A stretch of 64,000 nt of DNA, from NCBI RefSeq assembly GCF_004146235.1, contig NZ_SELO01000011.1:1-64000 (forward strand), written 5' to 3'. This document shows, in pieces, positions 1 to 64,000 of the stretch. The notes below the pieces were generated by a model that was not told the origin of the DNA, did no database searches, and worked only from the letters and a program-made list of their open reading frames with translations. Made by a program: the position numbers and the translations under genes. The DNA comes from Tropicimonas sp. IMCC6043. Its GTDB lineage: Bacteria; Pseudomonadota; Alphaproteobacteria; Rhodobacterales; Rhodobacteraceae. Each line of letters starts with the position of its first letter. The stretch's first letter is position 1.

Positions 1-123
1 CGATCGCTGTATTGCTGCTCGGATGGCGTGCGTGGTCGTGGCGCTGCCGTGACGTACCTGTCCCATAGGGCTTCCTTCCATTCCAGCGAATGGATCGCAC
101 CATCAAACCGTGGGATCAAACAC

Positions 124-942
124 CTAGTCGGCGATCAGGAGTTCCACGCCGCGACGCTCGAACTCCTTCGCATCCTGGTCCGAAATGCCGTCATCGGTGA
201 CGAATGTGTGGATCAGTTCCAGATCGCCGAGGCGCGTGAAGCTGGACTTGTTGATCTTCGTGGAATCGGCCACGAGACAGACATGCGAGGCGGCCTTGAT
301 CATCGCCTTCTTGAGTTCGAGATCGGCGAAACTGGGATAGGTCAGGCCGGATTCCGGGCCGACGCCCGCCGTCGCGAGAAAGAGCCGCCCGGCGAAGATG
401 TTGTGGAAATACTCCGCGGCCTTGTCGCCACTGACCGACAGCGTGGGTGACTTGAACTGGCCGCCGGGAAGGTGAATGGCAAACCCCGGTATCGCGCCGA
501 GGGTGATGGCGATGTTGAGCGCATTGGTGATGATCGTCAGGTTGCGCCGACCGACGAGCCGCGTGGCGACCTCGGTCGTCGTGCTGCCGGCATCGAGGAT
601 CACCGTTTCCCCGTCTGTCACCAGAGCCGCGGCGCAGGCGCCGATGCGGCGCTTCTTGTCCATGTTCTCCATGTGCTGGAGCACCATGGCCCCCGCCTGG
701 CTCGGAAACCGGCTGAGATGCGCACCGCCATGTTCGCGGGAGATATGGCCTTCCTTCTCCAGCCGCTCGAGGTCCTGCCGGATTGTCGCTTCCGACACCT
801 GGAAGGCTGCCGAGAGATCCCGGACGCGGGCGCTCCCCTCTTCCTGAAGCCACGCGAGGATCTTGCGCCGGCGCGGTTCGGCGAGCAGACCGGTCATGTC
901 ATCTGCAAAGGAAGCCGGTTTTTCGGACGCGGGCGTTTTCAT
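124..942 (-). CDS. DeoR/GlpR-family transcriptional repressor
   Basis: A 272-residue DNA-binding sugar-metabolism regulator. The N-terminal third carries the DeoR winged helix (RRRKILAWLQEEG, then VSEATIRQDLERLE, then HISREHGGAH). The rest is the DeoR sensor domain, which in this family binds a phosphorylated sugar (DGETVILDAGSTTTEVA; LFLATAGV; VADSTKI). I chose the ATG at 942 because AAGGA lies six bases upstream; an in-frame ATG at 978 has no such site. The gene follows a decayed sugar-binding-protein gene on the same strand and faces away from the isomerase at 1596. TCGAAA-type repeats in that gap are likely operators. Family is certain; the effector sugar is unknown. Confidence 0.93.
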   Translation of the reverse strand: MKTPASEKPASFADDMTGLLAEPRRRKILAWLQEEGSARVRDLSAAFQVSEATIRQDLERLEKEGHISREHGGAHLSRFPSQAGAMVLQHMENMDKKRRIGACAAALVTDGETVILDAGSTTTEVATRLVGRRNLTIITNALNIAITLGAIPGFAIHLPGGQFKSPTLSVSGDKAAEYFHNIFAGRLFLATAGVGPESGLTYPSFADLELKKAMIKAASHVCLVADSTKINKSSFTRLGDLELIHTFVTDDGISDQDAKEFERRGVELLIAD

Positions 943-1009
943 CTCGGTTCCTTGCAGTGCAACAGAATGGTCGAGCAACCGGGATCTGGCTTGGGGCTTT
1001 CGATCTCTT

Positions 1010-1207
1010 TCATTTGTCTGTCATTGCGACGATTCGAATGCAAGTACGGTCGGTCGTCGGCGATCCGGCGTCCTTCGCGCGCTGAACCGCCGAGATGGTC
1101 GCATCGGCGCCGAGGGGCTTGGCCTTAAAGAACGGGTTGTCGTGGCCCAGCGTGATGATCGCGATGAGCCCCTCGGCCGAAGCGAAGCCGGCAAGGGCGC
1201 CGGTCAT
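1010..1207 (-). pseudogene. Remnant of a periplasmic sugar-binding protein (N-terminus only)
   Basis: On the minus strand the reading frame contains a signal-peptide-like stretch; read upstream without a start codon it begins KRRLPVSAFALG. This is followed by EGLIAIITLGHDNPFFKA, which matches the mature start of ribose/xylose-type ABC substrate-binding proteins (their usual form is G-L-I-A-I-I-T-P-x-H-D-N-P-F-F-K-A). After about 65 codons the similarity stops and the frame terminates, where the family runs to about 310 residues. No ATG precedes the leader in frame. I read this as a truncated, probably dead gene that once preceded the DeoR gene in the same direction. A short real ORF is possible but less likely. 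Confidence 0.5.
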
Positions 1208-1246
1208 GCCGAGGGCGAACGCGGATACCGGTAATCTGCGTTTGCT

Positions 1247-1264
1247 TTCGTTTGATATCGAAAT
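1247..1264. promoter_or_regulatory. Candidate DeoR operator half-sites
   Basis: The sequence TTTCG-TTTGATAT-CGAAA forms an inverted pair of TCGAAA-type motifs in the AT-rich part of the gap between the DeoR gene and the isomerase. Related motifs occur at 998-1004 (TTTCGAT), 1510-1516 and 1520-1526. TTTCG repeats are typical of DeoR/GlpR operators, so assignment to the neighbouring regulator is an inference. Confidence 0.35.
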
Positions 1265-1505
1265 ATTAAGTTTACTTCCGATAGCTCGCGAGATTGGATC
1301 ATTCCACTAGATCTGCTCCCGCCACTTCACCGGCATTCAAAAGGCATTCGCCCCGGAGCCGAAAGCTGGCGGGCGCGCATAAATCTTCGTTGATGCCAAG
1401 ATTTTTGAATTTTCTCTGTGGCGGCGCTTCGCCGGATGGTCTGTAGCGTACCGGGACTCACCCGGCGAGCCGGTGGAAGAGCCCACGAGGCGATTGAAAA
1501 TAGAA

Positions 1506-1530
1506 GAAATCGAAATTACTCGAAATCGAG
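1506..1530 (+). promoter_or_regulatory. Direct repeats upstream of the isomerase gene (candidate DeoR operator)
   Basis: TCGAAAT occurs at 1510-1516 and again at 1520-1526, exactly one helical turn apart, about 70 bases before the isomerase start. The rest of the 1208-1595 gap is AT-rich around 1240-1300 and shows no further gene. The repeat match to the motif at 1258-1264 suggests a shared regulator. Confidence 0.4.
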
Positions 1531-1595
1531 GCGGGATCCGTCCGCGGTTGCCGGAAAGTGCGCGGAGACGGATGTCGCGGGCTGGAGGAGCGACA

Positions 1596-3059
1596 ATGAC
1601 CCGGATTTCGAAGCGCAACGTGACCCTTGGTGTCGTGATCGGCAGCAGGGCCTTTTTCAACGGTGCGCCCTGCCGGGCCGCCCGCGAGGAAACCCTCGCC
1701 CATCTAAACCGGCTTGGGATCGCCGCGCGGATCCTGCCCTTCGAGGCGACGGTCAACGGCGCGGTCCAGTCGATCCAAGACGCCAAGCTCTACGCGGCCC
1801 ATTTCGCCGAGCATCGCGACGAGATCGACGGGCTGGTCATCTGCCTGCCGAACTTCGGCGACGAGATCGCCGTGGCAGAGCTTGTGAGCCGTGCCCGGCT
1901 GAACGTTCCGATCCTGCTTCAGGCGAGCAACGACGAGGTGGACAAGGTCGATGTCCACAGCCGTCGCGACGCGTTCTGCGGCAAGCTGTCGGTGGCGAAC
2001 AACTTCTACCAGTACGGCGTCCCCTACACCGAGACCACCTCGCATAGCTGTGACACGGGAAGCGCCGAGTTCGGTTCCGATCTGGAGCGGTTCGCTCGGG
2101 TCTGCCGCACCGTGCGTGGTCTCTCCAACGCCCGGATCGGCGCCATCGGCGCGCGCACCGGCCCGTTCCAGACCATGCGCTACAGCGAGAAGCTGCTCCA
2201 GGCCGCGGGGCTGACGGTGGTGACGGCGGACCTCTCCGAACTGATCGCTGCGGCCGGGGCGATCCCGGACGACGATGCCGACCTCGCCGCCAAGCTCGCC
2301 GCGATCAAGGGCTACGGTACCATTCCCGGCCACATCACCGAGGGCCAGATCGCCAAGCAGGCGAAGTGGAGTCTGGCCGTCAACCGCTGGATCGCGGAGA
2401 ACGAATGCGACGCCTCCGCGATCCAGTGCTGGCGCTCGTTGCAGGACAATTTCGGCTGCGCCACCTGCCTGACGATGTCGATGATGGGCGAGGAACTGAT
2501 GCCGTCCGCCTGCGAGGTGGACGTGATGGGGGCGATTTCGATGTATGCCCTGACGCTTGCCGCCGGCGCGCCCTCGGCGATCCTCGACTGGAACAACAAC
2601 TATGCCGACGAGGTGGACAAATGCGTCTGCACCCATTGCGGCAACTACCCCAAGCAGTTCATCGGCGCGACGCCGGAAGTGGGCGAGCTGGACGTGCTGG
2701 GAGAGACCATCGGCCGCTCGAAATGCTTCGGCGCGGTGAAGGGCAAGGTCCAGCCGGGGGCGATGACCTATTTCCGCGTCTCCAGCGACGATCGGGCTGG
2801 CGCGCTGAAGGCCTATGTCGGGCAGGGCGAATTCACCGATGATCCCTTCCCGATGGATGGCGGCATTGCCGTCACCCGGGTCAACCGCCTGCGCGAGCTC
2901 CTGGGCTTCGTCGCCCGGAACGGCTTCGAGCACCATGTTGCAATGGTCCGCGGCCATCATGCAGACGTCGTCAATGAGGCAATCACCCGCTATCTTCGCT
3001 GGCCGATCTACCACCATGACGGCCACGTGGAACCGACGCTGGTCTGGACGGCCCGCTAA
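1596..3059 (+). CDS. L-fucose/L-arabinose isomerase-family sugar isomerase
   Basis: A 487-residue cytoplasmic protein resembling the FucI/AraA fold, which interconverts aldoses and ketoses using a divalent metal. Probable metal ligands are Glu307 (in ACEVDVMG), Asp331 (in AILDWNNNY) and a C-terminal histidine (His446 in EHHVAMV, or His454/455 in RGHHADV), matching the Glu-Asp-His set of FucI. It is shorter than E. coli FucI (about 590 residues), so it belongs to a divergent subfamily whose substrate I cannot name. The start is set by GGAGGAG five bases before ATG1596; upstream in-frame ATGs lack one. It stands alone on the plus strand, divergent from the DeoR gene and convergent with the M24 peptidase gene. 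Confidence 0.8.
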   Translation: MTRISKRNVTLGVVIGSRAFFNGAPCRAAREETLAHLNRLGIAARILPFEATVNGAVQSIQDAKLYAAHFAEHRDEIDGLVICLPNFGDEIAVAELVSRARLNVPILLQASNDEVDKVDVHSRRDAFCGKLSVANNFYQYGVPYTETTSHSCDTGSAEFGSDLERFARVCRTVRGLSNARIGAIGARTGPFQTMRYSEKLLQAAGLTVVTADLSELIAAAGAIPDDDADLAAKLAAIKGYGTIPGHITEGQIAKQAKWSLAVNRWIAENECDASAIQCWRSLQDNFGCATCLTMSMMGEELMPSACEVDVMGAISMYALTLAAGAPSAILDWNNNYADEVDKCVCTHCGNYPKQFIGATPEVGELDVLGETIGRSKCFGAVKGKVQPGAMTYFRVSSDDRAGALKAYVGQGEFTDDPFPMDGGIAVTRVNRLRELLGFVARNGFEHHVAMVRGHHADVVNEAITRYLRWPIYHHDGHVEPTLVWTAR

Positions 3060-3067
3060 AGCGGGCC
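3050..3067. terminator. Hairpin at the isomerase stop codon
   Basis: GGCCCGCT-AA-AGCGGGCC is a perfect 8-base inverted repeat that includes the TAA stop codon and lies between two convergent genes. There is no following T-tract, so it is a possible bidirectional stabiliser or weak terminator. Confidence 0.35.
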
Positions 3068-3098
3068 TCGCCGGATCACGGGATCTTGGTGGGGTCGG

Positions 3099-4196
3099 TC
3101 AGTGCGGCACGACCGAGGCGGAGTCCGACAGAGCGCGGATTCCCGTCTCCGAGAGCACGTAGTCATTTTCGATCCGCACGCCGGCTCGCAATTCGGGGCT
3201 GTAGAGGCCCGGTTCGAGCGTGAAGACGTCGCCGGCCTGAAACCTGTCGTCCCAATGCGGGTTGATCCGCGGTGCCTCCACCGGATCCAGCCCGATACCG
3301 TGACCGAGATGCGTGTCGAAACGCCAGCCCCGGAAGCCGTCGAGAAAGCGGCTCACCGTGTCGTAGACGGACCGGCAGGAGACGCCCGGCGCGATAAGCG
3401 ACAGCGCCAGCGCGTGGGCCTCGACGACGCGGCGGGCGGCCGCAAGCTGGTCATCCCGCCATACGCCGCCGACCGGATAGGTACGGCAGAGGTCGGAATA
3501 ATACCCGTGGACCATGACCCCGGTATCGATCGGGATCAGCTCGCCCTCACGGAGCGCCCGGTCGCGTGGCGGTCCGCCGATCTCCCCGCCTCGATAATCG
3601 TTGCCCAGCTCGCCGATCGGACGGCCCGCCGCGGAGACTGCCGCCGCCTGATAGGTCGCGAAAAGATCGGTCTCGCGGGTGCCCGCGACCAGAAGCGGTT
3701 CGATGGCGACATAGGCGGCCTCGCCGGCCGCGGCGCCGGCGGCAATAAACGCAATCTCGTCCGGATCCTTGGTGCGGCGGCGGCGCTCGATCTCCGGGCG
3801 CATGTCAAATGGCTCGACGCGGCCGAAGAGCAAGAGCGGCAGGTCGCCATCGAGACCGAGCCGGCAGCCTTGCGGGACCAGCTCCAGGAGAGGCTCCAGC
3901 GCAAGGTCCGCCAGGCGGGGCTTGAGGGAGGACCGGACCGCCCCCTCGAACTCGCGCAGCATGTCGGCGACATGAATCCCTTCGACGCCGGGCATGCGGC
4001 TGAGCACCGAAGGGCCGTCGGCGAGGATCAGCCCCGCCGCGGGGAATACGTCGCGTGCACGGTAGTTGAAGAGCCGGGTCAGCAGGCCCCGGCCGCGGAC
4101 GAGAAGCCCCATGCAGCCCGCCGCGCGCAAATCTTCGCGCAACGCCTCCTGCCTCTGCCGGCAGAGATCTTCCGCCAATTCAAGCGGCCCGCTCAT
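3099..4196 (-). CDS. M24-family metallopeptidase (Xaa-Pro aminopeptidase/creatinase type)
   Basis: A 365-residue protein with an N-terminal creatinase-like domain (about 1-135) and a C-terminal pita-bread M24 domain. All five metal ligands are present: Asp224 (IDTGVM), Asp235 (YSDLCRTY), His299 (LGHGIG), Glu328 (TLEPGLY) and Glu343 (IENDY). It could cleave X-Pro dipeptides or a creatine-like amide; family members in sugar or opine operons are often misnamed peptidases. Start ATG4196 is preceded by GGAAGGAAG, 29 bases after the SMP-30 gene, so the two are probably co-transcribed with the upstream ABC transporter. Substrate unknown. Confidence 0.88.
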   Translation of the reverse strand: MSGPLELAEDLCRQRQEALREDLRAAGCMGLLVRGRGLLTRLFNYRARDVFPAAGLILADGPSVLSRMPGVEGIHVADMLREFEGAVRSSLKPRLADLALEPLLELVPQGCRLGLDGDLPLLLFGRVEPFDMRPEIERRRRTKDPDEIAFIAAGAAAGEAAYVAIEPLLVAGTRETDLFATYQAAAVSAAGRPIGELGNDYRGGEIGGPPRDRALREGELIPIDTGVMVHGYYSDLCRTYPVGGVWRDDQLAAARRVVEAHALALSLIAPGVSCRSVYDTVSRFLDGFRGWRFDTHLGHGIGLDPVEAPRINPHWDDRFQAGDVFTLEPGLYSPELRAGVRIENDYVLSETGIRALSDSASVVPH

Positions 4197-4225
4197 TCCG
4201 GCACTTCCTTCCGTAACGCGTTCGA

Positions 4226-5143
4226 TCAGGGCCTTTGCGCGCCGCTCACCCCGACATAAACCGCATAGAGGCAGTCGGTCGAGGTGATGAAGAGCCGGTT
4301 GCGCCTCGGGCCGCCGAAGGTCAGGTTGGACACCATTTTCGGCGTCTTGATCCGGCCGAGCGGGTTGCCGTCCGGATCGAAGACGCGCACGCCGTCCTGC
4401 GACGAGGACCAGAGGTTCCCCCCGTCGTCGAAGCGGAAACCGTCCGGCAGGCCAGGTGAGACCTCGACGAAGACGTCGCCGCCGGACAGCCCGTTCGCTT
4501 CGGACACGTCGAAGACGCGGATATGGTGGGGCCCGTCGGGGTCGTGCGAGAAACCGCTGTCGGCGATGTAGAGCCGGCTCTCGTCCGGTGAGAACGCGAG
4601 GCCGTTCGGCTTGACGAAATCGTCGGCGACCACCGCGATCTCGCCGCTGGCCGGGTCGACGCGGAAGACGAAGCAACCCTCCTGTTCCTGCTCGGACCGG
4701 TATCCCTCGTAGTCCGACAGGATGCCGTAGCTGGGATCGGTGAACCAGATCGTGCCGTCGGACTTGACCACCACGTCATTGGGCGAATTGAGGCGCTTGC
4801 CCTGATAGCTGTCGGCAATCACCGTGATCGTGCCGTCCGGCTCGGTCCGGGTGACGCGGCGACCGCCATGCTCGCAGCTGACCAGCCGGCCCTCGCGGTC
4901 GCGCGTGTTGCCGTTGGCGAAGTTCGAATTGGCGCGGAACACGCCGACGCCGAGGTCCGGGGTCCAGCGCAACATCCGGTTGTTGGGGATGTCGGACCAG
5001 ACGAGGAACCCGCCGTCGGCGAACCAGACCGGCCCCTCGGCCCAGCGACAGCCGTCATAGAGAAGCTCGATATCGGCGATGGGCACGGTCATGTCGCGGA
5101 AGCGATGGTCGAAATACTCGAATGCGTCGCCGACAAGGGCCAT
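4226..5143 (-). CDS. SMP-30/gluconolactonase-family lactonase
   Basis: A 305-residue six-bladed propeller enzyme of the SMP-30/gluconolactonase/LRE family, which hydrolyses sugar lactones to aldonic acids. The metal-binding positions of the family are visible as Glu in WAEGPVW, Asn in NSPNDVVV and Asp in LYIADSGF. AGGAGAAG sits seven bases before ATG5143. It follows the ABC permease gene after 10 bases and precedes the M24 gene, which suggests that a sugar imported by this operon is oxidised to a lactone. No dehydrogenase is encoded in the operon itself. Confidence 0.9.
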   Translation of the reverse strand: MALVGDAFEYFDHRFRDMTVPIADIELLYDGCRWAEGPVWFADGGFLVWSDIPNNRMLRWTPDLGVGVFRANSNFANGNTRDREGRLVSCEHGGRRVTRTEPDGTITVIADSYQGKRLNSPNDVVVKSDGTIWFTDPSYGILSDYEGYRSEQEQEGCFVFRVDPASGEIAVVADDFVKPNGLAFSPDESRLYIADSGFSHDPDGPHHIRVFDVSEANGLSGGDVFVEVSPGLPDGFRFDDGGNLWSSSQDGVRVFDPDGNPLGRIKTPKMVSNLTFGGPRRNRLFITSTDCLYAVYVGVSGAQRP

Positions 5144-5153
5144 GGGTCTTCTC

Positions 5154-6101
5154 CTAGGTAGTGCGCTTGCCGCCGCTCGCGGCGACGATCACGCCGATGA
5201 TGATGAGCCCGGTGAGCACCAGCCGCACCCCCGCCCCGGCGCCCATGGTGTTGAGCATGGTGACGAGCAGGAAGAGGAACAGCGCCGCGCCCCAGAGGCC
5301 TGGCACGTTGGCGTAGCCGCCGGCAACCGAGGTGCCGCCGATCACCACCACGGCGATCGAGCTCAGCAGGTATTCCTCGCCCATGTTCAGCGCCGCGCCG
5401 CCGGAGAAGCCGGCCAGAAGGTAGCCGCAGAGGCCGGCCAGTGTTGCGCTCAGCATGTAGGTGGCGGCGCGGATGCGCTCGACCTTGACGCCGGCCAGAT
5501 GCGCCGCGCGCGGGTTCTGGCCAATAGCGATGACGCCGCGGCCGTAGAGCGTCCGGGTCAGGACGACGTGCCCGATAGCGGCCAGGACGACCACGCAGAG
5601 CGCGATGACCGGGATGCCGGCGATCTTGGCGGTGGTGAACTCCGCCAACTCAGTGGGCGGTTTCACCCGCAGGCCACGGTTCCACCAGATCGCCGCCGAT
5701 TGATAGATGAAGCTCGACGACAGTGTGGCGATGATCGGCGGGATCCGCAGCAGCCGGATCAGCGAATAGTTGATCGCGCCAACGGACAGACCGATTGCGA
5801 GCGCCAGCAGCAGCCCCAGCGGAAGCATCGCGCCCGAACCGTCCATGGACTTCATCGCCACAGTGCCGGCAAGCGTCATGCAGGCCGGAACCGAGAGATC
5901 GACATTCCCCGGCCCGAGGGTGATGACGAACATCTGCCCGAGCGCGACGATGACGAAGAAGGCGCCGAATGTCAGCGCCGCCGACATGACCTGGCCCGAC
6001 CCGGTGCCACCGGTATAGGCGGCCGTCGCGGCCCAGACTGCAATCGCGCCGACCCAGGCCCAGAGCCAGGGTTGCTTGCCAAATTTTGCCAGCGCGCTCA
6101 T
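5154..6101 (-). CDS. Ribose-type ABC transporter permease (second)
   Basis: A 315-residue inner-membrane protein with the BPD_transp_2 (RbsC/XylH) architecture of about 8-10 hydrophobic segments. The coupling region IGQNPRAAHLAGVKVERI is diagnostic for contact with the RbsA-type ATPase. GLGQMF-like and GPGNVDLSV sequence early in the protein is typical of this family. The start codon overlaps the stop of the preceding permease gene (ATGA), so the two permeases are translationally coupled and probably form a heterodimer. Substrate is presumably a monosaccharide. Confidence 0.9.
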   Translation of the reverse strand: MSALAKFGKQPWLWAWVGAIAVWAATAAYTGGTGSGQVMSAALTFGAFFVIVALGQMFVITLGPGNVDLSVPACMTLAGTVAMKSMDGSGAMLPLGLLLALAIGLSVGAINYSLIRLLRIPPIIATLSSSFIYQSAAIWWNRGLRVKPPTELAEFTTAKIAGIPVIALCVVVLAAIGHVVLTRTLYGRGVIAIGQNPRAAHLAGVKVERIRAATYMLSATLAGLCGYLLAGFSGGAALNMGEEYLLSSIAVVVIGGTSVAGGYANVPGLWGAALFLFLLVTMLNTMGAGAGVRLVLTGLIIIGVIVAASGGKRTT

Positions 6102-7036
6102 GCCTTCGCCTCCGTGCGGCTGATCAGGACGCGGAGCGCCAGCACGATGATCAGGATCGCCCCCTGCGCGCCGATCTGCCAGTCGGGGTTGAGGCGCAGG
6201 AAGGACAGGAAGGATCCGGCCAGCGCCAGCGTTACCGCGCCGATCACCGCGCCGATCGGCGAGACTCGTCCGCCGACGAACTCGCCACCACCGAGGATCA
6301 CACCGGCGATGCTCAGAAGCGTGTAGCGCAACGCGATATTGGCGTCGGCCGAGGTGGTCAGCCCGACGAGGGCCATGCCCGAGAGCACGCCGAAGAAGCC
6401 CGCCAGCGCGAACATGGTCATCTTGATCCTGAGGATCGACCATCCCGCGCGTTCGAGCGACTTGGCGTTGCCGCCGGCGCCGCGCAGCACCGTCCCGAGC
6501 GCCGAGCGCATCAGGAAGAGGTGAACCAGCCCGGCGATCAGCACCGAGGCGATGATCGGCATCGGCACGAAGAACGGCTTCAGGGTCATCAGGCTGCGGA
6601 TGTATTCGGGCGCCTTGCCGCCGGGTGTCGGCAGCACGAGCACGGCGAGGCCGAGCCAGACGAAGGACATCCCGAGCGTAACCACGATCGATGGCAGGTT
6701 TCGCAGATGGATCAGCGCGCCCAAGGCCGCGTAGACGGCGATCAGGCCGACCAGCGCGGCAAAGCCGAGAAGCGGCGTGTCATGGACCCAGGTCGCGGTC
6801 ACGCAGGCGACCAGGCTGACAAAGCCTCCGAGCGAAAGGTCGAGCTCGTTGACGCAGAGGATAAACATCTGCGCGATGGTCGCGAGCGCGATCGGCACCG
6901 CGAGGTTCAGGAGCAGGTTCAGCCCGAAATAGCTCATGGTTCGTGGCTGGAGCCAGAAGATCGCGATCAAAAGCGCGGCGAGCGAGAGCGGCGGTAGCAG
7001 GCTGCGCAACAGCCGGGGGGAAAGGAGCGCGCTCAT
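6098..7036 (-). CDS. Ribose-type ABC transporter permease (first)
   Basis: A 312-residue permease of the RbsC/BPD_transp_2 family. The sequence [17 protein letters not shown] matches the conserved 'GxIDLSVGx' helix of sugar permeases, and [20 protein letters not shown] is the cytoplasmic loop that docks on the ATPase. It overlaps the ATPase gene upstream and the second permease gene downstream by four bases each. Together with the genes at 5154, 7033 and 8514 it makes a complete CUT2-type importer. Confidence 0.9.
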
Positions 7037-8490
7037 GCGTCAGCCCTGAACGAGGCGTGCAGCACCCGCTCCTCCGTCATCTCGGCACGCGTCAGGTCGG
7101 CGACGATGGCGCCTTCGCGGAAAACGTAGACGTGGTCACAGTTGCGAAGCTCGTCCATCTCCGTGGTGTACCAGAGGAATGTGCGCCCCTTTTGGGCTTC
7201 CTCGCGAATCATTGCGTAGACCTCCTGCTTGGTCCCCACGTCGACGCCCCGCATCGGGTCGTCCATCACGATGATTTCCGCAGGCGCCCCCAGGGCGCGC
7301 GCGAAGAGGGCCTTCTGCTGGTTGCCGCCGGAGAGCGAGAGGATCGGGTCGGCCATGTCCGGCGTGCGGATGCCGATCTTGTCTTTCCAGCGGTTGGAAA
7401 ACTCGAACGCCTTGTCGTGGTTGAGGAGAAAGCCGTCGAGGAATTGCCGGAGCGAGCCGATCGAGACATTCTCGGCGATTGACCAGAGCGGAAAGACGCC
7501 GTCGCTCTGCCGGTCGCCGGCCACCAGCGAGACATTGCCGGAAACGTCGGTTCCCGGTGCGTGTTCGAAGACACGCACCAGAAGCTCGGTCTGTCCCTGT
7601 CCCGAAAGGCCGGCGAGCCCGACCACTTCGCCCTTGTGCGCCGTCAGGGTGAGCGTTTCAGGCGCGGACGGCGTGGCGCGCAGTGTCACCGGCGCGCCGT
7701 CGCGGATCACGGCTCCATCCGCTGCCGCGGCGGTCTGGGTTTCGGCAACGCTGCCCATCGCCGCCACCAAGGAGTTCCGGGTGAAGGACCTGGCGGCGTC
7801 GAGCGCCACGACGCCACCGTCGCGCATCACGGCGATTCGGTCCGACGTCTCAAGGACCTCGCCCAGAAGATGCGAGATCAGCACGCAGGTGCCGCCGCCT
7901 TCGACGTAGCGGCGGACATGTTTCAGGAGTTTCTCCGCGACGACCGCGTCGAGCGACGAGGTGGGCTCGTCGAGGATCACGACGCGCGCCGGGGTGTCGG
8001 TCACCGCGAAAGCGCGGGCGATTTCCACCATCTGGCGACGCGCGATCGAGAGATCCCCCACGACATCGTTGGTCGATATCCCGTGTCCGGGGAACACCTC
8101 GTCCAGCTTCGCGCCGATCAACGCACGCGCCGCGCGCCGCCAGCCGAATCCGGCAATCGCCGGATGCGAGATGCGGGCGTTCTCTGCGACGGTGAGATTG
8201 GGGCAGAGCGAGAGTTCCTGATAGACACAGCGGACGCCTCTCTGCATTGCCGTTTGCGGCGAGTATCCCGCCGTTACGTCCTGTCCCGCGATCACAATCG
8301 CGCCTGTGTCGGGCAACAGGTTGCCCGACAACACATTCATCAAAGTCGACTTGCCTGCGCCGTTATGGCCGACGAGGCCAAGGCATTCGCCGGCCCGGAG
8401 GTCGAGCGAAACGCCGTCGAGAGCGTGGACGGCACCGAAACTCTTGGCGACGCCGTCCAGCCGGACAATCAGATCCGATTCAGCACTCAT
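7033..8490 (-). CDS. Ribose-type ABC transporter ATPase (duplicated ATPase domains)
   Basis: A 485-residue RbsA/XylG-type protein with two tandem ATPase domains. The first has an intact Walker A (GHNGAGKST) and Walker B ([12 protein letters not shown]). The second has the usual degenerate P-loop ([10 protein letters not shown]), the signature LSGGNQQKA and [12 protein letters not shown]. This asymmetric pattern is normal for CUT2 importers. It lies 23 bases after the binding-protein gene and overlaps the first permease gene. Slightly shorter than RbsA (about 500 residues) but complete. Confidence 0.93.
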
Positions 8491-8513
8491 CTTGGGTCAC
8501 TCGCCCGGAGATC

Positions 8514-9536
8514 TTACATTCCGGCCGCTTTGATGACCTCCTGAGCATCCTCCAGCGAGTATTCCACGTTGGCCACGCCGCCCGGTTCGGTATTTGCGAG
8601 GCTCTCGTCGAGCGTGTCCTGGTCGATGCGCAGGAACGGCACCGTCAGGTCCTTCGGCACATCGGCGCCGTCGAGGATCTGCTGCGCCACCCAGAAGGCC
8701 AGCGTCGAGACGCCCGGCGCGATCGACACCGACATGGTCTCGTATCCGTTGGCGTCCTTCTGTTCCTTCCACCAGGTCAGTTCGTCGTGGCGGTTGCCCA
8801 TCACGATGATCGGCATCTCGCGTCCGCTGGCCGCAAATGCCTGCGCCGTTCCGTAGCCGTCACCGCCTTGGGTCACGACGCCGACGATGTCGGGCAGCGA
8901 GGGCAGGATGCCGGCCACTGCCTTTTGCGACACGTCCTGTGCCCAGTTGCCATGGACCGATCCAGCGATCTCGAACTTGCCGGTTTCCGCAACGCCTTCG
9001 TGGATGCCCGCGCTGATCGCGTCGTCGACGAAGACGCCGGCCAGTCCGCGGATCTCGAGCAGGTTGCCGCCGTCGAGACGCTCGGCCAGATAGAGGACCT
9101 CGTCCTTGCCCATCTGCTTGAAGTCGACCGCGATGCGCCACGCGCAGGGCTCGGTCACGATACCGTCGAAGGAGACAACCGTGACGCCCGCGTCGCAGGC
9201 TTCCTTGACGGCGCCGTTCAGCCCTTCGGGCGAGGCGGCGTTCAGAACGATGGCGTCATAGCCCTGAAGAATCAGGTTCTGGATCTGCGCGGCCTGTTCG
9301 GTGACCTGGTTCTCGGCCGTGGTGAAGGCATCCGCCGCCGCGACGGTTCCGTCGGCTACGGCCGCGCCCGTCACCTTCTCCCAGCTCCGAAGCATCGCCT
9401 GCCGCCAGGAATTGCCGGCGTAGTTGTTGGACAGAGCGATCCGCTTTCCGGACGTGTCGGCGAGCGCCGATTGGCCCGCCAGGGCGGCCAGCACCGCCAC
9501 GGTTGCGAGAAGGCTGGTTCGTGTTGAGTTTGTCAT
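8514..9536 (-). CDS. Periplasmic sugar-binding protein of a ribose-type ABC transporter
   Basis: A 340-residue type 1 periplasmic binding protein. The leader (LLATVAVLAALAGQSALA) ends in a signal-peptidase-like AxA site. The mature start GKRIALSNNYAGNSWRQAM and QAAQIQNLILQGYDAIVLN are characteristic of the peripla_BP_4 family. GGGAGGAAACC precedes ATG9536; the in-frame ATG five codons earlier overlaps that site and is rejected. First gene of the importer operon. Its mature sequence differs from the remnant at 1010-1207, so the two are not recent duplicates. Confidence 0.9.
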   Translation of the reverse strand: MTNSTRTSLLATVAVLAALAGQSALADTSGKRIALSNNYAGNSWRQAMLRSWEKVTGAAVADGTVAAADAFTTAENQVTEQAAQIQNLILQGYDAIVLNAASPEGLNGAVKEACDAGVTVVSFDGIVTEPCAWRIAVDFKQMGKDEVLYLAERLDGGNLLEIRGLAGVFVDDAISAGIHEGVAETGKFEIAGSVHGNWAQDVSQKAVAGILPSLPDIVGVVTQGGDGYGTAQAFAASGREMPIIVMGNRHDELTWWKEQKDANGYETMSVSIAPGVSTLAFWVAQQILDGADVPKDLTVPFLRIDQDTLDESLANTEPGGVANVEYSLEDAQEVIKAAGM

Positions 9537-9889
9537 TTGGTTTCCTCCCATTATTCCTTTGTTCGAAGCATCGCTTCCGCGCTACGAGCCTGGTCTCGTG
9601 GCTTGTCGCGCGACGTAGTCGCTCCGATTTCCTCCCGTGCAAGAAGAAAAGTCTCTCTTCTCAGGTGCCAAGTAAACCATTGTCTGCAATCCACGCAATG
9701 TTTTTTTATAGTAAAAAACGGTGCAGTGTCGGTTCGCCGGCGTATGTGATCTCGTGCAAAGTCAAGCGTTTGGAATTAAAGAAGTATCTTGAAGGTTCCT
9801 TTTCTTGCTGCCGGTTGGGTGTGTTTTGTGCGACGTTTGTGCCGCCCCTTTCAGCGCCGCCGAACCTCCTCGTTCGGGCCGCGCCGAGC
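9537..9889. other. 353-base intergenic region with promoter of the sugar ABC operon
   Basis: No gene is seen here. The stretch between the binding-protein gene and the end of the histidine-kinase gene contains an AT-rich core around 9690-9790. Within it, TTTTTTA-TAG-TAAAAAA at about 9702-9718 is an inverted repeat. It must hold the promoter of the ABC operon, which reads to the left. I see no TCGAAAT motif like those near the isomerase. Confidence 0.4.
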
Positions 9890-11236
9890 CTATGCCGGCG
9901 GGAAGGCGACGCGGACCAGCAGTCCCGGGCCGTTGTCCTCCAGCACGACCTCAGCGTCGTGCTGGTCGGCGATCGCGCGGACGAGCGCGAGGCCGAGCCC
10001 CGTGCCGTCGGTCGACCGGCTCCGGTCGGCGCGAAAGAAGGCCTCGAAGGCGCGGTCGCGGTCGGCTTCGGACATTCCGGGTCCGGTATCAGACACGCTC
10101 AGGCGGGGCGCCCCGTCCGGCCCGGCGCGCGAGTCGATGGCGATCCGGGCGTTCGGGCCGGCATGTGTGATGGCATTCTGGACCAGGTTGGCGACGAGCT
10201 GCGCAATCATCTGCGGGTCTCCAAAGAGGCGCTCCGGCCCGGCTCGGACCTCCAGCTGCTGTCCGTTGTCCTCGGCAAGTGGCGCGTAGGTTTCACGGAT
10301 CTCCTCGAGGACAGGCGCGATCTCGAAGAGGGCGAAGCCACGCCCCGGTTCGGCGGCTTCGATGCGGGCGATTCGCAGCATTGTGCCGACAACGCCGCCC
10401 AGCCGTGTCAGTTCCTCGGCTACATCGTCGATCACCGGCCAGGGATCCTCTCCCCGCGCCGCCTGCCTCCGTGCCCGGTCGAGCCCGAGCGTTGCCCGCG
10501 CCAGCGGCGTGCGCAGGTCGTGCGCGATGGCCGTTGCGCTGCGCTCCTTGCGATGCACCAGTTCGGCCAGCCGGTCGAGATGGTGGTTCATCCGGCGGGC
10601 GATGCGGTCGATCTGGTCGTTCTGGCCGGAAACCGCCAGGCGCGCCTCCATTGCGCCCGCCGCGATCCGGTCGAGCGTCGCCTCCATAGATTCGAGCTTG
10701 CGCAGGCTTCCGGCGCTGATCGCATAGCCGGTCGCCAGCATCGTCAGCACGATCACGAAACCCGCAGTGCCGAGAGCGCGCAGCAGCGTCGTCTCAGCCG
10801 TCCGGGTCAGGTCGAGGCTTTCGCCGGTGACCAGCGTCATCGTCCCCAGGGGCCGCGAATGCAGAAGGAAATTCCGGCTGCCGCGGGCGGTCTCGAGCGC
10901 CAACTGGTGCCAGCCGTCCGGCAAAACCGGCACCGTCGGGCGCCCCGCAACCAATGCCCCCGTGGGCGCATAGAGCGCCAGGACGTTGCGCGCCTCGCGC
11001 GGCGAACCCGCGAGGTCCCCAATCATCTTCACCGCAGCGTCGTGTCCTTCCAGCCGGTGCACCTCGCTGAGCAGCATCTCCTCCTCGAGCACGAGGTCAC
11101 GCGTCTGTGCCAGCATCTCGGACCGCACGTAGCGAAAGCCGAAGAAACCGGCGCCGACCAGCACGGCCAGAAACAGCAGCGCCGACAGGGAGACGGCCCG
11201 GAAGGCCGCCCCCGACAGGATGTTACCGCGGTCCAT
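9890..11236 (-). CDS. Two-component sensor histidine kinase
   Basis: A 448-residue membrane kinase. It has a transmembrane helix near residues 14-34, an extracytoplasmic sensor of about 110 residues, a second helix near 155-175, a HAMP region and a HisKA domain with phospho-acceptor His239 (AIAHDLRTPL). The ATPase domain shows the N-box NLVQNAITHAG, G1 box SDTGPGM, F-box AFEAFFRAD and G2 box GTGLGL. Its start lies 14 bases inside the end of the response-regulator gene, so the pair is co-expressed. The stimulus is unknown; divergence from the HdeD/YfdX/ATPase set suggests envelope or pH stress. Confidence 0.93.
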   Translation of the reverse strand: MDRGNILSGAAFRAVSLSALLFLAVLVGAGFFGFRYVRSEMLAQTRDLVLEEEMLLSEVHRLEGHDAAVKMIGDLAGSPREARNVLALYAPTGALVAGRPTVPVLPDGWHQLALETARGSRNFLLHSRPLGTMTLVTGESLDLTRTAETTLLRALGTAGFVIVLTMLATGYAISAGSLRKLESMEATLDRIAAGAMEARLAVSGQNDQIDRIARRMNHHLDRLAELVHRKERSATAIAHDLRTPLARATLGLDRARRQAARGEDPWPVIDDVAEELTRLGGVVGTMLRIARIEAAEPGRGFALFEIAPVLEEIRETYAPLAEDNGQQLEVRAGPERLFGDPQMIAQLVANLVQNAITHAGPNARIAIDSRAGPDGAPRLSVSDTGPGMSEADRDRAFEAFFRADRSRSTDGTGLGLALVRAIADQHDAEVVLEDNGPGLLVRVAFPPA

Positions 11237-11900
11237 GCAGCGAATAACCCGCGTTGCGGATCCTGTGGATCAGCGGAACATCGAAGGGCTTGTCGATCTT
11301 CGCGCGCAGCCGGCTCATATGGGTCTCCAGAACGGTCGTGTTGGGCTCGAAGGAATAGTTCCAGACCCGTTCCAGGAGCAGCGTTCGGGTCATCACCCGC
11401 CCGGAATTGCGCATCAGCACTTCGAGCAGGGCGAATTCCTTGTTCTGAAGCGCGATCACCTGTCCCTTCCGCCGCGCGGTTCGGGACAGCAGGTCGAGTT
11501 CGAGGTCGTGCACGACGAGCCGGGTCTCCGCTGGTTTACCGCCCTTACGGCGCGTCACGGTGCCGATCCGCGCCAGCAGCTCCTCGAAATGGAACGGCTT
11601 GGCGATGTAGTCGTCCGCCCCGGCAGTCAGCCCCTCGACCCGGTCGTCGACCTCGCCCATGGCCGTGACGAAGATCACCGGCAGGTCGCGGCCCGCCGCC
11701 CGGAGCGCCCTCAGCAGGGCCATCCCATTCATCCCGGGCATCATCCGGTCGAGGATGGCGAGATCGCAGGTCTCGTAGAGGCTGAAGGCCAGCGCGTCCC
11801 GCCCGTCGGCGAAGTGCTCCACGCTGTGGCCCTCTTCCTCGAGCCCGGCGCGGATGTAGTCGGCCAGTGCCGCATCGTCTTCCGCGAGAAGTATCTTCAT
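11223..11900 (-). CDS. OmpR/PhoB-family response regulator
   Basis: A 225-residue DNA-binding regulator. The receiver domain carries the acidic pocket Asp8/Asp9, phospho-acceptor Asp51 (LAILDRMMPGM), Thr79 and Lys101 (YIAKPF). The C-terminal winged helix includes LEVLMRNSGRVMTR and VETHMSRLRAKI-type sequence. ATG11900 has AGGA six bases upstream; an ORF start at 11936 lacks one. It is transcribed away from the HdeD-like gene with 159 bases between them, which hold a TTACA-GATA-TGTAA palindrome at 11961-11974. Confidence 0.94.
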   Translation of the reverse strand: MKILLAEDDAALADYIRAGLEEEGHSVEHFADGRDALAFSLYETCDLAILDRMMPGMNGMALLRALRAAGRDLPVIFVTAMGEVDDRVEGLTAGADDYIAKPFHFEELLARIGTVTRRKGGKPAETRLVVHDLELDLLSRTARRKGQVIALQNKEFALLEVLMRNSGRVMTRTLLLERVWNYSFEPNTTVLETHMSRLRAKIDKPFDVPLIHRIRNAGYSLHGPR

Positions 11901-11960
11901 CTTCGTCCTACGGGCTCCTTCTGCGCCTCCGACCATAAACCGCTGCGCGGCGGGCGCACA

Positions 11961-11974
11961 TTACAGATATGTAA
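11961..11974. promoter_or_regulatory. Palindrome in the divergent promoter of the two-component system
   Basis: TTACA-GATA-TGTAA is a perfect 5-base inverted repeat between the divergent response-regulator and HdeD-like genes. A single TGTAA half-site recurs at 12663-12667 ahead of the YfdX gene. Binding by the adjacent response regulator is an inference. Confidence 0.35.
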
Positions 11975-12059
11975 GCCTCGTGCCAGCCACACCCCTGGCT
12001 GCAATGGCAGGATGGTCCGACCGCTTTCCGCGTCTCGTCCCGCAAGCAACGGAGCCTCC

Positions 12060-12656
12060 ATGCCCGGCCCCCTGAACAATGCCAAACGGCATGCCGCCCT
12101 TCCCGGCAAGCTGGGGTGGGTCAGCACCGCATTCGCCGTCCTCGGCGTCGGCGCAGCCGGTTTGCCGTGGACGGGTCTTGTCGGGGGGACGGGAGACCTG
12201 GCATTGATGCTCGCCTTGTGGGGCGCTGCGGGCATCGGCCTAGCGCTTGCGATGCGGCCAATGCCGGAGTGGCGCGCCGTAGCAGCCGGGTTTCTCCTGC
12301 TGCTCCTGACCGGGCTCTTCGAGACATTCGCCCACCATCTCGGCCGCGAGGCGCTGACCATGCTCGTGGTTCTCGGCTTGCTGGCCCAGGGCGTCGCCAC
12401 GATCATCCTCGCGCTCCGGCTCAGCGCCCGGGTTGCCCCCTGGCGTGCCGCCGCAGCCAGCGGCCTCTGTGCCCTCGGTGTCGGGCTCTTCATGATCGCA
12501 GGTTGGCCGGACCATTCTCTGCGCCTGGTCGCGGGGCTGTCGGGTGTCGCCTTCCTCGCGTGTGCCGCCGCGCTCCTTCGGCTGGCCGGTGCGATCCGGA
12601 CGGCACGACACGTGGCGCCATCCAGCCCGCTTCATTCCGGCAGCCGGCGCGCCTGA
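12060..12656 (+). CDS. HdeD-like small membrane protein
   Basis: A 198-residue inner-membrane protein with about six hydrophobic segments, resembling the HdeD/DUF308 family. E. coli HdeD is linked to acid resistance at high cell density; the molecular activity is not established. Start ATG12060 is preceded by GGAG. It lies 95 bases before the YfdX gene on the same strand and opposite a two-component system. The assignment rests on length, topology (paired helices separated by short loops) and neighbours more than on a motif, so confidence is moderate. Confidence 0.65.
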   Translation: MPGPLNNAKRHAALPGKLGWVSTAFAVLGVGAAGLPWTGLVGGTGDLALMLALWGAAGIGLALAMRPMPEWRAVAAGFLLLLLTGLFETFAHHLGREALTMLVVLGLLAQGVATIILALRLSARVAPWRAAAASGLCALGVGLFMIAGWPDHSLRLVAGLSGVAFLACAAALLRLAGAIRTARHVAPSSPLHSGSRRA

Positions 12657-12751
12657 AGGATTTGTAAACTGCGGGACAAGTGTCCGTCAGGCGCGGTGCC
12701 TACCTTTCTCTCAGGTTCAGGAGAACCGATGAAAACGGGAAAGGAAACGAC

Positions 12752-13489
12752 ATGAAAACGCGCAAGACTCTCACCGCCCTGGCCATGATTTCCTCACTCG
12801 CCGCGCTACCACTCGCCGGAACGGCGCTTGCCGAGGCAGCCGGCTCGGCCGCCCCGGCTCAAGAGCAAGCTGTGGCCAGCGCACCCCAGGACGGTGCCCT
12901 CATCAAGACCGTCGACGAAGCCTTTGGCGCGCTGCGCGACGTGCGCGCGGCACGGGTCGCGATCTTCAACGGCGACACCGAGCTTGCAGCAACCCTCGCA
13001 AAATCCGCCCAGAGCGGTTTCGAGGCGGCCCAGACCGACATGACGGTCTACGCGGTCGACACCAACAAGTCGGCGGGCGATGAACTCTACCTGCCCTTCG
13101 ACGCCTCGATGGCGCTGTCCGAGGGCTTCGTCCCCGACACCGAGAAAGCGGCGTCGCTGACCAAGGCGAACGCGCATCTGGCCAATGGCGACGAGAAACA
13201 GGCTGCCGAGGAACTCCGGCTCGCCAATATCGACGTCACCGTGACCGCGGCGCTGGTTCCGGCCAAGGCGAGCCTGGAGCACGCGCAAGACGCCGTCTCG
13301 CTGATCGGTCAGGGCAAGTACTACCAAGCGAATATCGCGCTGAAGGCGGTCGAAGATTCTGTCATAATTGAATCCTACGGCATCGACAGCCTGCCGATGC
13401 AGGGCGGCCACGACACCGCGGCCTCGGCTCCTGCCGCTGCGAGCCCCGCCAACATGCCCGACGACGCGACGCCGGCCGAGCAGGGCTGA
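12752..13489 (+). CDS. YfdX-family periplasmic protein
   Basis: A 245-residue secreted protein with a leader (LTALAMISSLAALPLAGTALA) followed by an alanine-rich mature part. The central alpha-helical core contains FGALRDVRAARVAIFNGD, YLPFDASMALSEGF and LEHAQDAVSLIGQGKYYQAN, which are typical of YfdX. In E. coli YfdX is part of the EvgA acid-response regulon. The C-terminal 25 residues are low-complexity Ala/Pro. GGAAA precedes ATG12752. Its place between an HdeD-like gene and a proton-pump ATPase gene supports a stress role. Confidence 0.85.
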   Translation: MKTRKTLTALAMISSLAALPLAGTALAEAAGSAAPAQEQAVASAPQDGALIKTVDEAFGALRDVRAARVAIFNGDTELAATLAKSAQSGFEAAQTDMTVYAVDTNKSAGDELYLPFDASMALSEGFVPDTEKAASLTKANAHLANGDEKQAAEELRLANIDVTVTAALVPAKASLEHAQDAVSLIGQGKYYQANIALKAVEDSVIIESYGIDSLPMQGGHDTAASAPAAASPANMPDDATPAEQG

Positions 13490-13500
13490 ACCCGGCCTCT

Positions 13501-13534
13501 GGGAACCGCGTTTCCCTTCGGGCGCGCGGTTCCC
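13501..13534 (+). other. Strong hairpin between the YfdX and PhaC-like genes
   Basis: GGGAACCGCG at 13501-13510 pairs perfectly with CGCGGTTCCC at 13525-13534 around a 14-base loop. It starts 11 bases after the YfdX stop and lies 36 bases before the next start. No T-run follows. It may attenuate read-through or stabilise the YfdX transcript. Confidence 0.5.
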
Positions 13535-13569
13535 GATCCTTCGGAACGACCGATCGACGGAAGCAAAAC

Positions 13570-14682
13570 ATGAAACACGACCATCCGACATTCGAACACT
13601 CCGTGCCATGGTTCTGGCCGATGGCGACGGCCCTTGAGATGGAGGCAGAGGGGCTGCGGGCCTGGGAAGACGGGCTGCATTTCGTGGAGGCGGCGGCCGA
13701 GATCACCGCGCCACCGGAGCCCGAATGGGCGACCGCGAACCAGGTCTGCCTCGATCTCGAAACCATGCGCCTGCGGGATTTCGGCGGCACCGGAACCGGG
13801 TTGCCGGTGATCGTCGACGCGCCCTATGCCGGCCATTCCGCGACCATCGCGGATTACGCATCAGGTCAGAGCCTTGTCGAGACCCTGCGCGCCGCGGGCC
13901 TGGGCCGGGTGTTGGTGACCGACTGGAAACCCGCAACGCCCGAGATGCGCGACTTCGACATCGACAGGTATCTCGCCGAGATCAACGTTGCCGTCGATGA
14001 CCTCGGCGGAAGAGTCATTCTCGTCGGCCTTTGCCAGGGCGGCTGGATGTCGGCGATGTTCGCCGCGCGCTTTCCCGGCAAGGTCGCCGCGCTGGTGCTG
14101 GCCGGCGCGCCCATCGACACCGATGCCGGCGACGGCCCGATCCGCCGCCTCGCCCAGACGACGCCGCTCTCCGTCTACACGGAGATGGTCGCCGCCGGGG
14201 ACGGGCTGATGCTCGGTGGACTGATGCTGGCGGGCTGGAAGAACATGCACCCGGGCGCACAGTATTTTGGCAAGTTCGCCGACCTCTACGCCCATATTGA
14301 AGACCGCAACTATATCGAGCGGACCGAGGCTTTCGAACGCTGGTACGAGAACCCGGTCGACCTGCCGGGGCGCTATTACCTTCAGGCCATCGACCAGCTG
14401 TTCAAGCGCAACCTGCTGGCCAGGGGGCAGTTCACCGGGTTGGGGCGGCGCCTGTCGCTTGGCACGATCACTTGCCCAATCTTTCTGCTGGCCGGGAAGG
14501 CTGATGACATCACCACGCCCGAACAGGTCTTCGCCGCGGCGGATCTGGTCGGCACGCCGAAGGACAGGATCCGACGCCAGATGGTGGAAGGTGGACATAT
14601 CGGGCTCTTCATGGGCCGCAAGACCCTCACCGAAACCTGGCCGAGCATCGCCACCTGGATTGCCGAAAACGGCGGCGCCTGA
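13570..14682 (+). CDS. PHA synthase-like alpha/beta hydrolase (class III PhaC-like)
   Basis: A 370-residue cytoplasmic alpha/beta-fold protein. The nucleophile elbow is GLCQGG with Cys155 where ordinary hydrolases have serine. Asp312 (GKADDITTPE) and His343 (EGGHIGLF) complete a Cys-Asp-His triad. The spacing is close to that of class III PhaC (Cys149, Asp302, His331 in Allochromatium vinosum). PhaC polymerises hydroxyacyl-CoA, but no PhaE partner, phaA/B genes or phasin gene is adjacent. It could instead be a PhaC-related acyltransferase or depolymerase recruited to stress physiology. It sits 18 bases before the proton-ATPase gene. Confidence 0.7.
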   Translation: MKHDHPTFEHSVPWFWPMATALEMEAEGLRAWEDGLHFVEAAAEITAPPEPEWATANQVCLDLETMRLRDFGGTGTGLPVIVDAPYAGHSATIADYASGQSLVETLRAAGLGRVLVTDWKPATPEMRDFDIDRYLAEINVAVDDLGGRVILVGLCQGGWMSAMFAARFPGKVAALVLAGAPIDTDAGDGPIRRLAQTTPLSVYTEMVAAGDGLMLGGLMLAGWKNMHPGAQYFGKFADLYAHIEDRNYIERTEAFERWYENPVDLPGRYYLQAIDQLFKRNLLARGQFTGLGRRLSLGTITCPIFLLAGKADDITTPEQVFAAADLVGTPKDRIRRQMVEGGHIGLFMGRKTLTETWPSIATWIAENGGA

Positions 14683-14700
14683 GATCCGAAGGGACATTAC

Positions 14701-17253
14701 ATGAGACATCCTCGCGACATTGAGATCGTGCCGGACGGTGCGCCGCTGATGCGGACGGACCCGGAGACCGGTCTCAGCGCGGCCGAGGCGGCCGCACGAC
14801 TCGCACGCTTCGGTCCGAACGCTCTGGACGAGACGCATCGCAGCCTTTTGGCGCGGGTCGCCGGCTATTTCTGGGGCCCGATCCCCTGGCTCATCGAGCT
14901 GGCCGCGATTCTGTCTCTGGTGCTCGCAGACTGGGCGGATTTCGCCGTCATCCTCGGCATGCTCGTCGTCAACGCGGGTGTCGGCTTCGTCGAGGAGAAC
15001 AAGGCCGACTCGGCCATCGCCTTGCTGAAGGAATCGCTCGCGCCCACGGCGCGCGTGAAGCGCGACGGCCGTTGGCAGGAGGTCGAGGCCGCCGCCCTGG
15101 TGCCGGGCGACATCGTGCGGCTCGCGATCGGCAATATCGTGCCCGCCGACCTGCGCTTGACGCGGGGAGCCTACCTGTCCGCCAACGAGTCGGCGCTGAC
15201 CGGTGAGAGTCTGCCGGTCGACAAGAAGCCCGGCGACACCGCCTATTCGGGGTCGGTCGTCAAGCTCGGCGAGATGGAGGGCGAGGTCACCGCGACCGGC
15301 ATGCGCAGCTTCTTCGGCCGCACTGCCGCGCTGGTGCAGGGCGCAGAACGGAAGTCCCATTTCCAGCAGGCGGTGATGCGGATCGGAAATTTCCTGATCC
15401 TCAGCGCGCTTGCTCTTGTGACGCTGATCCTCGTCGTGTCGGTGCTTCGGCAGAACCCGGTCTGGGAAGCGGTCCAGTTCGCGCTGATCCTGACTGTTGC
15501 GGCGATTCCGGTGGCGCTGCCCACTGTACTTTCCGTGACCATGGCAGTCGGCGCGGAGCGGCTTGCCCGGATGAAGGCCATCGTCTCGCGCCTGGTGTCC
15601 ATCGAGGAGATGGCGGGCGTCGACGTGCTGTGTTCGGACAAGACCGGCACGCTGACGCAGAACCGGCTCACCGTCGAGACACCGCGCCCGCTCAGCGGGC
15701 AGAGCGCGGACGATCTGCTGCTCGCCGCTGTGCTGGCTTGCAACCCCGACGAGCCGGACGCGATCGATGCCGCGGTGATGAAGGCGGCCGAGGGTGTCGA
15801 GGCGCGGAAGTCCTTCTCGCTGGACACGTTCACGCCCTTCGATCCGGTCTCAAAGCGCACCGAGGCGGTGGTCAGCCGCAACGGGGAGCGCTGGTGCGTC
15901 TCCAAAGGCGCCCCCCAGGTCATCCTCGACCTCGCTGGGCTCGACGGCGCCGTGCGCCAGGGCGTCGAGGCGGAGGTGGACCAGCTCGCCGAGCAGGGAT
16001 TCCGGACCATTGGCGCGGCGCGGATGGTCGGCGGTCGCGGCTGGGAGTTCCTCGGCCTGATCCCGATCTTCGACCCGCCGCGCGCCGACGCCGCCGACAC
16101 AATCGCCACAGCGCGGTCCATGGGGCTTACAGTCAAGATGATCACAGGCGATCATGAGGCGATCGCGCGACAGATCGCGGGCCAGCTCGGACTTGGCCGG
16201 AACATGCAGCCGGCGGGCGAGCTGCTCGATGGCGAGAGCGCAGTGGTGGCCGAGCGGGTGCGTGCCGCGGACGGGTTTGCGCGCGTTTTGCCCGAGCACA
16301 AGTTCCGCATCGTTGAGGCGCTGCAATCGGGCGGTAGCATTGTCGCGATGACCGGCGATGGGGTGAACGATGCGCCGGCGCTGAAGGAGGCTGATGCCGG
16401 CATCGCCGTCAGCGGCGCTACCGACGCCGCGCGCGCCGCCGCCGATCTCGTGCTGACCGGCGAGGGGCTGTCGACGATCACCGAAGCGATCACCGAGGCG
16501 CGGCGCATCTTCGAGCGGATGACAAGCTACGCAACTTTCCGGATCGCCGAGACGATCCGGGTGCTGCTGTTCATGACGGTGACGATCCTTGCCTACAATT
16601 TCTACCCGGTGACGGCGATCATGATCGTCCTGCTCGCGGTTCTGAATGACCTGCCGATGATGACGATCGCTTATGACAATGTCGCCGCTTCGGAGCACCC
16701 GGTCCGCTGGGACATGCGCCAGGTCATCACGCTGGCGAGCGTGCTAGGCATCATGGGGGTTGTCGAGACCTTCCTGCTGTTCTGGTATGTCGACAGCGTC
16801 GCCGGTCTGCCGAGGGAGGCAATCCAGACGGTAATCTTCCTCAAGCTTCTCGTCTCCGGCCACATGACGCTCTATGTCACCCGAAACCGGGGTTGGTTCT
16901 GGAGCCGTCCCTGGCCGTCGCTGAAACTCTTCGGCGCGACCGAGGCGACGCAGGTCGCCGGCACGCTGATCGCCGTCTACGGCCTCTTCGTCACCCCCAT
17001 CGGCTGGACTGTCGCCGCCCTCGTCTGGGCGTATTGCCTGGCGTGGTTGCCCATCGAGGCCGCGATCGCGCAGGCAACACGGCGCGTTCTGGCGCCCGCC
17101 GCCGGGAATACACCCGGCGGCGGCGGAGACCGGACGCAGGCGCGGGATCAGAAGCCTGGGCAGGCGGTCTCCATGTCCAGCAGCGGCTTGAGCTCGTCGT
17201 CCAGCGCCAGCACGGTCAGTGTCGCGCCGACCATTTCCAGCGATGTGAAGTAG
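14701..17253 (+). CDS. P3A-type plasma-membrane proton-exporting ATPase
   Basis: An 850-residue P-type ATPase that should pump protons out of the cytoplasm. It has the actuator TGES at 167-170, the phosphorylated Asp313 in DKTGTLTQN and the hinge TGDGVND at 551-557. Helix 6 has LND with Asp650, equivalent to the proton-binding aspartate of plant AHA2. No heavy-metal-binding domain or CPx motif is present, which excludes P1B pumps. The last about 50 residues are hydrophilic and serine-rich, run through a GC hairpin and overlap the convergent kinase gene by 106 bases, so they are probably an extension beyond the conserved fold. Fits an acid-stress cluster with the HdeD-like and YfdX genes. Confidence 0.93.
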   Translation: MRHPRDIEIVPDGAPLMRTDPETGLSAAEAAARLARFGPNALDETHRSLLARVAGYFWGPIPWLIELAAILSLVLADWADFAVILGMLVVNAGVGFVEENKADSAIALLKESLAPTARVKRDGRWQEVEAAALVPGDIVRLAIGNIVPADLRLTRGAYLSANESALTGESLPVDKKPGDTAYSGSVVKLGEMEGEVTATGMRSFFGRTAALVQGAERKSHFQQAVMRIGNFLILSALALVTLILVVSVLRQNPVWEAVQFALILTVAAIPVALPTVLSVTMAVGAERLARMKAIVSRLVSIEEMAGVDVLCSDKTGTLTQNRLTVETPRPLSGQSADDLLLAAVLACNPDEPDAIDAAVMKAAEGVEARKSFSLDTFTPFDPVSKRTEAVVSRNGERWCVSKGAPQVILDLAGLDGAVRQGVEAEVDQLAEQGFRTIGAARMVGGRGWEFLGLIPIFDPPRADAADTIATARSMGLTVKMITGDHEAIARQIAGQLGLGRNMQPAGELLDGESAVVAERVRAADGFARVLPEHKFRIVEALQSGGSIVAMTGDGVNDAPALKEADAGIAVSGATDAARAAADLVLTGEGLSTITEAITEARRIFERMTSYATFRIAETIRVLLFMTVTILAYNFYPVTAIMIVLLAVLNDLPMMTIAYDNVAASEHPVRWDMRQVITLASVLGIMGVVETFLLFWYVDSVAGLPREAIQTVIFLKLLVSGHMTLYVTRNRGWFWSRPWPSLKLFGATEATQVAGTLIAVYGLFVTPIGWTVAALVWAYCLAWLPIEAAIAQATRRVLAPAAGNTPGGGGDRTQARDQKPGQAVSMSSSGLSSSSSASTVSVAPTISSDVK
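17096..17123 (+). terminator. 11-base-pair GC hairpin inside the 3' end of the ATPase gene
   Basis: CCGCCGCCGGG at 17096-17106 and CCCGGCGGCGG at 17113-17123 form a perfect 11-base stem with a 6-base loop. It lies at the end of the conserved ATPase fold, 25 bases short of the convergent kinase stop. No T-tract follows, so termination is possible but unproven. Confidence 0.4.
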
Positions 17254-18140
17254 TTGCCGACAAAGGCCTTGTAGATCTTCAGCCCGCGCGCCTCGACCTG
17301 CGACGCGATCCGGTTATAGAGCACATAGAGCTCGTTGACCGGTGTCGCGCCCAGGCCGGACACCAGGATTGCTACCTCGGTCCCCTCGGGCAGGTCATGG
17401 TCGTCGAGCACGATCTTGGTCATGTCGTCAGCGACCTCGTCGGCGGTGCGCAGGTCCTCGACCCGCGTTCCGGGCTCGCCATGGTGGCCGATGCCGACCT
17501 CCATATTGCCCGGCTCGATCTCGAAATTCGGATGCCCGACGGCCGGCAGGGTGCAGGGGCCGAGGCCCACGCCGACCGAGCGGCAATTGTCGATTGCCTT
17601 CTGTGCGGCGGCAATCACCTCGGCGAGCGGCGCGCCGGTCGCCGCCTTGGCGCCACCGATCTTCCACATCATGATCTCACCGGCGACGCCGCGGCGCTTG
17701 CCGCGCTCATCGATCGGGGCGGAGCAGACGTCGTCGTTGGCGACCACGGTGGCAACCTCGATGCCGTCCTTCTTGGCCATCTTCGAGGCCATCTTCACGT
17801 TCATGTTGTCGCCGGCATAGTTGCCGTAGAGCACCGCCACGCCTGCGCCGCCATCGGCGGCCTTGATCGCGTCGTGGAAGCTCTTGGCGGTCGGTGACGA
17901 GAACAGCTCGCCCACCGCGACGGCATCGACCATGTTCTTGCCGGTGTAGCCGATGAAGGCCGGTTCGTGGCCCGAGCCGCCGCCGGTCACGATTCCAACG
18001 CGCCCCTTTTCGGGCGCGAATTGCGATACCACGACCCGGACGTTTTCCGCGTCGAGACGGACCAGATCCTCATGTGCGCGGACGAAGCCGGCGACCGTTT
18101 CGTCGACGATGTCATCGGGATTGTTCAGAAAACGTTGCAT
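17148..18140 (-). CDS. dhaK: Dihydroxyacetone kinase DhaK-type subunit
   Basis: A 330-residue DhaK-domain protein. DhaK binds dihydroxyacetone or a related ketose covalently through a histidine: here His220 in GIGHHGEPG, with His59 in GGGSGHEP contacting the substrate. The usual DhaK core is complete (VTGGGSGHEPAFIGY; LYGNYAGDNMNV; VSGLGATPVNELYVLY). No DhaL ATP-binding domain or DhaM phosphotransfer subunit is encoded nearby, so the partner must be elsewhere. The 3' end overlaps the tail of the ATPase gene. The substrate could also be erythrulose or another short ketose. Confidence 0.9.
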   Translation of the reverse strand: MQRFLNNPDDIVDETVAGFVRAHEDLVRLDAENVRVVVSQFAPEKGRVGIVTGGGSGHEPAFIGYTGKNMVDAVAVGELFSSPTAKSFHDAIKAADGGAGVAVLYGNYAGDNMNVKMASKMAKKDGIEVATVVANDDVCSAPIDERGKRRGVAGEIMMWKIGGAKAATGAPLAEVIAAAQKAIDNCRSVGVGLGPCTLPAVGHPNFEIEPGNMEVGIGHHGEPGTRVEDLRTADEVADDMTKIVLDDHDLPEGTEVAILVSGLGATPVNELYVLYNRIASQVEARGLKIYKAFVGNYFTSLEMVGATLTVLALDDELKPLLDMETACPGF

Positions 18141-18538
18141 TCTTCGTTCCTTGCTTGATCGTGAAACCGGACGCGCCGCGCCGGAGCCAGTGTGTTTCTG
18201 CCGCAGGGGCGCGCGCGCCCGTCATCCCCGGTCCGGTCAGACTTGACGTGGAAGCGGGCGATCCGGCGCCATGCGTCGCCAATGCCTCGGGGGGGGGGGC
18301 GGTGCAGGACCGCAAGCGCACGGCATGGCGATGCGGCCCGGAGCGCGTCCTACAGCCGCGGCATTCCGAAAACCGTTAGGACATGTGACCCTCCCAAAGC
18401 GCCGGCGACTCTGGGGTCGCCCCGCACGCCAGTAATGGGCAATTTTTTACTTTTGTCAACTCGACGAGTATATTTGTAATTATTTGAATAATGTAGTCTT
18501 TTCAATGACAAGGTATGCGCCGCAGTCCCATGCGGCGA
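18141..18538. other. 398-base intergenic region with an 11-G run
   Basis: No gene is recognised. The GC-rich half next to dhaK contains an uninterrupted run of 11 G at 18289-18299. The other half (18431-18500) is unusually AT-rich for this genome and is the likely dhaK promoter. The AraC-type gene ends at the far side, so the region serves dhaK only. Confidence 0.5.
18431..18459 (-). promoter_or_regulatory. dhaK: Candidate sigma-70 promoter for dhaK
   Basis: Read on the minus strand, TTGACA (18459-18454) is followed after 17 bases by ATTACT (18436-18431), a perfect -35 with a weak -10. The upstream flank is AT-rich like an UP element. The implied leader to the dhaK ATG is about 290 bases. 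Confidence 0.35.
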
Positions 18539-19444
18539 TCAGACAGGTGTCGCGGCGACGACATTCCGACGGATCTCGGCGCTGTCGCGCCCGGGCGGCG
18601 CGCCGAACATGCGGCGGTATTCGCGGCTGAACTGCGACGGGCTCTCGTAGCCGATGGCGAAGCCGATCTGCGCGACGTCGCTCCCTTCGACAATGAGCCG
18701 TCGTCGTGCCTCCTGCAGACGCAGGCGCTTCTGGAACTGCACCGGAGTCATCGCCGTGACCGCCTTGAAATGGCGGTGGAAGGTCGCCGGGCTCATTCCC
18801 GCAAGCGCTGCGAGATGCGGCACGCTGACGGTGTCGGTGAAGTTCTCCCGGACCCAGGCGATCGCCCGGCCGATCCGCGCCGTGCGACTGTCGGCGAGCC
18901 CGATCTGGCGCAGCATGGCACCCTGCGGGCCGTTCAGCAACTGCCAGACGATCTCGCGCCGGATCATCGGCGTCAGTACCGGGATGTCGCGCGGGCGCGC
19001 GGCAAGCGCCATCAACCGTTCCAAGGGGCCGACAATGTCTGGCGGCAGCGGATGCACGCTGAGCGCAGCCGGATCCGGCCCAGCCGGCAGCGCGTCGCGC
19101 GCCTGCTCCAGCATCAGCTCCGCCACCACGCCCGGGTCGATGTTGAGAACGACCGCGATATAGGGCGCCTCCGCGGATGCTTCGACGATCTCGGCGCGGA
19201 TCGGCACGTCGAGCGACGTGATCAGGCATTTTCCGGAATCGTAGCGGTAGGATCGTTCACCGAGCTGACTGACCTTCGCGCCTTGCAGGACTGCGCAGAA
19301 AGAGGGCTGGTAAACCGAGTGAATCGGGCCGGTCGAGATGTCGGACACCGCAAGGAAGAGGCCGGGAAGAGGTGTTTCGCGGCCATGGGCCTCCCAAAGT
19401 GCAAGGGCGCGGGACCGCAGGATGTCGAGATCGGGTATTTCCAT
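18539..19444 (-). CDS. AraC-family transcriptional regulator
   Basis: A 301-residue regulator. The N-terminal half is the AraC_N sensor type (VYQPSFCAVLQGAKV; KCLITSLDVPIRAEI). The C-terminal 100 residues carry two helix-turn-helix motifs (HLAALAGMSPATFHRHFK and IGFAIGYESPSQFSREYRR). Proteins of this subtype often control an adjacent aldo/keto reductase or oxidoreductase, and here the divergent neighbour 170 bases away is exactly that. Its 3' end faces the dhaK promoter region, so a role in dhaK control is possible but not shown. Confidence 0.92.
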   Translation of the reverse strand: MEIPDLDILRSRALALWEAHGRETPLPGLFLAVSDISTGPIHSVYQPSFCAVLQGAKVSQLGERSYRYDSGKCLITSLDVPIRAEIVEASAEAPYIAVVLNIDPGVVAELMLEQARDALPAGPDPAALSVHPLPPDIVGPLERLMALAARPRDIPVLTPMIRREIVWQLLNGPQGAMLRQIGLADSRTARIGRAIAWVRENFTDTVSVPHLAALAGMSPATFHRHFKAVTAMTPVQFQKRLRLQEARRRLIVEGSDVAQIGFAIGYESPSQFSREYRRMFGAPPGRDSAEIRRNVVAATPV

Positions 19445-19614
19445 GGTGGCATCCTAGCTGATTGCGCGAGGCGGGACAGGTGCCTCTCGTGCGATTGAGA
19501 GGATCGGGCAGGATTTCGCGAGGATCGGCGTTGCGGCCACCGGGGCGCGTGGCCCAAATGGAATGCAAGCCGAGGCCATTCCTGGCCCGGCATCCTCAGG
19601 GAAGGACAGATACC

Positions 19615-20655
19615 ATGCGCTATCGTCGCCTCGGCCACAGCGGCCTCTTCGTCTCCGAGCTCTGCCTCGGCACCATGACCTTCGGCGGATCCGAGGACAT
19701 GTGGGGCATGATCGGCCAGCTCCGGCAGGAAGAGGCCGATGCCCTGCTCGGCACCGCGCTCGATGCGGGCATCAACTTCATCGACACCGCGAATATTTAC
19801 GCCAACGGCAGAAGCGAAGAGATCCTCGGCCAGTCTCTGAAGAATCTCGGCATCGCCCGGGAGGACGTGGTTATCGCCACCAAGGTTCACGGCCAGATGG
19901 GCGAGGGTCCGAACGCGCGCGGCTCGTCGCGCAAACATATCCTCGACCAGGCGAAAGCGAGCCTGAAACGGATGCAGATCGACCATATCGACCTCTACCA
20001 GCTGCACGGTTTCGATCCTGCGACGCCGATCGTCGAGTCGCTCGAGGCGCTCGACACGCTGGTCCGGCAGGGGCATGTCCGCTATCTCGGCCTGTCGAAC
20101 TGGGCCGCCTGGCAGATCGTCAAGGCGGTAGGGATCGCCGAGATGCGGCGGCTGGCGCCCATCGTGTCGCTGCAGGCCTACTACACGCTGGCCGGCCGCG
20201 ACCTCGAACGCGAGATCGTCCCGGCGCTGCTCTCCGAGAATATCGGGCTGATGGTCTGGAGCCCCCTGGCGGGTGGCTTCCTGTCGGGCAAGTTCGACCG
20301 CGACGGCAAGACCGCCGAAGGCCGCCGGGTGAATTTCGACTTCCCGCCGGTCGACAAGGACCGCGCCTACGACGCCATCGACCTGATGCGCAGGATCGCT
20401 GCGGACAAGGGCTGCACCGTGCCGCAGGTCGCGCTCGCCTGGCTGCTGCACCAGCGGGTGGTGACCAGCGTCATCCTCGGCGCGAAGCGTGTCGAGCAAC
20501 TCACCGACAATATCGGCTCGACCGAGGTCACGCTTTCGGCGGAGGATCTCGATGCTCTCGACGCGGTGACCCGCCTGCCGGCGGAATACCCCGGCTGGAT
20601 GCTCGCGCGACAGGGCGAATACCGGGCGCAGATGCTCAAGGACGAGCACGCCTGA
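19615..20655 (+). CDS. Aldo/keto reductase
   Basis: A 346-residue NADPH-dependent oxidoreductase with the aldo/keto reductase barrel. The catalytic tetrad is visible: Asp and Tyr in NFIDTANIYANGRSEE, Lys in VIATKVHG and His in LYQLHGFD. The C-terminal cofactor loop is VILGAKRVEQLTDNIG. Closest in style to the YajO/YghZ-like group that reduces aldehydes. Start ATG19615 follows AGGGAAGGA. Divergent from the AraC gene; its end lies 13 bases from the convergent sulfatase gene. Confidence 0.92.
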   Translation: MRYRRLGHSGLFVSELCLGTMTFGGSEDMWGMIGQLRQEEADALLGTALDAGINFIDTANIYANGRSEEILGQSLKNLGIAREDVVIATKVHGQMGEGPNARGSSRKHILDQAKASLKRMQIDHIDLYQLHGFDPATPIVESLEALDTLVRQGHVRYLGLSNWAAWQIVKAVGIAEMRRLAPIVSLQAYYTLAGRDLEREIVPALLSENIGLMVWSPLAGGFLSGKFDRDGKTAEGRRVNFDFPPVDKDRAYDAIDLMRRIAADKGCTVPQVALAWLLHQRVVTSVILGAKRVEQLTDNIGSTEVTLSAEDLDALDAVTRLPAEYPGWMLARQGEYRAQMLKDEHA

Positions 20656-20668
20656 CCGGGCGTTCGCG

Positions 20669-22057
20669 TCATCCCTTCGGCGTCTCGGGGTCGAAGTCGA
20701 AACGGTCGGGCAGTTCCAGCCCATGGGGCAGGTGATGCTCGACCGCCATGACCGAGATTCCGTCGCGGTAGAGCCAGGGGTCGCGGGTCTCCCGCTGCCA
20801 GGCCTCGAGCTCGTCCCGGAACGCCGCCAGGCGATCCGCATGGGCCGGGTCTTCGGCGAGATTGGTGACCTCGAAGGGATCGTCCTCCAGATTGTAGAGC
20901 TCCTCCGGCGGGCGTCGGATGTATCGGGCGAGGGGTCGTGCGCCGATCATCACTGGCTCGGTCCGCCGGATTCCCTGCCAGGAGAGCGATCCGTAAAGAT
21001 CGCCCGAGAAGGGGAAATCGAGCTGCCAGGCGACATTGCGGTGATACTTGTAGCGCGGTGTCCGGAGGAAGCGGGTGGGCCAGTAATTCGTCACTTCGTG
21101 AAAGGTATGGGAGCCGAAAACCCTGTCCCAGCCCGGCAGGCGCGTGGTCTCCTCGAGGATCGGCAGGAGCGAGCGTCCGCGTCTGCTGCCCGCCGGTGGG
21201 CTCGCACCGGCGGCGCCGAGAAAGCTCGGCAGCAGGTCGGTGAAGGAGACGAGATTGGGGTTGGCAATCCCGGGGCGCTGACCGGGCCGGCGCAGGATCA
21301 GCGGCAGGTGGACGCCGGCGTCAAACAGCGTGGTCTTGGAATTGAGGAAGGGCGCGCCGTTGTCAGATAGGAACACAACCAGCGTGTCCCGGGCGAGCCC
21401 CGCCGCTTCGAGCGCCGCGAGGACCATGCCGACGCCGCGGTCCAGCCGGTGCACGGAGCAGTAATATTCGGCCAGTTCCTGGCGCACTTCCGGCAAGTCG
21501 GGCAGGAAGGGCGGCACATCCACGTCCTCGGCGCGGAAGACCGGGTCCTGCGCGCCGAAACCAGAGTTGCCGAAGCCGCCGCGGGTCTCGTCGCGATGCG
21601 GATCGACGAAGCCGATGGTGAGAAAGAAGGGCAGGGCATCCTGTGTTCGGGCGTCGAAATAAGCGCGCGCGCGCGATGCGACCCAATCAACATCGCGCGT
21701 TTCGCTCTCCTCGCGGTGCTGCCAAGGATAGACTTCCGCCGGGCCGACATGAACCTTGCCGATGATCCCGGTGTGATAGCCTGCCGCGTTTAACAAGGCC
21801 GGCGCGGTCGGTACGTCGGCAAAGGTCATGAAGTGGTGGTAGTCGTGGTGCAGCCCGTATTGCCCGGTTTCGTGCGTGTGGAGCCCGGTATAGATCACCG
21901 AACGGCTGGCCGAACAGGAGGCCGTCGAAGTGAAGGCCATGTCGAACCGCGTGCCGCTTGCTGCGAGCGCGTCGATATTGCGGGTTGGAATGCGGGGTTC
22001 GCCGTAGCAGCCGGCCATGCGGCCGAGATCGTCGGCGATCATCAGCAGGATATTCAT
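20669..22057 (-). CDS. Formylglycine-dependent sulfatase
   Basis: A 462-residue type I sulfatase of the N-sulfoglucosamine-sulfohydrolase-like group. The signature C-S-A-S-R (Cys48-Arg52) is the Cys type, which needs conversion of Cys48 to formylglycine by a separate enzyme. Calcium ligands are Asp9/Asp10 (MIADDLG) and FLSDNGAPF later in the protein. No secretion signal is seen before MNILLMIADD, so it probably acts in the cytoplasm on an imported sulfated sugar. Overlaps the PfkB kinase gene by four bases. No maturase (anSME or FGE) gene is in the window. Confidence 0.92.
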   Translation of the reverse strand: MNILLMIADDLGRMAGCYGEPRIPTRNIDALAASGTRFDMAFTSTASCSASRSVIYTGLHTHETGQYGLHHDYHHFMTFADVPTAPALLNAAGYHTGIIGKVHVGPAEVYPWQHREESETRDVDWVASRARAYFDARTQDALPFFLTIGFVDPHRDETRGGFGNSGFGAQDPVFRAEDVDVPPFLPDLPEVRQELAEYYCSVHRLDRGVGMVLAALEAAGLARDTLVVFLSDNGAPFLNSKTTLFDAGVHLPLILRRPGQRPGIANPNLVSFTDLLPSFLGAAGASPPAGSRRGRSLLPILEETTRLPGWDRVFGSHTFHEVTNYWPTRFLRTPRYKYHRNVAWQLDFPFSGDLYGSLSWQGIRRTEPVMIGARPLARYIRRPPEELYNLEDDPFEVTNLAEDPAHADRLAAFRDELEAWQRETRDPWLYRDGISVMAVEHHLPHGLELPDRFDFDPETPKG

Positions 22058-22995
22058 GTCAGGGTTTCTAGACAGTTCGAAAAGTCGAGCGGACCATCGC
22101 CGCGCGGGAAGTCGCGAATGACGTGTCTTGCCACGTAGCAGCCGGCATGGAGCGCTGCCGGCGGGGCGTGTCCGGACGCCCGCGCGGCAAGATATCCCGC
22201 ATTGAACGCGTCGCCGGCGCCAATCGTGTCCAGCACCTCGGCGGGAGGCGAGGCCGTGTCATGAAAGCGCCCGGCGAGGAAAAGCGTGGCGCCCTCGGGG
22301 CCGCGCTTGATGACCAGTTCCGCGCCGGGCCGCAGCTCGGCGCTGAGGTTTTCACAGGCCGCCGAGATGGTTTCGCAACCGGTCAGGCCGAGCACTTCCT
22401 TGTCGTTGAGCAGGATCACGTCGCTCTCGCGGATCCACTCAAGGGCCAAGGCGCGGTTGGCCGCGCTCCAGCCGCCGCCAGGCCAGCCGGGGTCGATGGC
22501 GGTGCGGGCGCCGCGGGCGCGCAGACCGGCGAGGAGCGCCTTGCTCTCGGGGGCGAGCCCCGGCAGGGCGAAGCTGCCCGCAAGCAGGGCGATCGCGCCG
22601 TCGAGCGGCCAGTCGCGAAGGCGCGCGTTTATCGTTGGCGCGTCCATCGCGTCGAGATGGCCGGGCGTCGAGAAGAAGGTGCGTTCGGAGCCGCTGTGGA
22701 GCAGGCCGAAGGTGACCGAACTCGGGCTGTCGACGGTCGTGATCCGGTCCAGCGGGCCTGCGAAGGCGGCGTGAATCATGTCGCCGACAAGGTCGCGCCC
22801 CGCCGTCGCAACAAGGCCTGAACGTGCGCCGAGCCGTTGCAGCACGATCGCTGTATTCGCCGCAGATCCCCCGATCCGCGTGTCCGAGCGCCCGAGGAAG
22901 CTCTCGGTGCCGCGGTCCGGCCAGGCGTCCATCGGTCCGGCGACGAGGTCCAGATTGGCATTGCCGATGACGGCTATGGTGGCGCTGTCGTCCAT
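22054..22995 (-). CDS. PfkB-family carbohydrate kinase
   Basis: A 313-residue ribokinase-fold sugar kinase. The N-terminal motif GGSAANTAIVLQRLGA and the C-terminal DTIGAGDAFNAGYLA, containing the anion hole and catalytic aspartate, identify it. It phosphorylates a sugar or aldonate such as 2-keto-3-deoxygluconate, fructose or adenosine; the context points to the sugar released or imported by this operon. Its gene follows the ABC ATPase gene after 8 bases and is translationally coupled to the sulfatase gene. Confidence 0.92.
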   Translation of the reverse strand: MDDSATIAVIGNANLDLVAGPMDAWPDRGTESFLGRSDTRIGGSAANTAIVLQRLGARSGLVATAGRDLVGDMIHAAFAGPLDRITTVDSPSSVTFGLLHSGSERTFFSTPGHLDAMDAPTINARLRDWPLDGAIALLAGSFALPGLAPESKALLAGLRARGARTAIDPGWPGGGWSAANRALALEWIRESDVILLNDKEVLGLTGCETISAACENLSAELRPGAELVIKRGPEGATLFLAGRFHDTASPPAEVLDTIGAGDAFNAGYLAARASGHAPPAALHAGCYVARHVIRDFPRGDGPLDFSNCLETLT

Positions 22996-23003
22996 ACCGC
23001 CGC

Positions 23004-24011
23004 TCAGCGCGCCACGGGCCGCCCGGCGGCATCGAAGAGATGGATCGAGGCCGGGTCGGGCGTCATCCGGATAGTGCTGCCCGCGGCGATGTCGGTCCGT
23101 CCCTCCACCCGGATATTGACCGGCCCGATCCCCTCGGCCTCGACATGCACGAAAGTGTCGCTGCCGAGCCGCTCGGTGAGGGTCACCCGGCCAGTCCAGT
23201 CCCCACCCTCGGGGGTGAGCACGATATGCTCGGGACGGATGCCCAGGCAGGCCGCGCCATGCGCCTCGGCGACCGGGCCGCTGAGGAAGTTCATCCGCGG
23301 GCTTCCGATGAAGCCGGCAACGAACTGGCTGGCGGGCCGTTCATAGAGGTCCATCGGCGTGCCGACCTGTTCGACGATGCCGCCGTTCAGCACCACGATC
23401 CGGTCGGCCAGTGTCATCGCCTCGACCTGATCGTGGGTGACGTAGATCATCGTTGTGTCCGGCAGGCGTTTTCTCAGTGCGGCGATCTCGAGCCTCGTGT
23501 CGACGCGGAGCGCCGCGTCGAGATTGGACAGCGGTTCGTCGAACAGGAAGACCCGCGGATCGCGCGTGATCGCGCGACCGATCGCCACCCGCTGGCGCTG
23601 GCCGCCCGAGAGCTGCCGCGGCTTCCGGTCGAGCAGCGGCTCGATCTGGAGCATCGTCGCGGCCTCGTGCACACGGCGTTCGATATCGGACCGGGAGAGC
23701 TTCGCCTGTTCCAGCCCGAACGCCATGTTCTCGAAGACGGACATGTGCGGGTAGAGCGCGTATGACTGGAACACCATCGCGATCCCACGTTTCGCGGGCA
23801 GCACGTCGTTCATCGGCGCGCCGCCGATGCGCAGCTCGCCGCCGGTGATGTCCTCGAGCCCCGCGATCAACCGCAGGAGCGTGGACTTGCCACAGCCCGA
23901 CGGTCCGACGAAGACGACGAACTCGCCCTGTTCGAGGCTCAGGTTGATGTCGCGCAGGACCTCGACCTTGCCGAAGGATTTCGAGACGTTGATCAACTCG
24001 ACACTTGCCAT
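23004..24011 (-). CDS. Maltose-type (CUT1) ABC transporter ATPase
   Basis: A 335-residue MalK/UgpC-type ATPase. Walker [10 protein letters not shown], signature [14 protein letters not shown], Walker [14 protein letters not shown] and the switch histidine in [15 protein letters not shown] are intact. The C-terminal TOBE/regulatory domain ([10 protein letters not shown]) is present. Four bases separate it from the permease gene upstream. It energises the importer made by the genes at 24015, 24842 and 25852. Confidence 0.94.
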
Positions 24012-24014
24012 GTC

Positions 24015-24841
<827 letters not shown>

Positions 24842-24845
<4 letters not shown>

Positions 24846-25789
24846 GTGTTCCGGCCCTCCAGATCCATGCGGGTGGCGAGGATGAAGGTGATGGTGATGA
24901 GCGCGATCACCAGGAAAAGGAGCGTCGAGGCCGCCGAGCCATAGGCGAACTGGTCGTAGTCGAAGAGGTTTTCGCGCGCATAGACCGACATGGTCCGGGT
25001 GGCGTCGGTATTCGGGGTCAGGACGTAGGCGATGTCGAAGATCCGCAGCGCGTCGAGGGCCCGGAAGACGATTGCAACGAGGATTGCCGGCATGATGAGC
25101 GGCAGGGTGACCTTTCGGAAGGTTCGCCAGGCCGGCACGCCGTCGAGCCGCGCCGCCTCGTAGATGTCCTGCGGCACCATCTGCAGGCCGGCGAGGATCA
25201 GGAGCGCCATGAAGGGTGTTGTCTTCCAGATGTCGACGATTAGCACGGCGATCATCGCGGTGTCGGGCGAGGCGGTCCAGGCGACCGGATGCGAGATCAG
25301 GCCGAGCCGCAGGAACATGTCGTTAAGGATGCCGAACTGGTCATGCATCATCCACGCCCACATCTTGGCCGAGACAATGGTTGGGATCGCCCAGGGGACC
25401 AGCACGGCGGCGCGCACCAGGCCGCGACCGCGGAACTGCTGGTTCAACACCAGCGCGATCACGAGCCCGAACAGCGTCTCAAAGGCGACGGAGATGACCG
25501 CGAAGCGCACGGTGTTCCAGACCGACCGCCACCAGCGCGCATCCGCCAGCAGCCCGTAATACTGCCCCTCGCCATCGCCCCAGTCGACATATTCGAGGTA
25601 GTTGCGGATGCCGACCCATTTTGCATCGGCCATCAGGTCGAGCGAGGCGTCGGTAAAGCTGAACCAGATCGTGCGGCCGAGCGGCCAGGCGGCCACGATG
25701 AAGAGAGTCACGAGCATCGGCGCCAGGAAAAGCCAGGCCGACCTTGTGCGGTTGCGCGAGAGGCGCGATTTTCGCGATGTCTCGGGCAT
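24842..25789 (-). CDS. Maltose-type ABC permease (MalF-like)
   Basis: A 315-residue permease with six predicted transmembrane segments and a basic cytoplasmic N-terminus (RKSRLSRNRTRSAW). The EAA loop is IYEAARLDGVPAWRTFRKVT. It follows the binding-protein gene after 62 bases and is coupled to the MalG-like gene. Confidence 0.93.
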
Positions 25790-25851
25790 TGGCTTTCCTC
25801 CAAAATGGTCCGGGCGAGAACGCCGCCCGGGCCTGGTTTCGGGCCGAGGCG

Positions 25852-27117
25852 TTACCAGCGCGGACCGCGCAGCCGCTTCAGCTCGGCGTCCAGCGTGGCG
25901 AGGTTCTCCGCAGCGTCGCCCTCGCCGGACAGGGTCTTGTGCACGGCGGTCCAGAAGGCCGCCGACACCTCGTTATACTTGCGCAAAGTCGCGGCCGAGG
26001 GCCGGGGCAGGGCATTGTCCACGACCGGCTTCCAGAGCGGGATGAACTCCTGCTGTGCGGCTACCTCCGGATCCTCGTAGACCGCGTTCAGTGTTGGCGG
26101 GCGCGAGGTGACGATGGCGCGTTCCTTCTGGTTCTCGTAGTTGTTGAGGAAGCGCACAAGCTCGATCGCGGCCTCCTGGTTCTCGGAGTATTTCGAGACA
26201 CCCAGATGCCAGCCGCCCAGCGTCGCCGCGGAGGCGGTGCCTTCGCCGCCATGCGGCAGGGTGGTCACCGCAAAGACGTCCTTGACCGGGCTGTCCTCGC
26301 CGGCGGCCAGCGCATAGGCGTAGTTCCAGTTGCGCATGAAGACCGAATTACCGGACTGGAAGACGCCACGCGCATCCTCCTCCTTGTAGTTCAGCACGCC
26401 CTCCGGCGCGATGGTGCCGATCCAGCTCGCCGCGAGGTCGATGGCCTCCGCGGCCTTCGGGTTGTTGATGTCGATCGAGCCGTCGATCTCGACGATCCGG
26501 CCGCCCCCGTTGCTGTTGACCCATTCCTGCGCGTTGCAGGTCAGCCCTTCATAGGCCGCGCCCTGGAAGACGAAGCCATACATGTCGGAGTTCCCCTCGG
26601 CGCGCTCGGCCTCCATGATCTTCTGCGCCGTCTCGGTGAGCTCCGCCCAGGTTTCCGGAACCGGTTTGCCGTATTTCTCCAGCAGGTCGGCGCGGTAGTA
26701 GAGCGCCGGCGCGCCGAGGAACATCGGCAGCGCCACGAGCTTGCCATCGACGGTCTGGCTCTCGATCGCCGCAGGGACGAAATCGTCCACGATATCCGCC
26801 ACATGCGGGGTCAGGTCTATGAAGTGTGACGCGAGCTGCGGCGCCCAGATCACGTCGAGCCGGTAGACGTCGATATCGCTCGACTGGGCCGAGAGCCAGA
26901 GCCGGTACTGGCCGAACTGGTCCGTGGTGCTTTCGGGCATCGAGACGATGGTGACCGTGTGGTCGGTCTCGGCCTCGAACTGGTCGAGCTGCTTGCGCAG
27001 GATCTCCTGGTCGCGACCGACAGAGCCATGCACGATGGTCAGGTCCGCGGCCAGCGCTCCGGTGGCCATCAGGGCCGCCCCGGCGATCCCGGACATCAGG
27101 TATTTCAAGGTCGTCAT
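25852..27117 (-). CDS. Extracellular solute-binding protein, maltose type
   Basis: A 421-residue family 1 solute-binding protein. The leader MSGIAGAALMATGALA ends in a cleavable site before ADLTIVHGS. SBP_bac_1 sequence follows (YYRADLLEKYGKPVPETW; VFQSGNSVFMRNWNYAY; GGWHLGVSKYS). ATG27117 has GGGAGAAAG just upstream; an ORF extending to 27669 is a chance upstream extension. It delivers the sugar to the CUT1 permeases encoded next. Probably the most abundant product of the operon, since a longer spacer separates it from the permease gene. Confidence 0.93.
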   Translation of the reverse strand: MTTLKYLMSGIAGAALMATGALAADLTIVHGSVGRDQEILRKQLDQFEAETDHTVTIVSMPESTTDQFGQYRLWLSAQSSDIDVYRLDVIWAPQLASHFIDLTPHVADIVDDFVPAAIESQTVDGKLVALPMFLGAPALYYRADLLEKYGKPVPETWAELTETAQKIMEAERAEGNSDMYGFVFQGAAYEGLTCNAQEWVNSNGGGRIVEIDGSIDINNPKAAEAIDLAASWIGTIAPEGVLNYKEEDARGVFQSGNSVFMRNWNYAYALAAGEDSPVKDVFAVTTLPHGGEGTASAATLGGWHLGVSKYSENQEAAIELVRFLNNYENQKERAIVTSRPPTLNAVYEDPEVAAQQEFIPLWKPVVDNALPRPSAATLRKYNEVSAAFWTAVHKTLSGEGDAAENLATLDAELKRLRGPRW

Positions 27118-27158
27118 GTCTTTCTCCCTTTGGTGCCGATTATGTGAATCCCGTCGCC

Positions 27159-28709
27159 TCATCGAACGAAGATCGGTGAGGTCCAGGCCATCTGCCCGCT
27201 CTCCTGTCGCAGCCGCAGATAGATCGTCTCGCCTGCTGCGAGCGCACCGAGCGGCAGCGCGCCCTGCCATTGCCACGCCTCTGGGCGGGGCAGTTGGTGA
27301 AGACGCCAGGCGGGGCTGTCGATCAGTCCCAGATTGCCGCTCTTGGCGCCCTCGTAGAGCCGCGCGGCCGGGATCGAGATGTCCTGGCCGCAAAGACGGA
27401 GATGGAGGGTTGCGCCCTCCTCCAGCCGGGCCCGGACCATGACACCCTGCATCGCCGGCGTCGTGTTGTTGGGGTTCGCCTCCGCGGTGACGGCGAAACG
27501 CAGCTTGCCGGCCTCCATGCCGATCTCGGGCACTGGGTGGCCGCTGTCCGCGCCTTCGAGCGGCGAGACGATCTCGGGGCCGCGGAACCGCGGTTCGACG
27601 CCCCCGATCTCGCCACCCTCGATCCGCAGGCTCCCCTCCCAGTGGTGGCAGGTGCCGCGCGCGCCCCATCCCATCTCGAGAAAGATCAGCGTCTCCTCCG
27701 GACTTTCGGGATCGACAGGGGCGGGAGCGAGAGCCGGGCTGACCCGGTGGAAGAGCCGTCCGTTGCGGACCACGTCGATATGGTCGATGGCGCCACCTGC
27801 CACGGCCTCGATCCGGAGTTCTGCCGCGTCGCGCGGGGCAATCATGCTGCCCTGCACAGAGCCGTCGATCGCTGCCAAAAGGTGGACGCGGTCCCCGGTC
27901 AGCGCATTGGTCCGGCGCGCCCGCATCGCCGACCAGAAGGCCTCGCGGTCGTGCTCAGGCGCGAGGAGGGCCATCCGCCCGTGGCCGTAGGAGCCAGGGA
28001 AGCCGCTGTGATGATCGGTATTGCCGACAATGCCGAAGACGTGGCCCTGCGCCAGACCGTGCGCCATGGTCGAGTGCCCGTCGACCGGCCCCATGGAATG
28101 CAGGTAGACGCGATCGGTTTCGGAACGCTCGGCACAGCCATGCATCGAGATCATTTCGACGAAGGGTGAGAGCGCAGGCTCGAAGCTTGACCAGTTGATG
28201 CCGCGCGCTCCGGTGCGGTAGCCGATATGATGCGGAAAGGCGAGGGCGCGGTCGCCGTAACAGTCCGCCAGCGCGGCGTTGAGGCGCGTTGGATCGTCGG
28301 CCAGCACGAGCGGCCCGCCGTCGAGATCGGCCAGAACGATCGTGTAGTCGCCATGCGCGTTCGAATGGATCTCGTATCCCGCGAAGACCGCGAAGCGCCC
28401 GGCTTGCTCGGCCGCGCGCAGCGTCTCGTAATGGCCGCTCCAGGCGGCGCGCAACTTGGCGAAGCCTTTCACGTGGAAATCGACGATATGCGCGACCTCG
28501 GGCTCGTCGACCGGCATGTCGGGCCAGTGGGCATGGCCGGTGACCGACACGAAATCGAGCTGTAAAGCCGCCTTGCTGAGCGCGTCGGGGAAGGGGCCGT
28601 GCCCATAGGACAGGTCGGAATGGTTGTGGATGTCACCATAGAACGTCCGGAGCCCGAGAGCGGCGGCCTGCGGCCGCAGTCGTTCCGGCAGCGGGGCGTT
28701 GATCGTCAT
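27159..28709 (-). CDS. PHP/CehA-McbA-like metallohydrolase
   Basis: A 516-residue protein. The N-terminal 300 residues resemble the PHP metal-dependent hydrolase fold: TFYGDIHNHSDLSYGHG starts the first metal site, and FPHHIGY and VGNTDHHSGFPGSYG supply further histidines. The C-terminal part is a beta-rich region of unknown role (SGQMAWTSPIFVR at the end). DUF3604-like proteins have this layout. It sits between the Gfo/Idh and binding-protein genes and overlaps the Gfo/Idh gene (ATGA). A phosphoesterase or sugar-ester hydrolase role is plausible; the substrate is unknown. Confidence 0.72.
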   Translation of the reverse strand: MTINAPLPERLRPQAAALGLRTFYGDIHNHSDLSYGHGPFPDALSKAALQLDFVSVTGHAHWPDMPVDEPEVAHIVDFHVKGFAKLRAAWSGHYETLRAAEQAGRFAVFAGYEIHSNAHGDYTIVLADLDGGPLVLADDPTRLNAALADCYGDRALAFPHHIGYRTGARGINWSSFEPALSPFVEMISMHGCAERSETDRVYLHSMGPVDGHSTMAHGLAQGHVFGIVGNTDHHSGFPGSYGHGRMALLAPEHDREAFWSAMRARRTNALTGDRVHLLAAIDGSVQGSMIAPRDAAELRIEAVAGGAIDHIDVVRNGRLFHRVSPALAPAPVDPESPEETLIFLEMGWGARGTCHHWEGSLRIEGGEIGGVEPRFRGPEIVSPLEGADSGHPVPEIGMEAGKLRFAVTAEANPNNTTPAMQGVMVRARLEEGATLHLRLCGQDISIPAARLYEGAKSGNLGLIDSPAWRLHQLPRPEAWQWQGALPLGALAAGETIYLRLRQESGQMAWTSPIFVR

Positions 28710-29962
28710 GCGACGTCTCCCGACATCGGATCCACCGGCGTCCCGGCATTGGCGAGGCTGAGCTGCGCCGCCCGAACGAGCCGGAGCGAGGCCACGCCCT
28801 CGGCCACGCCGACCGGCGGCCGCTCGCCCTTCATGAAGCGAAGCAGGTGCCGGACCAGCGCCCGGTCGGCGCCGTAATGCGACGATCCGCGGTCCGGGTC
28901 GGGGTGCCGGATCACCGAGCGGGCATGGCCGTGGCGCTCCACAAGGTCGATGTCGCCGCTGTGGCGCTCCATGCGCAGGCGGCCGCTGTCGCCGATGATC
29001 TCGAGCGTCTCCTGATCTTCCGACCACGGGCCGAAGATGGTGAAGAAGAGGGTCGCCACCAGGCCGCTGTCGTACTGCACGGTGACCACCGCGTGATCGT
29101 CGATATCGGCACCGGGACGATAGACGCAGGTGTCGTTGCGGTCATCCGGCGCGGCGGCGTCGACCCAGCTTGCATTGGGCACCCGAGCGACGCCTTCGAA
29201 CCGGTCGATCAATGTCTCGTGCCGGCGATACGGGCAGTCGCGGTCGCAGTCGCGGCAGCGTTCGGGCGCATCGGGATCGGGGGCGAAGATGCCCGACCTG
29301 CCGCCTGTGGCGGTTACCCGCAGCGGTCGCGCACCCGCGGCGATCCAGTTCAGCACGTCGAAATGATGCGACCCCTTGTCGTTGAGCGCGCCGCCCGAGC
29401 GCGCGCCCGTGCGATGCCAGAGCTGCAGGTAGCGGGTATAGGGAATGACCGAGCGCAGGAGCACCATCCGGGGCGTGCCGATCCGGCCGCTGCGGGCAAG
29501 TTCGACCGATTCGATCCAGGGCTGCTCATAGCGCCGCGTGAAGCCCATCATGATCGGCTGGCCAGACTGCGACTCCGCCTCCGAGATCGCCAGGGCATCC
29601 TCGAGCGTCACCGAGATCGGCTTGTCGAGATAGACACGCTTGCCCGCGGCCACGGCCCGCTCGACCGGCTGGCGGTGATTGTCGGTATGCGTGGTGACGA
29701 TCGCAAGGTCGACATCGGGATGCGCCAGAGCCGCGTCCAGCCCGTCGAAGACCGCAACGCGATGCGCAACGCCGGCCTCAGCATAGAGCGCGTCAAGATG
29801 CGCCGCGGCGAGTCGGGTCCGATCCGGAAGCAGGTCCTGCACGCCGACGATCCGCAGCGGCGTGCCGTTCGCCGCCTCGGCAATGCGGCTGCCGATGAAA
29901 TAGACGCCGCGCTCGCCCGCGCCGATGATGACGGCACCGATTGTCCGGCTCGTGTCCCTCAT
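28706..29962 (-). CDS. Gfo/Idh/MocA-family sugar oxidoreductase
   Basis: A 418-residue NAD(P)-dependent sugar dehydrogenase. The Rossmann start is IGAVIIGAGERGVYFIGS, the catalytic lysine motif is KRVYLDKPISVTLED, and HDV-type residues occur in NDKGSHHFDVLNW. An unusual insertion, PERCRDCDRDCPYRRHE (four Cys), could bind zinc; it also occurs in some Gfo/Idh enzymes acting on uronates or inositols. I prefer ATG29962 because GGAGG lies 11 bases upstream; ATG29980 is the alternative and lacks a site. First gene of the sulfated-sugar operon. Confidence 0.88.
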   Translation of the reverse strand: MRDTSRTIGAVIIGAGERGVYFIGSRIAEAANGTPLRIVGVQDLLPDRTRLAAAHLDALYAEAGVAHRVAVFDGLDAALAHPDVDLAIVTTHTDNHRQPVERAVAAGKRVYLDKPISVTLEDALAISEAESQSGQPIMMGFTRRYEQPWIESVELARSGRIGTPRMVLLRSVIPYTRYLQLWHRTGARSGGALNDKGSHHFDVLNWIAAGARPLRVTATGGRSGIFAPDPDAPERCRDCDRDCPYRRHETLIDRFEGVARVPNASWVDAAAPDDRNDTCVYRPGADIDDHAVVTVQYDSGLVATLFFTIFGPWSEDQETLEIIGDSGRLRMERHSGDIDLVERHGHARSVIRHPDPDRGSSHYGADRALVRHLLRFMKGERPPVGVAEGVASLRLVRAAQLSLANAGTPVDPMSGDVA

Positions 29963-29997
29963 GACCAACCCGTCCTCCATGATTGGAGGTCACCATA

Positions 29998-30037
29998 AGT
30001 GAGTATGATGTTCCGGGTAATTCGAGTTGTACTCACT
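29998..30037. promoter_or_regulatory. Interrupted inverted repeat upstream of the sugar operon
   Basis: AGTGAGTA at 29998-30005 and TACTCACT at 30030-30037 are perfect 8-base arms separated by 24 bases. They lie between the regulator stop and the Gfo/Idh start, where an operator for the following operon is expected. A terminator for the regulator gene is the alternative, but the arms are AT-rich and the loop long. Confidence 0.4.
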
Positions 30038-30043
30038 CCGCGG

Positions 30044-31123
30044 TCAGGATGTAGCGTCCAGTCGCTGGGCCGAGCCGTTTTCGAACAGGTAGATCGGCAG
30101 GTAGTGGGTGCGCGCCGGGGCGGGATCCCTCTCGATTCGCGCGATCAGCACCCGTTCGAACAGGTCAAGCTTTTCGGCGTCGGAGTTGCCGACGATGTCG
30201 AAGCGACGGACATGTTCGGAGGGCATGTCGACGCTTCCCAGAAGCAGGAGGCTCACCTGCCGGTCAAGCATCGGGCGGGTTTCATGTAGCGCGGCGTCGA
30301 GCAGGTAACCGTCCACCAGCCCCCAGACGATCATTGCCGTTGCGCCGGCGCGTCCGGCCTCCAGGAGGGCCTCCACGAGGTCCTGGCGCCGGTAGGAGCC
30401 GGGAAGCCGGTCCCGCTGGAACAGCAGCGGTGACGGAACCGTCCCCTCCCATCCGCTGAGGAGCAGGAATTCCCGCCGCGCCATGGCGATCTGGCGGGCG
30501 TCATGCGACGAGGTCAAGAAGCTGATGCGCGCATGCCCCTGCGCCTGCAAGTGCCGGTAACCGATCGACAGGGCCTCGCGCCAGTTGGTGCCGATCACGT
30601 CCGCATCTATGCCGGTGACCGACACCCCGTCGATCACCAGCGCGTCGGAGACCGCGCGTATCCGGGCGAGGAACGCGACCGGAATGACCTCGAAATTCGC
30701 CTGGAGCAGGCAGCAGCGGTAGCGGGTAGTCGGCGCGAGGAGGTCGATATCTTCGTCTTCGGCGGCAAAGACGCGCTGGACGACGCGATGGCCACGGCGT
30801 TTCAGGCGCGCGACGAGTTCCATGAGCAGCGTGCGCGCGAGCCGACTCTCGGAACTGCGGTAGAGCAGCAGGCAATCGGCGGTGTAGGTCGTTTCAGTCT
30901 CCGTTTGTCGCCGAATGGTCAGCCCGGCGCCGGGTCTCGCGACGATGTGGCCCGAGGAAAGAAACGGCGCCAGCACTCGTTGGACCACGCGCTGCGAGGT
31001 GCCGAACTCCGCCATGAGGTCGCGAACCCTTGGCAGCCTCTGGCCATCCCGGCCCTCTGCGAGGAGCGCCTGAACCCGCTGAAGGATCGCCTGGTCCTTC
31101 TGTTTCGGTTGTTCGTCGGCCAT
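30044..31123 (-). CDS. GntR-LacI hybrid transcriptional regulator
   Basis: A protein of about 359 residues. It has a GntR-type winged helix at the N-terminus (LPRVRDLMAEFGTSQRVVQR, HIVARPGAGLTI) joined to a LacI/periplasmic-binding-protein-like sensor domain (YRSSESRLARTLLMEL; GTNWREALSIGYRHLQAQGH; ISFLTSS). Such hybrids usually repress sugar operons and respond to the imported sugar. The start is uncertain: ATG31123, ATG31162 and ATG31207 are all in frame and none has a good ribosome-binding site. Upstream of the co-directional sugar operon and divergent from the large respiratory operon. Confidence 0.82.
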   Translation of the reverse strand: MADEQPKQKDQAILQRVQALLAEGRDGQRLPRVRDLMAEFGTSQRVVQRVLAPFLSSGHIVARPGAGLTIRRQTETETTYTADCLLLYRSSESRLARTLLMELVARLKRRGHRVVQRVFAAEDEDIDLLAPTTRYRCCLLQANFEVIPVAFLARIRAVSDALVIDGVSVTGIDADVIGTNWREALSIGYRHLQAQGHARISFLTSSHDARQIAMARREFLLLSGWEGTVPSPLLFQRDRLPGSYRRQDLVEALLEAGRAGATAMIVWGLVDGYLLDAALHETRPMLDRQVSLLLLGSVDMPSEHVRRFDIVGNSDAEKLDLFERVLIARIERDPAPARTHYLPIYLFENGSAQRLDATS

Positions 31124-31286
31124 CTCCGGGCCCCGCTCGAATGTCCCAAGCCGCCCGGCCATGCGAAGCCCGGCGCGCGCTCTCGCCCCGCGCAGGGGCA
31201 CGTCCATTGCGCATACCCGTCATGACCCAAATGCAGGGATGTTGCCAAGACCCTGTGGCGGAAGTGATATCTGCGACCATTTGCAC

Positions 31287-31301
31287 TCCCGTTATACGGG
31301 A
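31287..31301. promoter_or_regulatory. Perfect palindrome in the divergent promoter
   Basis: TCCCGT-TAT-ACGGGA has 6-base arms and a 3-base centre. It lies 164 bases before the regulator start and 170 before the mbx-like operon. A binding site for a dimeric regulator is plausible; which one is unknown. Confidence 0.35.
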
Positions 31302-31315
31302 AAATCGCCGCCAGT

Positions 31316-31329
31316 TTGTCCGAGATCAA
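31316..31329. promoter_or_regulatory. FNR/FnrL-like site
   Basis: TTGTC-CGAG-ATCAA matches the FNR consensus TTGAT-N4-ATCAA at 8 of 10 positions, with one perfect half-site. Low-oxygen control would suit an iron-sulfur-rich complex, but an 8/10 match in an AT-rich stretch can occur by chance. Confidence 0.3.
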
Positions 31330-31470
31330 ATTAAGATTTGTGAATACGTGGTTGATGGCTGGCAGATGGCTCGTCATCCCGCCACCCACGTCCGACGCGC
31401 GCAAAACCGCCCCCCGACGTTTCTGGCAGGTCCTGAGCCGAACCGGTCAAACCCAGCCGCGGAGGACTGC

Positions 31471-31968
31471 ATGAGCGAAGCGTTCGCAAACCGGAAACTC
31501 TTCTTCCTGACGCTGTTCTTATGGATACTGCTGAACGGCACGCTGGCGCTCGACGTTTTCGCGGTTGGCGTCGTCGTGGCGGCCGCCATCGCCTTCTTTT
31601 TCGGCAGCAGCCTGTCCTTCCTGTCGGGCTACCGACTCACGCTGGCCTCCGCGCGCGCGACGCTGGGATATATCGGCTACTTCCTTGTCGAACTGGCCAA
31701 GGCGAATCTGTCGGTCGCCCGCGTCGTGCTCGACCCCGCCCTTCCCGTGGTGCCCGCCATCGTCAAGGTCCGCACCCGGCTCAAGAGCCCGGTCGCGCGG
31801 CTGCTGCTGGCCAACTCGATCACCCTGACCCCCGGCACCCTCACCGTCGAGATGACTGGCGAGTGGCTCTACGTCCATTGGGTGGTCGCCAAGACAACCG
31901 ACACTCACGCCGCGACCGAAGCGATCGTGGCGGGGTTCGAGAAATACCTGGAGGTCATGTATGACTGA
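31471..31968 (+). CDS. MrpE/MnhE-like subunit (MbxA position)
   Basis: A 165-residue membrane protein of the MrpE family. Two or three hydrophobic segments at the N-terminus are followed by the conserved soluble part (LLANSITLTPGTLTVEMTGEWLYVHWV). In Mrp antiporters and in archaeal Mbh/Mbx complexes this subunit belongs to the sodium/proton module. GGAGGA lies four bases before ATG31471. First gene of a run of 13 overlapping or near-contiguous genes; overlaps the next by 8 bases. Confidence 0.92.
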   Translation: MSEAFANRKLFFLTLFLWILLNGTLALDVFAVGVVVAAAIAFFFGSSLSFLSGYRLTLASARATLGYIGYFLVELAKANLSVARVVLDPALPVVPAIVKVRTRLKSPVARLLLANSITLTPGTLTVEMTGEWLYVHWVVAKTTDTHAATEAIVAGFEKYLEVMYD

Positions 31969-32221
31969 TGCGCTCCTGCTTCCCGCCGCCATCGCGGCGC
32001 TTGCGCTGGTGCTGTCCTTCTGGCGCTTCATCGCTGGCCCGCATGCCGTCGATCGAGTCGTCGCGTTCGACGGGCTCACCCTGATCGCGATTTCCGGACT
32101 GGTGATGGCCGCCCTGGTCTCCGGCCGCGGCATCTATCTCGACGTGGCGCTGATCTATGCGCTGCTGTCCTTCCTCGGCGTGATCGTCGCGTCGCGCTAT
32201 CTCGAAGGAGGCGAAGAATGA
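31961..32221 (+). CDS. MrpF/MnhF-like subunit (MbxB position)
   Basis: An 86-residue protein with three transmembrane segments. FIAGPHAVDRVVAFDGLTLI is the MrpF hallmark (GPxxxDRxxAxD). Part of the sodium/proton translocation module. Coupled to the next gene by a four-base ATGA overlap. Confidence 0.92.
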   Translation: MTDALLLPAAIAALALVLSFWRFIAGPHAVDRVVAFDGLTLIAISGLVMAALVSGRGIYLDVALIYALLSFLGVIVASRYLEGGEE

Positions 32222-32571
32222 CCCTGCTCGCGCCCCTCGGAATCCTGGTGATGACCCTGGGCACCGTCTTTCTCGCCCTGGCCGGCCTCGGTCTCTTCCG
32301 GATGCCCGACACTTACACGCGCATCCAGGCCGGCACCAAGGCGACCACGCTCGGCATGCTGCTGATGCTCGCCGGGGCCGCGCTGATCGCACCCGCCTGG
32401 ACCGTCAAGCTCGGGCTGATTGCGCTCTTTCTGATGTTCACCAACCCGCTTTCCTCGCAGGTGCTCGCCCGCGCCGCACATCGCGCCGGCGTACCGGCGA
32501 CCGAGCGGACCTCGGCCGACGCGCTGGCCGAAGATGCCGCCGACATGGCGGGCGGGGAGGGCGCGGCATGA
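32218..32571 (+). CDS. MrpG/MnhG-like subunit (MbxC position)
   Basis: A 117-residue protein with three transmembrane segments. GLGLFRMPDTYTRIQAGTKATTLG is split here as GLFRMPDTYTRIQAGTK and TTLGMLL, the conserved MrpG core. The C-terminal 25 residues are polar and alanine-rich. ATGA overlap with the next gene. Confidence 0.92.
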   Translation: MTLLAPLGILVMTLGTVFLALAGLGLFRMPDTYTRIQAGTKATTLGMLLMLAGAALIAPAWTVKLGLIALFLMFTNPLSSQVLARAAHRAGVPATERTSADALAEDAADMAGGEGAA

Positions 32572-32822
32572 GCGTTCTGATGCTGGGCCTTGCCATTGCC
32601 CTCGCGCTGTCGATGGTCGCCGCCGCCGCAGTGGCGCTGATCACCCGCTCGACCGTGATCGCGGTGCTGGCGGCGGGGCTTGTGAGCCTCTTCGCCTCGA
32701 TCTTCTTCGTCGTCCTCGCCGCGCCCGACGTGGCGATGACCGAGGCCGCGATCGGCTCGGGCCTCACCACGTTCCTCTTCTTCTTCACCATGGGCCGGAT
32801 CCGGCGGGAGGGTGGAAAATGA
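32568..32822 (+). CDS. MbhD/MbxD-like subunit (DUF4040)
   Basis: An 84-residue membrane protein with three hydrophobic segments. LAAPDVAMTEAAIGSGLTTF is the DUF4040 signature found in MrpA C-termini and as the separate MbhD/MbxD subunit of archaeal respiratory complexes. A separate copy, instead of fusion to MrpA, marks an Mbh/Mbx-type organisation. Overlaps the next gene by four bases. Confidence 0.9.
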   Translation: MSVLMLGLAIALALSMVAAAAVALITRSTVIAVLAAGLVSLFASIFFVVLAAPDVAMTEAAIGSGLTTFLFFFTMGRIRREGGK

Positions 32823-33520
32823 TCCGACATGTCGTCGTCGCCCTGCTTGTCGCGCTCCTCGGCATCGCCTTCTGGACGCTGACCGCCGGCTACCTTCCCG
32901 ATGCCGAGTTGAACCGCACCGCCGCCTACTACGCGGCACATGCCCAGGACGAGGTCGGAGCGCCGAACATCGTCACCGGCATCATCGTCACATGGCGCGG
33001 GCTCGACACGCTGGGCGAGGTCACGGTGCTGTTTCTGACCTCAGCGGTTATCGCGCTCGTGCTCACGCAATCGAAGACACCGGCTGGCGCCACCGGAGCA
33101 GGCTTCCTGCCGTCGGGCGAGTTGCTGACCACCGGAACGCGGATGATCGTGCCATTGATCGTCCTGCTCGGAGCCTATGTCATCATGAACGGCCACCTGA
33201 CGCCGGGCGGCGGCTTCCAGGGCGGCGCGATCCTCGCCTCGGGGGCGTTGCTCACGCTGCTCGCAGAGCCGACGCGCCGGTTCGGCCACAGCGTCATCGC
33301 GCGGGTCGAGAGCGCCTCGGGCCTCACCTACGTGCTCGTCGGCCTAGCCGGCATGATGATCGCGGGCGGCTTCCTCGACAACGGGATCCTGCCGCTCGGC
33401 CGCTTCGGCGCGATGCTCTCGGCCGGGGCGATCCCGCTCATCTCGGTGCTGATCGGGCTCAAGGTCGGGGCGGAATTCTCCTCGATCCTCGAATCCCTGC
33501 ATGAAACGGAGGACGCGTGA
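32819..33520 (+). CDS. Fused MbhE-MrpB subunit (MbxE/F position)
   Basis: A 233-residue membrane protein combining two modules. Residues about 1-85 match MbhE (IIVTWRGLDTLGEVTVLF). Residues about 95-233 match MrpB/MnhB (TRMIVPLIVLLGAYVIMNGH; TPGGGFQGGAILASGA). The modules are separate genes in some Mbh/Mbx operons and part of the MrpA C-terminus plus MrpB in true Mrp. GGTGG precedes ATG32819. Belongs to the ion-translocating arm. Confidence 0.88.
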   Translation: MIRHVVVALLVALLGIAFWTLTAGYLPDAELNRTAAYYAAHAQDEVGAPNIVTGIIVTWRGLDTLGEVTVLFLTSAVIALVLTQSKTPAGATGAGFLPSGELLTTGTRMIVPLIVLLGAYVIMNGHLTPGGGFQGGAILASGALLTLLAEPTRRFGHSVIARVESASGLTYVLVGLAGMMIAGGFLDNGILPLGRFGAMLSAGAIPLISVLIGLKVGAEFSSILESLHETEDA

Positions 33521-33876
33521 TGGCCCAGATTGCCCTCGCAACCGGTTTCGTCCTGATCCTCGCGGGTCTCTACGGCGCGCTGACCAACCGTGACATCCTG
33601 CGCATGATCGTGGCCTTCACGATCGCCGACACCGGCGTCAACATCGTGCTCGTCGCCGTGGGCTACCTGCCCGGGCGCACCGCGCCGATCCTCGACGCCG
33701 CGGTGCCGGTGGCCGAGGCCGGCCAGCGGATCATCGACCCCGTGCCGCAGGCGCTGGTGCTCACCGCAATCGTCATCGGCCTCGGCATCACCGCGCTGAT
33801 GCTCGCCTATGCCTATCGCCTCTTCCGGCTGCGCCACAGCCTCGACATCTCGACCTTCACGGAGCTGAAATGGTAA
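33520..33876 (+). CDS. MrpC/NuoK-like subunit (MbxG position)
   Basis: A 118-residue protein with three transmembrane helices, homologous to NuoK/MrpC. LTNRDILRMIVAFTIADTGVNIVLVAVG corresponds to the conserved second helix (shown here as LRMIVAFTIADTGVN), and ALVLTAIVIGLGITALMLA to the third. It bridges pump subunits in related complexes. Start ATG33520 shares a base with the preceding stop; its end overlaps the large pump gene by 7 bases. Confidence 0.9.
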   Translation: MAQIALATGFVLILAGLYGALTNRDILRMIVAFTIADTGVNIVLVAVGYLPGRTAPILDAAVPVAEAGQRIIDPVPQALVLTAIVIGLGITALMLAYAYRLFRLRHSLDISTFTELKW

Positions 33877-36800
33877 GCCCGGTCCTCATCCTCGCCATCG
33901 GCCTCGGCACGGCATTCGCCCTGGGGCTTCTCTCGCAGGCTCGCAAGAGCTTCCTCTTCCTCGTCACGCTCGCAGCCCTGGCGCTGATGGCGGCGATCAG
34001 CCTCGGCTGGGTCGTGGCGCTCGCCACCGGCGCGGCCATGACGGCCGAGATCCACACCGCCGGCGTCGCGCCGCCCTTTGCGATCAACCTCCGGGTCGGC
34101 CTGGCCGAGGCGGCTCTGCTGGCGACGATCTCTCTCGCGGGCCTCTTCTCCGCGCTCTCGATGCGCGAGCCGCTCCTGCGGCTCGGCCGCGGCGCCATGG
34201 CAGTGCTACTGGTTCTGGTCATGGCGATCTCCGGCCTCGTCATGACGCGCGACCTCTTCAACCTCTTCGTTTTCATCGAGCTCATCGCCATCGCCACGGC
34301 CGGCGTCGTGCTGCTCTCGCAGGACCAGCGCGCGATCTGCGCCGGGTTCAAATATCTGGTGGTGAGCCAGATCATCGCCATCCTGATGCTGATCGGCATC
34401 ATCTTCACCTACCATGCCACCGGCTCGCTCAATATCGACGACATCGTCGCGACGCCCGTGGCCTTCCACGGCGCGGCGCTCGCGATCTTCCTGCTGCTGA
34501 TCGCGCTCGTGGTGGAGCTGAAGCCCTTCCCGGCGAACGGCTGGGCGCTCGACATCTACACCAGCGCGCATCCCGGCTTCTCCGCCCTGTTCTCGGCGGC
34601 CACCGGCTCCGCGGCGCTCTTCGCCGTGGACAAAGTCGCGACCTATGCAGGGGACGCCTGGTTGCCGCTCCTGACCGGCATCGGCCTCCTGAGCTTCGTC
34701 GGCTCCAATATCGTCGCGCTCCGACAAGAGAACGACCGGCGTCTGCTTGGCTATTCCTCGGTTGGCCAGCTCGGCCTCGTGCTCGCCGTGATCGGCCAGC
34801 GTGACGTGCTCGGCGACGCCTATCTCTATATCGCCGGCGGCCTGATCCTCTCGCATGCCGTCGCCAAGGCCGGGCTCTTCTGGATGTCCGCCATCGTGCG
34901 CGGACGGACGCTCACCGACTGGGCCGCGATCCGCGCCCGCGCGCCGATGGTTCTGGCCTTTGCCACCTTCATCGCCATGCTGGTCGGCCTGCCGCCCTTC
35001 CCCGGCTTCTATGCCAAGTGGGACCTCGCGCAGGCGCTTGTCGCCGCGGGGCGCCTGCCGATCCTGTCGCTGATCCTCCTCGGCGTGCTCATCGAGTCCG
35101 CCTATCTCTTCCGCTGGTTCGGCTATGCCATCAAGCGCGAGGCGGTCGAGAAGGGCCTCCTGGCCAACACTGTCGATTGCGGCATCACGCTGGCCGCCGT
35201 CGCGGGCGGCTGGGCGCTCGGCTGGATCTGGGGCGTGGCCCATGGCGAGTTCAACGTGCTGGCGACTCTGCCGGTGCTGGCCGTGGTTGCTTTCCTTCTG
35301 CTCGAACCGCTTCCTGCGAAGGTCAAGAACGTACTGGCCATTGCAGCGCTTCTCGGCTGGTTTGCGATGGTCGTCGGCGGATACGATCCCATGCGGCTGA
35401 TCTTCGCTGCGGTGATGATCCCGGGCGGCGCTGTCATCCTCATCGCCTCCTTCACCGAGACGGGGCGGCGGATCGGCTTCTATCCCTCCGCGATGGCGAT
35501 GTATGCCGGCCTCGCGCTGCTGCTCGAAGCGACGACCTTCTTCGAGTTCTTCGCGGCCTGGGAAATCATGACGCTGGGCTCCTACTTCCTGATCCTCAGG
35601 GGACGGATGTCCGAGCCGCACGCGCTGAGCTACATGCTCTTCTCGCTCGGCGGCGCCTTTGCACTGCTGGCGGGATTCGCGATCGCCTCGGGTGGCGTGC
35701 AGCCCTTCCCGCTCGACCAGCTCGGTACGGTTGCAGCCGACCTCGCGCCCTATGTCTTCGTTCTGCTCGCCGTCGGCTTTATGACCAAGACAGCGGCCAT
35801 GGGCCTGCATATCTGGCTGCCGGGCGCCCACGCCGAGGCGGAGACGGACGTCTCGCCGATGGTCTCCGGCATCTTGCTGAAGGCCGGGCTCTTTGGTCTC
35901 TTCCTGATGCTGATGCAGCTTGGCCGGCAAAGCCTCTGGGGCGTCGACCTCACCTATGTGCTGGTCTGGATCGGCGCAATCTCGGCCTTCCTCGGCGCGG
36001 TTCTGGCGATCTTCCAGGAGGACGCCAAGCGGCTACTGGCCTACAGCTCGATCAGCCAGATGGGCTATGCGCTCTTCGGCATCGCGCTGATGAACCACCT
36101 CGGCTGGCTCATGGCGATGATGTTCGTCATCAACCACTACGTCTACAAGTCGATGCTCTTCCTGGCCGTGGGCGGCGTCTACAAGCGCACCCACACCAAG
36201 CTGATGTACAAGATGGGCGGGTTGATCACGCTTATGCCCTTCACCTTCGTTTCCGTGCTGGTGGGGATCATCGCCATGTCCGGCGTGCCGCCGCTCTCGG
36301 GCTTTGGCGGACGATGGATCTTCTACAACGCGATCATGGATGCCGGCCTGCGCCTGCCGCTGATCCTGATCTTCATGGCCGGTCCCATCGGCTTCCTCTA
36401 CCTCTTCCGGCTGATCCACACGATCTTCCTCGGCCAGCTCAAGGACCCGCACCGGAAGCTCAAGGAGGCGCCCGCCTGGCTGGTGGCGCCGCAGATGATC
36501 TTCGTGGCCTTCCTGATCGGCTTTGCCGTGCTGCCCGGCATGGCGCTGCAAAAGGTGGACGGCTACATCGGCTCGATCTTCGGCGACCAGCCGCTGGTCT
36601 GGTCCGGCCGTGCCATCGCCTCCGAGTTCGGCTACTGGAACCCGGTCGCGATCATGGTGGTGATCATCGTGGTCTTCGTCTCGGTCTTCCTGATCCTGCT
36701 GGCCAAGAACCATGACGCCCAGAAGGTGAAGCAGTTCAACATCGTCTTCTCCGCCGAGCGGCCCTACCGCCCCGAGACGACGCATTTCGCGTGGAACTTC

Positions 36801-36998
36801 TTCGCCCCCTACCGCAAGGCAATGGGCTTTCTCGAGACGCCGGTGGTCAGCACCTTCTGGGGCGGTGTGACCGACGGCATCAACGGCGTGGGCGACTTTA
36901 CCCGCCGCTTCTACAACGGCAACGGCCAGAGCTACGCGATCCACGTCGTGCTCTTCGTCGTCGCCGTCTACCTGATCGCCATGGGAGGCGTCGCATGA
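33870..36998 (+). CDS. Fused double antiporter-like pump subunit (MbxH-MbxH' type)
   Basis: A 1042-residue membrane protein containing two complete NuoL/M/N-MrpD-type pump domains in tandem. The first (about 1-490) has Glu137 (FVFIELIA), Lys218 (VVELKPFPANGW) and Lys333 (SHAVAKAGLFW). The second (about 500-930) has Glu565 (AAWEIMTLG), Lys640 (FMTKTAAMGLHIW) and His756/Lys760 (INHYVYKSM). These are the helix-5 Glu and helix-7/8/12 Lys/His of proton channels. A C-terminal tail with further helices extends to the end. In archaeal mbx the two pumps are separate adjacent genes; here no stop or frameshift separates them. Overlaps the NuoH-like gene by four bases. Confidence 0.93.
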   Translation: MVSPVLILAIGLGTAFALGLLSQARKSFLFLVTLAALALMAAISLGWVVALATGAAMTAEIHTAGVAPPFAINLRVGLAEAALLATISLAGLFSALSMREPLLRLGRGAMAVLLVLVMAISGLVMTRDLFNLFVFIELIAIATAGVVLLSQDQRAICAGFKYLVVSQIIAILMLIGIIFTYHATGSLNIDDIVATPVAFHGAALAIFLLLIALVVELKPFPANGWALDIYTSAHPGFSALFSAATGSAALFAVDKVATYAGDAWLPLLTGIGLLSFVGSNIVALRQENDRRLLGYSSVGQLGLVLAVIGQRDVLGDAYLYIAGGLILSHAVAKAGLFWMSAIVRGRTLTDWAAIRARAPMVLAFATFIAMLVGLPPFPGFYAKWDLAQALVAAGRLPILSLILLGVLIESAYLFRWFGYAIKREAVEKGLLANTVDCGITLAAVAGGWALGWIWGVAHGEFNVLATLPVLAVVAFLLLEPLPAKVKNVLAIAALLGWFAMVVGGYDPMRLIFAAVMIPGGAVILIASFTETGRRIGFYPSAMAMYAGLALLLEATTFFEFFAAWEIMTLGSYFLILRGRMSEPHALSYMLFSLGGAFALLAGFAIASGGVQPFPLDQLGTVAADLAPYVFVLLAVGFMTKTAAMGLHIWLPGAHAEAETDVSPMVSGILLKAGLFGLFLMLMQLGRQSLWGVDLTYVLVWIGAISAFLGAVLAIFQEDAKRLLAYSSISQMGYALFGIALMNHLGWLMAMMFVINHYVYKSMLFLAVGGVYKRTHTKLMYKMGGLITLMPFTFVSVLVGIIAMSGVPPLSGFGGRWIFYNAIMDAGLRLPLILIFMAGPIGFLYLFRLIHTIFLGQLKDPHRKLKEAPAWLVAPQMIFVAFLIGFAVLPGMALQKVDGYIGSIFGDQPLVWSGRAIASEFGYWNPVAIMVVIIVVFVSVFLILLAKNHDAQKVKQFNIVFSAERPYRPETTHFAWNFFAPYRKAMGFLETPVVSTFWGGVTDGINGVGDFTRRFYNGNGQSYAIHVVLFVVAVYLIAMGGVA

Positions 36999-37900
36999 CC
37001 TTCGAGTGGATCCAAGTTCCCTACGCGCTCGCCACGCTGTTCATCATCCTCAACTACGGGATGCTGATGACGGCGGTGGTGCGCAAGCTCGCCGCGCGGG
37101 TCGGCGGGCGGCCGGGCATCCCGGTCTGGCAGAACTACATCGACCTGGTGAAGAACTTCGCGCTGCGCTCGAAGATCAACCACGGGGTCATGTATTACCT
37201 AGGGCCGGTCTTCCGGCTTACCGGCGGGATCGGCCTCATCCTCTTCGTGCCGACGATCTACGGATCGAGCTGGGCGCAGAACTTCTCCTTCTCGGGAGAC
37301 CTGATCCTGGCGCTCTACTTCATCTTCTTCGGCACTCTGGGCATGGCGCTCGGGGCCGGCGAGAGCGGGCATCCGCACTCTGCCATCGGCGTCTCGCGCG
37401 GGCTGGCGCAGGTGACGGCGGCGGAACTGCCGATGGCGCTCGCCGTCTTCGCCATCGCGCTGCAATACCAGACGCTGTCGATCACCGGCATCGTCGAGGC
37501 GCAGCAGGGCGGGCTCTTCCACTGGACGCTCTTCACTAACCCGCTCGCGGTCTTCGCGGCGATGTTCGCCTATGTCGGCACGATGATGCGCTCGCCGTTC
37601 GACGTGGTGCTGGCGCCGCAGGAAATCCCGATCGGCCCGCCGACCGAATACCACTCGGCCTATCTCGCGCTGATGCAGACCAACCGCGTGATCTTCCCCA
37701 TCGCCAAGACGATCATCTACATGAACATCTTCTTCGGTGGCGCGACCACCTGGGCGGAATTCGCGGTCAAGGTCTTCCTGCTCTACATGATCCCGGCCGT
37801 GATCGGCGTGGTCCACCCGCGGTTCCGGGTCGAGCAATCCATCCGCTTCTTCCTCAAATGGGGCCTGCCCGTGGGCATCCTCGCCATCCTGACGGTGTGA
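36995..37900 (+). CDS. NuoH/MbhM-like membrane-anchor subunit (MbxM position)
   Basis: A 301-residue membrane protein of the NuoH/HycD family with about eight helices. GRPGIPVWQNYIDLVKNF and RSPFDVVLAPQEIPIGPPTE are the family signatures, the latter forming the acidic loop facing the peripheral arm. In complex I this subunit links the redox arm to the pumps and forms most of the quinone chamber. In Mbh and Mbx it performs the same linkage without a quinone. Starts within the stop of the pump gene. Confidence 0.93.
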   Translation: MTFEWIQVPYALATLFIILNYGMLMTAVVRKLAARVGGRPGIPVWQNYIDLVKNFALRSKINHGVMYYLGPVFRLTGGIGLILFVPTIYGSSWAQNFSFSGDLILALYFIFFGTLGMALGAGESGHPHSAIGVSRGLAQVTAAELPMALAVFAIALQYQTLSITGIVEAQQGGLFHWTLFTNPLAVFAAMFAYVGTMMRSPFDVVLAPQEIPIGPPTEYHSAYLALMQTNRVIFPIAKTIIYMNIFFGGATTWAEFAVKVFLLYMIPAVIGVVHPRFRVEQSIRFFLKWGLPVGILAILTV

Positions 37901-37903
37901 GCC

Positions 37904-38596
37904 ATGAAAGACGTTGACGACAAGTTCCTGAAGAACACCGAGAAAGAGTTCCCGCTGCGCGAGGAACTCCGCCCCCGCAAGGTCACGACACCGGACGGTC
38001 AGGAGATCGAGATCGAGCCGCTGAAGGACTATTTCTGCGAGGCGGCGCCGAAGGTCCATCCCAAGGCCTACCTGCCGATCATCGAGGATTTCTACAACTG
38101 GGCGCGGGCCAACTCGCTCTGGATCCTCGGCTTCGGCACCGGCTGCGGGGCGATCGAGATGCGGCCGCTAATGACCCCGCGCTTCGACGCCTACCGCTAC
38201 GGCATCCAGTGGCGCCCGACACCCCGGCAGGCGAACCTGCTGATGATCTCGGGCTATCTCTCGGTCAAGACGCTCAAGCGCGCGATCCGCGCCTACGAGC
38301 AGATGCAGGGCCCGAAATACGTCGTCGGCCTCGGCTCCTGCACGATCAACGGCGGCATGTACTGGGACAGCTACAACACGATCAAGCGGCTCGACCAGTA
38401 TCTGCCGGTCGACCTCTACATCGCCGGCTGCATGCCGCGCCCGGAGGCGCTGCTCGCCGGGTTCATGGAGCTGAAGAAGCAGATCAAGGCCGGGAAATGC
38501 GAGGGCGCCAACAAATACGCCGAGAATTTCGCGACCTACAAGGCGAACCAGAAGTCCGTGATCAAGGACTGGGACATGCCGGATTACAACTGGTGA
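37904..38596 (+). CDS. NuoB-like iron-sulfur subunit with three cluster cysteines (MbxJ position)
   Basis: A 230-residue peripheral subunit homologous to NuoB and the small subunit of group 4 hydrogenases. Cluster cysteines are Cys81 (GTGCGAIEM), Cys146 (GLGSCTINGG) and Cys176 (AGCMPRPE). Complex I has two adjacent cysteines at the first site; here the second is Gly82. The single 4Fe-4S cluster would therefore have one non-cysteine coordination site, as described for the site-differentiated cluster of Pyrococcus MBS. There is also an N-terminal extension of about 40 residues with Cys45. It lies three bases after the NuoH-like gene. Confidence 0.92.
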   Translation: MKDVDDKFLKNTEKEFPLREELRPRKVTTPDGQEIEIEPLKDYFCEAAPKVHPKAYLPIIEDFYNWARANSLWILGFGTGCGAIEMRPLMTPRFDAYRYGIQWRPTPRQANLLMISGYLSVKTLKRAIRAYEQMQGPKYVVGLGSCTINGGMYWDSYNTIKRLDQYLPVDLYIAGCMPRPEALLAGFMELKKQIKAGKCEGANKYAENFATYKANQKSVIKDWDMPDYNW

Positions 38597-38601
38597 CGGA
38601 T

Positions 38602-39132
38602 ATGCGCGACATCCACAAGAGACTGAAGAAACTCCATCACCTGGGCAAGCTCGAGCCGCAACGGCCCGGCCTCGCCTTCCTGACCTTGCCGCGCGAGAAC
38701 TTGCGCGGGCTGCTGCTCGACCTCCGCGACAAGGAGGGGTTCACGCATCTGGTGCTGCTGACCGCGGTGGACTGGATGGAGGAGGGCCTCTTCCAGCTCA
38801 CCTACATGATGAACAACCGCGCCGCGGACATGACGCTCGGCATCCGCGTGATGCTCGACCGCGAGGCTGCGACGGGCGACAGCATCCACGACCTCTGGCC
38901 GACCGCCGCCACCTATCAGCGGGAGTTGAAGGAGATGTTCGGCATCGACTTCCCCGGCTCGCCGCGGGTGGACGACGAGTTCATCCTCGAGGGCTGGACC
39001 GATCTGCCGCCCTACCGGCGCGACTTCGACAGCCTCGCCTATTCGCAGCAGACCTATGCCGAGCGCCCGGGCCGTGTGACCCACGATCCGCGCGAATACA
39101 TGAAATCGAAACTCTATCCGGACGGGGTGTGA
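38602..39132 (+). CDS. NuoC-like subunit (MbxK position)
   Basis: A 176-residue subunit of the NuoC/30-kDa family. It carries the family core LWPTAATYQRELKEMFGIDF and the proline-rich tail (LPPYRRDF). It has no cofactor and braces the peripheral arm next to the NuoD-like subunit. A GTG at 38593 overlapping the previous stop (GTGA) is an equally good start and would add three residues. Only one base separates it from the next gene. Confidence 0.9.
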   Translation: MRDIHKRLKKLHHLGKLEPQRPGLAFLTLPRENLRGLLLDLRDKEGFTHLVLLTAVDWMEEGLFQLTYMMNNRAADMTLGIRVMLDREAATGDSIHDLWPTAATYQRELKEMFGIDFPGSPRVDDEFILEGWTDLPPYRRDFDSLAYSQQTYAERPGRVTHDPREYMKSKLYPDGV

Positions 39133-39133
39133 G

Positions 39134-40312
39134 ATGTTCAACTTCAAACCCGACCGCAGCCAGTACCCTGCCATCGGCGAGGACGGCAAGCTCGAGATCG
39201 ACCTCGAGACGGGCAAGTTCCTCAAGCTCTGGCAGGGACCGAACCACCCCGGGATCACCGGAAACATGTCGGTCGAACTGACGGTCTGCGGCGACGAGGT
39301 GGTCGAAGGCAAGACCCATGTCGGCTACCTGCACCGCGGCTTCGAGAAGCTGATGGAACGGCGGACCTTCATCCAGGTCTTTCCGATCGTCTGCCGGGTC
39401 TGCGTGCCCGAGCCCGATTTCAACGAGTATTGCTACGCCGCAGCCGTCGAGGATCTCGCCGGCATCGAGGTGCCGGAATATGCCAACTGGATGCGCACCC
39501 TGATCCTCGAGATGGGCCGCTTCAACAGCTACATGATGTTCCTCGGCGGCATCGGCGGCGCGCTCGGCCTCGGCATCGGCGGTCAGTGGATGACCTATGT
39601 GCGCGACCTGATGCTCGACCGGTTCGAGGAACTGACCGGCGCCCGGATCTACCACATGTTCATCCTGCCGGGCGGCGTGCGCGGGCATCTGCCCGAAGGA
39701 TTCGAAGGGCGTATGGAGGAGGTGCTCAGCACCGCCGAACGGTACCTGGCCGACATGGACAGAGTCATGTTCTCCAACTCTGTCTTCAAGACCCGGACCA
39801 AAGGCGTGGGCTACATCGATCCCGCGCTCTTCGAACCGTATGGCGTGACCGGCCCCAATGCGCGTGCCGGCGGTGTGGCCAAGGACGTTCGCAAGGACAG
39901 CCCCTACCTGGTCTATGACCAGCTCGATTTCGAGGTGGCCACGGCGACGGGAAGCGACATCTGGGCCCGCGCCAATGTGCGCCGCGAGGACGTACAGACC
40001 TCGATCGACCTGATCCGGCAGATCCTGAAGAAGATGCCGAAGACCGGCCCGGCGATGGCCAAGATCCCCAATGTCCTGCACTGGAAGATCCCGCGCGGCG
40101 AGACCTACATCAAGGGCGAGTGCTCGCGCGGCGAATACGGCTACTACCTCGTCACGGACGGCACGGGCTATCCGCGCCGGATCAACGTGCGGGGTCCGAG
40201 CTACACACATGCGATGGCGCTGCTGGAACATCTCATTCCGGGAACGAACATCTCCGACGTCGCAGCGCTGATGGTGTCGCTGCACACCTATCCCCCCGAG
40301 ATCGAGAGGTAA
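39134..40312 (+). CDS. NuoD/hydrogenase-large-subunit-like protein without complete NiFe ligands (MbxL position)
   Basis: A 392-residue homologue of NuoD and of the large subunit of group 4 NiFe hydrogenases. Shared motifs include GPNHPGITGNM, VGYLHRGFEKLMERR and GECSRGEYGYYL. The N-terminal ligand pair survives as Cys87-x-x-Cys90 (VCRVC). The C-terminal DPCxxC pair of hydrogenases is absent: the protein ends VSLHTYPPEIER with no cysteine. A NiFe centre is therefore not expected. No endopeptidase gene for hydrogenase maturation is nearby. The active site may be the neighbouring NuoB-like cluster, as in MBS. Confidence 0.93.
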   Translation: MFNFKPDRSQYPAIGEDGKLEIDLETGKFLKLWQGPNHPGITGNMSVELTVCGDEVVEGKTHVGYLHRGFEKLMERRTFIQVFPIVCRVCVPEPDFNEYCYAAAVEDLAGIEVPEYANWMRTLILEMGRFNSYMMFLGGIGGALGLGIGGQWMTYVRDLMLDRFEELTGARIYHMFILPGGVRGHLPEGFEGRMEEVLSTAERYLADMDRVMFSNSVFKTRTKGVGYIDPALFEPYGVTGPNARAGGVAKDVRKDSPYLVYDQLDFEVATATGSDIWARANVRREDVQTSIDLIRQILKKMPKTGPAMAKIPNVLHWKIPRGETYIKGECSRGEYGYYLVTDGTGYPRRINVRGPSYTHAMALLEHLIPGTNISDVAALMVSLHTYPPEIER

Positions 40313-40315
40313 GCC

Positions 40316-42118
40316 ATGGGCCTGCGCGAAGTCCTCACCCCGTTCACCGTCTGGAAACACGTCTTTGACGAGACGGTCACGATCAAGAACCCCATCGGCC
40401 GCCCCGGTGCCGACCGCTACCGCGGCTTCCACCAGAACGACATGGAGAAATGCATCGGCTGCGGCACCTGCGAGACGATCTGCCAGAACGCGGCGATCGA
40501 CATGGTGCCGGTCGAGGGGTTCGACGCCCAGAAGGGCGATTCCGGCCTCCGGCCGCAGATCGACTACGGCCGCTGCTGCTGGTGCGCGCTCTGCGTCGAC
40601 GTCTGCATGACCGGCTCGCTGACCATGTCGAACGAATACACCTGGGTGGACACCGACCCCGACAAGTTCCGCTTCATCCCCGGCCTCGAGGGTGAGTGGA
40701 AGGATGACGAGGCCGGCTACGAGCGCGAGGGAGACCGTGCGCTCTCCGGCATCGAGCGGATCCACATGGAGGAGATGGAGCCGGAGGCGCGGATCGACAA
40801 TTTCGACGAGATCGTCGCCGGCTACAGCCGCGAAGAGGCGATCCTCGAAGCCGACCGCTGCGTCGAATGCGGGCTCTGCGTCGCCACCTGCCCGGCCCAC
40901 ATGTCGATCCCCGACTACATCGCCGCGGTGCGCGACCAGGATTACGATCGGGGCCTAAAGCTTCTCTACGAGACCAACCCGTTCTCCGAAGTCTGCGGAC
41001 GCGTCTGCACCCACAAATGCGAGACCTCCTGCGCCGCGCTGCACGAGGGCGACCCGATCGCCATTCGCTGGCTCAAGCGTCATATCGTCGACGAGGTGCC
41101 CTATGAGCGGCGCATCGAACTGGTCGGCAAGCCCAACGTGGCGCCCACCGGTCGCAAGGTGGCGATCATCGGCGGCGGCCCGGCCGGCCTGACGGCGGCG
41201 TACGATCTCGCCCGCGACGGCCATGGCGTCGTGGTCTTCGAGGCGCAGGCCAAGGCGGGCGGCATGACCCGCTACGGCATCCCCGAATACCGCCTGCCCT
41301 ATGACGCGCTCGACCGCGATATCGGCGTGATCGAGGCAATGGGTGTGGAGATCCGCACCAATTGCCGCATCGGCCGGGACGTGACGATGGAGGCGCTCCG
41401 CGAGGAATATGACGCGGTCATCCTCGCCATCGGCCTGCATATGGGCCGCTCGACCCGGGTTCCCGGCACTGAAGGCCCAGGAGTCGAGAAGGCCGTGGAC
41501 CTGCTGCGCCGGATCACCGACGGCGAGGAGGTGCCGGTGCCCGAGAAGATCGTGGTGGTCGGCGGCGGCAACGTGGCGATGGACATCGCCCGATCGATGG
41601 CGCGGCTCCAGAAGGTCAAATACGGCAAGGTCGGTATGACGCTGACTGCGCTCGAGGATATCGACCATTTCCTCGCCGATGCCGAGGAGATCAAGGAGAG
41701 CCGCGAGGAAGGCGTGGAGATCTTCGACGCCCGCGGCCCGCAGGAAGTGCTGCGCGACGAGGCCGGCAACGTGACCGGGCTTCGGACCTGGCGTGTGACC
41801 TCGATCTTCGACGACCAGGGCCGGTTCGCGCCCGCCTATGACGAGGCCGACGAGCGGATCCACGAGGGCACGATGGTGATCGAGGCCATCGGTCAGGCCG
41901 CCGACACCTCGCTCCTCGGCGAAGAACTCACCGAGGCTCTGGAATGGAACCGCGGCCGGATCAAGATCGACGACACCTTCCGCACCTCCGAGCCCTGGCT
42001 TTTCGCCGCGGGCGACGCGGTGAAGGGTCCCGATGTCATCAACGCGGTGGCGGACGGCCACACGGTCGCCGCCTCGGTCAGCGCGGTGATGTTTGCCAAG
42101 GGGGAGGCGGCGCGATGA
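40316..42118 (+). CDS. Fusion of NuoI-like ferredoxin with GltD/NfnB-type NAD(P)H flavoprotein (MbxN position)
   Basis: A 600-residue fusion. Residues 1-110 are a NuoI/MbxN-like polyferredoxin with two 4Fe-4S motifs (Cys46-49-52-56 and Cys87-90-93-97). Residues about 150-270 are the GltD-type iron-sulfur domain (Cys182-185-188-192; Cys227, 231, 235, 239). An FAD Rossmann fold follows (GGGPAGLTAA at about 286) and an NAD(P) Rossmann fold (VVGGGNVAMDIARSM), ending in the FAD-binding AAGDAVKGPDVIN. The continuous chain would wire NAD(P)H directly to the peripheral arm. In Pyrococcus the mbx ferredoxin subunit has no such partner attached. Overlaps the ferritin-like gene by four bases. Confidence 0.93.
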   Translation: MGLREVLTPFTVWKHVFDETVTIKNPIGRPGADRYRGFHQNDMEKCIGCGTCETICQNAAIDMVPVEGFDAQKGDSGLRPQIDYGRCCWCALCVDVCMTGSLTMSNEYTWVDTDPDKFRFIPGLEGEWKDDEAGYEREGDRALSGIERIHMEEMEPEARIDNFDEIVAGYSREEAILEADRCVECGLCVATCPAHMSIPDYIAAVRDQDYDRGLKLLYETNPFSEVCGRVCTHKCETSCAALHEGDPIAIRWLKRHIVDEVPYERRIELVGKPNVAPTGRKVAIIGGGPAGLTAAYDLARDGHGVVVFEAQAKAGGMTRYGIPEYRLPYDALDRDIGVIEAMGVEIRTNCRIGRDVTMEALREEYDAVILAIGLHMGRSTRVPGTEGPGVEKAVDLLRRITDGEEVPVPEKIVVVGGGNVAMDIARSMARLQKVKYGKVGMTLTALEDIDHFLADAEEIKESREEGVEIFDARGPQEVLRDEAGNVTGLRTWRVTSIFDDQGRFAPAYDEADERIHEGTMVIEAIGQAADTSLLGEELTEALEWNRGRIKIDDTFRTSEPWLFAAGDAVKGPDVINAVADGHTVAASVSAVMFAKGEAAR

Positions 42119-42600
42119 GGACCGAAGCGCTCAGCAAGATGACCACCGTCGAGGAGGTGCTGGAGACGGTCGCCGAATTCGACCGCGAGGCGCATGGTTT
42201 CTATGTCGACCTGATTCCGAAAGTGTCGAAGAAGATCAGATACATCGTCGAGGAACTGGCGCGCGCCGAGCTTGACCACGTCATCAAGCTCTACGAGCTC
42301 TCGAAATCGAGCGACATCCGCGACCACCTACGGGACGCGATCCTGCGCCCCGAGGCGGACCGGCGGTTCTCCGACGCGATCCAGGCGCCGGAGCTGGGCG
42401 ACGACCCTGACGACCAGGAAGTCCTGCAATACGCGCTCGCGCGCCAGCAGATCGCGATCGAGGAATATTCCGAGCTTGCCGCCAATACCCCGCCGGGGCC
42501 GATGCACGAGGTGTTCAGCTACCTCGCCAACGAGGAGAGCAAGCACAAGACGGACCTCGAGGCGCTCTATTACGAAGTGGTGCATTCCGGCGGGGTCTGA
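42115..42600 (+). CDS. Ferritin-like diiron protein (rubrerythrin type without rubredoxin domain)
   Basis: A 161-residue all-helical protein. The diiron ligands can be read as Glu21 or Glu25, Glu52-x-x-His55 (AELDH), Glu117 (IEEYSE) and Glu141-x-x-His144 (ESKH), the ferritin-like four-helix pattern. No rubredoxin cysteines are present. Related proteins reduce peroxide or bind iron. Because its start overlaps the flavoprotein-fusion gene, it is made together with the complex and may protect it from oxygen or exchange electrons with it. Last gene of the operon. Confidence 0.82.
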   Translation: MRTEALSKMTTVEEVLETVAEFDREAHGFYVDLIPKVSKKIRYIVEELARAELDHVIKLYELSKSSDIRDHLRDAILRPEADRRFSDAIQAPELGDDPDDQEVLQYALARQQIAIEEYSELAANTPPGPMHEVFSYLANEESKHKTDLEALYYEVVHSGGV

Positions 42601-42613
42601 ACCCGCGCCGGAT

Positions 42614-42665
42614 GCCGGGCGGCGCTTTGGGGTGGGGCGGCGACCCGGCCGCTCAGCCGCCCGGC
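42614..42665. terminator. Inverted repeat between the respiratory operon and the DUF2950 gene
   Basis: GCCGGGCGGC at 42614-42623 and GCCGCCCGGC at 42656-42665 are perfect 10-base arms with a 32-base loop between two convergent genes. Likely a bidirectional transcription barrier; there is no T-tract. Confidence 0.4.
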
Positions 42666-43582
42666 AACTCGTCGAGCCGGGCCCAGCCCGCCGCCGGATC
42701 CGGGTCCAGCGTCTCGATCTCGAAGGCGATGTCGAGCGTCTCTTCGCCGAGATCGGCCTGCCAGATGATGCCGGCCTCGTTGATCAGGAAGCTGTTAATG
42801 CCGCTCTCGCCATAGTCCGCCGGAACGGCGAGCAGGGCGTGACCGGCCACCATATTGTCGCCGGCCATGTAGGACATCGCGCCGCCCGGAGCGTTCTCTC
42901 CCTGGCCGGTCAGGATCCGGTAGTAATAGCCGAAATAGGGCTCGTGTTCTGCCTCCGTGGCGTCGGGCGCGAGGAAGCCGTCGAGGCTCGCGCGGGCCGT
43001 GCGGTCACCGGCCGGGCTGTCCGGCCCGACCCAGTAGAGGCCGCTCCGCATGCCAGGCGGTGAGATGATGCTCGAGGCGAACTCCATCACGCCGTCACCG
43101 TCATGATCGGTCTGCCGGAACTCCCGCTGGATCTCGAGATAGGTCTCCATGAGCTCGAGCACGTCAAGCTCGTTGCGACCGATTTCGCGGGCTGCGATTT
43201 CCACAACGCCGGCTTCGATGTCGAAGCTCCAGCCCGCCTCGCTTCGGGCGAGCGGCACCGGGAATGGCCAGTCGTCGGCGCCAAGCTCGATGACCACGCT
43301 GCCATCTTCCTGCGGCACGAAACGGTAACCCTCGCGCCAATCCGCGTAGAGAGCCTCTAGAGCGCCGGTGTCAATCTCGCCGTCGGAGACCTCGACCAGT
43401 GCTTCCGCACCGGGCCCGAGGGCGGCACCTATTGCTGCGGGATCGCCGGCGGCGAGGCCGGGCAGCAGGGCGTCGAGCGCATCCTGAGGTGTGGCGTAGA
43501 GCGGCGCCTCCTGGGCGGCAAGCGGCGTCGCGACCAAGGTGAGGGCGAGGGCGGCTGCGAATACGGGGGACATCTGGCGCAT
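42653..43582 (-). CDS. DUF2950-family secreted protein
   Basis: A 309-residue exported protein with a signal peptide (VFAAALALTLVATPLAAQ). The DUF2950 signature is clear: FGYYYRILTGQGENAPGG, then NMVAGHALLAVPADYGESG and NSFLINEAGIIWQADLG. Function is unknown. It follows the DUF3300 gene by seven bases; the same two families are paired in many bacteria, which suggests a joint periplasmic role. AAGGT lies ten bases before ATG43582. Confidence 0.9.
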   Translation of the reverse strand: MRQMSPVFAAALALTLVATPLAAQEAPLYATPQDALDALLPGLAAGDPAAIGAALGPGAEALVEVSDGEIDTGALEALYADWREGYRFVPQEDGSVVIELGADDWPFPVPLARSEAGWSFDIEAGVVEIAAREIGRNELDVLELMETYLEIQREFRQTDHDGDGVMEFASSIISPPGMRSGLYWVGPDSPAGDRTARASLDGFLAPDATEAEHEPYFGYYYRILTGQGENAPGGAMSYMAGDNMVAGHALLAVPADYGESGINSFLINEAGIIWQADLGEETLDIAFEIETLDPDPAAGWARLDELPGG

Positions 43583-43589
43583 CGTCTCG

Positions 43590-45158
43590 TTACCTTCTTG
43601 CTTTCACGCGACCACCACCCGCCTTGTGTCCTCGAGCCGCCGCGGCCTTTGTCCGGCTGCCGGAGGATTGCTTGGCGATGGACGGGACGGATTTTCGAAC
43701 CTGCTGCGCCTGTGGCAGCTTCTGCGGGGCCGGGCGGCTGATATTCGGTTTTGCAGCGGGTTTCGCCTTGGTGGAGGGCCTGGTGACCGGCAGCGAGCTT
43801 TCGGTCCGGGCCTTGACCTTGTCGAGTTCCCGGTTGGCGCCGGCGGTCGGGCGGGATGCACCGACCGGCCGGTTTCCGGCGCGGCTGGCAAGCGCCCCTG
43901 CCGCGCCGCCTGCGACCGCAGCGGTGGCGGCGTTGCCGAGGCCGGGGCGGGCGATGTCCGCTGCCCCGGTCTGCTGCGAGAGCTTGGCGCGCAGAGCGTC
44001 GGTGCCGCCGATCTGCGGAAGCTCTGCGGGCCGGGTCGCCGGTTTGGCGCCGCCCTCCCGCCGAGTCTCGAGCTGCGAGCGGGCCGCGTCGCGGCGGCCC
44101 GGCTCGGCCGTCCAGCCGCCCTTGCCGCTTTCTTCCAGCCGGGCACGCAGGTCGTTGTCGCCCACCTGGATGTGACCGCGGCTGATTCCCGCGCGGATCT
44201 CGTCGCGCGAGATGTCTCCGGTCTGGATTCGCTTGCGCAGCGTTTCGTCTCCGACCCGGATGTCTCCGGCCTCGATCCGGTTCCGGATCTCGTCCCGGTC
44301 GATGTCGATCCGGTTGCTGATATTGACGTTGCCGTCGACGTCGATGTCGATATCGGGGTCGCGATAGATCGGCCCGCCGCCCCAGCCGGCGCAGTTGCGA
44401 CACCCCCAGTAGTCGTTCCAGTCGTCGTCGTCATCGAAGATCTCGTCGATCAGCGCAAAGGTACCCCAGGTGATGAGACCGGCGGCAACGGCGTTTCCGG
44501 CGGTATAGGCCGGGTTGTAGACGGTCCGCGCATCGTATTGCGGGACATAGACGATCTCGGGATCGGCCGGCTGGACCACCACCGTGCTCGTCGCCGGGTC
44601 TTCGGTGACCACCTGCTGTTCGTTGGTAGCGAGCGCGCCGCTGTCGATGGCCTGCGCCCGCATCACCTGCACCGCATCCATCACGTCGTCGGACTGCGCC
44701 AGCATCGCGTCGCCGACCGTCTCGGTCCAGTCGATGTGGTCGGCCATCCGGTGCAGCACGTCCGGAAAGGCTTCGGCGAGGACGGCGACAGAGGGGTCGT
44801 AGCCCTCGGCCTCGATCAGCGGCTCCAGCGTGTCGGTCGCGGCGCCTTCGTTTTCGAGCAGGAGCCGATTCGCCTTCATCACCTGGTAGGGCTGCGTCGC
44901 GCCGACGAGGATCTGGATGAGCAGCGTGTCGGGGAAAAGCGCCACCGGCGCGACCAGGGTCTGAAGTTCGGCCGCGCTGAGGAGGTCGGGACCGGCGGGC
45001 GCACTGACGGGCGTTTCGCCCGCGGCATCGGCCTCAGGAACAGCGACCGGTTGTTCCGTGGCGCCGCCGACCTGGGCGCTGGCCGGGACCGATGAAAGCG
45101 CCGCGGCGAGGAGAAGGCCGGGAAAGGCGGGAAGACGGGCGGACCTAAAGACTGACAT
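43590..45158 (-). CDS. DUF3300-family secreted protein
   Basis: A 522-residue exported protein. After a leader (FPGLLLAAALSSVPASAQ) residues about 60-215 form the DUF3300 domain (LVAPVALFPDTLLIQILVGAT; PDVLHRMADHIDWTETVGDAM; IVYVPQYDARTVYNP). The remainder is low-complexity: short repeats of the type IRVGDETLRKRIQTGDI, then a basic Ala/Pro-rich tail ending in KVKARR. The tail may bind nucleic acid, cell wall or another polyanion. Function unknown. Upstream gap 45159-45280 holds its promoter. Confidence 0.88.
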   Translation of the reverse strand: MSVFRSARLPAFPGLLLAAALSSVPASAQVGGATEQPVAVPEADAAGETPVSAPAGPDLLSAAELQTLVAPVALFPDTLLIQILVGATQPYQVMKANRLLLENEGAATDTLEPLIEAEGYDPSVAVLAEAFPDVLHRMADHIDWTETVGDAMLAQSDDVMDAVQVMRAQAIDSGALATNEQQVVTEDPATSTVVVQPADPEIVYVPQYDARTVYNPAYTAGNAVAAGLITWGTFALIDEIFDDDDDWNDYWGCRNCAGWGGGPIYRDPDIDIDVDGNVNISNRIDIDRDEIRNRIEAGDIRVGDETLRKRIQTGDISRDEIRAGISRGHIQVGDNDLRARLEESGKGGWTAEPGRRDAARSQLETRREGGAKPATRPAELPQIGGTDALRAKLSQQTGAADIARPGLGNAATAAVAGGAAGALASRAGNRPVGASRPTAGANRELDKVKARTESSLPVTRPSTKAKPAAKPNISRPAPQKLPQAQQVRKSVPSIAKQSSGSRTKAAAARGHKAGGGRVKARR

Positions 45159-45280
45159 GCGGACTATCCTTTCAGAGAGCGCGCGGGACCGTCAGTTTCC
45201 GGTGCGCCGTGTGCCGAGGATCGGCATGCCGGCCTGTGGGTTCAAGGATTCTTTCATTTGCCGGGGAGCGGTGCGCGCGA

Positions 45281-46537
45281 TCACTCGGCGGTGATGTCTC
45301 TCATCGCTTCCAGGAAGCGCTCCACCTCCGCAACCGTGTTGTAGTGGCAAAGCGAGACACGCACGCAGGAGGGAAGGCCGAGCGGATCGAGGATATTGGC
45401 CGAGTAGTGGTCGGCCTTGCGGGTATGGGTGCGGATGCCGGCGTCGTTGAGCAAGGCGACGATCTCCGGCGCTGCCATGCGCTCGAAGGAAAAGGAGACG
45501 AGCCCCTCGCGCAGCGGGTTGTCGACACCGCTGAGGATCGTCACGCCCGGGATCTGCGCCAGTCCCGGCAGATTTCCGGAACCATGCAGCATTGCCTGCG
45601 TGAGCGTGGCCTCGTGGGCATGAATCGCCTCGCCGGCGGCGACGATCCGGTCGCGTGGCGCCTCGCTCGCCGTGAAATGGCTGCCGAGCCAGTCGAAATA
45701 GGCGACGACATCCGAGAATGTCGCATAAGCGCCGGTGTCACGCGTGCCGAATTCCCAGGAGCCGGCAGGCGCGCCAAGCAGCGCGTCATGCGGCAGCGCC
45801 GCGAACCGGTCGGAGACCCAGGCAACGCCGTAGCCGTGCCGCGAGAACGCCTTGTAGGGGGAGATCACGTAGCCGTCGATACCATAGGCGGCGAGGTCGA
45901 GCCGCCCGTGGGCGGCGTGCTGGATACCATCGACGATGATGAGGCAATCGGGCGCGACGGCACGGATCCCTGCCGCGATCCCGGCGACATCGACACCCAT
46001 ACCGGACACCGGAGAGGTGTGCAGGATGGTCGCCACGCGCGTGTCGGCGGTGATCTCGGGGCGATATGCGGCGAGGTCGACACTGCCACGGTTGGAATCA
46101 TGCGCCACGAGGACATGCGTCTTGCCGCCCAAAGGCGCGTAGCGGGATGCGGCGCTGCGGGTGGCCGGGTGTTCGAGCGTCGAGCCGAGGACGCGACCGC
46201 CCGCGGGCGTTGCGAGGCAGGCGCTGCGGATCAGCCGGAAGAGCAGTTCGGTGCCACTCTCGCCAACGAAGAAAAGCCCGCCCTCGGGGTTGAAGAACAA
46301 GCGCATGTCTTCTTTCGACCGGGCGATGGCCGCCGAGAGCGCAGCAGACGCGACGTTTTCGCGGCCCTGGTTGTCCGGGATCGCCGAGAATTCGGCGGTG
46401 GTCGCGACCACCGATTTCAGCGTCAGCGCGCCGCCGGCATTCTCGAAGAAGATCCGTTCACCCTGGAACGGGTCGCTGTCGACATGCGCGAAGCGGTCGC
46501 GGATCTGCTCCATGAGACCGGGTTTGGTGTCGAACAT
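45281..46537 (-). CDS. Class V aminotransferase (cysteine-desulfurase-like)
   Basis: A 418-residue PLP enzyme of the NifS/SufS/CsdA fold. The PLP lysine is in VISPYKAFSRHGYG, the cofactor aspartate/histidine region is IVDGIQHAAHGR, and HTSPVSGMGVDV aligns with the substrate loop. A catalytic cysteine loop typical of desulfurases is not obvious, so it could be a selenocysteine-lyase-like or isopenicillin-epimerase-like aminotransferase. It stands alone, convergent with nothing and followed by the DUF3300 promoter. Substrate unknown. Confidence 0.85.
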   Translation of the reverse strand: MFDTKPGLMEQIRDRFAHVDSDPFQGERIFFENAGGALTLKSVVATTAEFSAIPDNQGRENVASAALSAAIARSKEDMRLFFNPEGGLFFVGESGTELLFRLIRSACLATPAGGRVLGSTLEHPATRSAASRYAPLGGKTHVLVAHDSNRGSVDLAAYRPEITADTRVATILHTSPVSGMGVDVAGIAAGIRAVAPDCLIIVDGIQHAAHGRLDLAAYGIDGYVISPYKAFSRHGYGVAWVSDRFAALPHDALLGAPAGSWEFGTRDTGAYATFSDVVAYFDWLGSHFTASEAPRDRIVAAGEAIHAHEATLTQAMLHGSGNLPGLAQIPGVTILSGVDNPLREGLVSFSFERMAAPEIVALLNDAGIRTHTRKADHYSANILDPLGLPSCVRVSLCHYNTVAEVERFLEAMRDITAE

Positions 46538-46671
46538 GGCTTGCCTCGCGATCTGAATTCCGGGCGGCGATACGCCCGGGGGCTCCGGTCGTCAATGCCG
46601 GCCGATGCGGCATCTGCTTGCTCGCCGGGGCGGGTGGCGTAGCATGCCGTCATGGAAACAGGAGGCGCCCG

Positions 46672-47682
46672 ATGGACGGATCGGCACGGTCGTCAGCAGC
46701 CGAACTCGAAGACGAGATCCGGGCCCGCGTCGCAGAGATCGCCGACACGCTGCGAACGCTGCAGCCGGCGGGCGGCGCGCATGCCGAGATTTGCCGTTGC
46801 GCCCTGGCAAGGGCGGTGTCACGGATCCGGACAGCCGCCGCTGCGGGTGGTGTCCCGCCGGATCTCCTCGCCCGGTTACGAGAGCTGGCCGAGACCTGGC
46901 CCCGGATCGAGGCGCTTCTGGCGGCCCAGCTTCCGGTGAAACGGCGCCCGCTCTTTCCCGATCCGGACGACCCGATGGATCCCCGAGCGGCGCAGCTCCG
47001 CATGACCAACGCGGCGGCGGGCGCTCTGCACGGCGTGCTGAGCCGCCGTGAACAGGACCCTGCGGCGGAGGCGATGGGGTGTTTCAGCGACCTCTCGCTC
47101 GCGCAATCGGTCTTCATCGCAAATCTCCAGGCGGCGCTCCGCGTCCTGCTGGCGCAGGGGCGGTATCGGGACAAGCGGTTTCTCGACATCGGCTGCGGGG
47201 CCGGGATGAAGGTCCTGACCGCGGCACAATGGTTCGATCGTGCCGTTGGGGTGGAGATCGACCCGGGCCATGCGGACTCGGCCCGACGGCTGTTGGCCCG
47301 CCTCCGGCGCGGCAACATTGAGATCATCGAGGGGGACGCGCTGGGATTCGATGGATATGCCGGGTTCGATGTCCTTTATTTCTTCCGCCCGATGCGCTAC
47401 CCGGAGCAACTTGCCTTGCTGGAGGATCGGATCGTGTCGCGGGCGCGTCCAGGCGCGCTTCTGATCGCGCCCTACGACCATTTCGCACACCGCGCGGCGC
47501 TGCTCGGTTGCGAGCCTCTCGGCGGGCATCTGTACCTGGCCGGGGCGGACAGGGAGGATGCGGCGGCGCTGGTCCGGATGGCTGAAACGATCGGACCGGC
47601 GGTCGATGTCGCACAGGATTCGCTGCCAGAGATCTGGGCGCCCATTCTCGACGCATCGCGGCGACGCGGCTACGCGCCCTGA
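46672..47682 (+). CDS. SAM-dependent methyltransferase-like protein
   Basis: A 336-residue protein. The first 150 residues are helical and unassigned. A class I methyltransferase core follows: motif I FLDIGCGAGMKVL near residue 170, acidic EID in VGVEIDPGHAD, and IIEGDAL. The strand-4 region FDVLYFFRPMRYPEQL lacks a catalytic NPPY-type motif, so the target is not an amino group on DNA; a small molecule or protein is more likely. ATG46672 follows GGAGG by six bases. Isolated gene. Confidence 0.78.
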   Translation: MDGSARSSAAELEDEIRARVAEIADTLRTLQPAGGAHAEICRCALARAVSRIRTAAAAGGVPPDLLARLRELAETWPRIEALLAAQLPVKRRPLFPDPDDPMDPRAAQLRMTNAAAGALHGVLSRREQDPAAEAMGCFSDLSLAQSVFIANLQAALRVLLAQGRYRDKRFLDIGCGAGMKVLTAAQWFDRAVGVEIDPGHADSARRLLARLRRGNIEIIEGDALGFDGYAGFDVLYFFRPMRYPEQLALLEDRIVSRARPGALLIAPYDHFAHRAALLGCEPLGGHLYLAGADREDAAALVRMAETIGPAVDVAQDSLPEIWAPILDASRRRGYAP

Positions 47683-47877
47683 GAGACGGGTCGGTTGATT
47701 GGCGTGAAGAACGGGCGCCGCTGGTCCGAGTCAAAACCACGAGCAAGGCACCATGGCGCGGAGCAAGGCTGACAGGCCGCCGCCCCATCGCTGGGAAGCG
47801 CCCACGGCCCGGCGTGATTGGGAGACCTGTCGCCCGGTCTCGGACAAGATATGCTGGACAATCGGCCGGGGCCTCTC
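47683..47877. other. 195-base gap between convergent genes
   Basis: I see no gene, RNA or clear terminator in this short stretch. It separates the methyltransferase gene from the convergent plsC gene. Confidence 0.4.
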
Positions 47878-48603
47878 TCACGCCGGCGGGTGATACCCGG
47901 CCTCGGCCATCAGCCGGAGCGAGGCGCCCTCGACCTCTGCCTCGAGCCGCTTCATGAAGGCCCGTTGCTCCATTCCCGGGGCTATCGCCGGCAGGAACTC
48001 GACAACCGCCAACCCCGGCTTCCGAAGAATGGCGAAGCGGGGCCAGAAGACGCCGATATTGGTCGCCGCCGGCACGCAATCCTGTTCAAGTTGCTGGTAG
48101 AGCACGCCGGTGCCGATCTTGTAGGGAAGTTTCGCGTCCACCGCGACGCGGGTGCCTTGCGGATAGATGATGAGCTGGCCCGGCGACGCGCGCCCTTCCT
48201 CGACACGTCGCTTCATCTCGGCGATCGCCTGGCCGCGCTTGCCCCGGTCGACGGGAACGCAGCCGATCCATATCGCATACCAGCCGACGATCGGCACCCA
48301 GCGGAGCTCCGCTTTCATGATGAATTTCGGCCGCGGCACTTCCGAGACGATCATGATGATGTCGAAGAAGGACTGATGCTTGGAGGCGATAAGGCATTCC
48401 GCCCGGGGCACTTCGCCGCGAATCTCGGAACGCAGCCCGATCATCCAGGAGGCGGTCCAGCGCACCCAGAGGCAGTAGGTCCGGCAGGCAGTGAAGGCAA
48501 AGGGGCGGTAGATCAGCGTGATCGGCGTGAAGACGAGCGCCATCAGCAGCATCATCACATACATCTGCGTGTTGAAGACGAGAGAGCGCACATATTGCAG
48601 CAT
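47878..48603 (-). CDS. plsC: 1-acyl-sn-glycerol-3-phosphate acyltransferase
   Basis: A 241-residue membrane-associated acyltransferase that makes phosphatidic acid from lysophosphatidic acid. The catalytic HX4D motif is SKHQSFFDII and the substrate motif is IIYPQGTR. An N-terminal hydrophobic segment (MLLMALVFTPITLIY) anchors it to the membrane. One base separates it from ftsX, so ftsE-ftsX-plsC form one operon. Confidence 0.92.
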   Translation of the reverse strand: MLQYVRSLVFNTQMYVMMLLMALVFTPITLIYRPFAFTACRTYCLWVRWTASWMIGLRSEIRGEVPRAECLIASKHQSFFDIIMIVSEVPRPKFIMKAELRWVPIVGWYAIWIGCVPVDRGKRGQAIAEMKRRVEEGRASPGQLIIYPQGTRVAVDAKLPYKIGTGVLYQQLEQDCVPAATNIGVFWPRFAILRKPGLAVVEFLPAIAPGMEQRAFMKRLEAEVEGASLRLMAEAGYHPPA

Positions 48604-48604
48604 G

Positions 48605-49507
48605 TCAGGTTGTCTTCTTCAGCTGGCGGAAGGCGGCATAGCGGGTGGCGGCGAAGGCCACCAGTCCGGCGACGGGCGGGATCGCCAGCGGCAGAAGCCA
48701 GGACGTTCCGGTGAAGCCAAGGCCGGTGAGAAAACCGCCGGTCTCGCTCGCCCGGGGCAGCATCATCACTGCGACCATGCCGAGACCGGTGCCGAGCAAC
48801 GCGCCGCTCAGCGTCCTGAGGGTAAAGCGGCGCACGAAGGCGCGGGCGATATAGCTGTCCAACGCGCCGACCAGGCGGAGCGCCGCGATGACCCGCTCGT
48901 TGGCGGCGAGCGCGGCCTGGGCGGCGAGCGTGATCATCGCCGCGGTCGTCGCCGAGATCAGCACCAGCGACAGGAAGCCCAGGGTCCGCAGCCGCTCGGC
49001 CGCCCGCACGAGCGGCGCGCGCCAGCGCGTGTGGTCGTCATAGACGGCGCCCGGCGCCTCGCCAGCGAGCCGCGCGCGGAGGCCGTCGACATCGACCCCT
49101 TCTTCGGTTTCGACGACCTCGACGAGATCGGGCAGGCGGAGGGATCCGAGCGGGAGGTCCGGTCCGAACCATGGCTCGAGCAGAGCGCGCCGCTCCGCAT
49201 CGTCGAGCGCGCGGGCAGAGGCGATGCCGGGTGTGGTTTCCAGCACGGCAATCGCATTGGAGAGCTGCTCGGCGGCCTGTTCGGGCGGTGCGGAGATGCG
49301 CAGTGTGGCGGTCCGCGCCAACGCCTCGGACCAGCGACCCGCGAGGCGGTCGGTGGCAAGCGACAGCGCCAGCGCGAAGACTGCGAGAAAGGCCATGGCG
49401 GCAGAGGTGAAGATCGTGAGCCGCGCGGTGAACCCCGTGGGTGGCACAACGCGGTCGGCCCCCGCTGTGCCGCCGACCAGCCCGCCGATCCGTCCAAGAA
49501 CGCTCAC
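48605..49507 (-). CDS. ftsX: Cell-division ABC permease FtsX
   Basis: A 300-residue membrane protein with four helices. The N-terminal helix (TIFTSAAMAFLAVFALALSL) is followed by an extracytoplasmic domain of about 130 residues and the FtsX-type permease region (LGFLSLVLISATTAAMITLAAQ). With FtsE it forms the divisome ABC complex that activates cell-wall amidases. Overlaps ftsE by four bases. The sequence is divergent but gene order and topology are decisive. Confidence 0.9.
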   Translation of the reverse strand: MSVLGRIGGLVGGTAGADRVVPPTGFTARLTIFTSAAMAFLAVFALALSLATDRLAGRWSEALARTATLRISAPPEQAAEQLSNAIAVLETTPGIASARALDDAERRALLEPWFGPDLPLGSLRLPDLVEVVETEEGVDVDGLRARLAGEAPGAVYDDHTRWRAPLVRAAERLRTLGFLSLVLISATTAAMITLAAQAALAANERVIAALRLVGALDSYIARAFVRRFTLRTLSGALLGTGLGMVAVMMLPRASETGGFLTGLGFTGTSWLLPLAIPPVAGLVAFAATRYAAFRQLKKTT

Positions 49508-50181
49508 AGGTCCGCCCCCGCGAGCGTCAGCGTGCCGCCCTTGATCCGGAGCACGCGGGCGGAAACCTGCGCCTTGGCGGCACGGATGAGGTTAAGATCG
49601 TGAGTCGCCACGAGGATCGTCTTGCCCATCTTGTTCAGCTCCACCAGCAGTTGCAGCAGGCGCAGCGACATATCCCAGTCGATATTGCCGGTGGGTTCGT
49701 CGGCCAGCACGATCTCGGGATCCATGATGACGGCGCGGGCCAGCGCCGCGCGCTGGCGCTCGCCGCCCGAGAGCTCCGGTGGCAGCGCGCCGGCCCTTGC
49801 GGCCAGCCCTACCCAACCCATCAGTTCAGCGAGATTCTGCGCCTCTGCCGAGACGTCGCGGCCTGCGACGGAAAGCGGCAGGGAAAGGTTCTCGTCGAGC
49901 GGAAGATGGTCGAGGAACTGGCAATCCTGGTGCACCACGCCGATGCGCCGGCGGGTGTGCGCCACCGCGTTGCGGTCGAGCCCCCGGACGTCACGTCCGA
50001 AGATCGAGAGCGTCCCGGAACTCGGCAGGAGTTCCATGTAGCAGAGCTTCAGCAACGTCGATTTTCCTGCCCCCGAGGGGCCGGTGAGAAAGTGGAACGA
50101 GCCCGGTGCCAGGTGCAGCGAGACATTCTCCAGAAGCGTGCCGTTGCCATAGGAATAGGCAACCTCGTTCAGCTCGATCAC
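49504..50181 (-). CDS. ftsE: Cell-division ABC ATPase FtsE
   Basis: A 225-residue ATPase. Walker A GPSGAGKST, signature LSGGERQRAALARA, Walker B IVLADEPTGNIDW and switch His in VATHDLNLI are all present. The short length and GPSGAGKSTLLKLCYMELLP start are typical of FtsE. First gene of the ftsE-ftsX-plsC operon, divergent from the zinc-ribbon gene. Confidence 0.94.
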   Translation of the reverse strand: MIELNEVAYSYGNGTLLENVSLHLAPGSFHFLTGPSGAGKSTLLKLCYMELLPSSGTLSIFGRDVRGLDRNAVAHTRRRIGVVHQDCQFLDHLPLDENLSLPLSVAGRDVSAEAQNLAELMGWVGLAARAGALPPELSGGERQRAALARAVIMDPEIVLADEPTGNIDWDMSLRLLQLLVELNKMGKTILVATHDLNLIRAAKAQVSARVLRIKGGTLTLAGADL

Positions 50182-50351
50182 GTATCATCCCCTGCCATGC
50201 CGCCACGTTGTGCCCGAGCAACGCCGGCGTTTCAACGGGGTTTCACACGACCGTGTCGGTGCATTTTCTTTGAGTTCCCGGACCGGGGCGGGCATAGTCG
50301 CCGAAAAGGCTGGAGCAGCGGGACGGTCACCTGTCCCGGTCGAGAGGGGAC

Positions 50352-51314
50352 ATGCGGCTTATCTGTCCGAATTGCGGCGCGCAATATGCGGTCGACTCAA
50401 GGGTTATTCCGGAGACGGGACGCGATGTGCAGTGCTCCAATTGCGGAAACACCTGGTTTCAGGTGCATCCTGATCACGACCCGGATCGTGCCGCCGAGAT
50501 TGCCCACGCGGTGACGGGTCGTGACCGGCCGGTGTCGCGGCCGCCGGCGGCGTTCGACGGCGAAGACTCAACGCCTGAACCTGATGGGCGCGAGGCAGAT
50601 GCGGCGGTGACGGACTCGGCGCCTCCGTCGCGACCGGTCCCGGACGAGGCAATGGAGGCGACCTCCACGCCCGAGGACGCGGCGACGTCCCGGCCGGCTC
50701 GCGGATCCTGGTCGGAGGCCGCGCCTGCGCCCGAGGAACGGGAGAGCGAGGAAGACGAAGAGGACGAGGACGACCTCCGGACCCTGCCGCCGCGGCGCAG
50801 CGTCCACGAGTCCGCAATGTCGATCCTGCGCGAAGAGGCTGCCCGCGAACAGGCGGTGCGCCATCGCGAAACCGGCGGGCTTGAGACTCAAGGCGAACTG
50901 GACATTCCGCCACCCGCACGCAGTGTCCGGGACCCGGCCCGCGTGCTACCCTCCGACACGCTGCCGCCTCCGGCGGCGCGCGCGGAGCGCAGCTCCCCGC
51001 GCCGCGACCGGTTGCCCGATGTCGAGGAGATCAATTCCTCGCTCGATCCCGCCGACACGATGTCGGCGCACGCCGGACACAGGACGACAGAGGCGGAGGC
51101 ACGGAGCCGCGGACAGCGGCTCGGCTTCGGACTGGCGTTGCTTCTCTTTGGCACCGCTGCGGTGGTCTATGTCCAGGCTGGCCGGTTGGCGCACGCCCTT
51201 CCGGACGCTGCGCCGGTGCTGGAGCGCTACGTCGTCACGGTCGATTCCGGACGGCTCTGGCTCGACCGGACGCTGCGCGATGCGGTGACACCCGGCGGGA
51301 ACAGCAGCCAGTAG
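50352..51314 (+). CDS. MJ0042-type zinc-ribbon membrane protein
   Basis: A 320-residue protein. The N-terminal 40 residues are an MJ0042-family zinc ribbon (Cys5, Cys8, Cys28, Cys31). A disordered, strongly acidic and Pro/Ala-rich middle follows (EERESEEDEEDEDD). One transmembrane helix (FGLALLLFGTAAVVYVQAG, about 257-275) precedes a short C-terminal tail. Divergence from ftsE suggests an envelope or division role, but no activity is known. ATG50352 was chosen because the zinc ribbon starts at once. Confidence 0.85.
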   Translation: MRLICPNCGAQYAVDSRVIPETGRDVQCSNCGNTWFQVHPDHDPDRAAEIAHAVTGRDRPVSRPPAAFDGEDSTPEPDGREADAAVTDSAPPSRPVPDEAMEATSTPEDAATSRPARGSWSEAAPAPEERESEEDEEDEDDLRTLPPRRSVHESAMSILREEAAREQAVRHRETGGLETQGELDIPPPARSVRDPARVLPSDTLPPPAARAERSSPRRDRLPDVEEINSSLDPADTMSAHAGHRTTEAEARSRGQRLGFGLALLLFGTAAVVYVQAGRLAHALPDAAPVLERYVVTVDSGRLWLDRTLRDAVTPGGNSSQ

Positions 51315-51448
51315 AAAGGTGTGGCTTGAACGCCTTGCGCAGCCGCAGCATTTGAAATGCTGCCGGTGCAAAATGGTGCTTGCCAGGCGTCGCGCAATAA
51401 TCTAGCTCTCCGTGGACTGAAATCGAAAGATACTTGCCGGAGAGAGAC

Positions 51449-52405
51449 ATGAGCTTCCGCATCCAGCCTGCTGCGCCCGCCCGTCCGAACCGCTGCCAGC
51501 TTTTCGGGCCCGGTTCGCGCCCGGCGCTCTTCGAGAAGATGGCGGCGAGTGCGGCGGATGTAATCAATCTCGACCTTGAGGATTCGGTCGCCCCCGACGA
51601 CAAGGCGGAGGCGCGACGGAACATCATCGAGGCGATCGGCGATGTGGATTGGGGGACCAAGACGCTCTCGGTTCGGATCAACGGGCTCGACACGCCCTAT
51701 TGGTATCGCGACGTGGTGGACCTGCTGGAGCAGGCTTCCGAGCGTCTCGACCAGATCATGATCCCCAAGGTTGGCTGCGCGGGCGATCTCTATGCCGTCG
51801 ATGCGCTGGTCAGCGCGGTCGAGGCCGCGAAGGGTCGCGGCAAGCGGATCGCCTTCGAGGTGATCATCGAGAGCGCCGCTGGCATTGCCCATGTCGAGGA
51901 GATCGCTGCCGCCTCGCCCCGGCTTGAGGCGATGAGCCTAGGCGCGGCCGATTTTGCCGCCTCGATGGGCATGCAGACCACCGGCATCGGCGGGACCCAG
52001 GAAAACTATTACATGATCCGGGAGGGCGTGAGGCACTGGCCCGACCCCTGGCACTGGGCGCAGGCGACCATCGTCGCTGCCTGCCGCACCCATGGCGTGC
52101 TGCCCGTCGACGGGCCGTTCGGCGATTTCTCCGACGATGCGGGCTTCATCGCCCAGGCTCGCCGCTCGGCGACGCTGGGCATGGTTGGCAAATGGGCCAT
52201 CCACCCCAAGCAGGTGGCGCTGGCCAACGAGGTCTTCACGCCGTCGGAGGAGGCGGTGGCCGAGGCCAGGGAGATCCTTGCCGCGATGGAAAAAGCCAAA
52301 GCCGAGGGCGCGGGCGCCACGGTCTACAAGGGCCGCCTCGTGGACATCGCCTCCATCAAGCAGGCCGAGGTTATCGTGAAACAGGCCGCGCTGATCGCCG
52401 GGTAG
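51449..52405 (+). CDS. mcl1: L-malyl-CoA/beta-methylmalyl-CoA lyase
   Basis: A 318-residue HpcH/CitE-family lyase, the length of Rhodobacter Mcl1. Hallmarks are RPNRCQLFGPGSRPALFEK, NLDLEDSVAPDDK, FEVIIESAAGIAHVEE and KWAIHPKQVALANEVF. It cleaves methylmalyl-CoA and malyl-CoA to glyoxylate plus propionyl-CoA or acetyl-CoA in the ethylmalonyl-CoA pathway for C2 assimilation. GGAGAGA precedes ATG51449. Strong taxonomic marker for Rhodobacterales. Monocistronic here. Confidence 0.96.
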   Translation: MSFRIQPAAPARPNRCQLFGPGSRPALFEKMAASAADVINLDLEDSVAPDDKAEARRNIIEAIGDVDWGTKTLSVRINGLDTPYWYRDVVDLLEQASERLDQIMIPKVGCAGDLYAVDALVSAVEAAKGRGKRIAFEVIIESAAGIAHVEEIAAASPRLEAMSLGAADFAASMGMQTTGIGGTQENYYMIREGVRHWPDPWHWAQATIVAACRTHGVLPVDGPFGDFSDDAGFIAQARRSATLGMVGKWAIHPKQVALANEVFTPSEEAVAEAREILAAMEKAKAEGAGATVYKGRLVDIASIKQAEVIVKQAALIAG

Positions 52406-52414
52406 GCCGGAGGG

Positions 52415-52879
52415 TCACTCGACGGGCAGGAACATCTCTGTCAGTTGCGCGTCCTCGGTGACTTTCGGAACCATCGTCCGGTAGACCTCGAGCGCCGGCG
52501 CCTTGCGAAGCGTCAGACCCGATTTCGGCATCCACTCCTCGCGGAACCACTTCCAGGGCTCGGCGAGGCCGTAATAGCTGCCATGGTAGGTCAGCACCGC
52601 GTATTTCCCGGGCGGCAGGTCGATCCGCGCCATCTCCGGCGGCGGCTTCACCCCGCGGGCCAGCAGGCATGCGGCGTGGCTGCGCAGATCTTCCGGCGGC
52701 GTCGCTCCGGGGTCGTCATGGTAGACTCCGGCCCAGTAGGGCGTTCTGTCGTTCAGCCCGTATCGCAGCAGCACGGCGCCGAGCTGCTCGAACCCCTTCC
52801 CAATCTCGGCATAGGGACCGGTATGCGGCATGCCGAAGAGCGTGATCGCCTTCAACACGCGGGTGCTCACGGGATACAT
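52415..52879 (-). CDS. GyrI-like small-molecule-binding domain protein
   Basis: A 154-residue protein of the GyrI-like/AraC effector-binding superfamily. YAVLTYHGSYYGLAEPWKWF and the C-terminal EVYRTMVPKVTEDAQLTEMFLPVE match the end of this fold, where 'E-x-Y' and 'LxxPV' are typical. Such proteins bind hydrophobic ligands or act as gyrase inhibitors; here there is no attached DNA-binding domain. ATG52879 has a modest GGAG; the longer frame to 53002 is rejected because the fold begins at RVLKAITLFGMP. Convergent with mcl1. Confidence 0.75.
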   Translation of the reverse strand: MYPVSTRVLKAITLFGMPHTGPYAEIGKGFEQLGAVLLRYGLNDRTPYWAGVYHDDPGATPPEDLRSHAACLLARGVKPPPEMARIDLPPGKYAVLTYHGSYYGLAEPWKWFREEWMPKSGLTLRKAPALEVYRTMVPKVTEDAQLTEMFLPVE

Positions 52880-53000
52880 GGGCCGACTCCGTTTCCGACT
52901 GGTGCCCCGAGCATAGCGAGGCCGGGACTCTCCGAAAGGGCCTTCTTGCCAAGCCTGCGACGGACGCGCATATGGGGGCGAGCAGACAAGGAGCGCTGGC

Positions 53001-53960
53001 ATGAACTATCTCGAGTTCGAAAAACCTCTGGCCGAGATCGAAGGCAAGGCCGAGGAACTCCGGGCGATGGCCCGGTCGAACGAGGAGATGGACGTCTCCG
53101 CCGAGGCCGCGGCGCTCGACGCCAAGGCGGCGACGATGCTGAAGGATCTCTACGGCAAGCTTACCCGCTGGCAGAAATGCCAGGTCGCCCGCCATCCGGA
53201 CCGGCCGCATTGCCGCGACTACGTCAAGGCGCTCTTCACTGAATTCACCCCGCTCGCGGGCGACCGCAACTTTGCCGACGATCACGCGGTGATCGGCGGT
53301 ATTGCGCGGTTCGAGGATCGGCCCGTCGTGGTGATCGGCCACGAGAAAGGCAACGACACGCAGAGCCGGCTCGCACATAATTTCGGAATGGCGCGGCCCG
53401 AGGGTTACCGCAAGGCGATCCGGCTGATGGAGCTTGCGGACAGGTTCAACCTGCCGGTGGTCACGCTGGTCGACACGCCGGGCGCCTACCCGGGCAAGGG
53501 CGCCGAAGAACGCGGCCAGTCCGAGGCGATCGCGCGGTCGACCGAGGCGTGCCTGCGCATCGGCGTGCCGCTCGTCTCGGTCATCATCGGCGAGGGCGGG
53601 TCCGGCGGCGCGGTGGCTTTCGCCACGGCCGACAGGCTGGCGATGCTGGAACACTCGATCTACTCGGTGATCTCGCCGGAGGGCTGTGCCTCGATCCTGT
53701 GGAAGGATGCCGAGAAGATGCGCGAAGCGGCCGAGGCGCTCCGTCTCACCGCGCAGGATCTCAAGGAACTCGGTGTCGCCGACAAGGTGATCCTCGAGCC
53801 AGTGGGAGGCGCGCACCGCGACCGGGTAGCGACTGTCGAGCGTGTCGGCGAGGCCGTGTCGGCAATGCTGGGCGAGATCCAGGGCAAGGACCGCGCCACG
53901 CTCATCGCCGACCGCCGGCGGAAATATCTCGAGATGGGCAGCAAGGGCCTCGCTGCCTAG
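53001..53960 (+). CDS. accA: Acetyl-CoA carboxylase carboxyltransferase subunit alpha
   Basis: A 319-residue subunit of the complex that transfers carboxylate from biotin to acetyl-CoA for fatty-acid synthesis. Family motifs include [55 protein letters not shown] and [11 protein letters not shown], with the end [19 protein letters not shown]. Length matches E. coli AccA (319). AccD and biotin subunits are elsewhere. Convergent with and overlapping the thioesterase gene by four bases. Confidence 0.97.
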
Positions 53961-54382
53961 ACCGGTATCATCGTTCCCTGGATCTGGGCGACCTTGAGAC
54001 CTCCGGCACGCTCGGCGAAGACCTCTGCGCCGACGACGAAGAGCCGCCGCCCCGGCTTGATGACATGGCCAATGGCGACGAGGCGGGCGCCCTCGGCCGG
54101 GGCGAGCAGGTTGATCTTCATCTCGACCGAGAGCACGTCCGCCTCGACGGGCATCAGGGTGAGCGCAGCATAGCCGGCCGCACTGTCGCCGATCGAAAAG
54201 GTCAGGCCCGCATGGCCATAGCCGTTCTGCTGGCGCGCCCCGGGAAGGATCGGCGCGACGATCTCGACCCGGCCGGGGGTGAGCGCGCCGAGCTCGGCGC
54301 CCAGGGTCCGCATCAGGCTTTGGCGGCCGAAGCTCGTCCGGATCTTCTCCGCGATCGGCTCGGGCAGTTCGCCGGTATCCAT
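53957..54382 (-). CDS. PaaI-family hot-dog thioesterase
   Basis: A 141-residue hot-dog-fold protein. The catalytic helix region appears as [21 protein letters not shown], where PaaI-type enzymes carry [23 protein letters not shown] and [18 protein letters not shown] complete the sheet. It hydrolyses acyl-CoA, substrate unknown. Overlaps the convergent accA stop by four bases and lies 22 bases from pdeM. Confidence 0.85.
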
Positions 54383-54404
54383 CCTGGCCTCGCTCCCTAT
54401 CCGA

Positions 54405-55061
54405 TCAGGCCCGGGCCGCCGGCAGAATCACCTGCGTCGGTCCGGTGAGAATGGCCCGTGCTGTCTTCGATACCAGCGCCGCCAGTTCCGGGGCAGTGAT
54501 GCTCATGCCGCCGGTATAGGTGCCGAAGGCCGGCAGGATTAGCCGCGACTCGTCGACGAGGAAACAGCGCCGGCCGACGCCGCCGAGCCGGGCCTTCGGG
54601 TGGTAATGGCCGGAGATCTCGCCGGGGGCGGCCTCTGCTCCGGCGATATGGCGGAACGAGAGCGGCCCGGCGTCGTATTCGGCGAGATGCCGTCCGGCGA
54701 GCGACAGCGGACCGGGGTCGTGGTTGCCGGCAATCCAGATCCAGTCGCGCCCGGCAATCAGACGGGACAGCCAAAGGCGATGCGCCGGATCGAGCGCGGA
54801 CTCGCTCGCGGTGTCGTCGAAGCTGTCGCCAAGGCAAATCACGATGCCGGGCGAGAGCGCCTCGATCTCCGCATCGAGCCGTTCCAGCGTCTCGGCGGTC
54901 TCGTAGGGCGGCAACAGGCTTCCGCCGCGACGCGCCTGCCGCTCCGCCTTGCCCAGATGCAGGTCGGAGACGCAGAGAAGCCGCGCATCGGCCCACCAGA
55001 GCGCGCCGGACGCGCGCGCCTCGAGCGTCGCGCCAGCAAAAGTCAAAGGCATCCCGTTCAT
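54405..55061 (-). CDS. pdeM: Ligase-associated DNA-damage-response endonuclease PdeM
   Basis: A 218-residue calcineurin-like phosphoesterase. Metal motifs are LLCVSDLHLGK, CLGDSFDD, IAGNHDP and SGHYHPK, in family order. The sequence and its place after the Lhr-type helicase identify it as PdeM. A GTG at 55103 coupled to the helicase stop (GTGA) would add 14 residues; ATG55061 fits the domain start (GATLEARASGALWW). The ligase and nuclease genes of the usual four-gene set are not adjacent. Confidence 0.9.
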   Translation of the reverse strand: MNGMPLTFAGATLEARASGALWWADARLLCVSDLHLGKAERQARRGGSLLPPYETAETLERLDAEIEALSPGIVICLGDSFDDTASESALDPAHRLWLSRLIAGRDWIWIAGNHDPGPLSLAGRHLAEYDAGPLSFRHIAGAEAAPGEISGHYHPKARLGGVGRRCFLVDESRLILPAFGTYTGGMSITAPELAALVSKTARAILTGPTQVILPAARA

Positions 55062-55099
55062 GATGTGTTCTTTGCGCTTCGTGCGCCGGATTGCAAGCC

Positions 55100-57508
55100 T
55101 CACATCTTGAGCCCGGCCGCCGCCATCAGCCGCTCGGCCTCCGCAGCGACGAGCCGCTCGCGGCCCTCGCCGAGAACCGGCACCTTGCCGACCTCGAGCA
55201 GCAGCGGCGCGGCGAAAGGAGAGACGCGGTCGAGCCGGACATGGTCGATCCGCCCGCTGACCCGGTCGAGCATTTCCTCGATGCGGCCGAAATCGACAAG
55301 CCCGCGCAACGCCTCCTCTCGGGTGATCTCCATGAGCAGGTGGTCAGGGTCGTATTTCAGCAGCGTGTCGTACAGGATGTCGGAGGAAAATGTTGCCTGC
55401 CGCCCGTTTTTGCGTGCGCCGATAGTGTTGCGCTCGATCAGCCCGGCGATCGTGGCCGAGGCGCGGAAGGTGCGTTTCATCACCGCGTTGGATGCCAGCC
55501 AGCCCGCGAGCCCGTCGCGAAGGCCGCCGCGGTCGAAGAGCGGCGTGGCGTCCCGGAGCGGTTCGAGGCCCCAGATCAGCGTCGCATAGTCGGTCGAGAC
55601 AAAGCCGAGCGGTGCAAGGCCGGCCGTCTCCATGCGGCGGGTGAGCAGCAGGCCGAGAGTCTGCTGGGCGTTGCGGCCGGCGAAGCCGTAGACGCAGACA
55701 TGTGCGCGCCCGTCGAAAGGAAAGCTCTCGACCAGCAGCCGGTCGCGTTCCGGGAGGCGGGAAACGTCGCGCTGAAGGCGCAGCCAGTCGCGCGTGTGAT
55801 CGGGCAGGTCTGGCCAGTCCTCCTGCCGGAGCATCTCCAGGATGCGGTCCATGAGCTTGGTCGTGGCGGCGAACTTCGTGCCGTTGAAAACGGCGACCTT
55901 CGGGCGATCGGCGGCGTGGCGGGTGACTTCGACGGTCATCTCGCGCAACCCCTCGTAACGGACGATCTGGCCGCCGATAAGGAAACTGTCGCCGGGCGTG
56001 AGCGAGGCGGCAAAGCCCTCCTCGACCTCGCCGAGCGGTTTGCCGCCGCGGCCCTTCATGCGGACCTTGAGCGTGTCCGTGTCCTGGATCGTGCCGATGT
56101 TCATGCGGATCCGCTGCGCCGCCCGCGGATCGCGGAGCTGCCAGAGGCCGTCGGGGCGTTGCTTCAGGCGCTGCCAGCGGTCGTAGGCCCGGAACGCATA
56201 TCCGCCCGTGGCGCAAAACTCGAGACATGCGTCGAAATCCGCGCGGGCGAGATCGGCGAAAGCGCCGGCGCTTGTCATCTCGGCGAAGAGGGAGTCGGCG
56301 GAGAAGGGGCCGGCGCAGGCGGCGATCAGGATATGCTGGCAAAGCACGTCGCGCGGGCCGGGGCCGCGGGGAGCACCGTCGAGGTCGCGCGCGCGCACCG
56401 CGTCGAGCGCGGCCTGGCATTCGATGATCTCGAAGCGGTTGGCCGGCACCAGCAGCGCCTTGGACGGCGCGTTGTAGCGGTGGTTGGCCCGCCCGATCCG
56501 CTGGACCAGACGCTTGACGTTCTTCGGCCCGCCGACCTGGATGACGAGATCCACGTCGCCCCAGTCGATGCCGAGATCGAGCGAACCGGTGCAGACGATG
56601 GCACGCAACTCGCCCGCAACCATCGCCGCCTCGACCCGCTCGCGCTGCTCGCGGGAGAGCGAGCCGTGGTGGATGCCAATCGGCAGCCCCTCGTCATTGG
56701 CCAGCCACAGGTGGTGGAAGAAGATTTCGGCCTGGGCGCGGGTGTTATGGAAAATGAGCGTCGTGCGGTGCTTTCGGACCTCGCAGAGCACCGCCGGGAT
56801 CGCGTATCGGCCACCGCCGCCGGACCAGGGCGGCGGTTCCTCCGTCTCGAGCATCCGGATATCCGGGGCGGGGCCGGGATCGGCCTCGAGGATCTCGACC
56901 GGGTCGGGGTGGCGGGCCATGAGACGGCCGATGGCGGGCGGGTCGTCGACGGTGGCCGAAAGGCCGACGCGGCGGAGGCCGGGGGCGAGGGTCTCGAGCC
57001 GGGCGAGGGCGAGCATGAGCTGGTCGCCCCGCTTGCTCTCGGCCAGCGCGTGGATCTCGTCGATGATGACGCGGGAAAGGCCGGCAAAGATGCGAGGGGC
57101 GTCTTCATAGGAGGTAAGAAGAGCGAGGGATTCCGGCGTGGTCAGCAGGATCTGCGGCGGATCGGCGCGCTGACGGCGCTTGGAGGTGTAGGACGTGTCG
57201 CCGGTGCGGTCCTCGATGCGGATCGGCAGGGCCATCTCGGCGACGGGGGTGGCGAGGTTGCGACGGATGTCTGCGGCCAGCGCCTTGAGAGGGGAGATGT
57301 AGAGTGTGTGGAGGCCCGTCCGCGTGCCATCGGCGAGCTCGACGAGGCTGGGAAGGAAGCCCGCGAGAGTCTTGCCGCCGCCGGTGGGCGCGGTGAGCAG
57401 CAGCGCGGGCGCGGCGGCGCGGTCGAGCATCGCCTGCTGATGCGGATGGAGGTCCCAGCCACGGGTGGCGAACCAGTCTTGAAAAGCGGGAGGGAGGGGC
57501 GCAGACAT
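55100..57508 (-). CDS. Lhr-type ligase-associated DNA-damage-response DEXH helicase
   Basis: An 802-residue superfamily 2 helicase. Motif I is TAPTGGGKT, motif II IDEIHA preceded by RVIIDEIHALAES, motif III LSATVDD and motif VI QRIGRANHRYN. The C-terminal half is the Lhr core region (DPDHLLMEITREEALRGLVDF; ERDRLLVESFPFDGRAHVCVY). It translocates 3' to 5' on single-stranded DNA and partners PdeM in DNA repair. Coupled to pdeM by overlap. Confidence 0.94.
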   Translation of the reverse strand: MSAPLPPAFQDWFATRGWDLHPHQQAMLDRAAAPALLLTAPTGGGKTLAGFLPSLVELADGTRTGLHTLYISPLKALAADIRRNLATPVAEMALPIRIEDRTGDTSYTSKRRQRADPPQILLTTPESLALLTSYEDAPRIFAGLSRVIIDEIHALAESKRGDQLMLALARLETLAPGLRRVGLSATVDDPPAIGRLMARHPDPVEILEADPGPAPDIRMLETEEPPPWSGGGGRYAIPAVLCEVRKHRTTLIFHNTRAQAEIFFHHLWLANDEGLPIGIHHGSLSREQRERVEAAMVAGELRAIVCTGSLDLGIDWGDVDLVIQVGGPKNVKRLVQRIGRANHRYNAPSKALLVPANRFEIIECQAALDAVRARDLDGAPRGPGPRDVLCQHILIAACAGPFSADSLFAEMTSAGAFADLARADFDACLEFCATGGYAFRAYDRWQRLKQRPDGLWQLRDPRAAQRIRMNIGTIQDTDTLKVRMKGRGGKPLGEVEEGFAASLTPGDSFLIGGQIVRYEGLREMTVEVTRHAADRPKVAVFNGTKFAATTKLMDRILEMLRQEDWPDLPDHTRDWLRLQRDVSRLPERDRLLVESFPFDGRAHVCVYGFAGRNAQQTLGLLLTRRMETAGLAPLGFVSTDYATLIWGLEPLRDATPLFDRGGLRDGLAGWLASNAVMKRTFRASATIAGLIERNTIGARKNGRQATFSSDILYDTLLKYDPDHLLMEITREEALRGLVDFGRIEEMLDRVSGRIDHVRLDRVSPFAAPLLLEVGKVPVLGEGRERLVAAEAERLMAAAGLKM

Positions 57509-57626
57509 GCGGCGAGTCTAGCGCTGGGCGGAGGGGGCAACCAGAGCGATGGGCGCCGCATGGACAACCGCGCTGCGCCATTCGGGTCGCGACATTGGGG
57601 GCCCGGGCGCAGGTGGAGGCGTGGGG

Positions 57627-57821
57627 CTATCTGAGAATGCCGCTGGCTGCGTTGCCGATGCCCTTGATGGCGCTTCCGGAGGATTTGGCATAGCTCTTGA
57701 TGCCCCCGCCGCCCTTCGCGCCGAAACCGCTGCCGCCAAGATTTCCCGATATCCCGCCTGACATACCCAGGAAAAAGAGCCCCCCGATCACGATCATCCC
57801 ACCGATCAGCAGTTTGTTCAT
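57627..57821 (-). CDS. Small membrane protein, unrecognised
   Basis: A 64-residue protein with one hydrophobic helix (LLIGGMIVIGGLFFLGM) followed by a glycine/serine-rich tail (GNLGGSGFGAKGGGGIKS) and a basic end. I do not recognise a family. Coding is supported by the membrane-like N-terminus and by placement in an otherwise empty gap; the ribosome-binding site is weak (GGAC). It could be an exported or secretion-coupled small protein. Confidence 0.45.
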   Translation of the reverse strand: MNKLLIGGMIVIGGLFFLGMSGGISGNLGGSGFGAKGGGGIKSYAKSSGSAIKGIGNAASGILR

Positions 57822-57905
57822 ATCCGATGTCCCGCCTGGTCGTTTTGGTTAACGTGACGGGGAAATGTGGCGATTCTCGGGGTGAAATCGGACTTTCCGG
57901 CCGAT

Positions 57906-57931
57906 ACGTGACGGCGCCGGCCCCGTCACGT
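57906..57931. terminator. Hairpin in the 57822-58030 gap
   Basis: ACGTGACGG at 57906-57914 pairs perfectly with CCGTCACGT at 57923-57931 around an 8-base loop. It lies beyond the end of the dehydrogenase gene that stops at 58031 and could terminate its transcript. No T-run follows. Confidence 0.4.
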
Positions 57932-58030
57932 GCGCGCGATCGGGCCCGCTCCGTGTGGCGTGAGCGGCGCGAGCAGCGGGCGCCGGACGGTGGCGCGGCC
58001 TGGCCGGACCTCCTGCACCTGCCTGGCTCT

Positions 58031-58849
58031 TTAGCTGGCTTGGCGCGGCTTCAAGCCTCGAATCACCCGGCGAACCTCTTCCGGAAGCGCCGTCTCCGAT
58101 CCCTCTGGCGCGGCGTCGAGCGCGGCGCTCACGTCCTTGACGAGGATGCCGATGGAATTGTCTTCCGAGAACCCGTCGCGGGCGAATTCGATGCTGTCCA
58201 TGCCGGAAGCGAGCCAGTTTTGGCCCGAGGAGGTCTCGATGAGGGCGAGCAGGCGGCGCTCGTCGAGGCCGGCCGCGTCTGCCCAGTCGAGAACGAGGCG
58301 GGTCATCGCGGTGTGGGAGGCTGCGAGCAGGTTGTTGAGGACCTTGGATTGCGACCCGGCACCGAACGGACCCATCCGGTGAAAATGCGCACCCATGGCG
58401 GAAAAGAGCGGCTGGAGGCGGTCGAGCTCTGCCGCCTCGCCGCCGAGCATGAAGCTGAGGCGGCGTTCCTGCGCGGCTATGCGGGCGCCGGACATCGGCG
58501 CGTCGCTGAGGCGGATATGGGACGGGAGGCGGTCGGCAAGGGCGCGAACGTAGCGCGGCGAGAGGGTCGAGGAGACGACGAGGCTGTGCAGATCGCGGGC
58601 ACGCCGGGCGAGGTCGCCACGACCGAAGAGGACATCGTCGGTCTGGTCGGAATCCCGGACCACGGTGATGAGAACACGGAGCCCGTCAGCGAAGCGGACG
58701 GGATCGTCGGTGACCGGTACATCATCGGCGAGGTGGCCAGCCGCGATATCGTAGCCCTGAGCGTCGAATCCGGCCGCGACCAGCGCGGCCAGCATCGGGC
58801 CGCCCATGCGACCGCATCCTGCCACGCCAATCCTGCCGATGTCGCTCAA
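58031..58849 (-). CDS. NAD(P)-dependent 3-hydroxyisobutyrate-dehydrogenase-like enzyme
   Basis: A 272-residue beta-hydroxyacid dehydrogenase. The Rossmann motif is GVAGCGRMGGPMLAAL, the substrate loop is DAPMSGARIAAQERRLSFMLGG and the catalytic lysine is in GSQSKVLNNLLAASH. It oxidises a 3-hydroxy acid or reduces a semialdehyde; substrate unknown. Overlaps the AAA+ gene by four bases, so the two are co-transcribed although functionally unlike. Confidence 0.9.
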   Translation of the reverse strand: MSDIGRIGVAGCGRMGGPMLAALVAAGFDAQGYDIAAGHLADDVPVTDDPVRFADGLRVLITVVRDSDQTDDVLFGRGDLARRARDLHSLVVSSTLSPRYVRALADRLPSHIRLSDAPMSGARIAAQERRLSFMLGGEAAELDRLQPLFSAMGAHFHRMGPFGAGSQSKVLNNLLAASHTAMTRLVLDWADAAGLDERRLLALIETSSGQNWLASGMDSIEFARDGFSEDNSIGILVKDVSAALDAAPEGSETALPEEVRRVIRGLKPRQAS

Positions 58850-60156
58850 TGCTCGATATGCTCCTCCTTCACGAACATATTCTCCCAGGCGCGATCGATC
58901 AATTCCGGTGTCATCTGGTTCGGGATGCCCTCGAAGCGGCAGATCGAGATCATCTGGTCGATCAGGAAGATCGGCTGGTAGTTGGCATAGACGTTGTCGA
59001 TGGTCGGATATTTGTTCTTCAGCAGGTGGATCAGCGTGTCCTGGTCGAGCGGCATCTTTCGCTTCTTGGCGACCATGGCGAAGATCTTGAGGAAATCCTC
59101 CTGCTCGGGACCGTCGATCTTGATCTTGAAGAAGATCCGGCGGAGCGCGGCCTTGTCGAAGATCTCGTTGGGGTGGAAGTTGGTCGAGAAGATCACCAGC
59201 GTGTCGAATGGCACTTCGAATTTCTCGCCCGATTGCAGGGCGAGGATATCCTTGCCCTCCTCCAGCGGGAGGATCCAGCGGTTGATCAGCGCCTGCGGTG
59301 GATCGGCCTGACGGCCGAGGTCGTCGACGATGAAGATACCCCCGGTCGACTTGAGCTGCATGGAAGCCTGGTACGTGCGCGCGGTCGGGTTGTAGACGAG
59401 GTCCAGCATGGAGAGCGACAATTCGCCACCGGTCACCACGGTCGGCCGCTCGCAGCGGACATAGCGGGTGTCGAAGCGGTTTCCGGTGCGGCGCAGCGAA
59501 TTGGGGTCGTCCACCTGTTCCTCGGCGGCGGAGTGGACGATCGGGTCATAGACGGTGATGACCTGGCCAGCATATTCGACGGCGCGCGGGACATAGATCT
59601 TGTCACCCATCGCGTCGCGGATGCCGTTGGAAATAGAGGATTTGCCGTTGCCCGGGGGACCATACATCAGGATCGATCGCCCGGCCGAGACCGCAGGGCC
59701 GAGCTGGTCCAGCAACGCCCTCGGCAGGACAAGATGGCCCATGGCGGCCGTGAGTTGATCGCGGGTGATCTGGATGTTGCGGATAGACTGGCGTTTGACC
59801 TGTTCGCCGTAGACTTCGAGCGGCACCGGCATGGCGCCGAAATATTCCGACTGGCTGAGCGCGTCGAGGGCGCGTGCCTTGCCGGCGTCGGTGAGCTGGT
59901 AGCCCATTTCGCCGCCGGAATTGGCCAGCAGCGTGCCGGTCGCCTCGAGGAGCTTCTGGCTCCGGGCGAGGTCGACCAGTTCCTGGGTCACCGGGACCGG
60001 CAGGCAGATCGCGCGGGACAGGTCGGACACCAGGTCGAGATTCTTGCGGAACATGGTCTTGAGCAGGATATCCCGCATCATCACCATCGGCAGCTGCATC
60101 TCCTCGAGCCGCCGCGGCGCCGGCGGTGCCATAACATTCCCGACTTCCATGTTCAT
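58846..60156 (-). CDS. AAA+ ATPase (MoxR/RuvB-like, Rhodobacterales Tad-locus neighbour)
   Basis: A 436-residue cytoplasmic ATPase. An N-terminal winged-helix-like region (about 30-100: VPVTQELVDLARSQKLLEAT) precedes the AAA+ core with Walker A GPPGNGKSS at 166-174, Walker B GIFIVDDL at 273-280, sensor VIFSTNFHP and an arginine finger in FDKAALRRIFFKIKI. Function is not established. I have an impression that such ATPases sit near Tad pilus genes in this order. Start ATG60156 has only GAG upstream; ATG60150 is the alternative. Confidence 0.85.
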   Translation of the reverse strand: MNMEVGNVMAPPAPRRLEEMQLPMVMMRDILLKTMFRKNLDLVSDLSRAICLPVPVTQELVDLARSQKLLEATGTLLANSGGEMGYQLTDAGKARALDALSQSEYFGAMPVPLEVYGEQVKRQSIRNIQITRDQLTAAMGHLVLPRALLDQLGPAVSAGRSILMYGPPGNGKSSISNGIRDAMGDKIYVPRAVEYAGQVITVYDPIVHSAAEEQVDDPNSLRRTGNRFDTRYVRCERPTVVTGGELSLSMLDLVYNPTARTYQASMQLKSTGGIFIVDDLGRQADPPQALINRWILPLEEGKDILALQSGEKFEVPFDTLVIFSTNFHPNEIFDKAALRRIFFKIKIDGPEQEDFLKIFAMVAKKRKMPLDQDTLIHLLKNKYPTIDNVYANYQPIFLIDQMISICRFEGIPNQMTPELIDRAWENMFVKEEHIEH

Positions 60157-60302
60157 CGCGTCACCCGCTCGTCGTTGCCATCCGAAGGTGCCGAAACTCT
60201 TGCTGTTTTCGTCAAGGATTCGACATGAATGCCTGCGACATCGCAGACAGTCGGGAAGGTGCCGCGCCATTGTGGCCAAAAATTGGAGAAACGAGAGCAG
60301 CT

Positions 60303-61922
60303 ATGCAGCGACGGGGTCAAATCGCCTTTGGAGGCTTCCTAATCGTCGTCTGGGCGGGGCTGAGCTGGGTGCTTCTGGCCAAGGGCGGGCTCTATATCGC
60401 CAAGCACGAAGGCGACACGATGCACCTGATCGACATGGTGCTCCGACAGGCGGACGGCGAATGGGCGCATCTCGACTACATGTCGCCCATCGGGTTTCTC
60501 GCCACCGCGCCGATCGCGCTTTTCGTGGAGCTGGGATTCGGTGTCGGCATGGCGATCCTCGCCGCGCAGGCGCTGGTCGGCGGCCTGCTGCTGCTGCCGA
60601 TCTTCTGGGTCGGGATCTCGCGCCTTAAGACAGCCTGGGCAATGGTCTTCGGCGCGCTCTGCCTAGTGCTCTGCATGGCGCTGGTGCACGGCGAGGCGCA
60701 GCCTTCGATCTCTGTCTCGATGCACTACAATCGCTGGGCCTGGGCGCTGGCCTTCCTCGCCATCAGCATCGCGATCCTGCCGCCAGTGCAGCGGGAGAAC
60801 CGGACTCTCGACGGCTTGATCCTCGGGCTTGCCGTCGCCGGGATGGCTCTGATCAAGGTGACCTATGTCGCCGCCTTCCTGCCCGGCGTGTTGCTGGCGC
60901 TTGTGCTGCGCCGCCAATTCCGCGCAATGCGCGTTGCGGTGCTGGCAGGGCTTGCCGTTGCGGTGCTGGTCACGCTCTTCGCCGGTCCGGCGTTCTGGTT
61001 TGCCTATCTCGGCGATGTGCTGACCGTCACAGGTTCCGAGACGCGGCCACAGCCGGGGCTCAGCCTCAACGGCGTGATCGCTGCGCCGGCCTATCTCGGC
61101 GGCTCCATCGCCGCGCTCGTCGCCGTGGTGCTGTTGCGGCAGGCCGGGCGAGCGACCGAAGGGCTTATCCTGCTGGTCCTTGTGCCGGGCTTCTTCTTTG
61201 TCACCTACCAGAATTTCGGCAACGATCCGCAATGGCTCTACCTGCTGGGCGTCCTGCTCTTCGCGCTCCGCCCCGCGCCGGGAACAACCAACGCCCATGG
61301 CTGGGACATGCGGCAGGCGCTGGCTCTGGCGGGCTGTGCGATCTTCATGCTGGGCCTGCCATCGGCGATCAACCTCGCCTTCAGCCCGTTCCGGCACCTG
61401 GCGTCGTCGGAGGACGAGTTCGTACCGATGTTCGCCCGGTCCGAGCAGCATGGCGACATCTTCGCCATGCCCGCGCGCAACGCCACACCGACGGGAACGA
61501 TCAAGCTGCCGGTGCTCGTCGAGGCCGCCCGCGCCGGCGAGAGCGAGGAAGATGACGGGCCGACGCTTCTCCTCGGCGAGGAGTTGCCCGAATGCGGCCT
61601 CGCGGGAGGGACGGTGACGGTCTATGACGGGATCGTGCGTGATCTGGAGACGAGCGGTTTCGCTGGAATCACGCCGCTCGGGGCCGACCTGCTGGCGAGC
61701 TACTGGCTCTTCGGGGATCTCGGTCGGCTCGAGGGCGGCGCGCCCTGGCGCTATGCCGGCCTGCCGGGGGTCGAGAGCGCGAGCCACCTCCTCGTGCCGC
61801 TCTGCCCGCTCGACCGCAAGGCACGTAAGAGCATGATCGAGGCGATGGCGGCGGGGGGATACGGGCTCAAGGAGGTCCACCGCAACGAGGTCTACGTGCT
61901 GCTGGAGATCGAGGCGCCCTGA
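60303..61922 (+). CDS. Multi-spanning membrane protein, GT-C glycosyltransferase-like
   Basis: A 539-residue protein with about ten hydrophobic segments up to residue about 370 and a soluble C-terminal domain of about 160 residues. The first external loop after helix 1 contains acidic and polar residues (IAKHEGDTMHLIDMVLRQ), the layout of GT-C lipid-linked-sugar transferases. I cannot name a family or donor. ATG60303 follows GAGAG closely; the frame extends upstream to 60225 without a better site. Divergent from the AAA+ gene. Confidence 0.7.
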   Translation: MQRRGQIAFGGFLIVVWAGLSWVLLAKGGLYIAKHEGDTMHLIDMVLRQADGEWAHLDYMSPIGFLATAPIALFVELGFGVGMAILAAQALVGGLLLLPIFWVGISRLKTAWAMVFGALCLVLCMALVHGEAQPSISVSMHYNRWAWALAFLAISIAILPPVQRENRTLDGLILGLAVAGMALIKVTYVAAFLPGVLLALVLRRQFRAMRVAVLAGLAVAVLVTLFAGPAFWFAYLGDVLTVTGSETRPQPGLSLNGVIAAPAYLGGSIAALVAVVLLRQAGRATEGLILLVLVPGFFFVTYQNFGNDPQWLYLLGVLLFALRPAPGTTNAHGWDMRQALALAGCAIFMLGLPSAINLAFSPFRHLASSEDEFVPMFARSEQHGDIFAMPARNATPTGTIKLPVLVEAARAGESEEDDGPTLLLGEELPECGLAGGTVTVYDGIVRDLETSGFAGITPLGADLLASYWLFGDLGRLEGGAPWRYAGLPGVESASHLLVPLCPLDRKARKSMIEAMAAGGYGLKEVHRNEVYVLLEIEAP

Positions 61923-62018
61923 ACGGGAGAAATCGCCGCGGGGGAATTCAACCCTTTGGCGTCCGCAGGGGGCTGTAGGCCGATGTTCTGTCGTCGCGGC
62001 ACGCCCTCCCGGACATCG

Positions 62019-62546
62019 TCACGACCCGTAAATCGCTCCGAGCAAAAGATAGGTGATAAGCAGCCAGCCAAGAACCGTGCCCTTCGGGAATGTGCTCTTC
62101 AGCCAGGACTCCGCACCCTCCTGCCGCTTCCAGCTCTCCCATTCGCCGGCGATCTTCCAACTCGCCGGGATCGCCAGCGCGATCCGGTGGACCGCCACCG
62201 CGGCCAGCGCCACGGCGATGTAGAGTCGCAGGAACAGCGGCGCGTCGGCGCGGGTGAAGAAGGGGGCCATCACGGCGATGAACTTGGCATCTCCCGCCCC
62301 CATTGCGCCGGCATACCAGAGCAGGAAACCCGCCAGTAGCAGGATGACGAAGTTCATCCATTGCGAGAGGTAGAGATCGAAGGGAAGCGCGATCGGCCCG
62401 ACGAGCGCGTAGGTCGCGAAGAGCGCGGCGACCGCGGCGTTGGGGATCTTCATCCGGGTCAGGTCGGTCCAGATCACGTAGAGACAGATCGGCGCGGCGA
62501 AGGGGAGGAACCAGAGCGCCGCGCCGGCGGGGATTGCCAGAGTCAT
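62019..62546 (-). CDS. Prepilin peptidase (TadV/CpaA type)
   Basis: A 175-residue A24-family aspartic membrane peptidase that processes Flp prepilins. The two catalytic aspartates are Asp28 (WTDLTRMKIPN) and Asp86 (GAGDAKF). It lies seven bases after a TPR lipoprotein gene in the Tad-like block. Slightly longer than CpaA because of an extra C-terminal segment. Confidence 0.92.
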   Translation of the reverse strand: MTLAIPAGAALWFLPFAAPICLYVIWTDLTRMKIPNAAVAALFATYALVGPIALPFDLYLSQWMNFVILLLAGFLLWYAGAMGAGDAKFIAVMAPFFTRADAPLFLRLYIAVALAAVAVHRIALAIPASWKIAGEWESWKRQEGAESWLKSTFPKGTVLGWLLITYLLLGAIYGS

Positions 62547-62553
62547 TCCCCGG

Positions 62554-63402
62554 TCACTTGCCTTCGAGAGCGTTCAGGCTGTGGACGGCCTCTTCGAAAT
62601 GCTGCGGATGCGTGTCGATGGCATCCTCGAGCAGCGAGCGGCCCATGGCGACGTCGCCCTGCTTGATCGCGGCGAGGGCGGCGGTGTGCAGGAGCTGTGC
62701 CCGCTCGACCTGGTTCATCTCGACGATCGGCATCGCGTAATTGCGTTGCGCGCCGCGCGCGAGCACGAGGTTATTCTTGGCGGTAAATAGCTTCGGGTCG
62801 TATTGCAGCGCCTCGCCGAAGAGCCGCTCGGCCTCGCGATACTGGCCGCGGGTGAGCTTCGAATACCCCCAGTTGTTGAGCGTCGAGGCGGGCTTCGTCG
62901 TGAGCCCGACGGCGGTTTCGTAGAAACTGTCGGCCTTCTTCCACTCCTTGTTGCCGTCGGCCACCATCGCCTCGAGTTTGTAGCGTTTGAAGGTCTCGTG
63001 CGTCGGCGGGATGGTGTCGAGCACCTGCTCGGCAGCTGTCCATTCGTTGGCGCGGATCAGCGCGTCGGCATAGTCGACGCTGTCCGCGCTGGTCGCGCCC
63101 GGCATGCTCACGGTCTTCTTCCAGGCGGCAACCGCTTCGGTGTTATGATTGGCGCGGACCAGGGACTTGGCAAGGTTGCGCTGGAGGTCGACCCGGTCGG
63201 GAAACTCCGCCGTGGTGCGCTTGAAATAGGCCACCGCCTCGTTGGCATCGGCCACGGTCAGCATCAGGTCGGAGAGATTGTTGTCGTCGATCGCGTTCAC
63301 GCTCTGGAGGGCCCGGTCGACTTCGCTTTCGCCAGATTTCTGACAGGCCGAAAGCGCCAAGGCTGCGCCCAGGCACAGCGTGACAAGGGTAGTGTGGCGC
63401 AT
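62554..63402 (-). CDS. TadD-like tetratricopeptide lipoprotein
   Basis: A 282-residue lipoprotein with signal LVTLCLGAALALSAC (lipobox cysteine) and a series of TPR helices (NNWGYSKLTRGQYREAERLFGEA; ALAAIKQGDVAMGRSLLEDAI). TadD/pilotin-type proteins help assemble the Tad secretin. AAGGA lies seven bases before ATG63402. It starts 30 bases after the neighbouring TPR gene ends. Confidence 0.85.
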   Translation of the reverse strand: MRHTTLVTLCLGAALALSACQKSGESEVDRALQSVNAIDDNNLSDLMLTVADANEAVAYFKRTTAEFPDRVDLQRNLAKSLVRANHNTEAVAAWKKTVSMPGATSADSVDYADALIRANEWTAAEQVLDTIPPTHETFKRYKLEAMVADGNKEWKKADSFYETAVGLTTKPASTLNNWGYSKLTRGQYREAERLFGEALQYDPKLFTAKNNLVLARGAQRNYAMPIVEMNQVERAQLLHTAALAAIKQGDVAMGRSLLEDAIDTHPQHFEEAVHSLNALEGK

Positions 63403-63431
63403 TTTTGCGTCCTTTTCCTGCTCGTACTGCC

Positions 63432-63998
63432 TCAAGGTGTTGCAAGGATACGGTAGGTACCGCTGTCCCCGCGCACCAGTTCGAATTCGTATTGTTGCTC
63501 GGAAGTGTAGGCGGGATTTTCGATTTTTGCGAGCGCGAGCTGCAAGTTTTCCTTGATTTCGACAGATTCGCCACTGTCGAGGGCAAAGGCAATGCGGAAG
63601 GTGCGCGCCGCTTCGCCGACCTCGCCCTGCTCCATGAGCACCACGCCCAGGTTGTTCCAGGCGGCGGCGAATTCCTCGTCTTCCTCGGTGGCGCGGCGCA
63701 ACATGGTTTCAGCCTGGCCGAGCCGGCCGAGCTTGAGATTGGCCGAGCCGATGGCGGTGAGGACATCGGCGGTCAGCCCGTGTTCGGCGGCGGCGCGATA
63801 ATAAGCCTTGAGTGCCAGCTCGTATTCGCCGGCCTCCATCAGCCGGTGGCCGACGATGAGCCCGTCGACGGCCTCGCCGCTGGCCTCGACCCCCGGCGGC
63901 AGGGGCTCGCCCTTGTTGAGCGCCTTGAGCCGTCCGTCGCTGCCGCAGGCGGAGAGCGCCAGCATGAGGGCGAGGAGCAATGGGACAGGGCGGAGCAT
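63432..63998 (-). CDS. TadD-like TPR lipoprotein, at the right edge
   Basis: A 188-residue lipoprotein with leader PLLLALMLALSAC and TPRs (AYYRAAAEHGLTADVLTAIG; NNLGVVLMEQGEVGEAARTF). It begins two bases from the window edge and its start looks complete. The remaining Tad genes are expected just beyond the right edge. Confidence 0.85.
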   Translation of the reverse strand: MLRPVPLLLALMLALSACGSDGRLKALNKGEPLPPGVEASGEAVDGLIVGHRLMEAGEYELALKAYYRAAAEHGLTADVLTAIGSANLKLGRLGQAETMLRRATEEDEEFAAAWNNLGVVLMEQGEVGEAARTFRIAFALDSGESVEIKENLQLALAKIENPAYTSEQQYEFELVRGDSGTYRILATP

Positions 63999-64000
63999 GG

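Follow-up and report, generated by a model that had tools for sequence, protein, structure and literature searches.

The window analysed here, a 64,000-nucleotide stretch of Tropicimonas sp. IMCC6043, raises the question of what an enzyme built from Mrp antiporter and complex I families does in a bacterium with a further NuoD gene, of complex I type, on a different contig (C65). We modestly favour an NADH-linked, ion-pumping sulfane-sulfur oxidoreductase of the MBS/Mbx family, used at low oxygen.

A tightly packed 13-gene set

The first-pass annotation had described 13 one-strand genes of a Rhodobacterales-type host. All of them were found in the claimed order at 31471–42600 (+), with frames and start and stop codons checked, and adjacent genes overlap by 1–8 bases or are separated by gaps of 1–3 bases. 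The host assignment was borne out by NuoD, which is 96% identical to that of Tropicimonas sediminicola. HMM searches gave the family order MNHE (E), MrpF, MrpG, MbhD/DUF4040, MbhE+MnhB, Oxidored_q2 (MrpC), double Proton_antipo_M, NADHdh (NuoH), NuoB, NuoC, NuoD, a NuoI-Fer4_20-Pyr_redox_2 fusion and a rubrerythrin/ferritin-like protein.

31316..31329, strand not given: FNR/CRP-family-like box TTGTCCGAGATCAA (loose pattern)
31471..31968, +: MrpE/MnhE-like subunit, MbsA type (PF01899 MNHE, E=3.9e-35; frame checked)
31961..32221, +: MrpF-like subunit, MbsB type (PF04066, E=1.6e-15)
32218..32571, +: MrpG-like subunit, MbsC type (PF03334, E=1.7e-23)
32568..32822, +: MbhD/DUF4040 subunit, MbsD type (PF13244, E=9.9e-17)
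32819..33520, +: fused MbhE-MrpB subunit, MbsE type (PF20501 MbhE, 2.4e-08; PF04039 MnhB, 2e-22)
33520..33876, +: MrpC/NuoK-like subunit, MbsG type (PF00420, E=1.1e-21)
33870..36998, +: fused double antiporter-like pump, 1042 aa, MbsH' and MbsH roles (two Proton_antipo_M stretches)
36995..37900, +: NuoH/MbsM-like membrane anchor of the peripheral arm (PF00146, E=7.5e-45, longer ORF)
37904..38596, +: NuoB/MbsJ-like subunit, predicted holder of the proximal [4Fe-4S] cluster (MBS chain J, E=2e-60)
38593..39132, +: NuoC/MbsK-like subunit (PF00329, E=3.2e-21, longer ORF; GTG start at 38593)
39134..40312, +: NuoD/MbsL-like subunit (MBS chain L, E=1.3e-90; trees)
40316..42118, +: NuoI fused to a GltD/NfnB-type FAD protein, probable NAD(P)H entry/exit module (PRK13984/NF010590, 865 bits)
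42115..42600, +: ferritin-like, rubrerythrin-type protein (PF02915, E=1.6e-07, longer ORF)

Compared with the MBS subunit list in PMC7684303, the set encodes counterparts of all Mbx/MBS subunits (Mrp-derived membrane subunits, two pumps, here fused, a NuoH-like anchor and a J/K/L/N peripheral arm) plus the ferritin-like protein. HMM annotation placed no nuoE, nuoF or nuoG and no NuoA or NuoJ gene among the 13, in agreement with the first-pass annotation, and by eye none of these families was among the five flank clusters common to at least 5 of 80 related loci. In the double pump, residues 3–419 are NuoN-type and 470–1035 NuoM-type within one ORF; the pump is a single ORF of more than 1000 aa in 58/61 loci, with E137, K218, E565 and K640 kept in 58–59 of 59 rows.

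The genes found were collinear in all 80 related loci (ferritin-like gene excluded), and the full order was kept in 51 of the 54 loci having all 13, many of the remaining loci being interrupted by contig ends; the set is therefore not a chance assembly. The same order was recovered in other Rhodobacterales, where the first-pass annotation had suggested looking for it. All 75 taxonomically classified loci belong to Pseudomonadota, yet the set is rare, occurring in 4/248 other Pseudomonadota genomes and 1/197 other genomes of the host family. Sparse as it is, this accessory trait is not confined to Rhodobacterales: its carriers are alpha-, beta-, gamma- and magnetococcal proteobacteria that have genes for sulfur oxidation; named carrier isolates belong to Celeribacter, Tropicimonas, Rhodobacter aestuarii, Magnetovibrio and Thiohalocapsa. 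Flanking genes vary among loci, which counts against a sulfane-sulfur function.

NuoB and NuoD group with MBS

MBS is the nearest solved structure for three core subunits. NuoB matched MBS chain J (2e-60) ahead of the best complex I-type entry (5.7e-40) and MBH (3.8e-25), NuoD matched chain L (1.3e-90) ahead of Thermus Nqo4 (2.8e-60) and MBH (4.7e-34), and NuoH matched chain M (6u8y_M, E=9.2e-36), with a runner-up at 4e-12. Phylogeny, a check that had been set beforehand, placed NuoB and NuoD with Pyrococcus MBS, outside complex I and NiFe hydrogenases, with support of 99/97 for NuoD and 96/91 for NuoB in trees that had a single archaeal MBS reference and flagged long branches. On the NuoD data alone, the AU test rejected grouping with complex I (p 0.023) and with hydrogenases (p 0.021). 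Trees, AU test and residue patterns thus agree with the earlier call of an Mbx-like complex that is not complex I.

In NuoB, C81, C146 and C176, together with C45 of an N-terminal extension, are invariant in 72/72 rows. The first three match the proximal-cluster ligands C28, C93 and C123 of MbsJ; position 78, equivalent to the non-ligand MbsJ C25, is Gly (68) or Ala (4) and never Cys across the 72 rows. This pattern points to a proximal [4Fe-4S] cluster of the three-cysteine type, as in MBS, for which C45 could provide a fourth ligand. In NuoD, T42 and V91 replace the quinone His/Tyr pair of Nqo4 (H38 and Y87) and are invariant in 78/78 rows (alignment read by eye). An NADH:quinone pump, that is, a second complex I-like enzyme with a simpler NADH module, would share the same fold modules and NADH-like entry, and the host does encode a complex I NuoD; we nevertheless consider it improbable in view of the lost quinone residues, the MBS-like cluster cysteines and the AU rejection of the complex I grouping.

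C87, C90 and C100 of NuoD are likewise invariant (78/78). Three of the four NiFe cysteines are gone and C90 is the sole cysteine among those positions: by eye, HycE CGIC aligns to C90-V-P-E93 and the C-terminal CYSC to Y386-P-P-E389. A group 4 [NiFe] hydrogenase was rejected on the two missing CxxC pairs and on the AU result for hydrogenases. NuoD C87 and C100 and NuoB C45 have no MBS counterpart, which may mean a substrate or a cluster ligation other than that of MBS.

A probable flavoprotein-linked electron entry

The NuoI fusion scored 865 bits against PRK13984/NF010590, below the curated cut-off of 946. Residues 7–111 matched MBS chain N (3.7e-20), and the Fer4_20 and FAD/NAD(P) domains aligned to NfnB/GltD (4ylf, 6s6s) across about 440 residues. 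Two [4Fe-4S] motifs in the NuoI part and two further ones in the GltD/NfnB part make four in total, and their 16 cluster cysteines are invariant in 73/73 rows; E447 occurs in 71/73. In the nucleotide-binding domain the 'YRR' of NfnB is replaced by A-L-E with a conserved acid, and for this reason sequence suggests NADH, instead of ferredoxin or NADPH, as the carrier, although this single motif as a basis counts against an NADH-linked sulfane function. Where archaeal MBS has a separate ferredoxin-accepting MbsN without a flavin domain, the entry subunit here is NuoI fused to a flavoprotein and apparently linked to NADH, and the complex is thus no plain copy of the ferredoxin-driven enzyme; we regard the separate MbsN as one variant, seen in the archaeal complex, and not as family-defining.

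The same module could in principle serve an Rnf-like, ion-pumping ferredoxin:NAD+ oxidoreductase, taking ferredoxin electrons in at NuoI and reducing NAD+ at the flavoprotein. An older name of Mbx is ferredoxin:NAD(P) oxidoreductase (PMC4596419, PMC3608648), and the MBS peripheral arm is described as accepting ferredoxin electrons (PMC7684303). We regard such an activity as very improbable: it would leave the open proximal cluster and chamber, the site through which MBS is coupled to its pumps, without a job, when many chamber positions including cysteines are invariant (72 NuoB and 78 NuoD sequences).

Co-occurring traits and the direction of electron flow

All 38 surveyed carriers have soxB and/or dsrA. 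Compared with 40 non-carriers, carriers more often had soxB (36 v 12), dsrA (30 v 9) and RuBisCO (32 v 12; match threshold E<1e-100). nifH was enriched as well (20/38 v 8/40, p 0.004, all tests uncorrected for phylogeny), so the trait pattern may partly reflect a general low-oxygen lifestyle. In a host-family sample dsrA was present in 2/2 carriers and 14/196 others (p 0.006). The eight of 38 carriers in which dsrA is missing, seven of them Rhodobacterales, count against a sulfane-sulfur substrate; within Rhodobacterales, separation of carriers by soxB (12/12 v 9/11) or dsrA (5/12 v 1/11) was not significant.

The box TTGTCCGAGATCAA precedes the start codon of the first gene by about 155 bases. 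A loose FNR-like pattern preceded 23/57 loci, including 15/15 in Rhodobacterales, against 1.2–1.3 expected, and strict FNR boxes preceded 6/57 against 0.07–0.11 expected.

The co-occurring traits also bear on the main rival explanation, in which the complex runs backward and proton- or sodium-motive force lifts electrons from sulfide, persulfide or thiols to NAD+, so that CO2 fixation is supplied with NADH at a lower cost than by complex I running in reverse from quinol. Of the four traits, RuBisCO alone sets carriers apart within Rhodobacterales (10/12 v 2/11, p 0.003), and the host genome has the cassette, dsrA and RuBisCO, none of which was found in the one same-genus genome searched (G007). 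A RuBisCO match is, however, missing in 6/38 carriers. For the symbiont Endoriftia, PMC11636981 gives the direction of the Mrp-Mbx complex as unknown and reports that it has co-expression neighbours in common with the rTCA cycle but not with CBB, with which most sulfur-oxidation genes share theirs; the rTCA link counts for backward operation and the missing CBB link against it, and the pattern also counts against a sulfane reductase. Also against backward operation, known MBS is described as operating forward (PMC7684303), and mbxA of Thermotoga maritima is reported to be up-regulated by S0 (PMC9431562). By our own estimate, with sulfide at millimolar concentrations or below, S0/HS- has a potential well above that of NADH, and a backward step therefore costs more than one ion for every two electrons. 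We judge backward operation possible but unlikely. Its specific form as a reversible or backward, pmf-driven sulfur:NAD+ oxidoreductase, with a site-differentiated [4Fe-4S] cluster beside NuoD C87-x-x-C90 and C100, seems doubtful; there, cluster and cysteines might work together as cluster and disulfide do in ferredoxin:thioredoxin reductase. If true, sulfur-oxidising autotrophs would obtain NADH from sulfane- or sulfide-level electrons, bypassing the quinone pool.

A proposed sulfane-sulfur mechanism

Reduction of sulfane sulfur by NADH is supported by MBS as nearest structure, the trees and AU test, the cysteine pattern, the flavoprotein fusion, the associated traits, the FNR boxes and the S0 induction of mbxA; we saw no activity report in the literature for any proteobacterial member of the complex, which counts against it. 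Electrons would be exchanged between NADH, at the GltD/NfnB-type flavoprotein end, and a polysulfide, persulfide or hydrophobic disulfide at the site-differentiated [4Fe-4S] cluster of NuoB, with the sulfur compound bound in a NuoB/NuoD/NuoH chamber. The path may lead from NADH to FAD, through two GltD-type and two NuoI-type clusters to the three-cysteine proximal cluster, and on to the sulfur compound. NuoH and adjoining loops would couple this redox step to the fused antiporter-like pumps and the Mrp-type Na+/H+ module. The likeliest use would be by reduced-sulfur oxidisers at low oxygen, with NADH oxidised by stored or newly formed zero-valent sulfur for a small energy gain.

In 73 loci the contig runs on beyond the flavoprotein gene, and 68 of these have the ferritin-like gene. 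Its product is mainly helical in an AlphaFold2 model (pLDDT 87.5), with no match to a rubredoxin domain. Rubrerythrin-type di-iron sites have six ligands, in the pattern E, ExxH, E, ExxH; the 66 family rows carry E23 (60) or D23 (5), E52-H55, E111 (63) and E141-H144, and the Tropicimonas sp. IMCC6043 copy has D23 and Q111. We infer that this protein probably shields an oxygen-labile open cluster or handles cluster iron.

Significance and comparison with known systems

MBS has been put forward as connecting hydrogenases with complex I, its structure and mechanism coming from a ferredoxin-using archaeal hyperthermophile (PMC7684303). The gene set described here is a mesophilic counterpart, apparently linked to NADH and carried by named isolates of proteobacteria, with many homologues for structure–function work. 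The complex may let sulfur-oxidising proteobacteria burn or charge their sulfur stores when they run short of oxygen: it is a candidate for dark, oxygen-free reduction of stored sulfur with energy conservation in sulfur-storing bacteria, and a candidate NADH source for sulfur autotrophs. The extra cysteines and co-inherited ferritin-like protein raise the question of how lineages exposed to oxygen keep an open iron-sulfur site intact.

The complex is not wholly new. As described in PMC7684303, Pyrococcus furiosus MBS/Mbx (6u8y) shares counterparts of all 13 subunits, the Mrp-type antiporter module, the three-cysteine proximal cluster, the loss of quinone residues and NiFe site, and the placing of membrane genes before peripheral ones. 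Unlike it, the present complex has its pumps in one protein, NuoI fused to an NfnB/GltD flavoprotein, NuoD C87/C100 with Y386 at the C385 equivalent, a NuoB N-terminal extension with C45 and an attached ferritin-like gene. A 13-subunit MBX is reported as a bacterial MBS homologue in T. maritima (PMC9431562), whose genome alone among 14 controls gave a PRK13984 (NuoI-GltD fusion) match above the cut-off; the likeness is by description and by that match, and the host is a hyperthermophilic anaerobe. The 'putative Mrp-Mbx complex' of the Riftia symbiont Endoriftia (PMC11636981), whose function is likewise given as unknown, resembles ours by description; its host is a gammaproteobacterium that oxidises sulfur and has Sox and rDsr. 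Complex I (own genome; E. coli Nuo) has a homologous NuoB/C/D/H/I core and antiporter-like pumps but differs in NuoE/F/G/A/J, proximal-cluster ligands and the quinone His/Tyr pair. MBH and formate hydrogenlyase (6cfw, 7z0s) share the large- and small-subunit and membrane-anchor families, whereas NuoD here has cysteine at one of four NiFe positions (C90). NfnB/GltD shares the Fer4_20 and FAD/NAD(P) domains, which here stand fused behind NuoI with A-L-E in place of 'YRR'.

Gene content and order of the cassette

The 13-gene cassette and its surroundings comprise the following features:

25852-29980, minus strand: genes for a transporter solute-binding protein and a GFO/IDH/MocA-type oxidoreductase upstream of the cassette, which look unrelated to it
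31316-31329: FNR/CRP-family-like box, loose pattern, at -155 to the first gene
31471-42600, plus strand: the cassette
42115-42600, plus strand: ferritin-like gene, last of the 13
42653-45158, minus strand: DUF2950 and DUF3300 genes adjoining the cassette on the opposite strand

All 13 reading frames are intact, with neighbours overlapping by 1-8 bases or lying 1-3 bases apart, and Pfam and NCBIfam profiles assigned a family to each. The two antiporter-like pumps are encoded as one fused protein of 1,042 amino acids. Both of its halves retain acidic residues and lysines such as these pumps presumably use, namely E137, K218, E565 and K640, which are conserved in 58-59 of 59 rows. The first-pass annotation had proposed a complete mbx-like operon in mbx gene order, and both proposals held: every archaeal MBS subunit listed in the consulted part of PMC7684303 has a counterpart here, and the order of P. 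furiosus-type clusters, mbxABCD..GHH' followed by the genes of the M, J, K, L part (PMC3608648, consulted in part), is also that of the window.

The catalytic subunits group with MBS

Searches of solved structures gave P. furiosus MBS chains as the best relatives of NuoB (2e-60, with complex I types no better than 6e-40), NuoD (1e-90 versus 3e-60 for Thermus Nqo4) and NuoH (9e-36 versus 4e-12), in each case by a wide margin. In trees of 25 rows each, the cassette joined MBS with support of 99/97 for NuoD and 96/91 for NuoB, and the AU test on the NuoD data rejected its grouping with complex I (p 0.023) and with hydrogenases (p 0.021). Tree placement, one of the refuting conditions named in the first-pass annotation, put NuoD and NuoB with MBS and outside both other groups. 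Because these trees hold a single MBS reference and contain long branches flagged by the program, we give the residues more weight.

In the consulted part of PMC7684303, the ligands of the MBS catalytic cluster are MbsJ C28, C93 and C123 only, C25 being no ligand; the quinone residues H38 and Y87 are missing from MbsL, which keeps two of the four NiFe cysteines, C85 and C385. Cassette NuoB carries C81, C146 and C176 at the three ligand positions, invariant in 72/72 rows, with Gly (68 rows) or Ala (4 rows) at the position of C25; incomplete or odd-length ORFs were left out of all conservation counts. In NuoD, T42 and V91 align with Nqo4 H38 and Y87, and C90 corresponds to MbsL C85, whereas the position of C385 is occupied by Tyr386, invariant in 78/78. 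Further departures from MBS are NuoD C87, which pairs as C87-x-x-C90, and C100, both invariant, and an invariant NuoB C45 in an N-terminal extension outside the MbsJ alignment. Given the MBS-type NuoB cysteines together with the extra NuoD and NuoB cysteines and Tyr386, the active chamber, as judged from aligned residues, is MBS-like but not identical to that of MBS. We rejected a hydrogenase because of residues and tree, and a complex I variant because of residues, tree and gene content.

A flavoprotein probably links the complex to NADH

In the last respiratory gene, a flavoprotein of GltD/NfnB type is joined to NuoI; the product scores 865 bits with PRK13984, whose cut-off is 946, and its 16 cysteines in four cluster motifs are invariant in 73/73 rows. 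Where alignments of the nucleotide-binding domain show YRR...EMPA in NfnB-like proteins, the window has A-L-E-D, and the acid, E447, is present in 71/73 rows. An acid ending the second strand generally indicates NADH rather than NADPH, and by this rule NADH is the probable partner of the complex.

The ferritin-like gene

The AlphaFold2 model of the ferritin-like protein is mostly helical (pLDDT 87.5). Sequence searches returned no close solved relative, and Foldseek found generic ferritin-like folds only (best E 1.6e-3, TM 0.69; none at or below 0.001). Rubrerythrin-type ligands are kept across the family, the window copy having D23 and Q111, with Gln at one di-iron ligand position. This copy is 76-84% identical to those of Maritimibacter and Sinisalibacter, 71-84% to the copies in two Rhodobacterales MAGs and only 52-53% to those of Tropicimonas, although the NuoD closest to that of the window is from Tropicimonas; on these identities, the gene has a history different from that of the rest of the cassette.

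The gene is present in 68 of the 73 loci with sequence beyond the flavoprotein gene, and 7 of the 12 loci in which it was undetected end at a contig end. Three loci from unclassified genomes (L043, L054 and L056) have the respiratory genes and no detected copy, although their contigs continue, and these cluster together in the NuoB tree; L034 and L079 likewise have none detected. In three Chromatiales-type loci it lies upstream of the first subunit gene (L063:1458-1991, L076:1520-2041 and L080:1623-2141).

Distribution and genomic setting

We fetched 80 of 166 confirmed loci in named genomes, 75 of them from Pseudomonadota by record title and 5 unranked, one of the latter titled as a gamma-proteobacterial symbiont. 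Ferritin-like gene aside, the genes found were collinear in 80/80 loci, Rhodobacterales among them, which bears out the gene order that the first-pass annotation had wanted checked in that order. All 12 respiratory genes were found in 57/80 loci and all 13 genes in 54, of which 51 share the same order and 3 have the ferritin-like gene upstream. The cassette is sparse elsewhere, occurring in 4/248 other Pseudomonadota genomes and 1/197 other genomes of the family.

Clustering the flanking ORFs of the 80 loci revealed no conserved neighbours: just five clusters occurred in at least 5 loci (17, 12, 7, 5 and 5). Their members lie on either strand, with median distances of ~2-5 kb, and the two largest resemble, by eye, the ATPase of an ABC transporter and a sensor of PAS type. 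With flanking genes not conserved, we dropped neighbours as a functional clue. A plasmid or mobile-element origin was likewise set aside, as no cassette was seen in the plasmid collection. There, the DNA search matched 4 records over just 38-63 bases; NuoB matched 241 records, all below 60% identity, the annotated ones among the best 40 being NADH-quinone oxidoreductase; and the flavoprotein matched 64, all below 60%, the best 12 being AegA-type or unannotated.

Upstream boxes point to low oxygen

In 6/57 loci the 300 bases ahead of the first gene contain a strict FNR box, which we take to be TTGA[TC]N4[AG]TCAA, against 0.105 expected from the remainder of the loci and a mean of 0.065 (maximum 2) when the upstream stretches were shuffled 1,000 times. 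Five of the six are beta-proteobacterial (5/11 such loci). A loose form, defined only after the window had been seen, occurs in 23/57 loci, against 1.28 and 1.17 expected by the same controls (shuffle maximum 6); these include 15/15 Rhodobacterales, whose copies are not independent. By eye, Rhodobacterales also share a conserved AT-rich stretch ~28 bases downstream of the -155 box. The boxes point to, without proving, expression of the cassette at low oxygen.

Carriers have sulfur-oxidation genes, often with RuBisCO

We compared 38 carriers, picked for genome quality (34 of the 80 loci and six sampled genomes, with L005 left out and L023 and G289, identical in dsrA coordinates and scores, counted as one), with 40 non-carriers, of which 24 came from the phylum sample, 6 were near relatives and 10 were other Rhodobacteraceae. 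In counts and tests that all ignore kinship, carriers exceeded non-carriers in soxB (36 versus 12), dsrA (30 versus 9) and RuBisCO (32 versus 12, with matches weaker than 1e-100 in the non-carriers G002, G240 and G198 taken as RuBisCO-like and uncounted), and soxB or dsrA was present in 38/38 versus 19/40. The nifH association was weaker (20/38 versus 8/40, p 0.004) and nifH was unmatched in the window's genome, so nitrogen fixation was dropped as the purpose of the cassette.

Inside Rhodobacterales, RuBisCO alone separated carriers (10/12 versus 2/11, p 0.003), with soxB (12/12 versus 9/11), dsrA (5/12 versus 1/11) and nifH (2/12 versus 0/11) below significance. Across the family sample dsrA occurs in 16/198 genomes, comprising 2/2 carriers and 14/196 others (p 0.006); in one small family, 5/5 genomes have dsrA and 1/5 the cassette. 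In the genome of the window soxB, dsrA and RuBisCO are all present, whereas G007, the only other genome of the genus in the family sample, has soxB and lacks dsrA, RuBisCO and the cassette. In the own genome, dsrA and the RuBisCO large subunit lie on contigs C65 and C75, with a weaker RuBisCO-like match on C79.

Proposed function and direction

Our best explanation, which we hold with slightly better than even confidence, is an NADH-linked MBS-type complex of sulfur-oxidizing, often autotrophic bacteria that works in the forward direction: electrons would pass from NADH to zero-valent sulfur as ions are exported. P. furiosus provides a precedent for this direction, as do expression data for T. 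maritima (PMC9431562, consulted in part). We dropped the objection that NADH-driven pumping is thermodynamically impossible, since by our own estimate the S0/HS- potential lies well above that of NADH at realistic sulfide. Reverse work, in which ion entry would drive NADH formation from sulfide-level electrons, fits the RuBisCO association of carriers and also the co-expression neighbours that the Mrp-Mbx complex of Endoriftia and the rTCA cycle have in common (PMC11636981, consulted in part); we consider it rather unlikely, and favour forward work.

Comparison with known systems

That Endoriftia report (PMC11636981) is the only account of such a complex in proteobacteria that we found, in a search covering little subscription literature, so that earlier accounts of bacterial mbx are possible. 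The consulted parts of PMC5317093, PMC9304861, PMC10451490 and PMC2246101 hold nothing on the 13-gene cassette. Within literature on Mbx/MBS outside archaea and on the fusion protein, we found no description of a proteobacterial variant that is wired to NADH, comes with a ferritin-like gene and has additional cysteines in its chamber. The kind of complex is already known. The NuoI-flavoprotein fusion itself is not new either, as one of 14 control genomes, that of Thermotoga maritima, has a match above cut-off to the same family. In the consulted part of PMC4053972, a betaproteobacterium has a six-gene set similar to Hyf subunits and Mbx modules, which differs from the 13-gene cassette; in the authors' view this organism is not a sulfur reducer.
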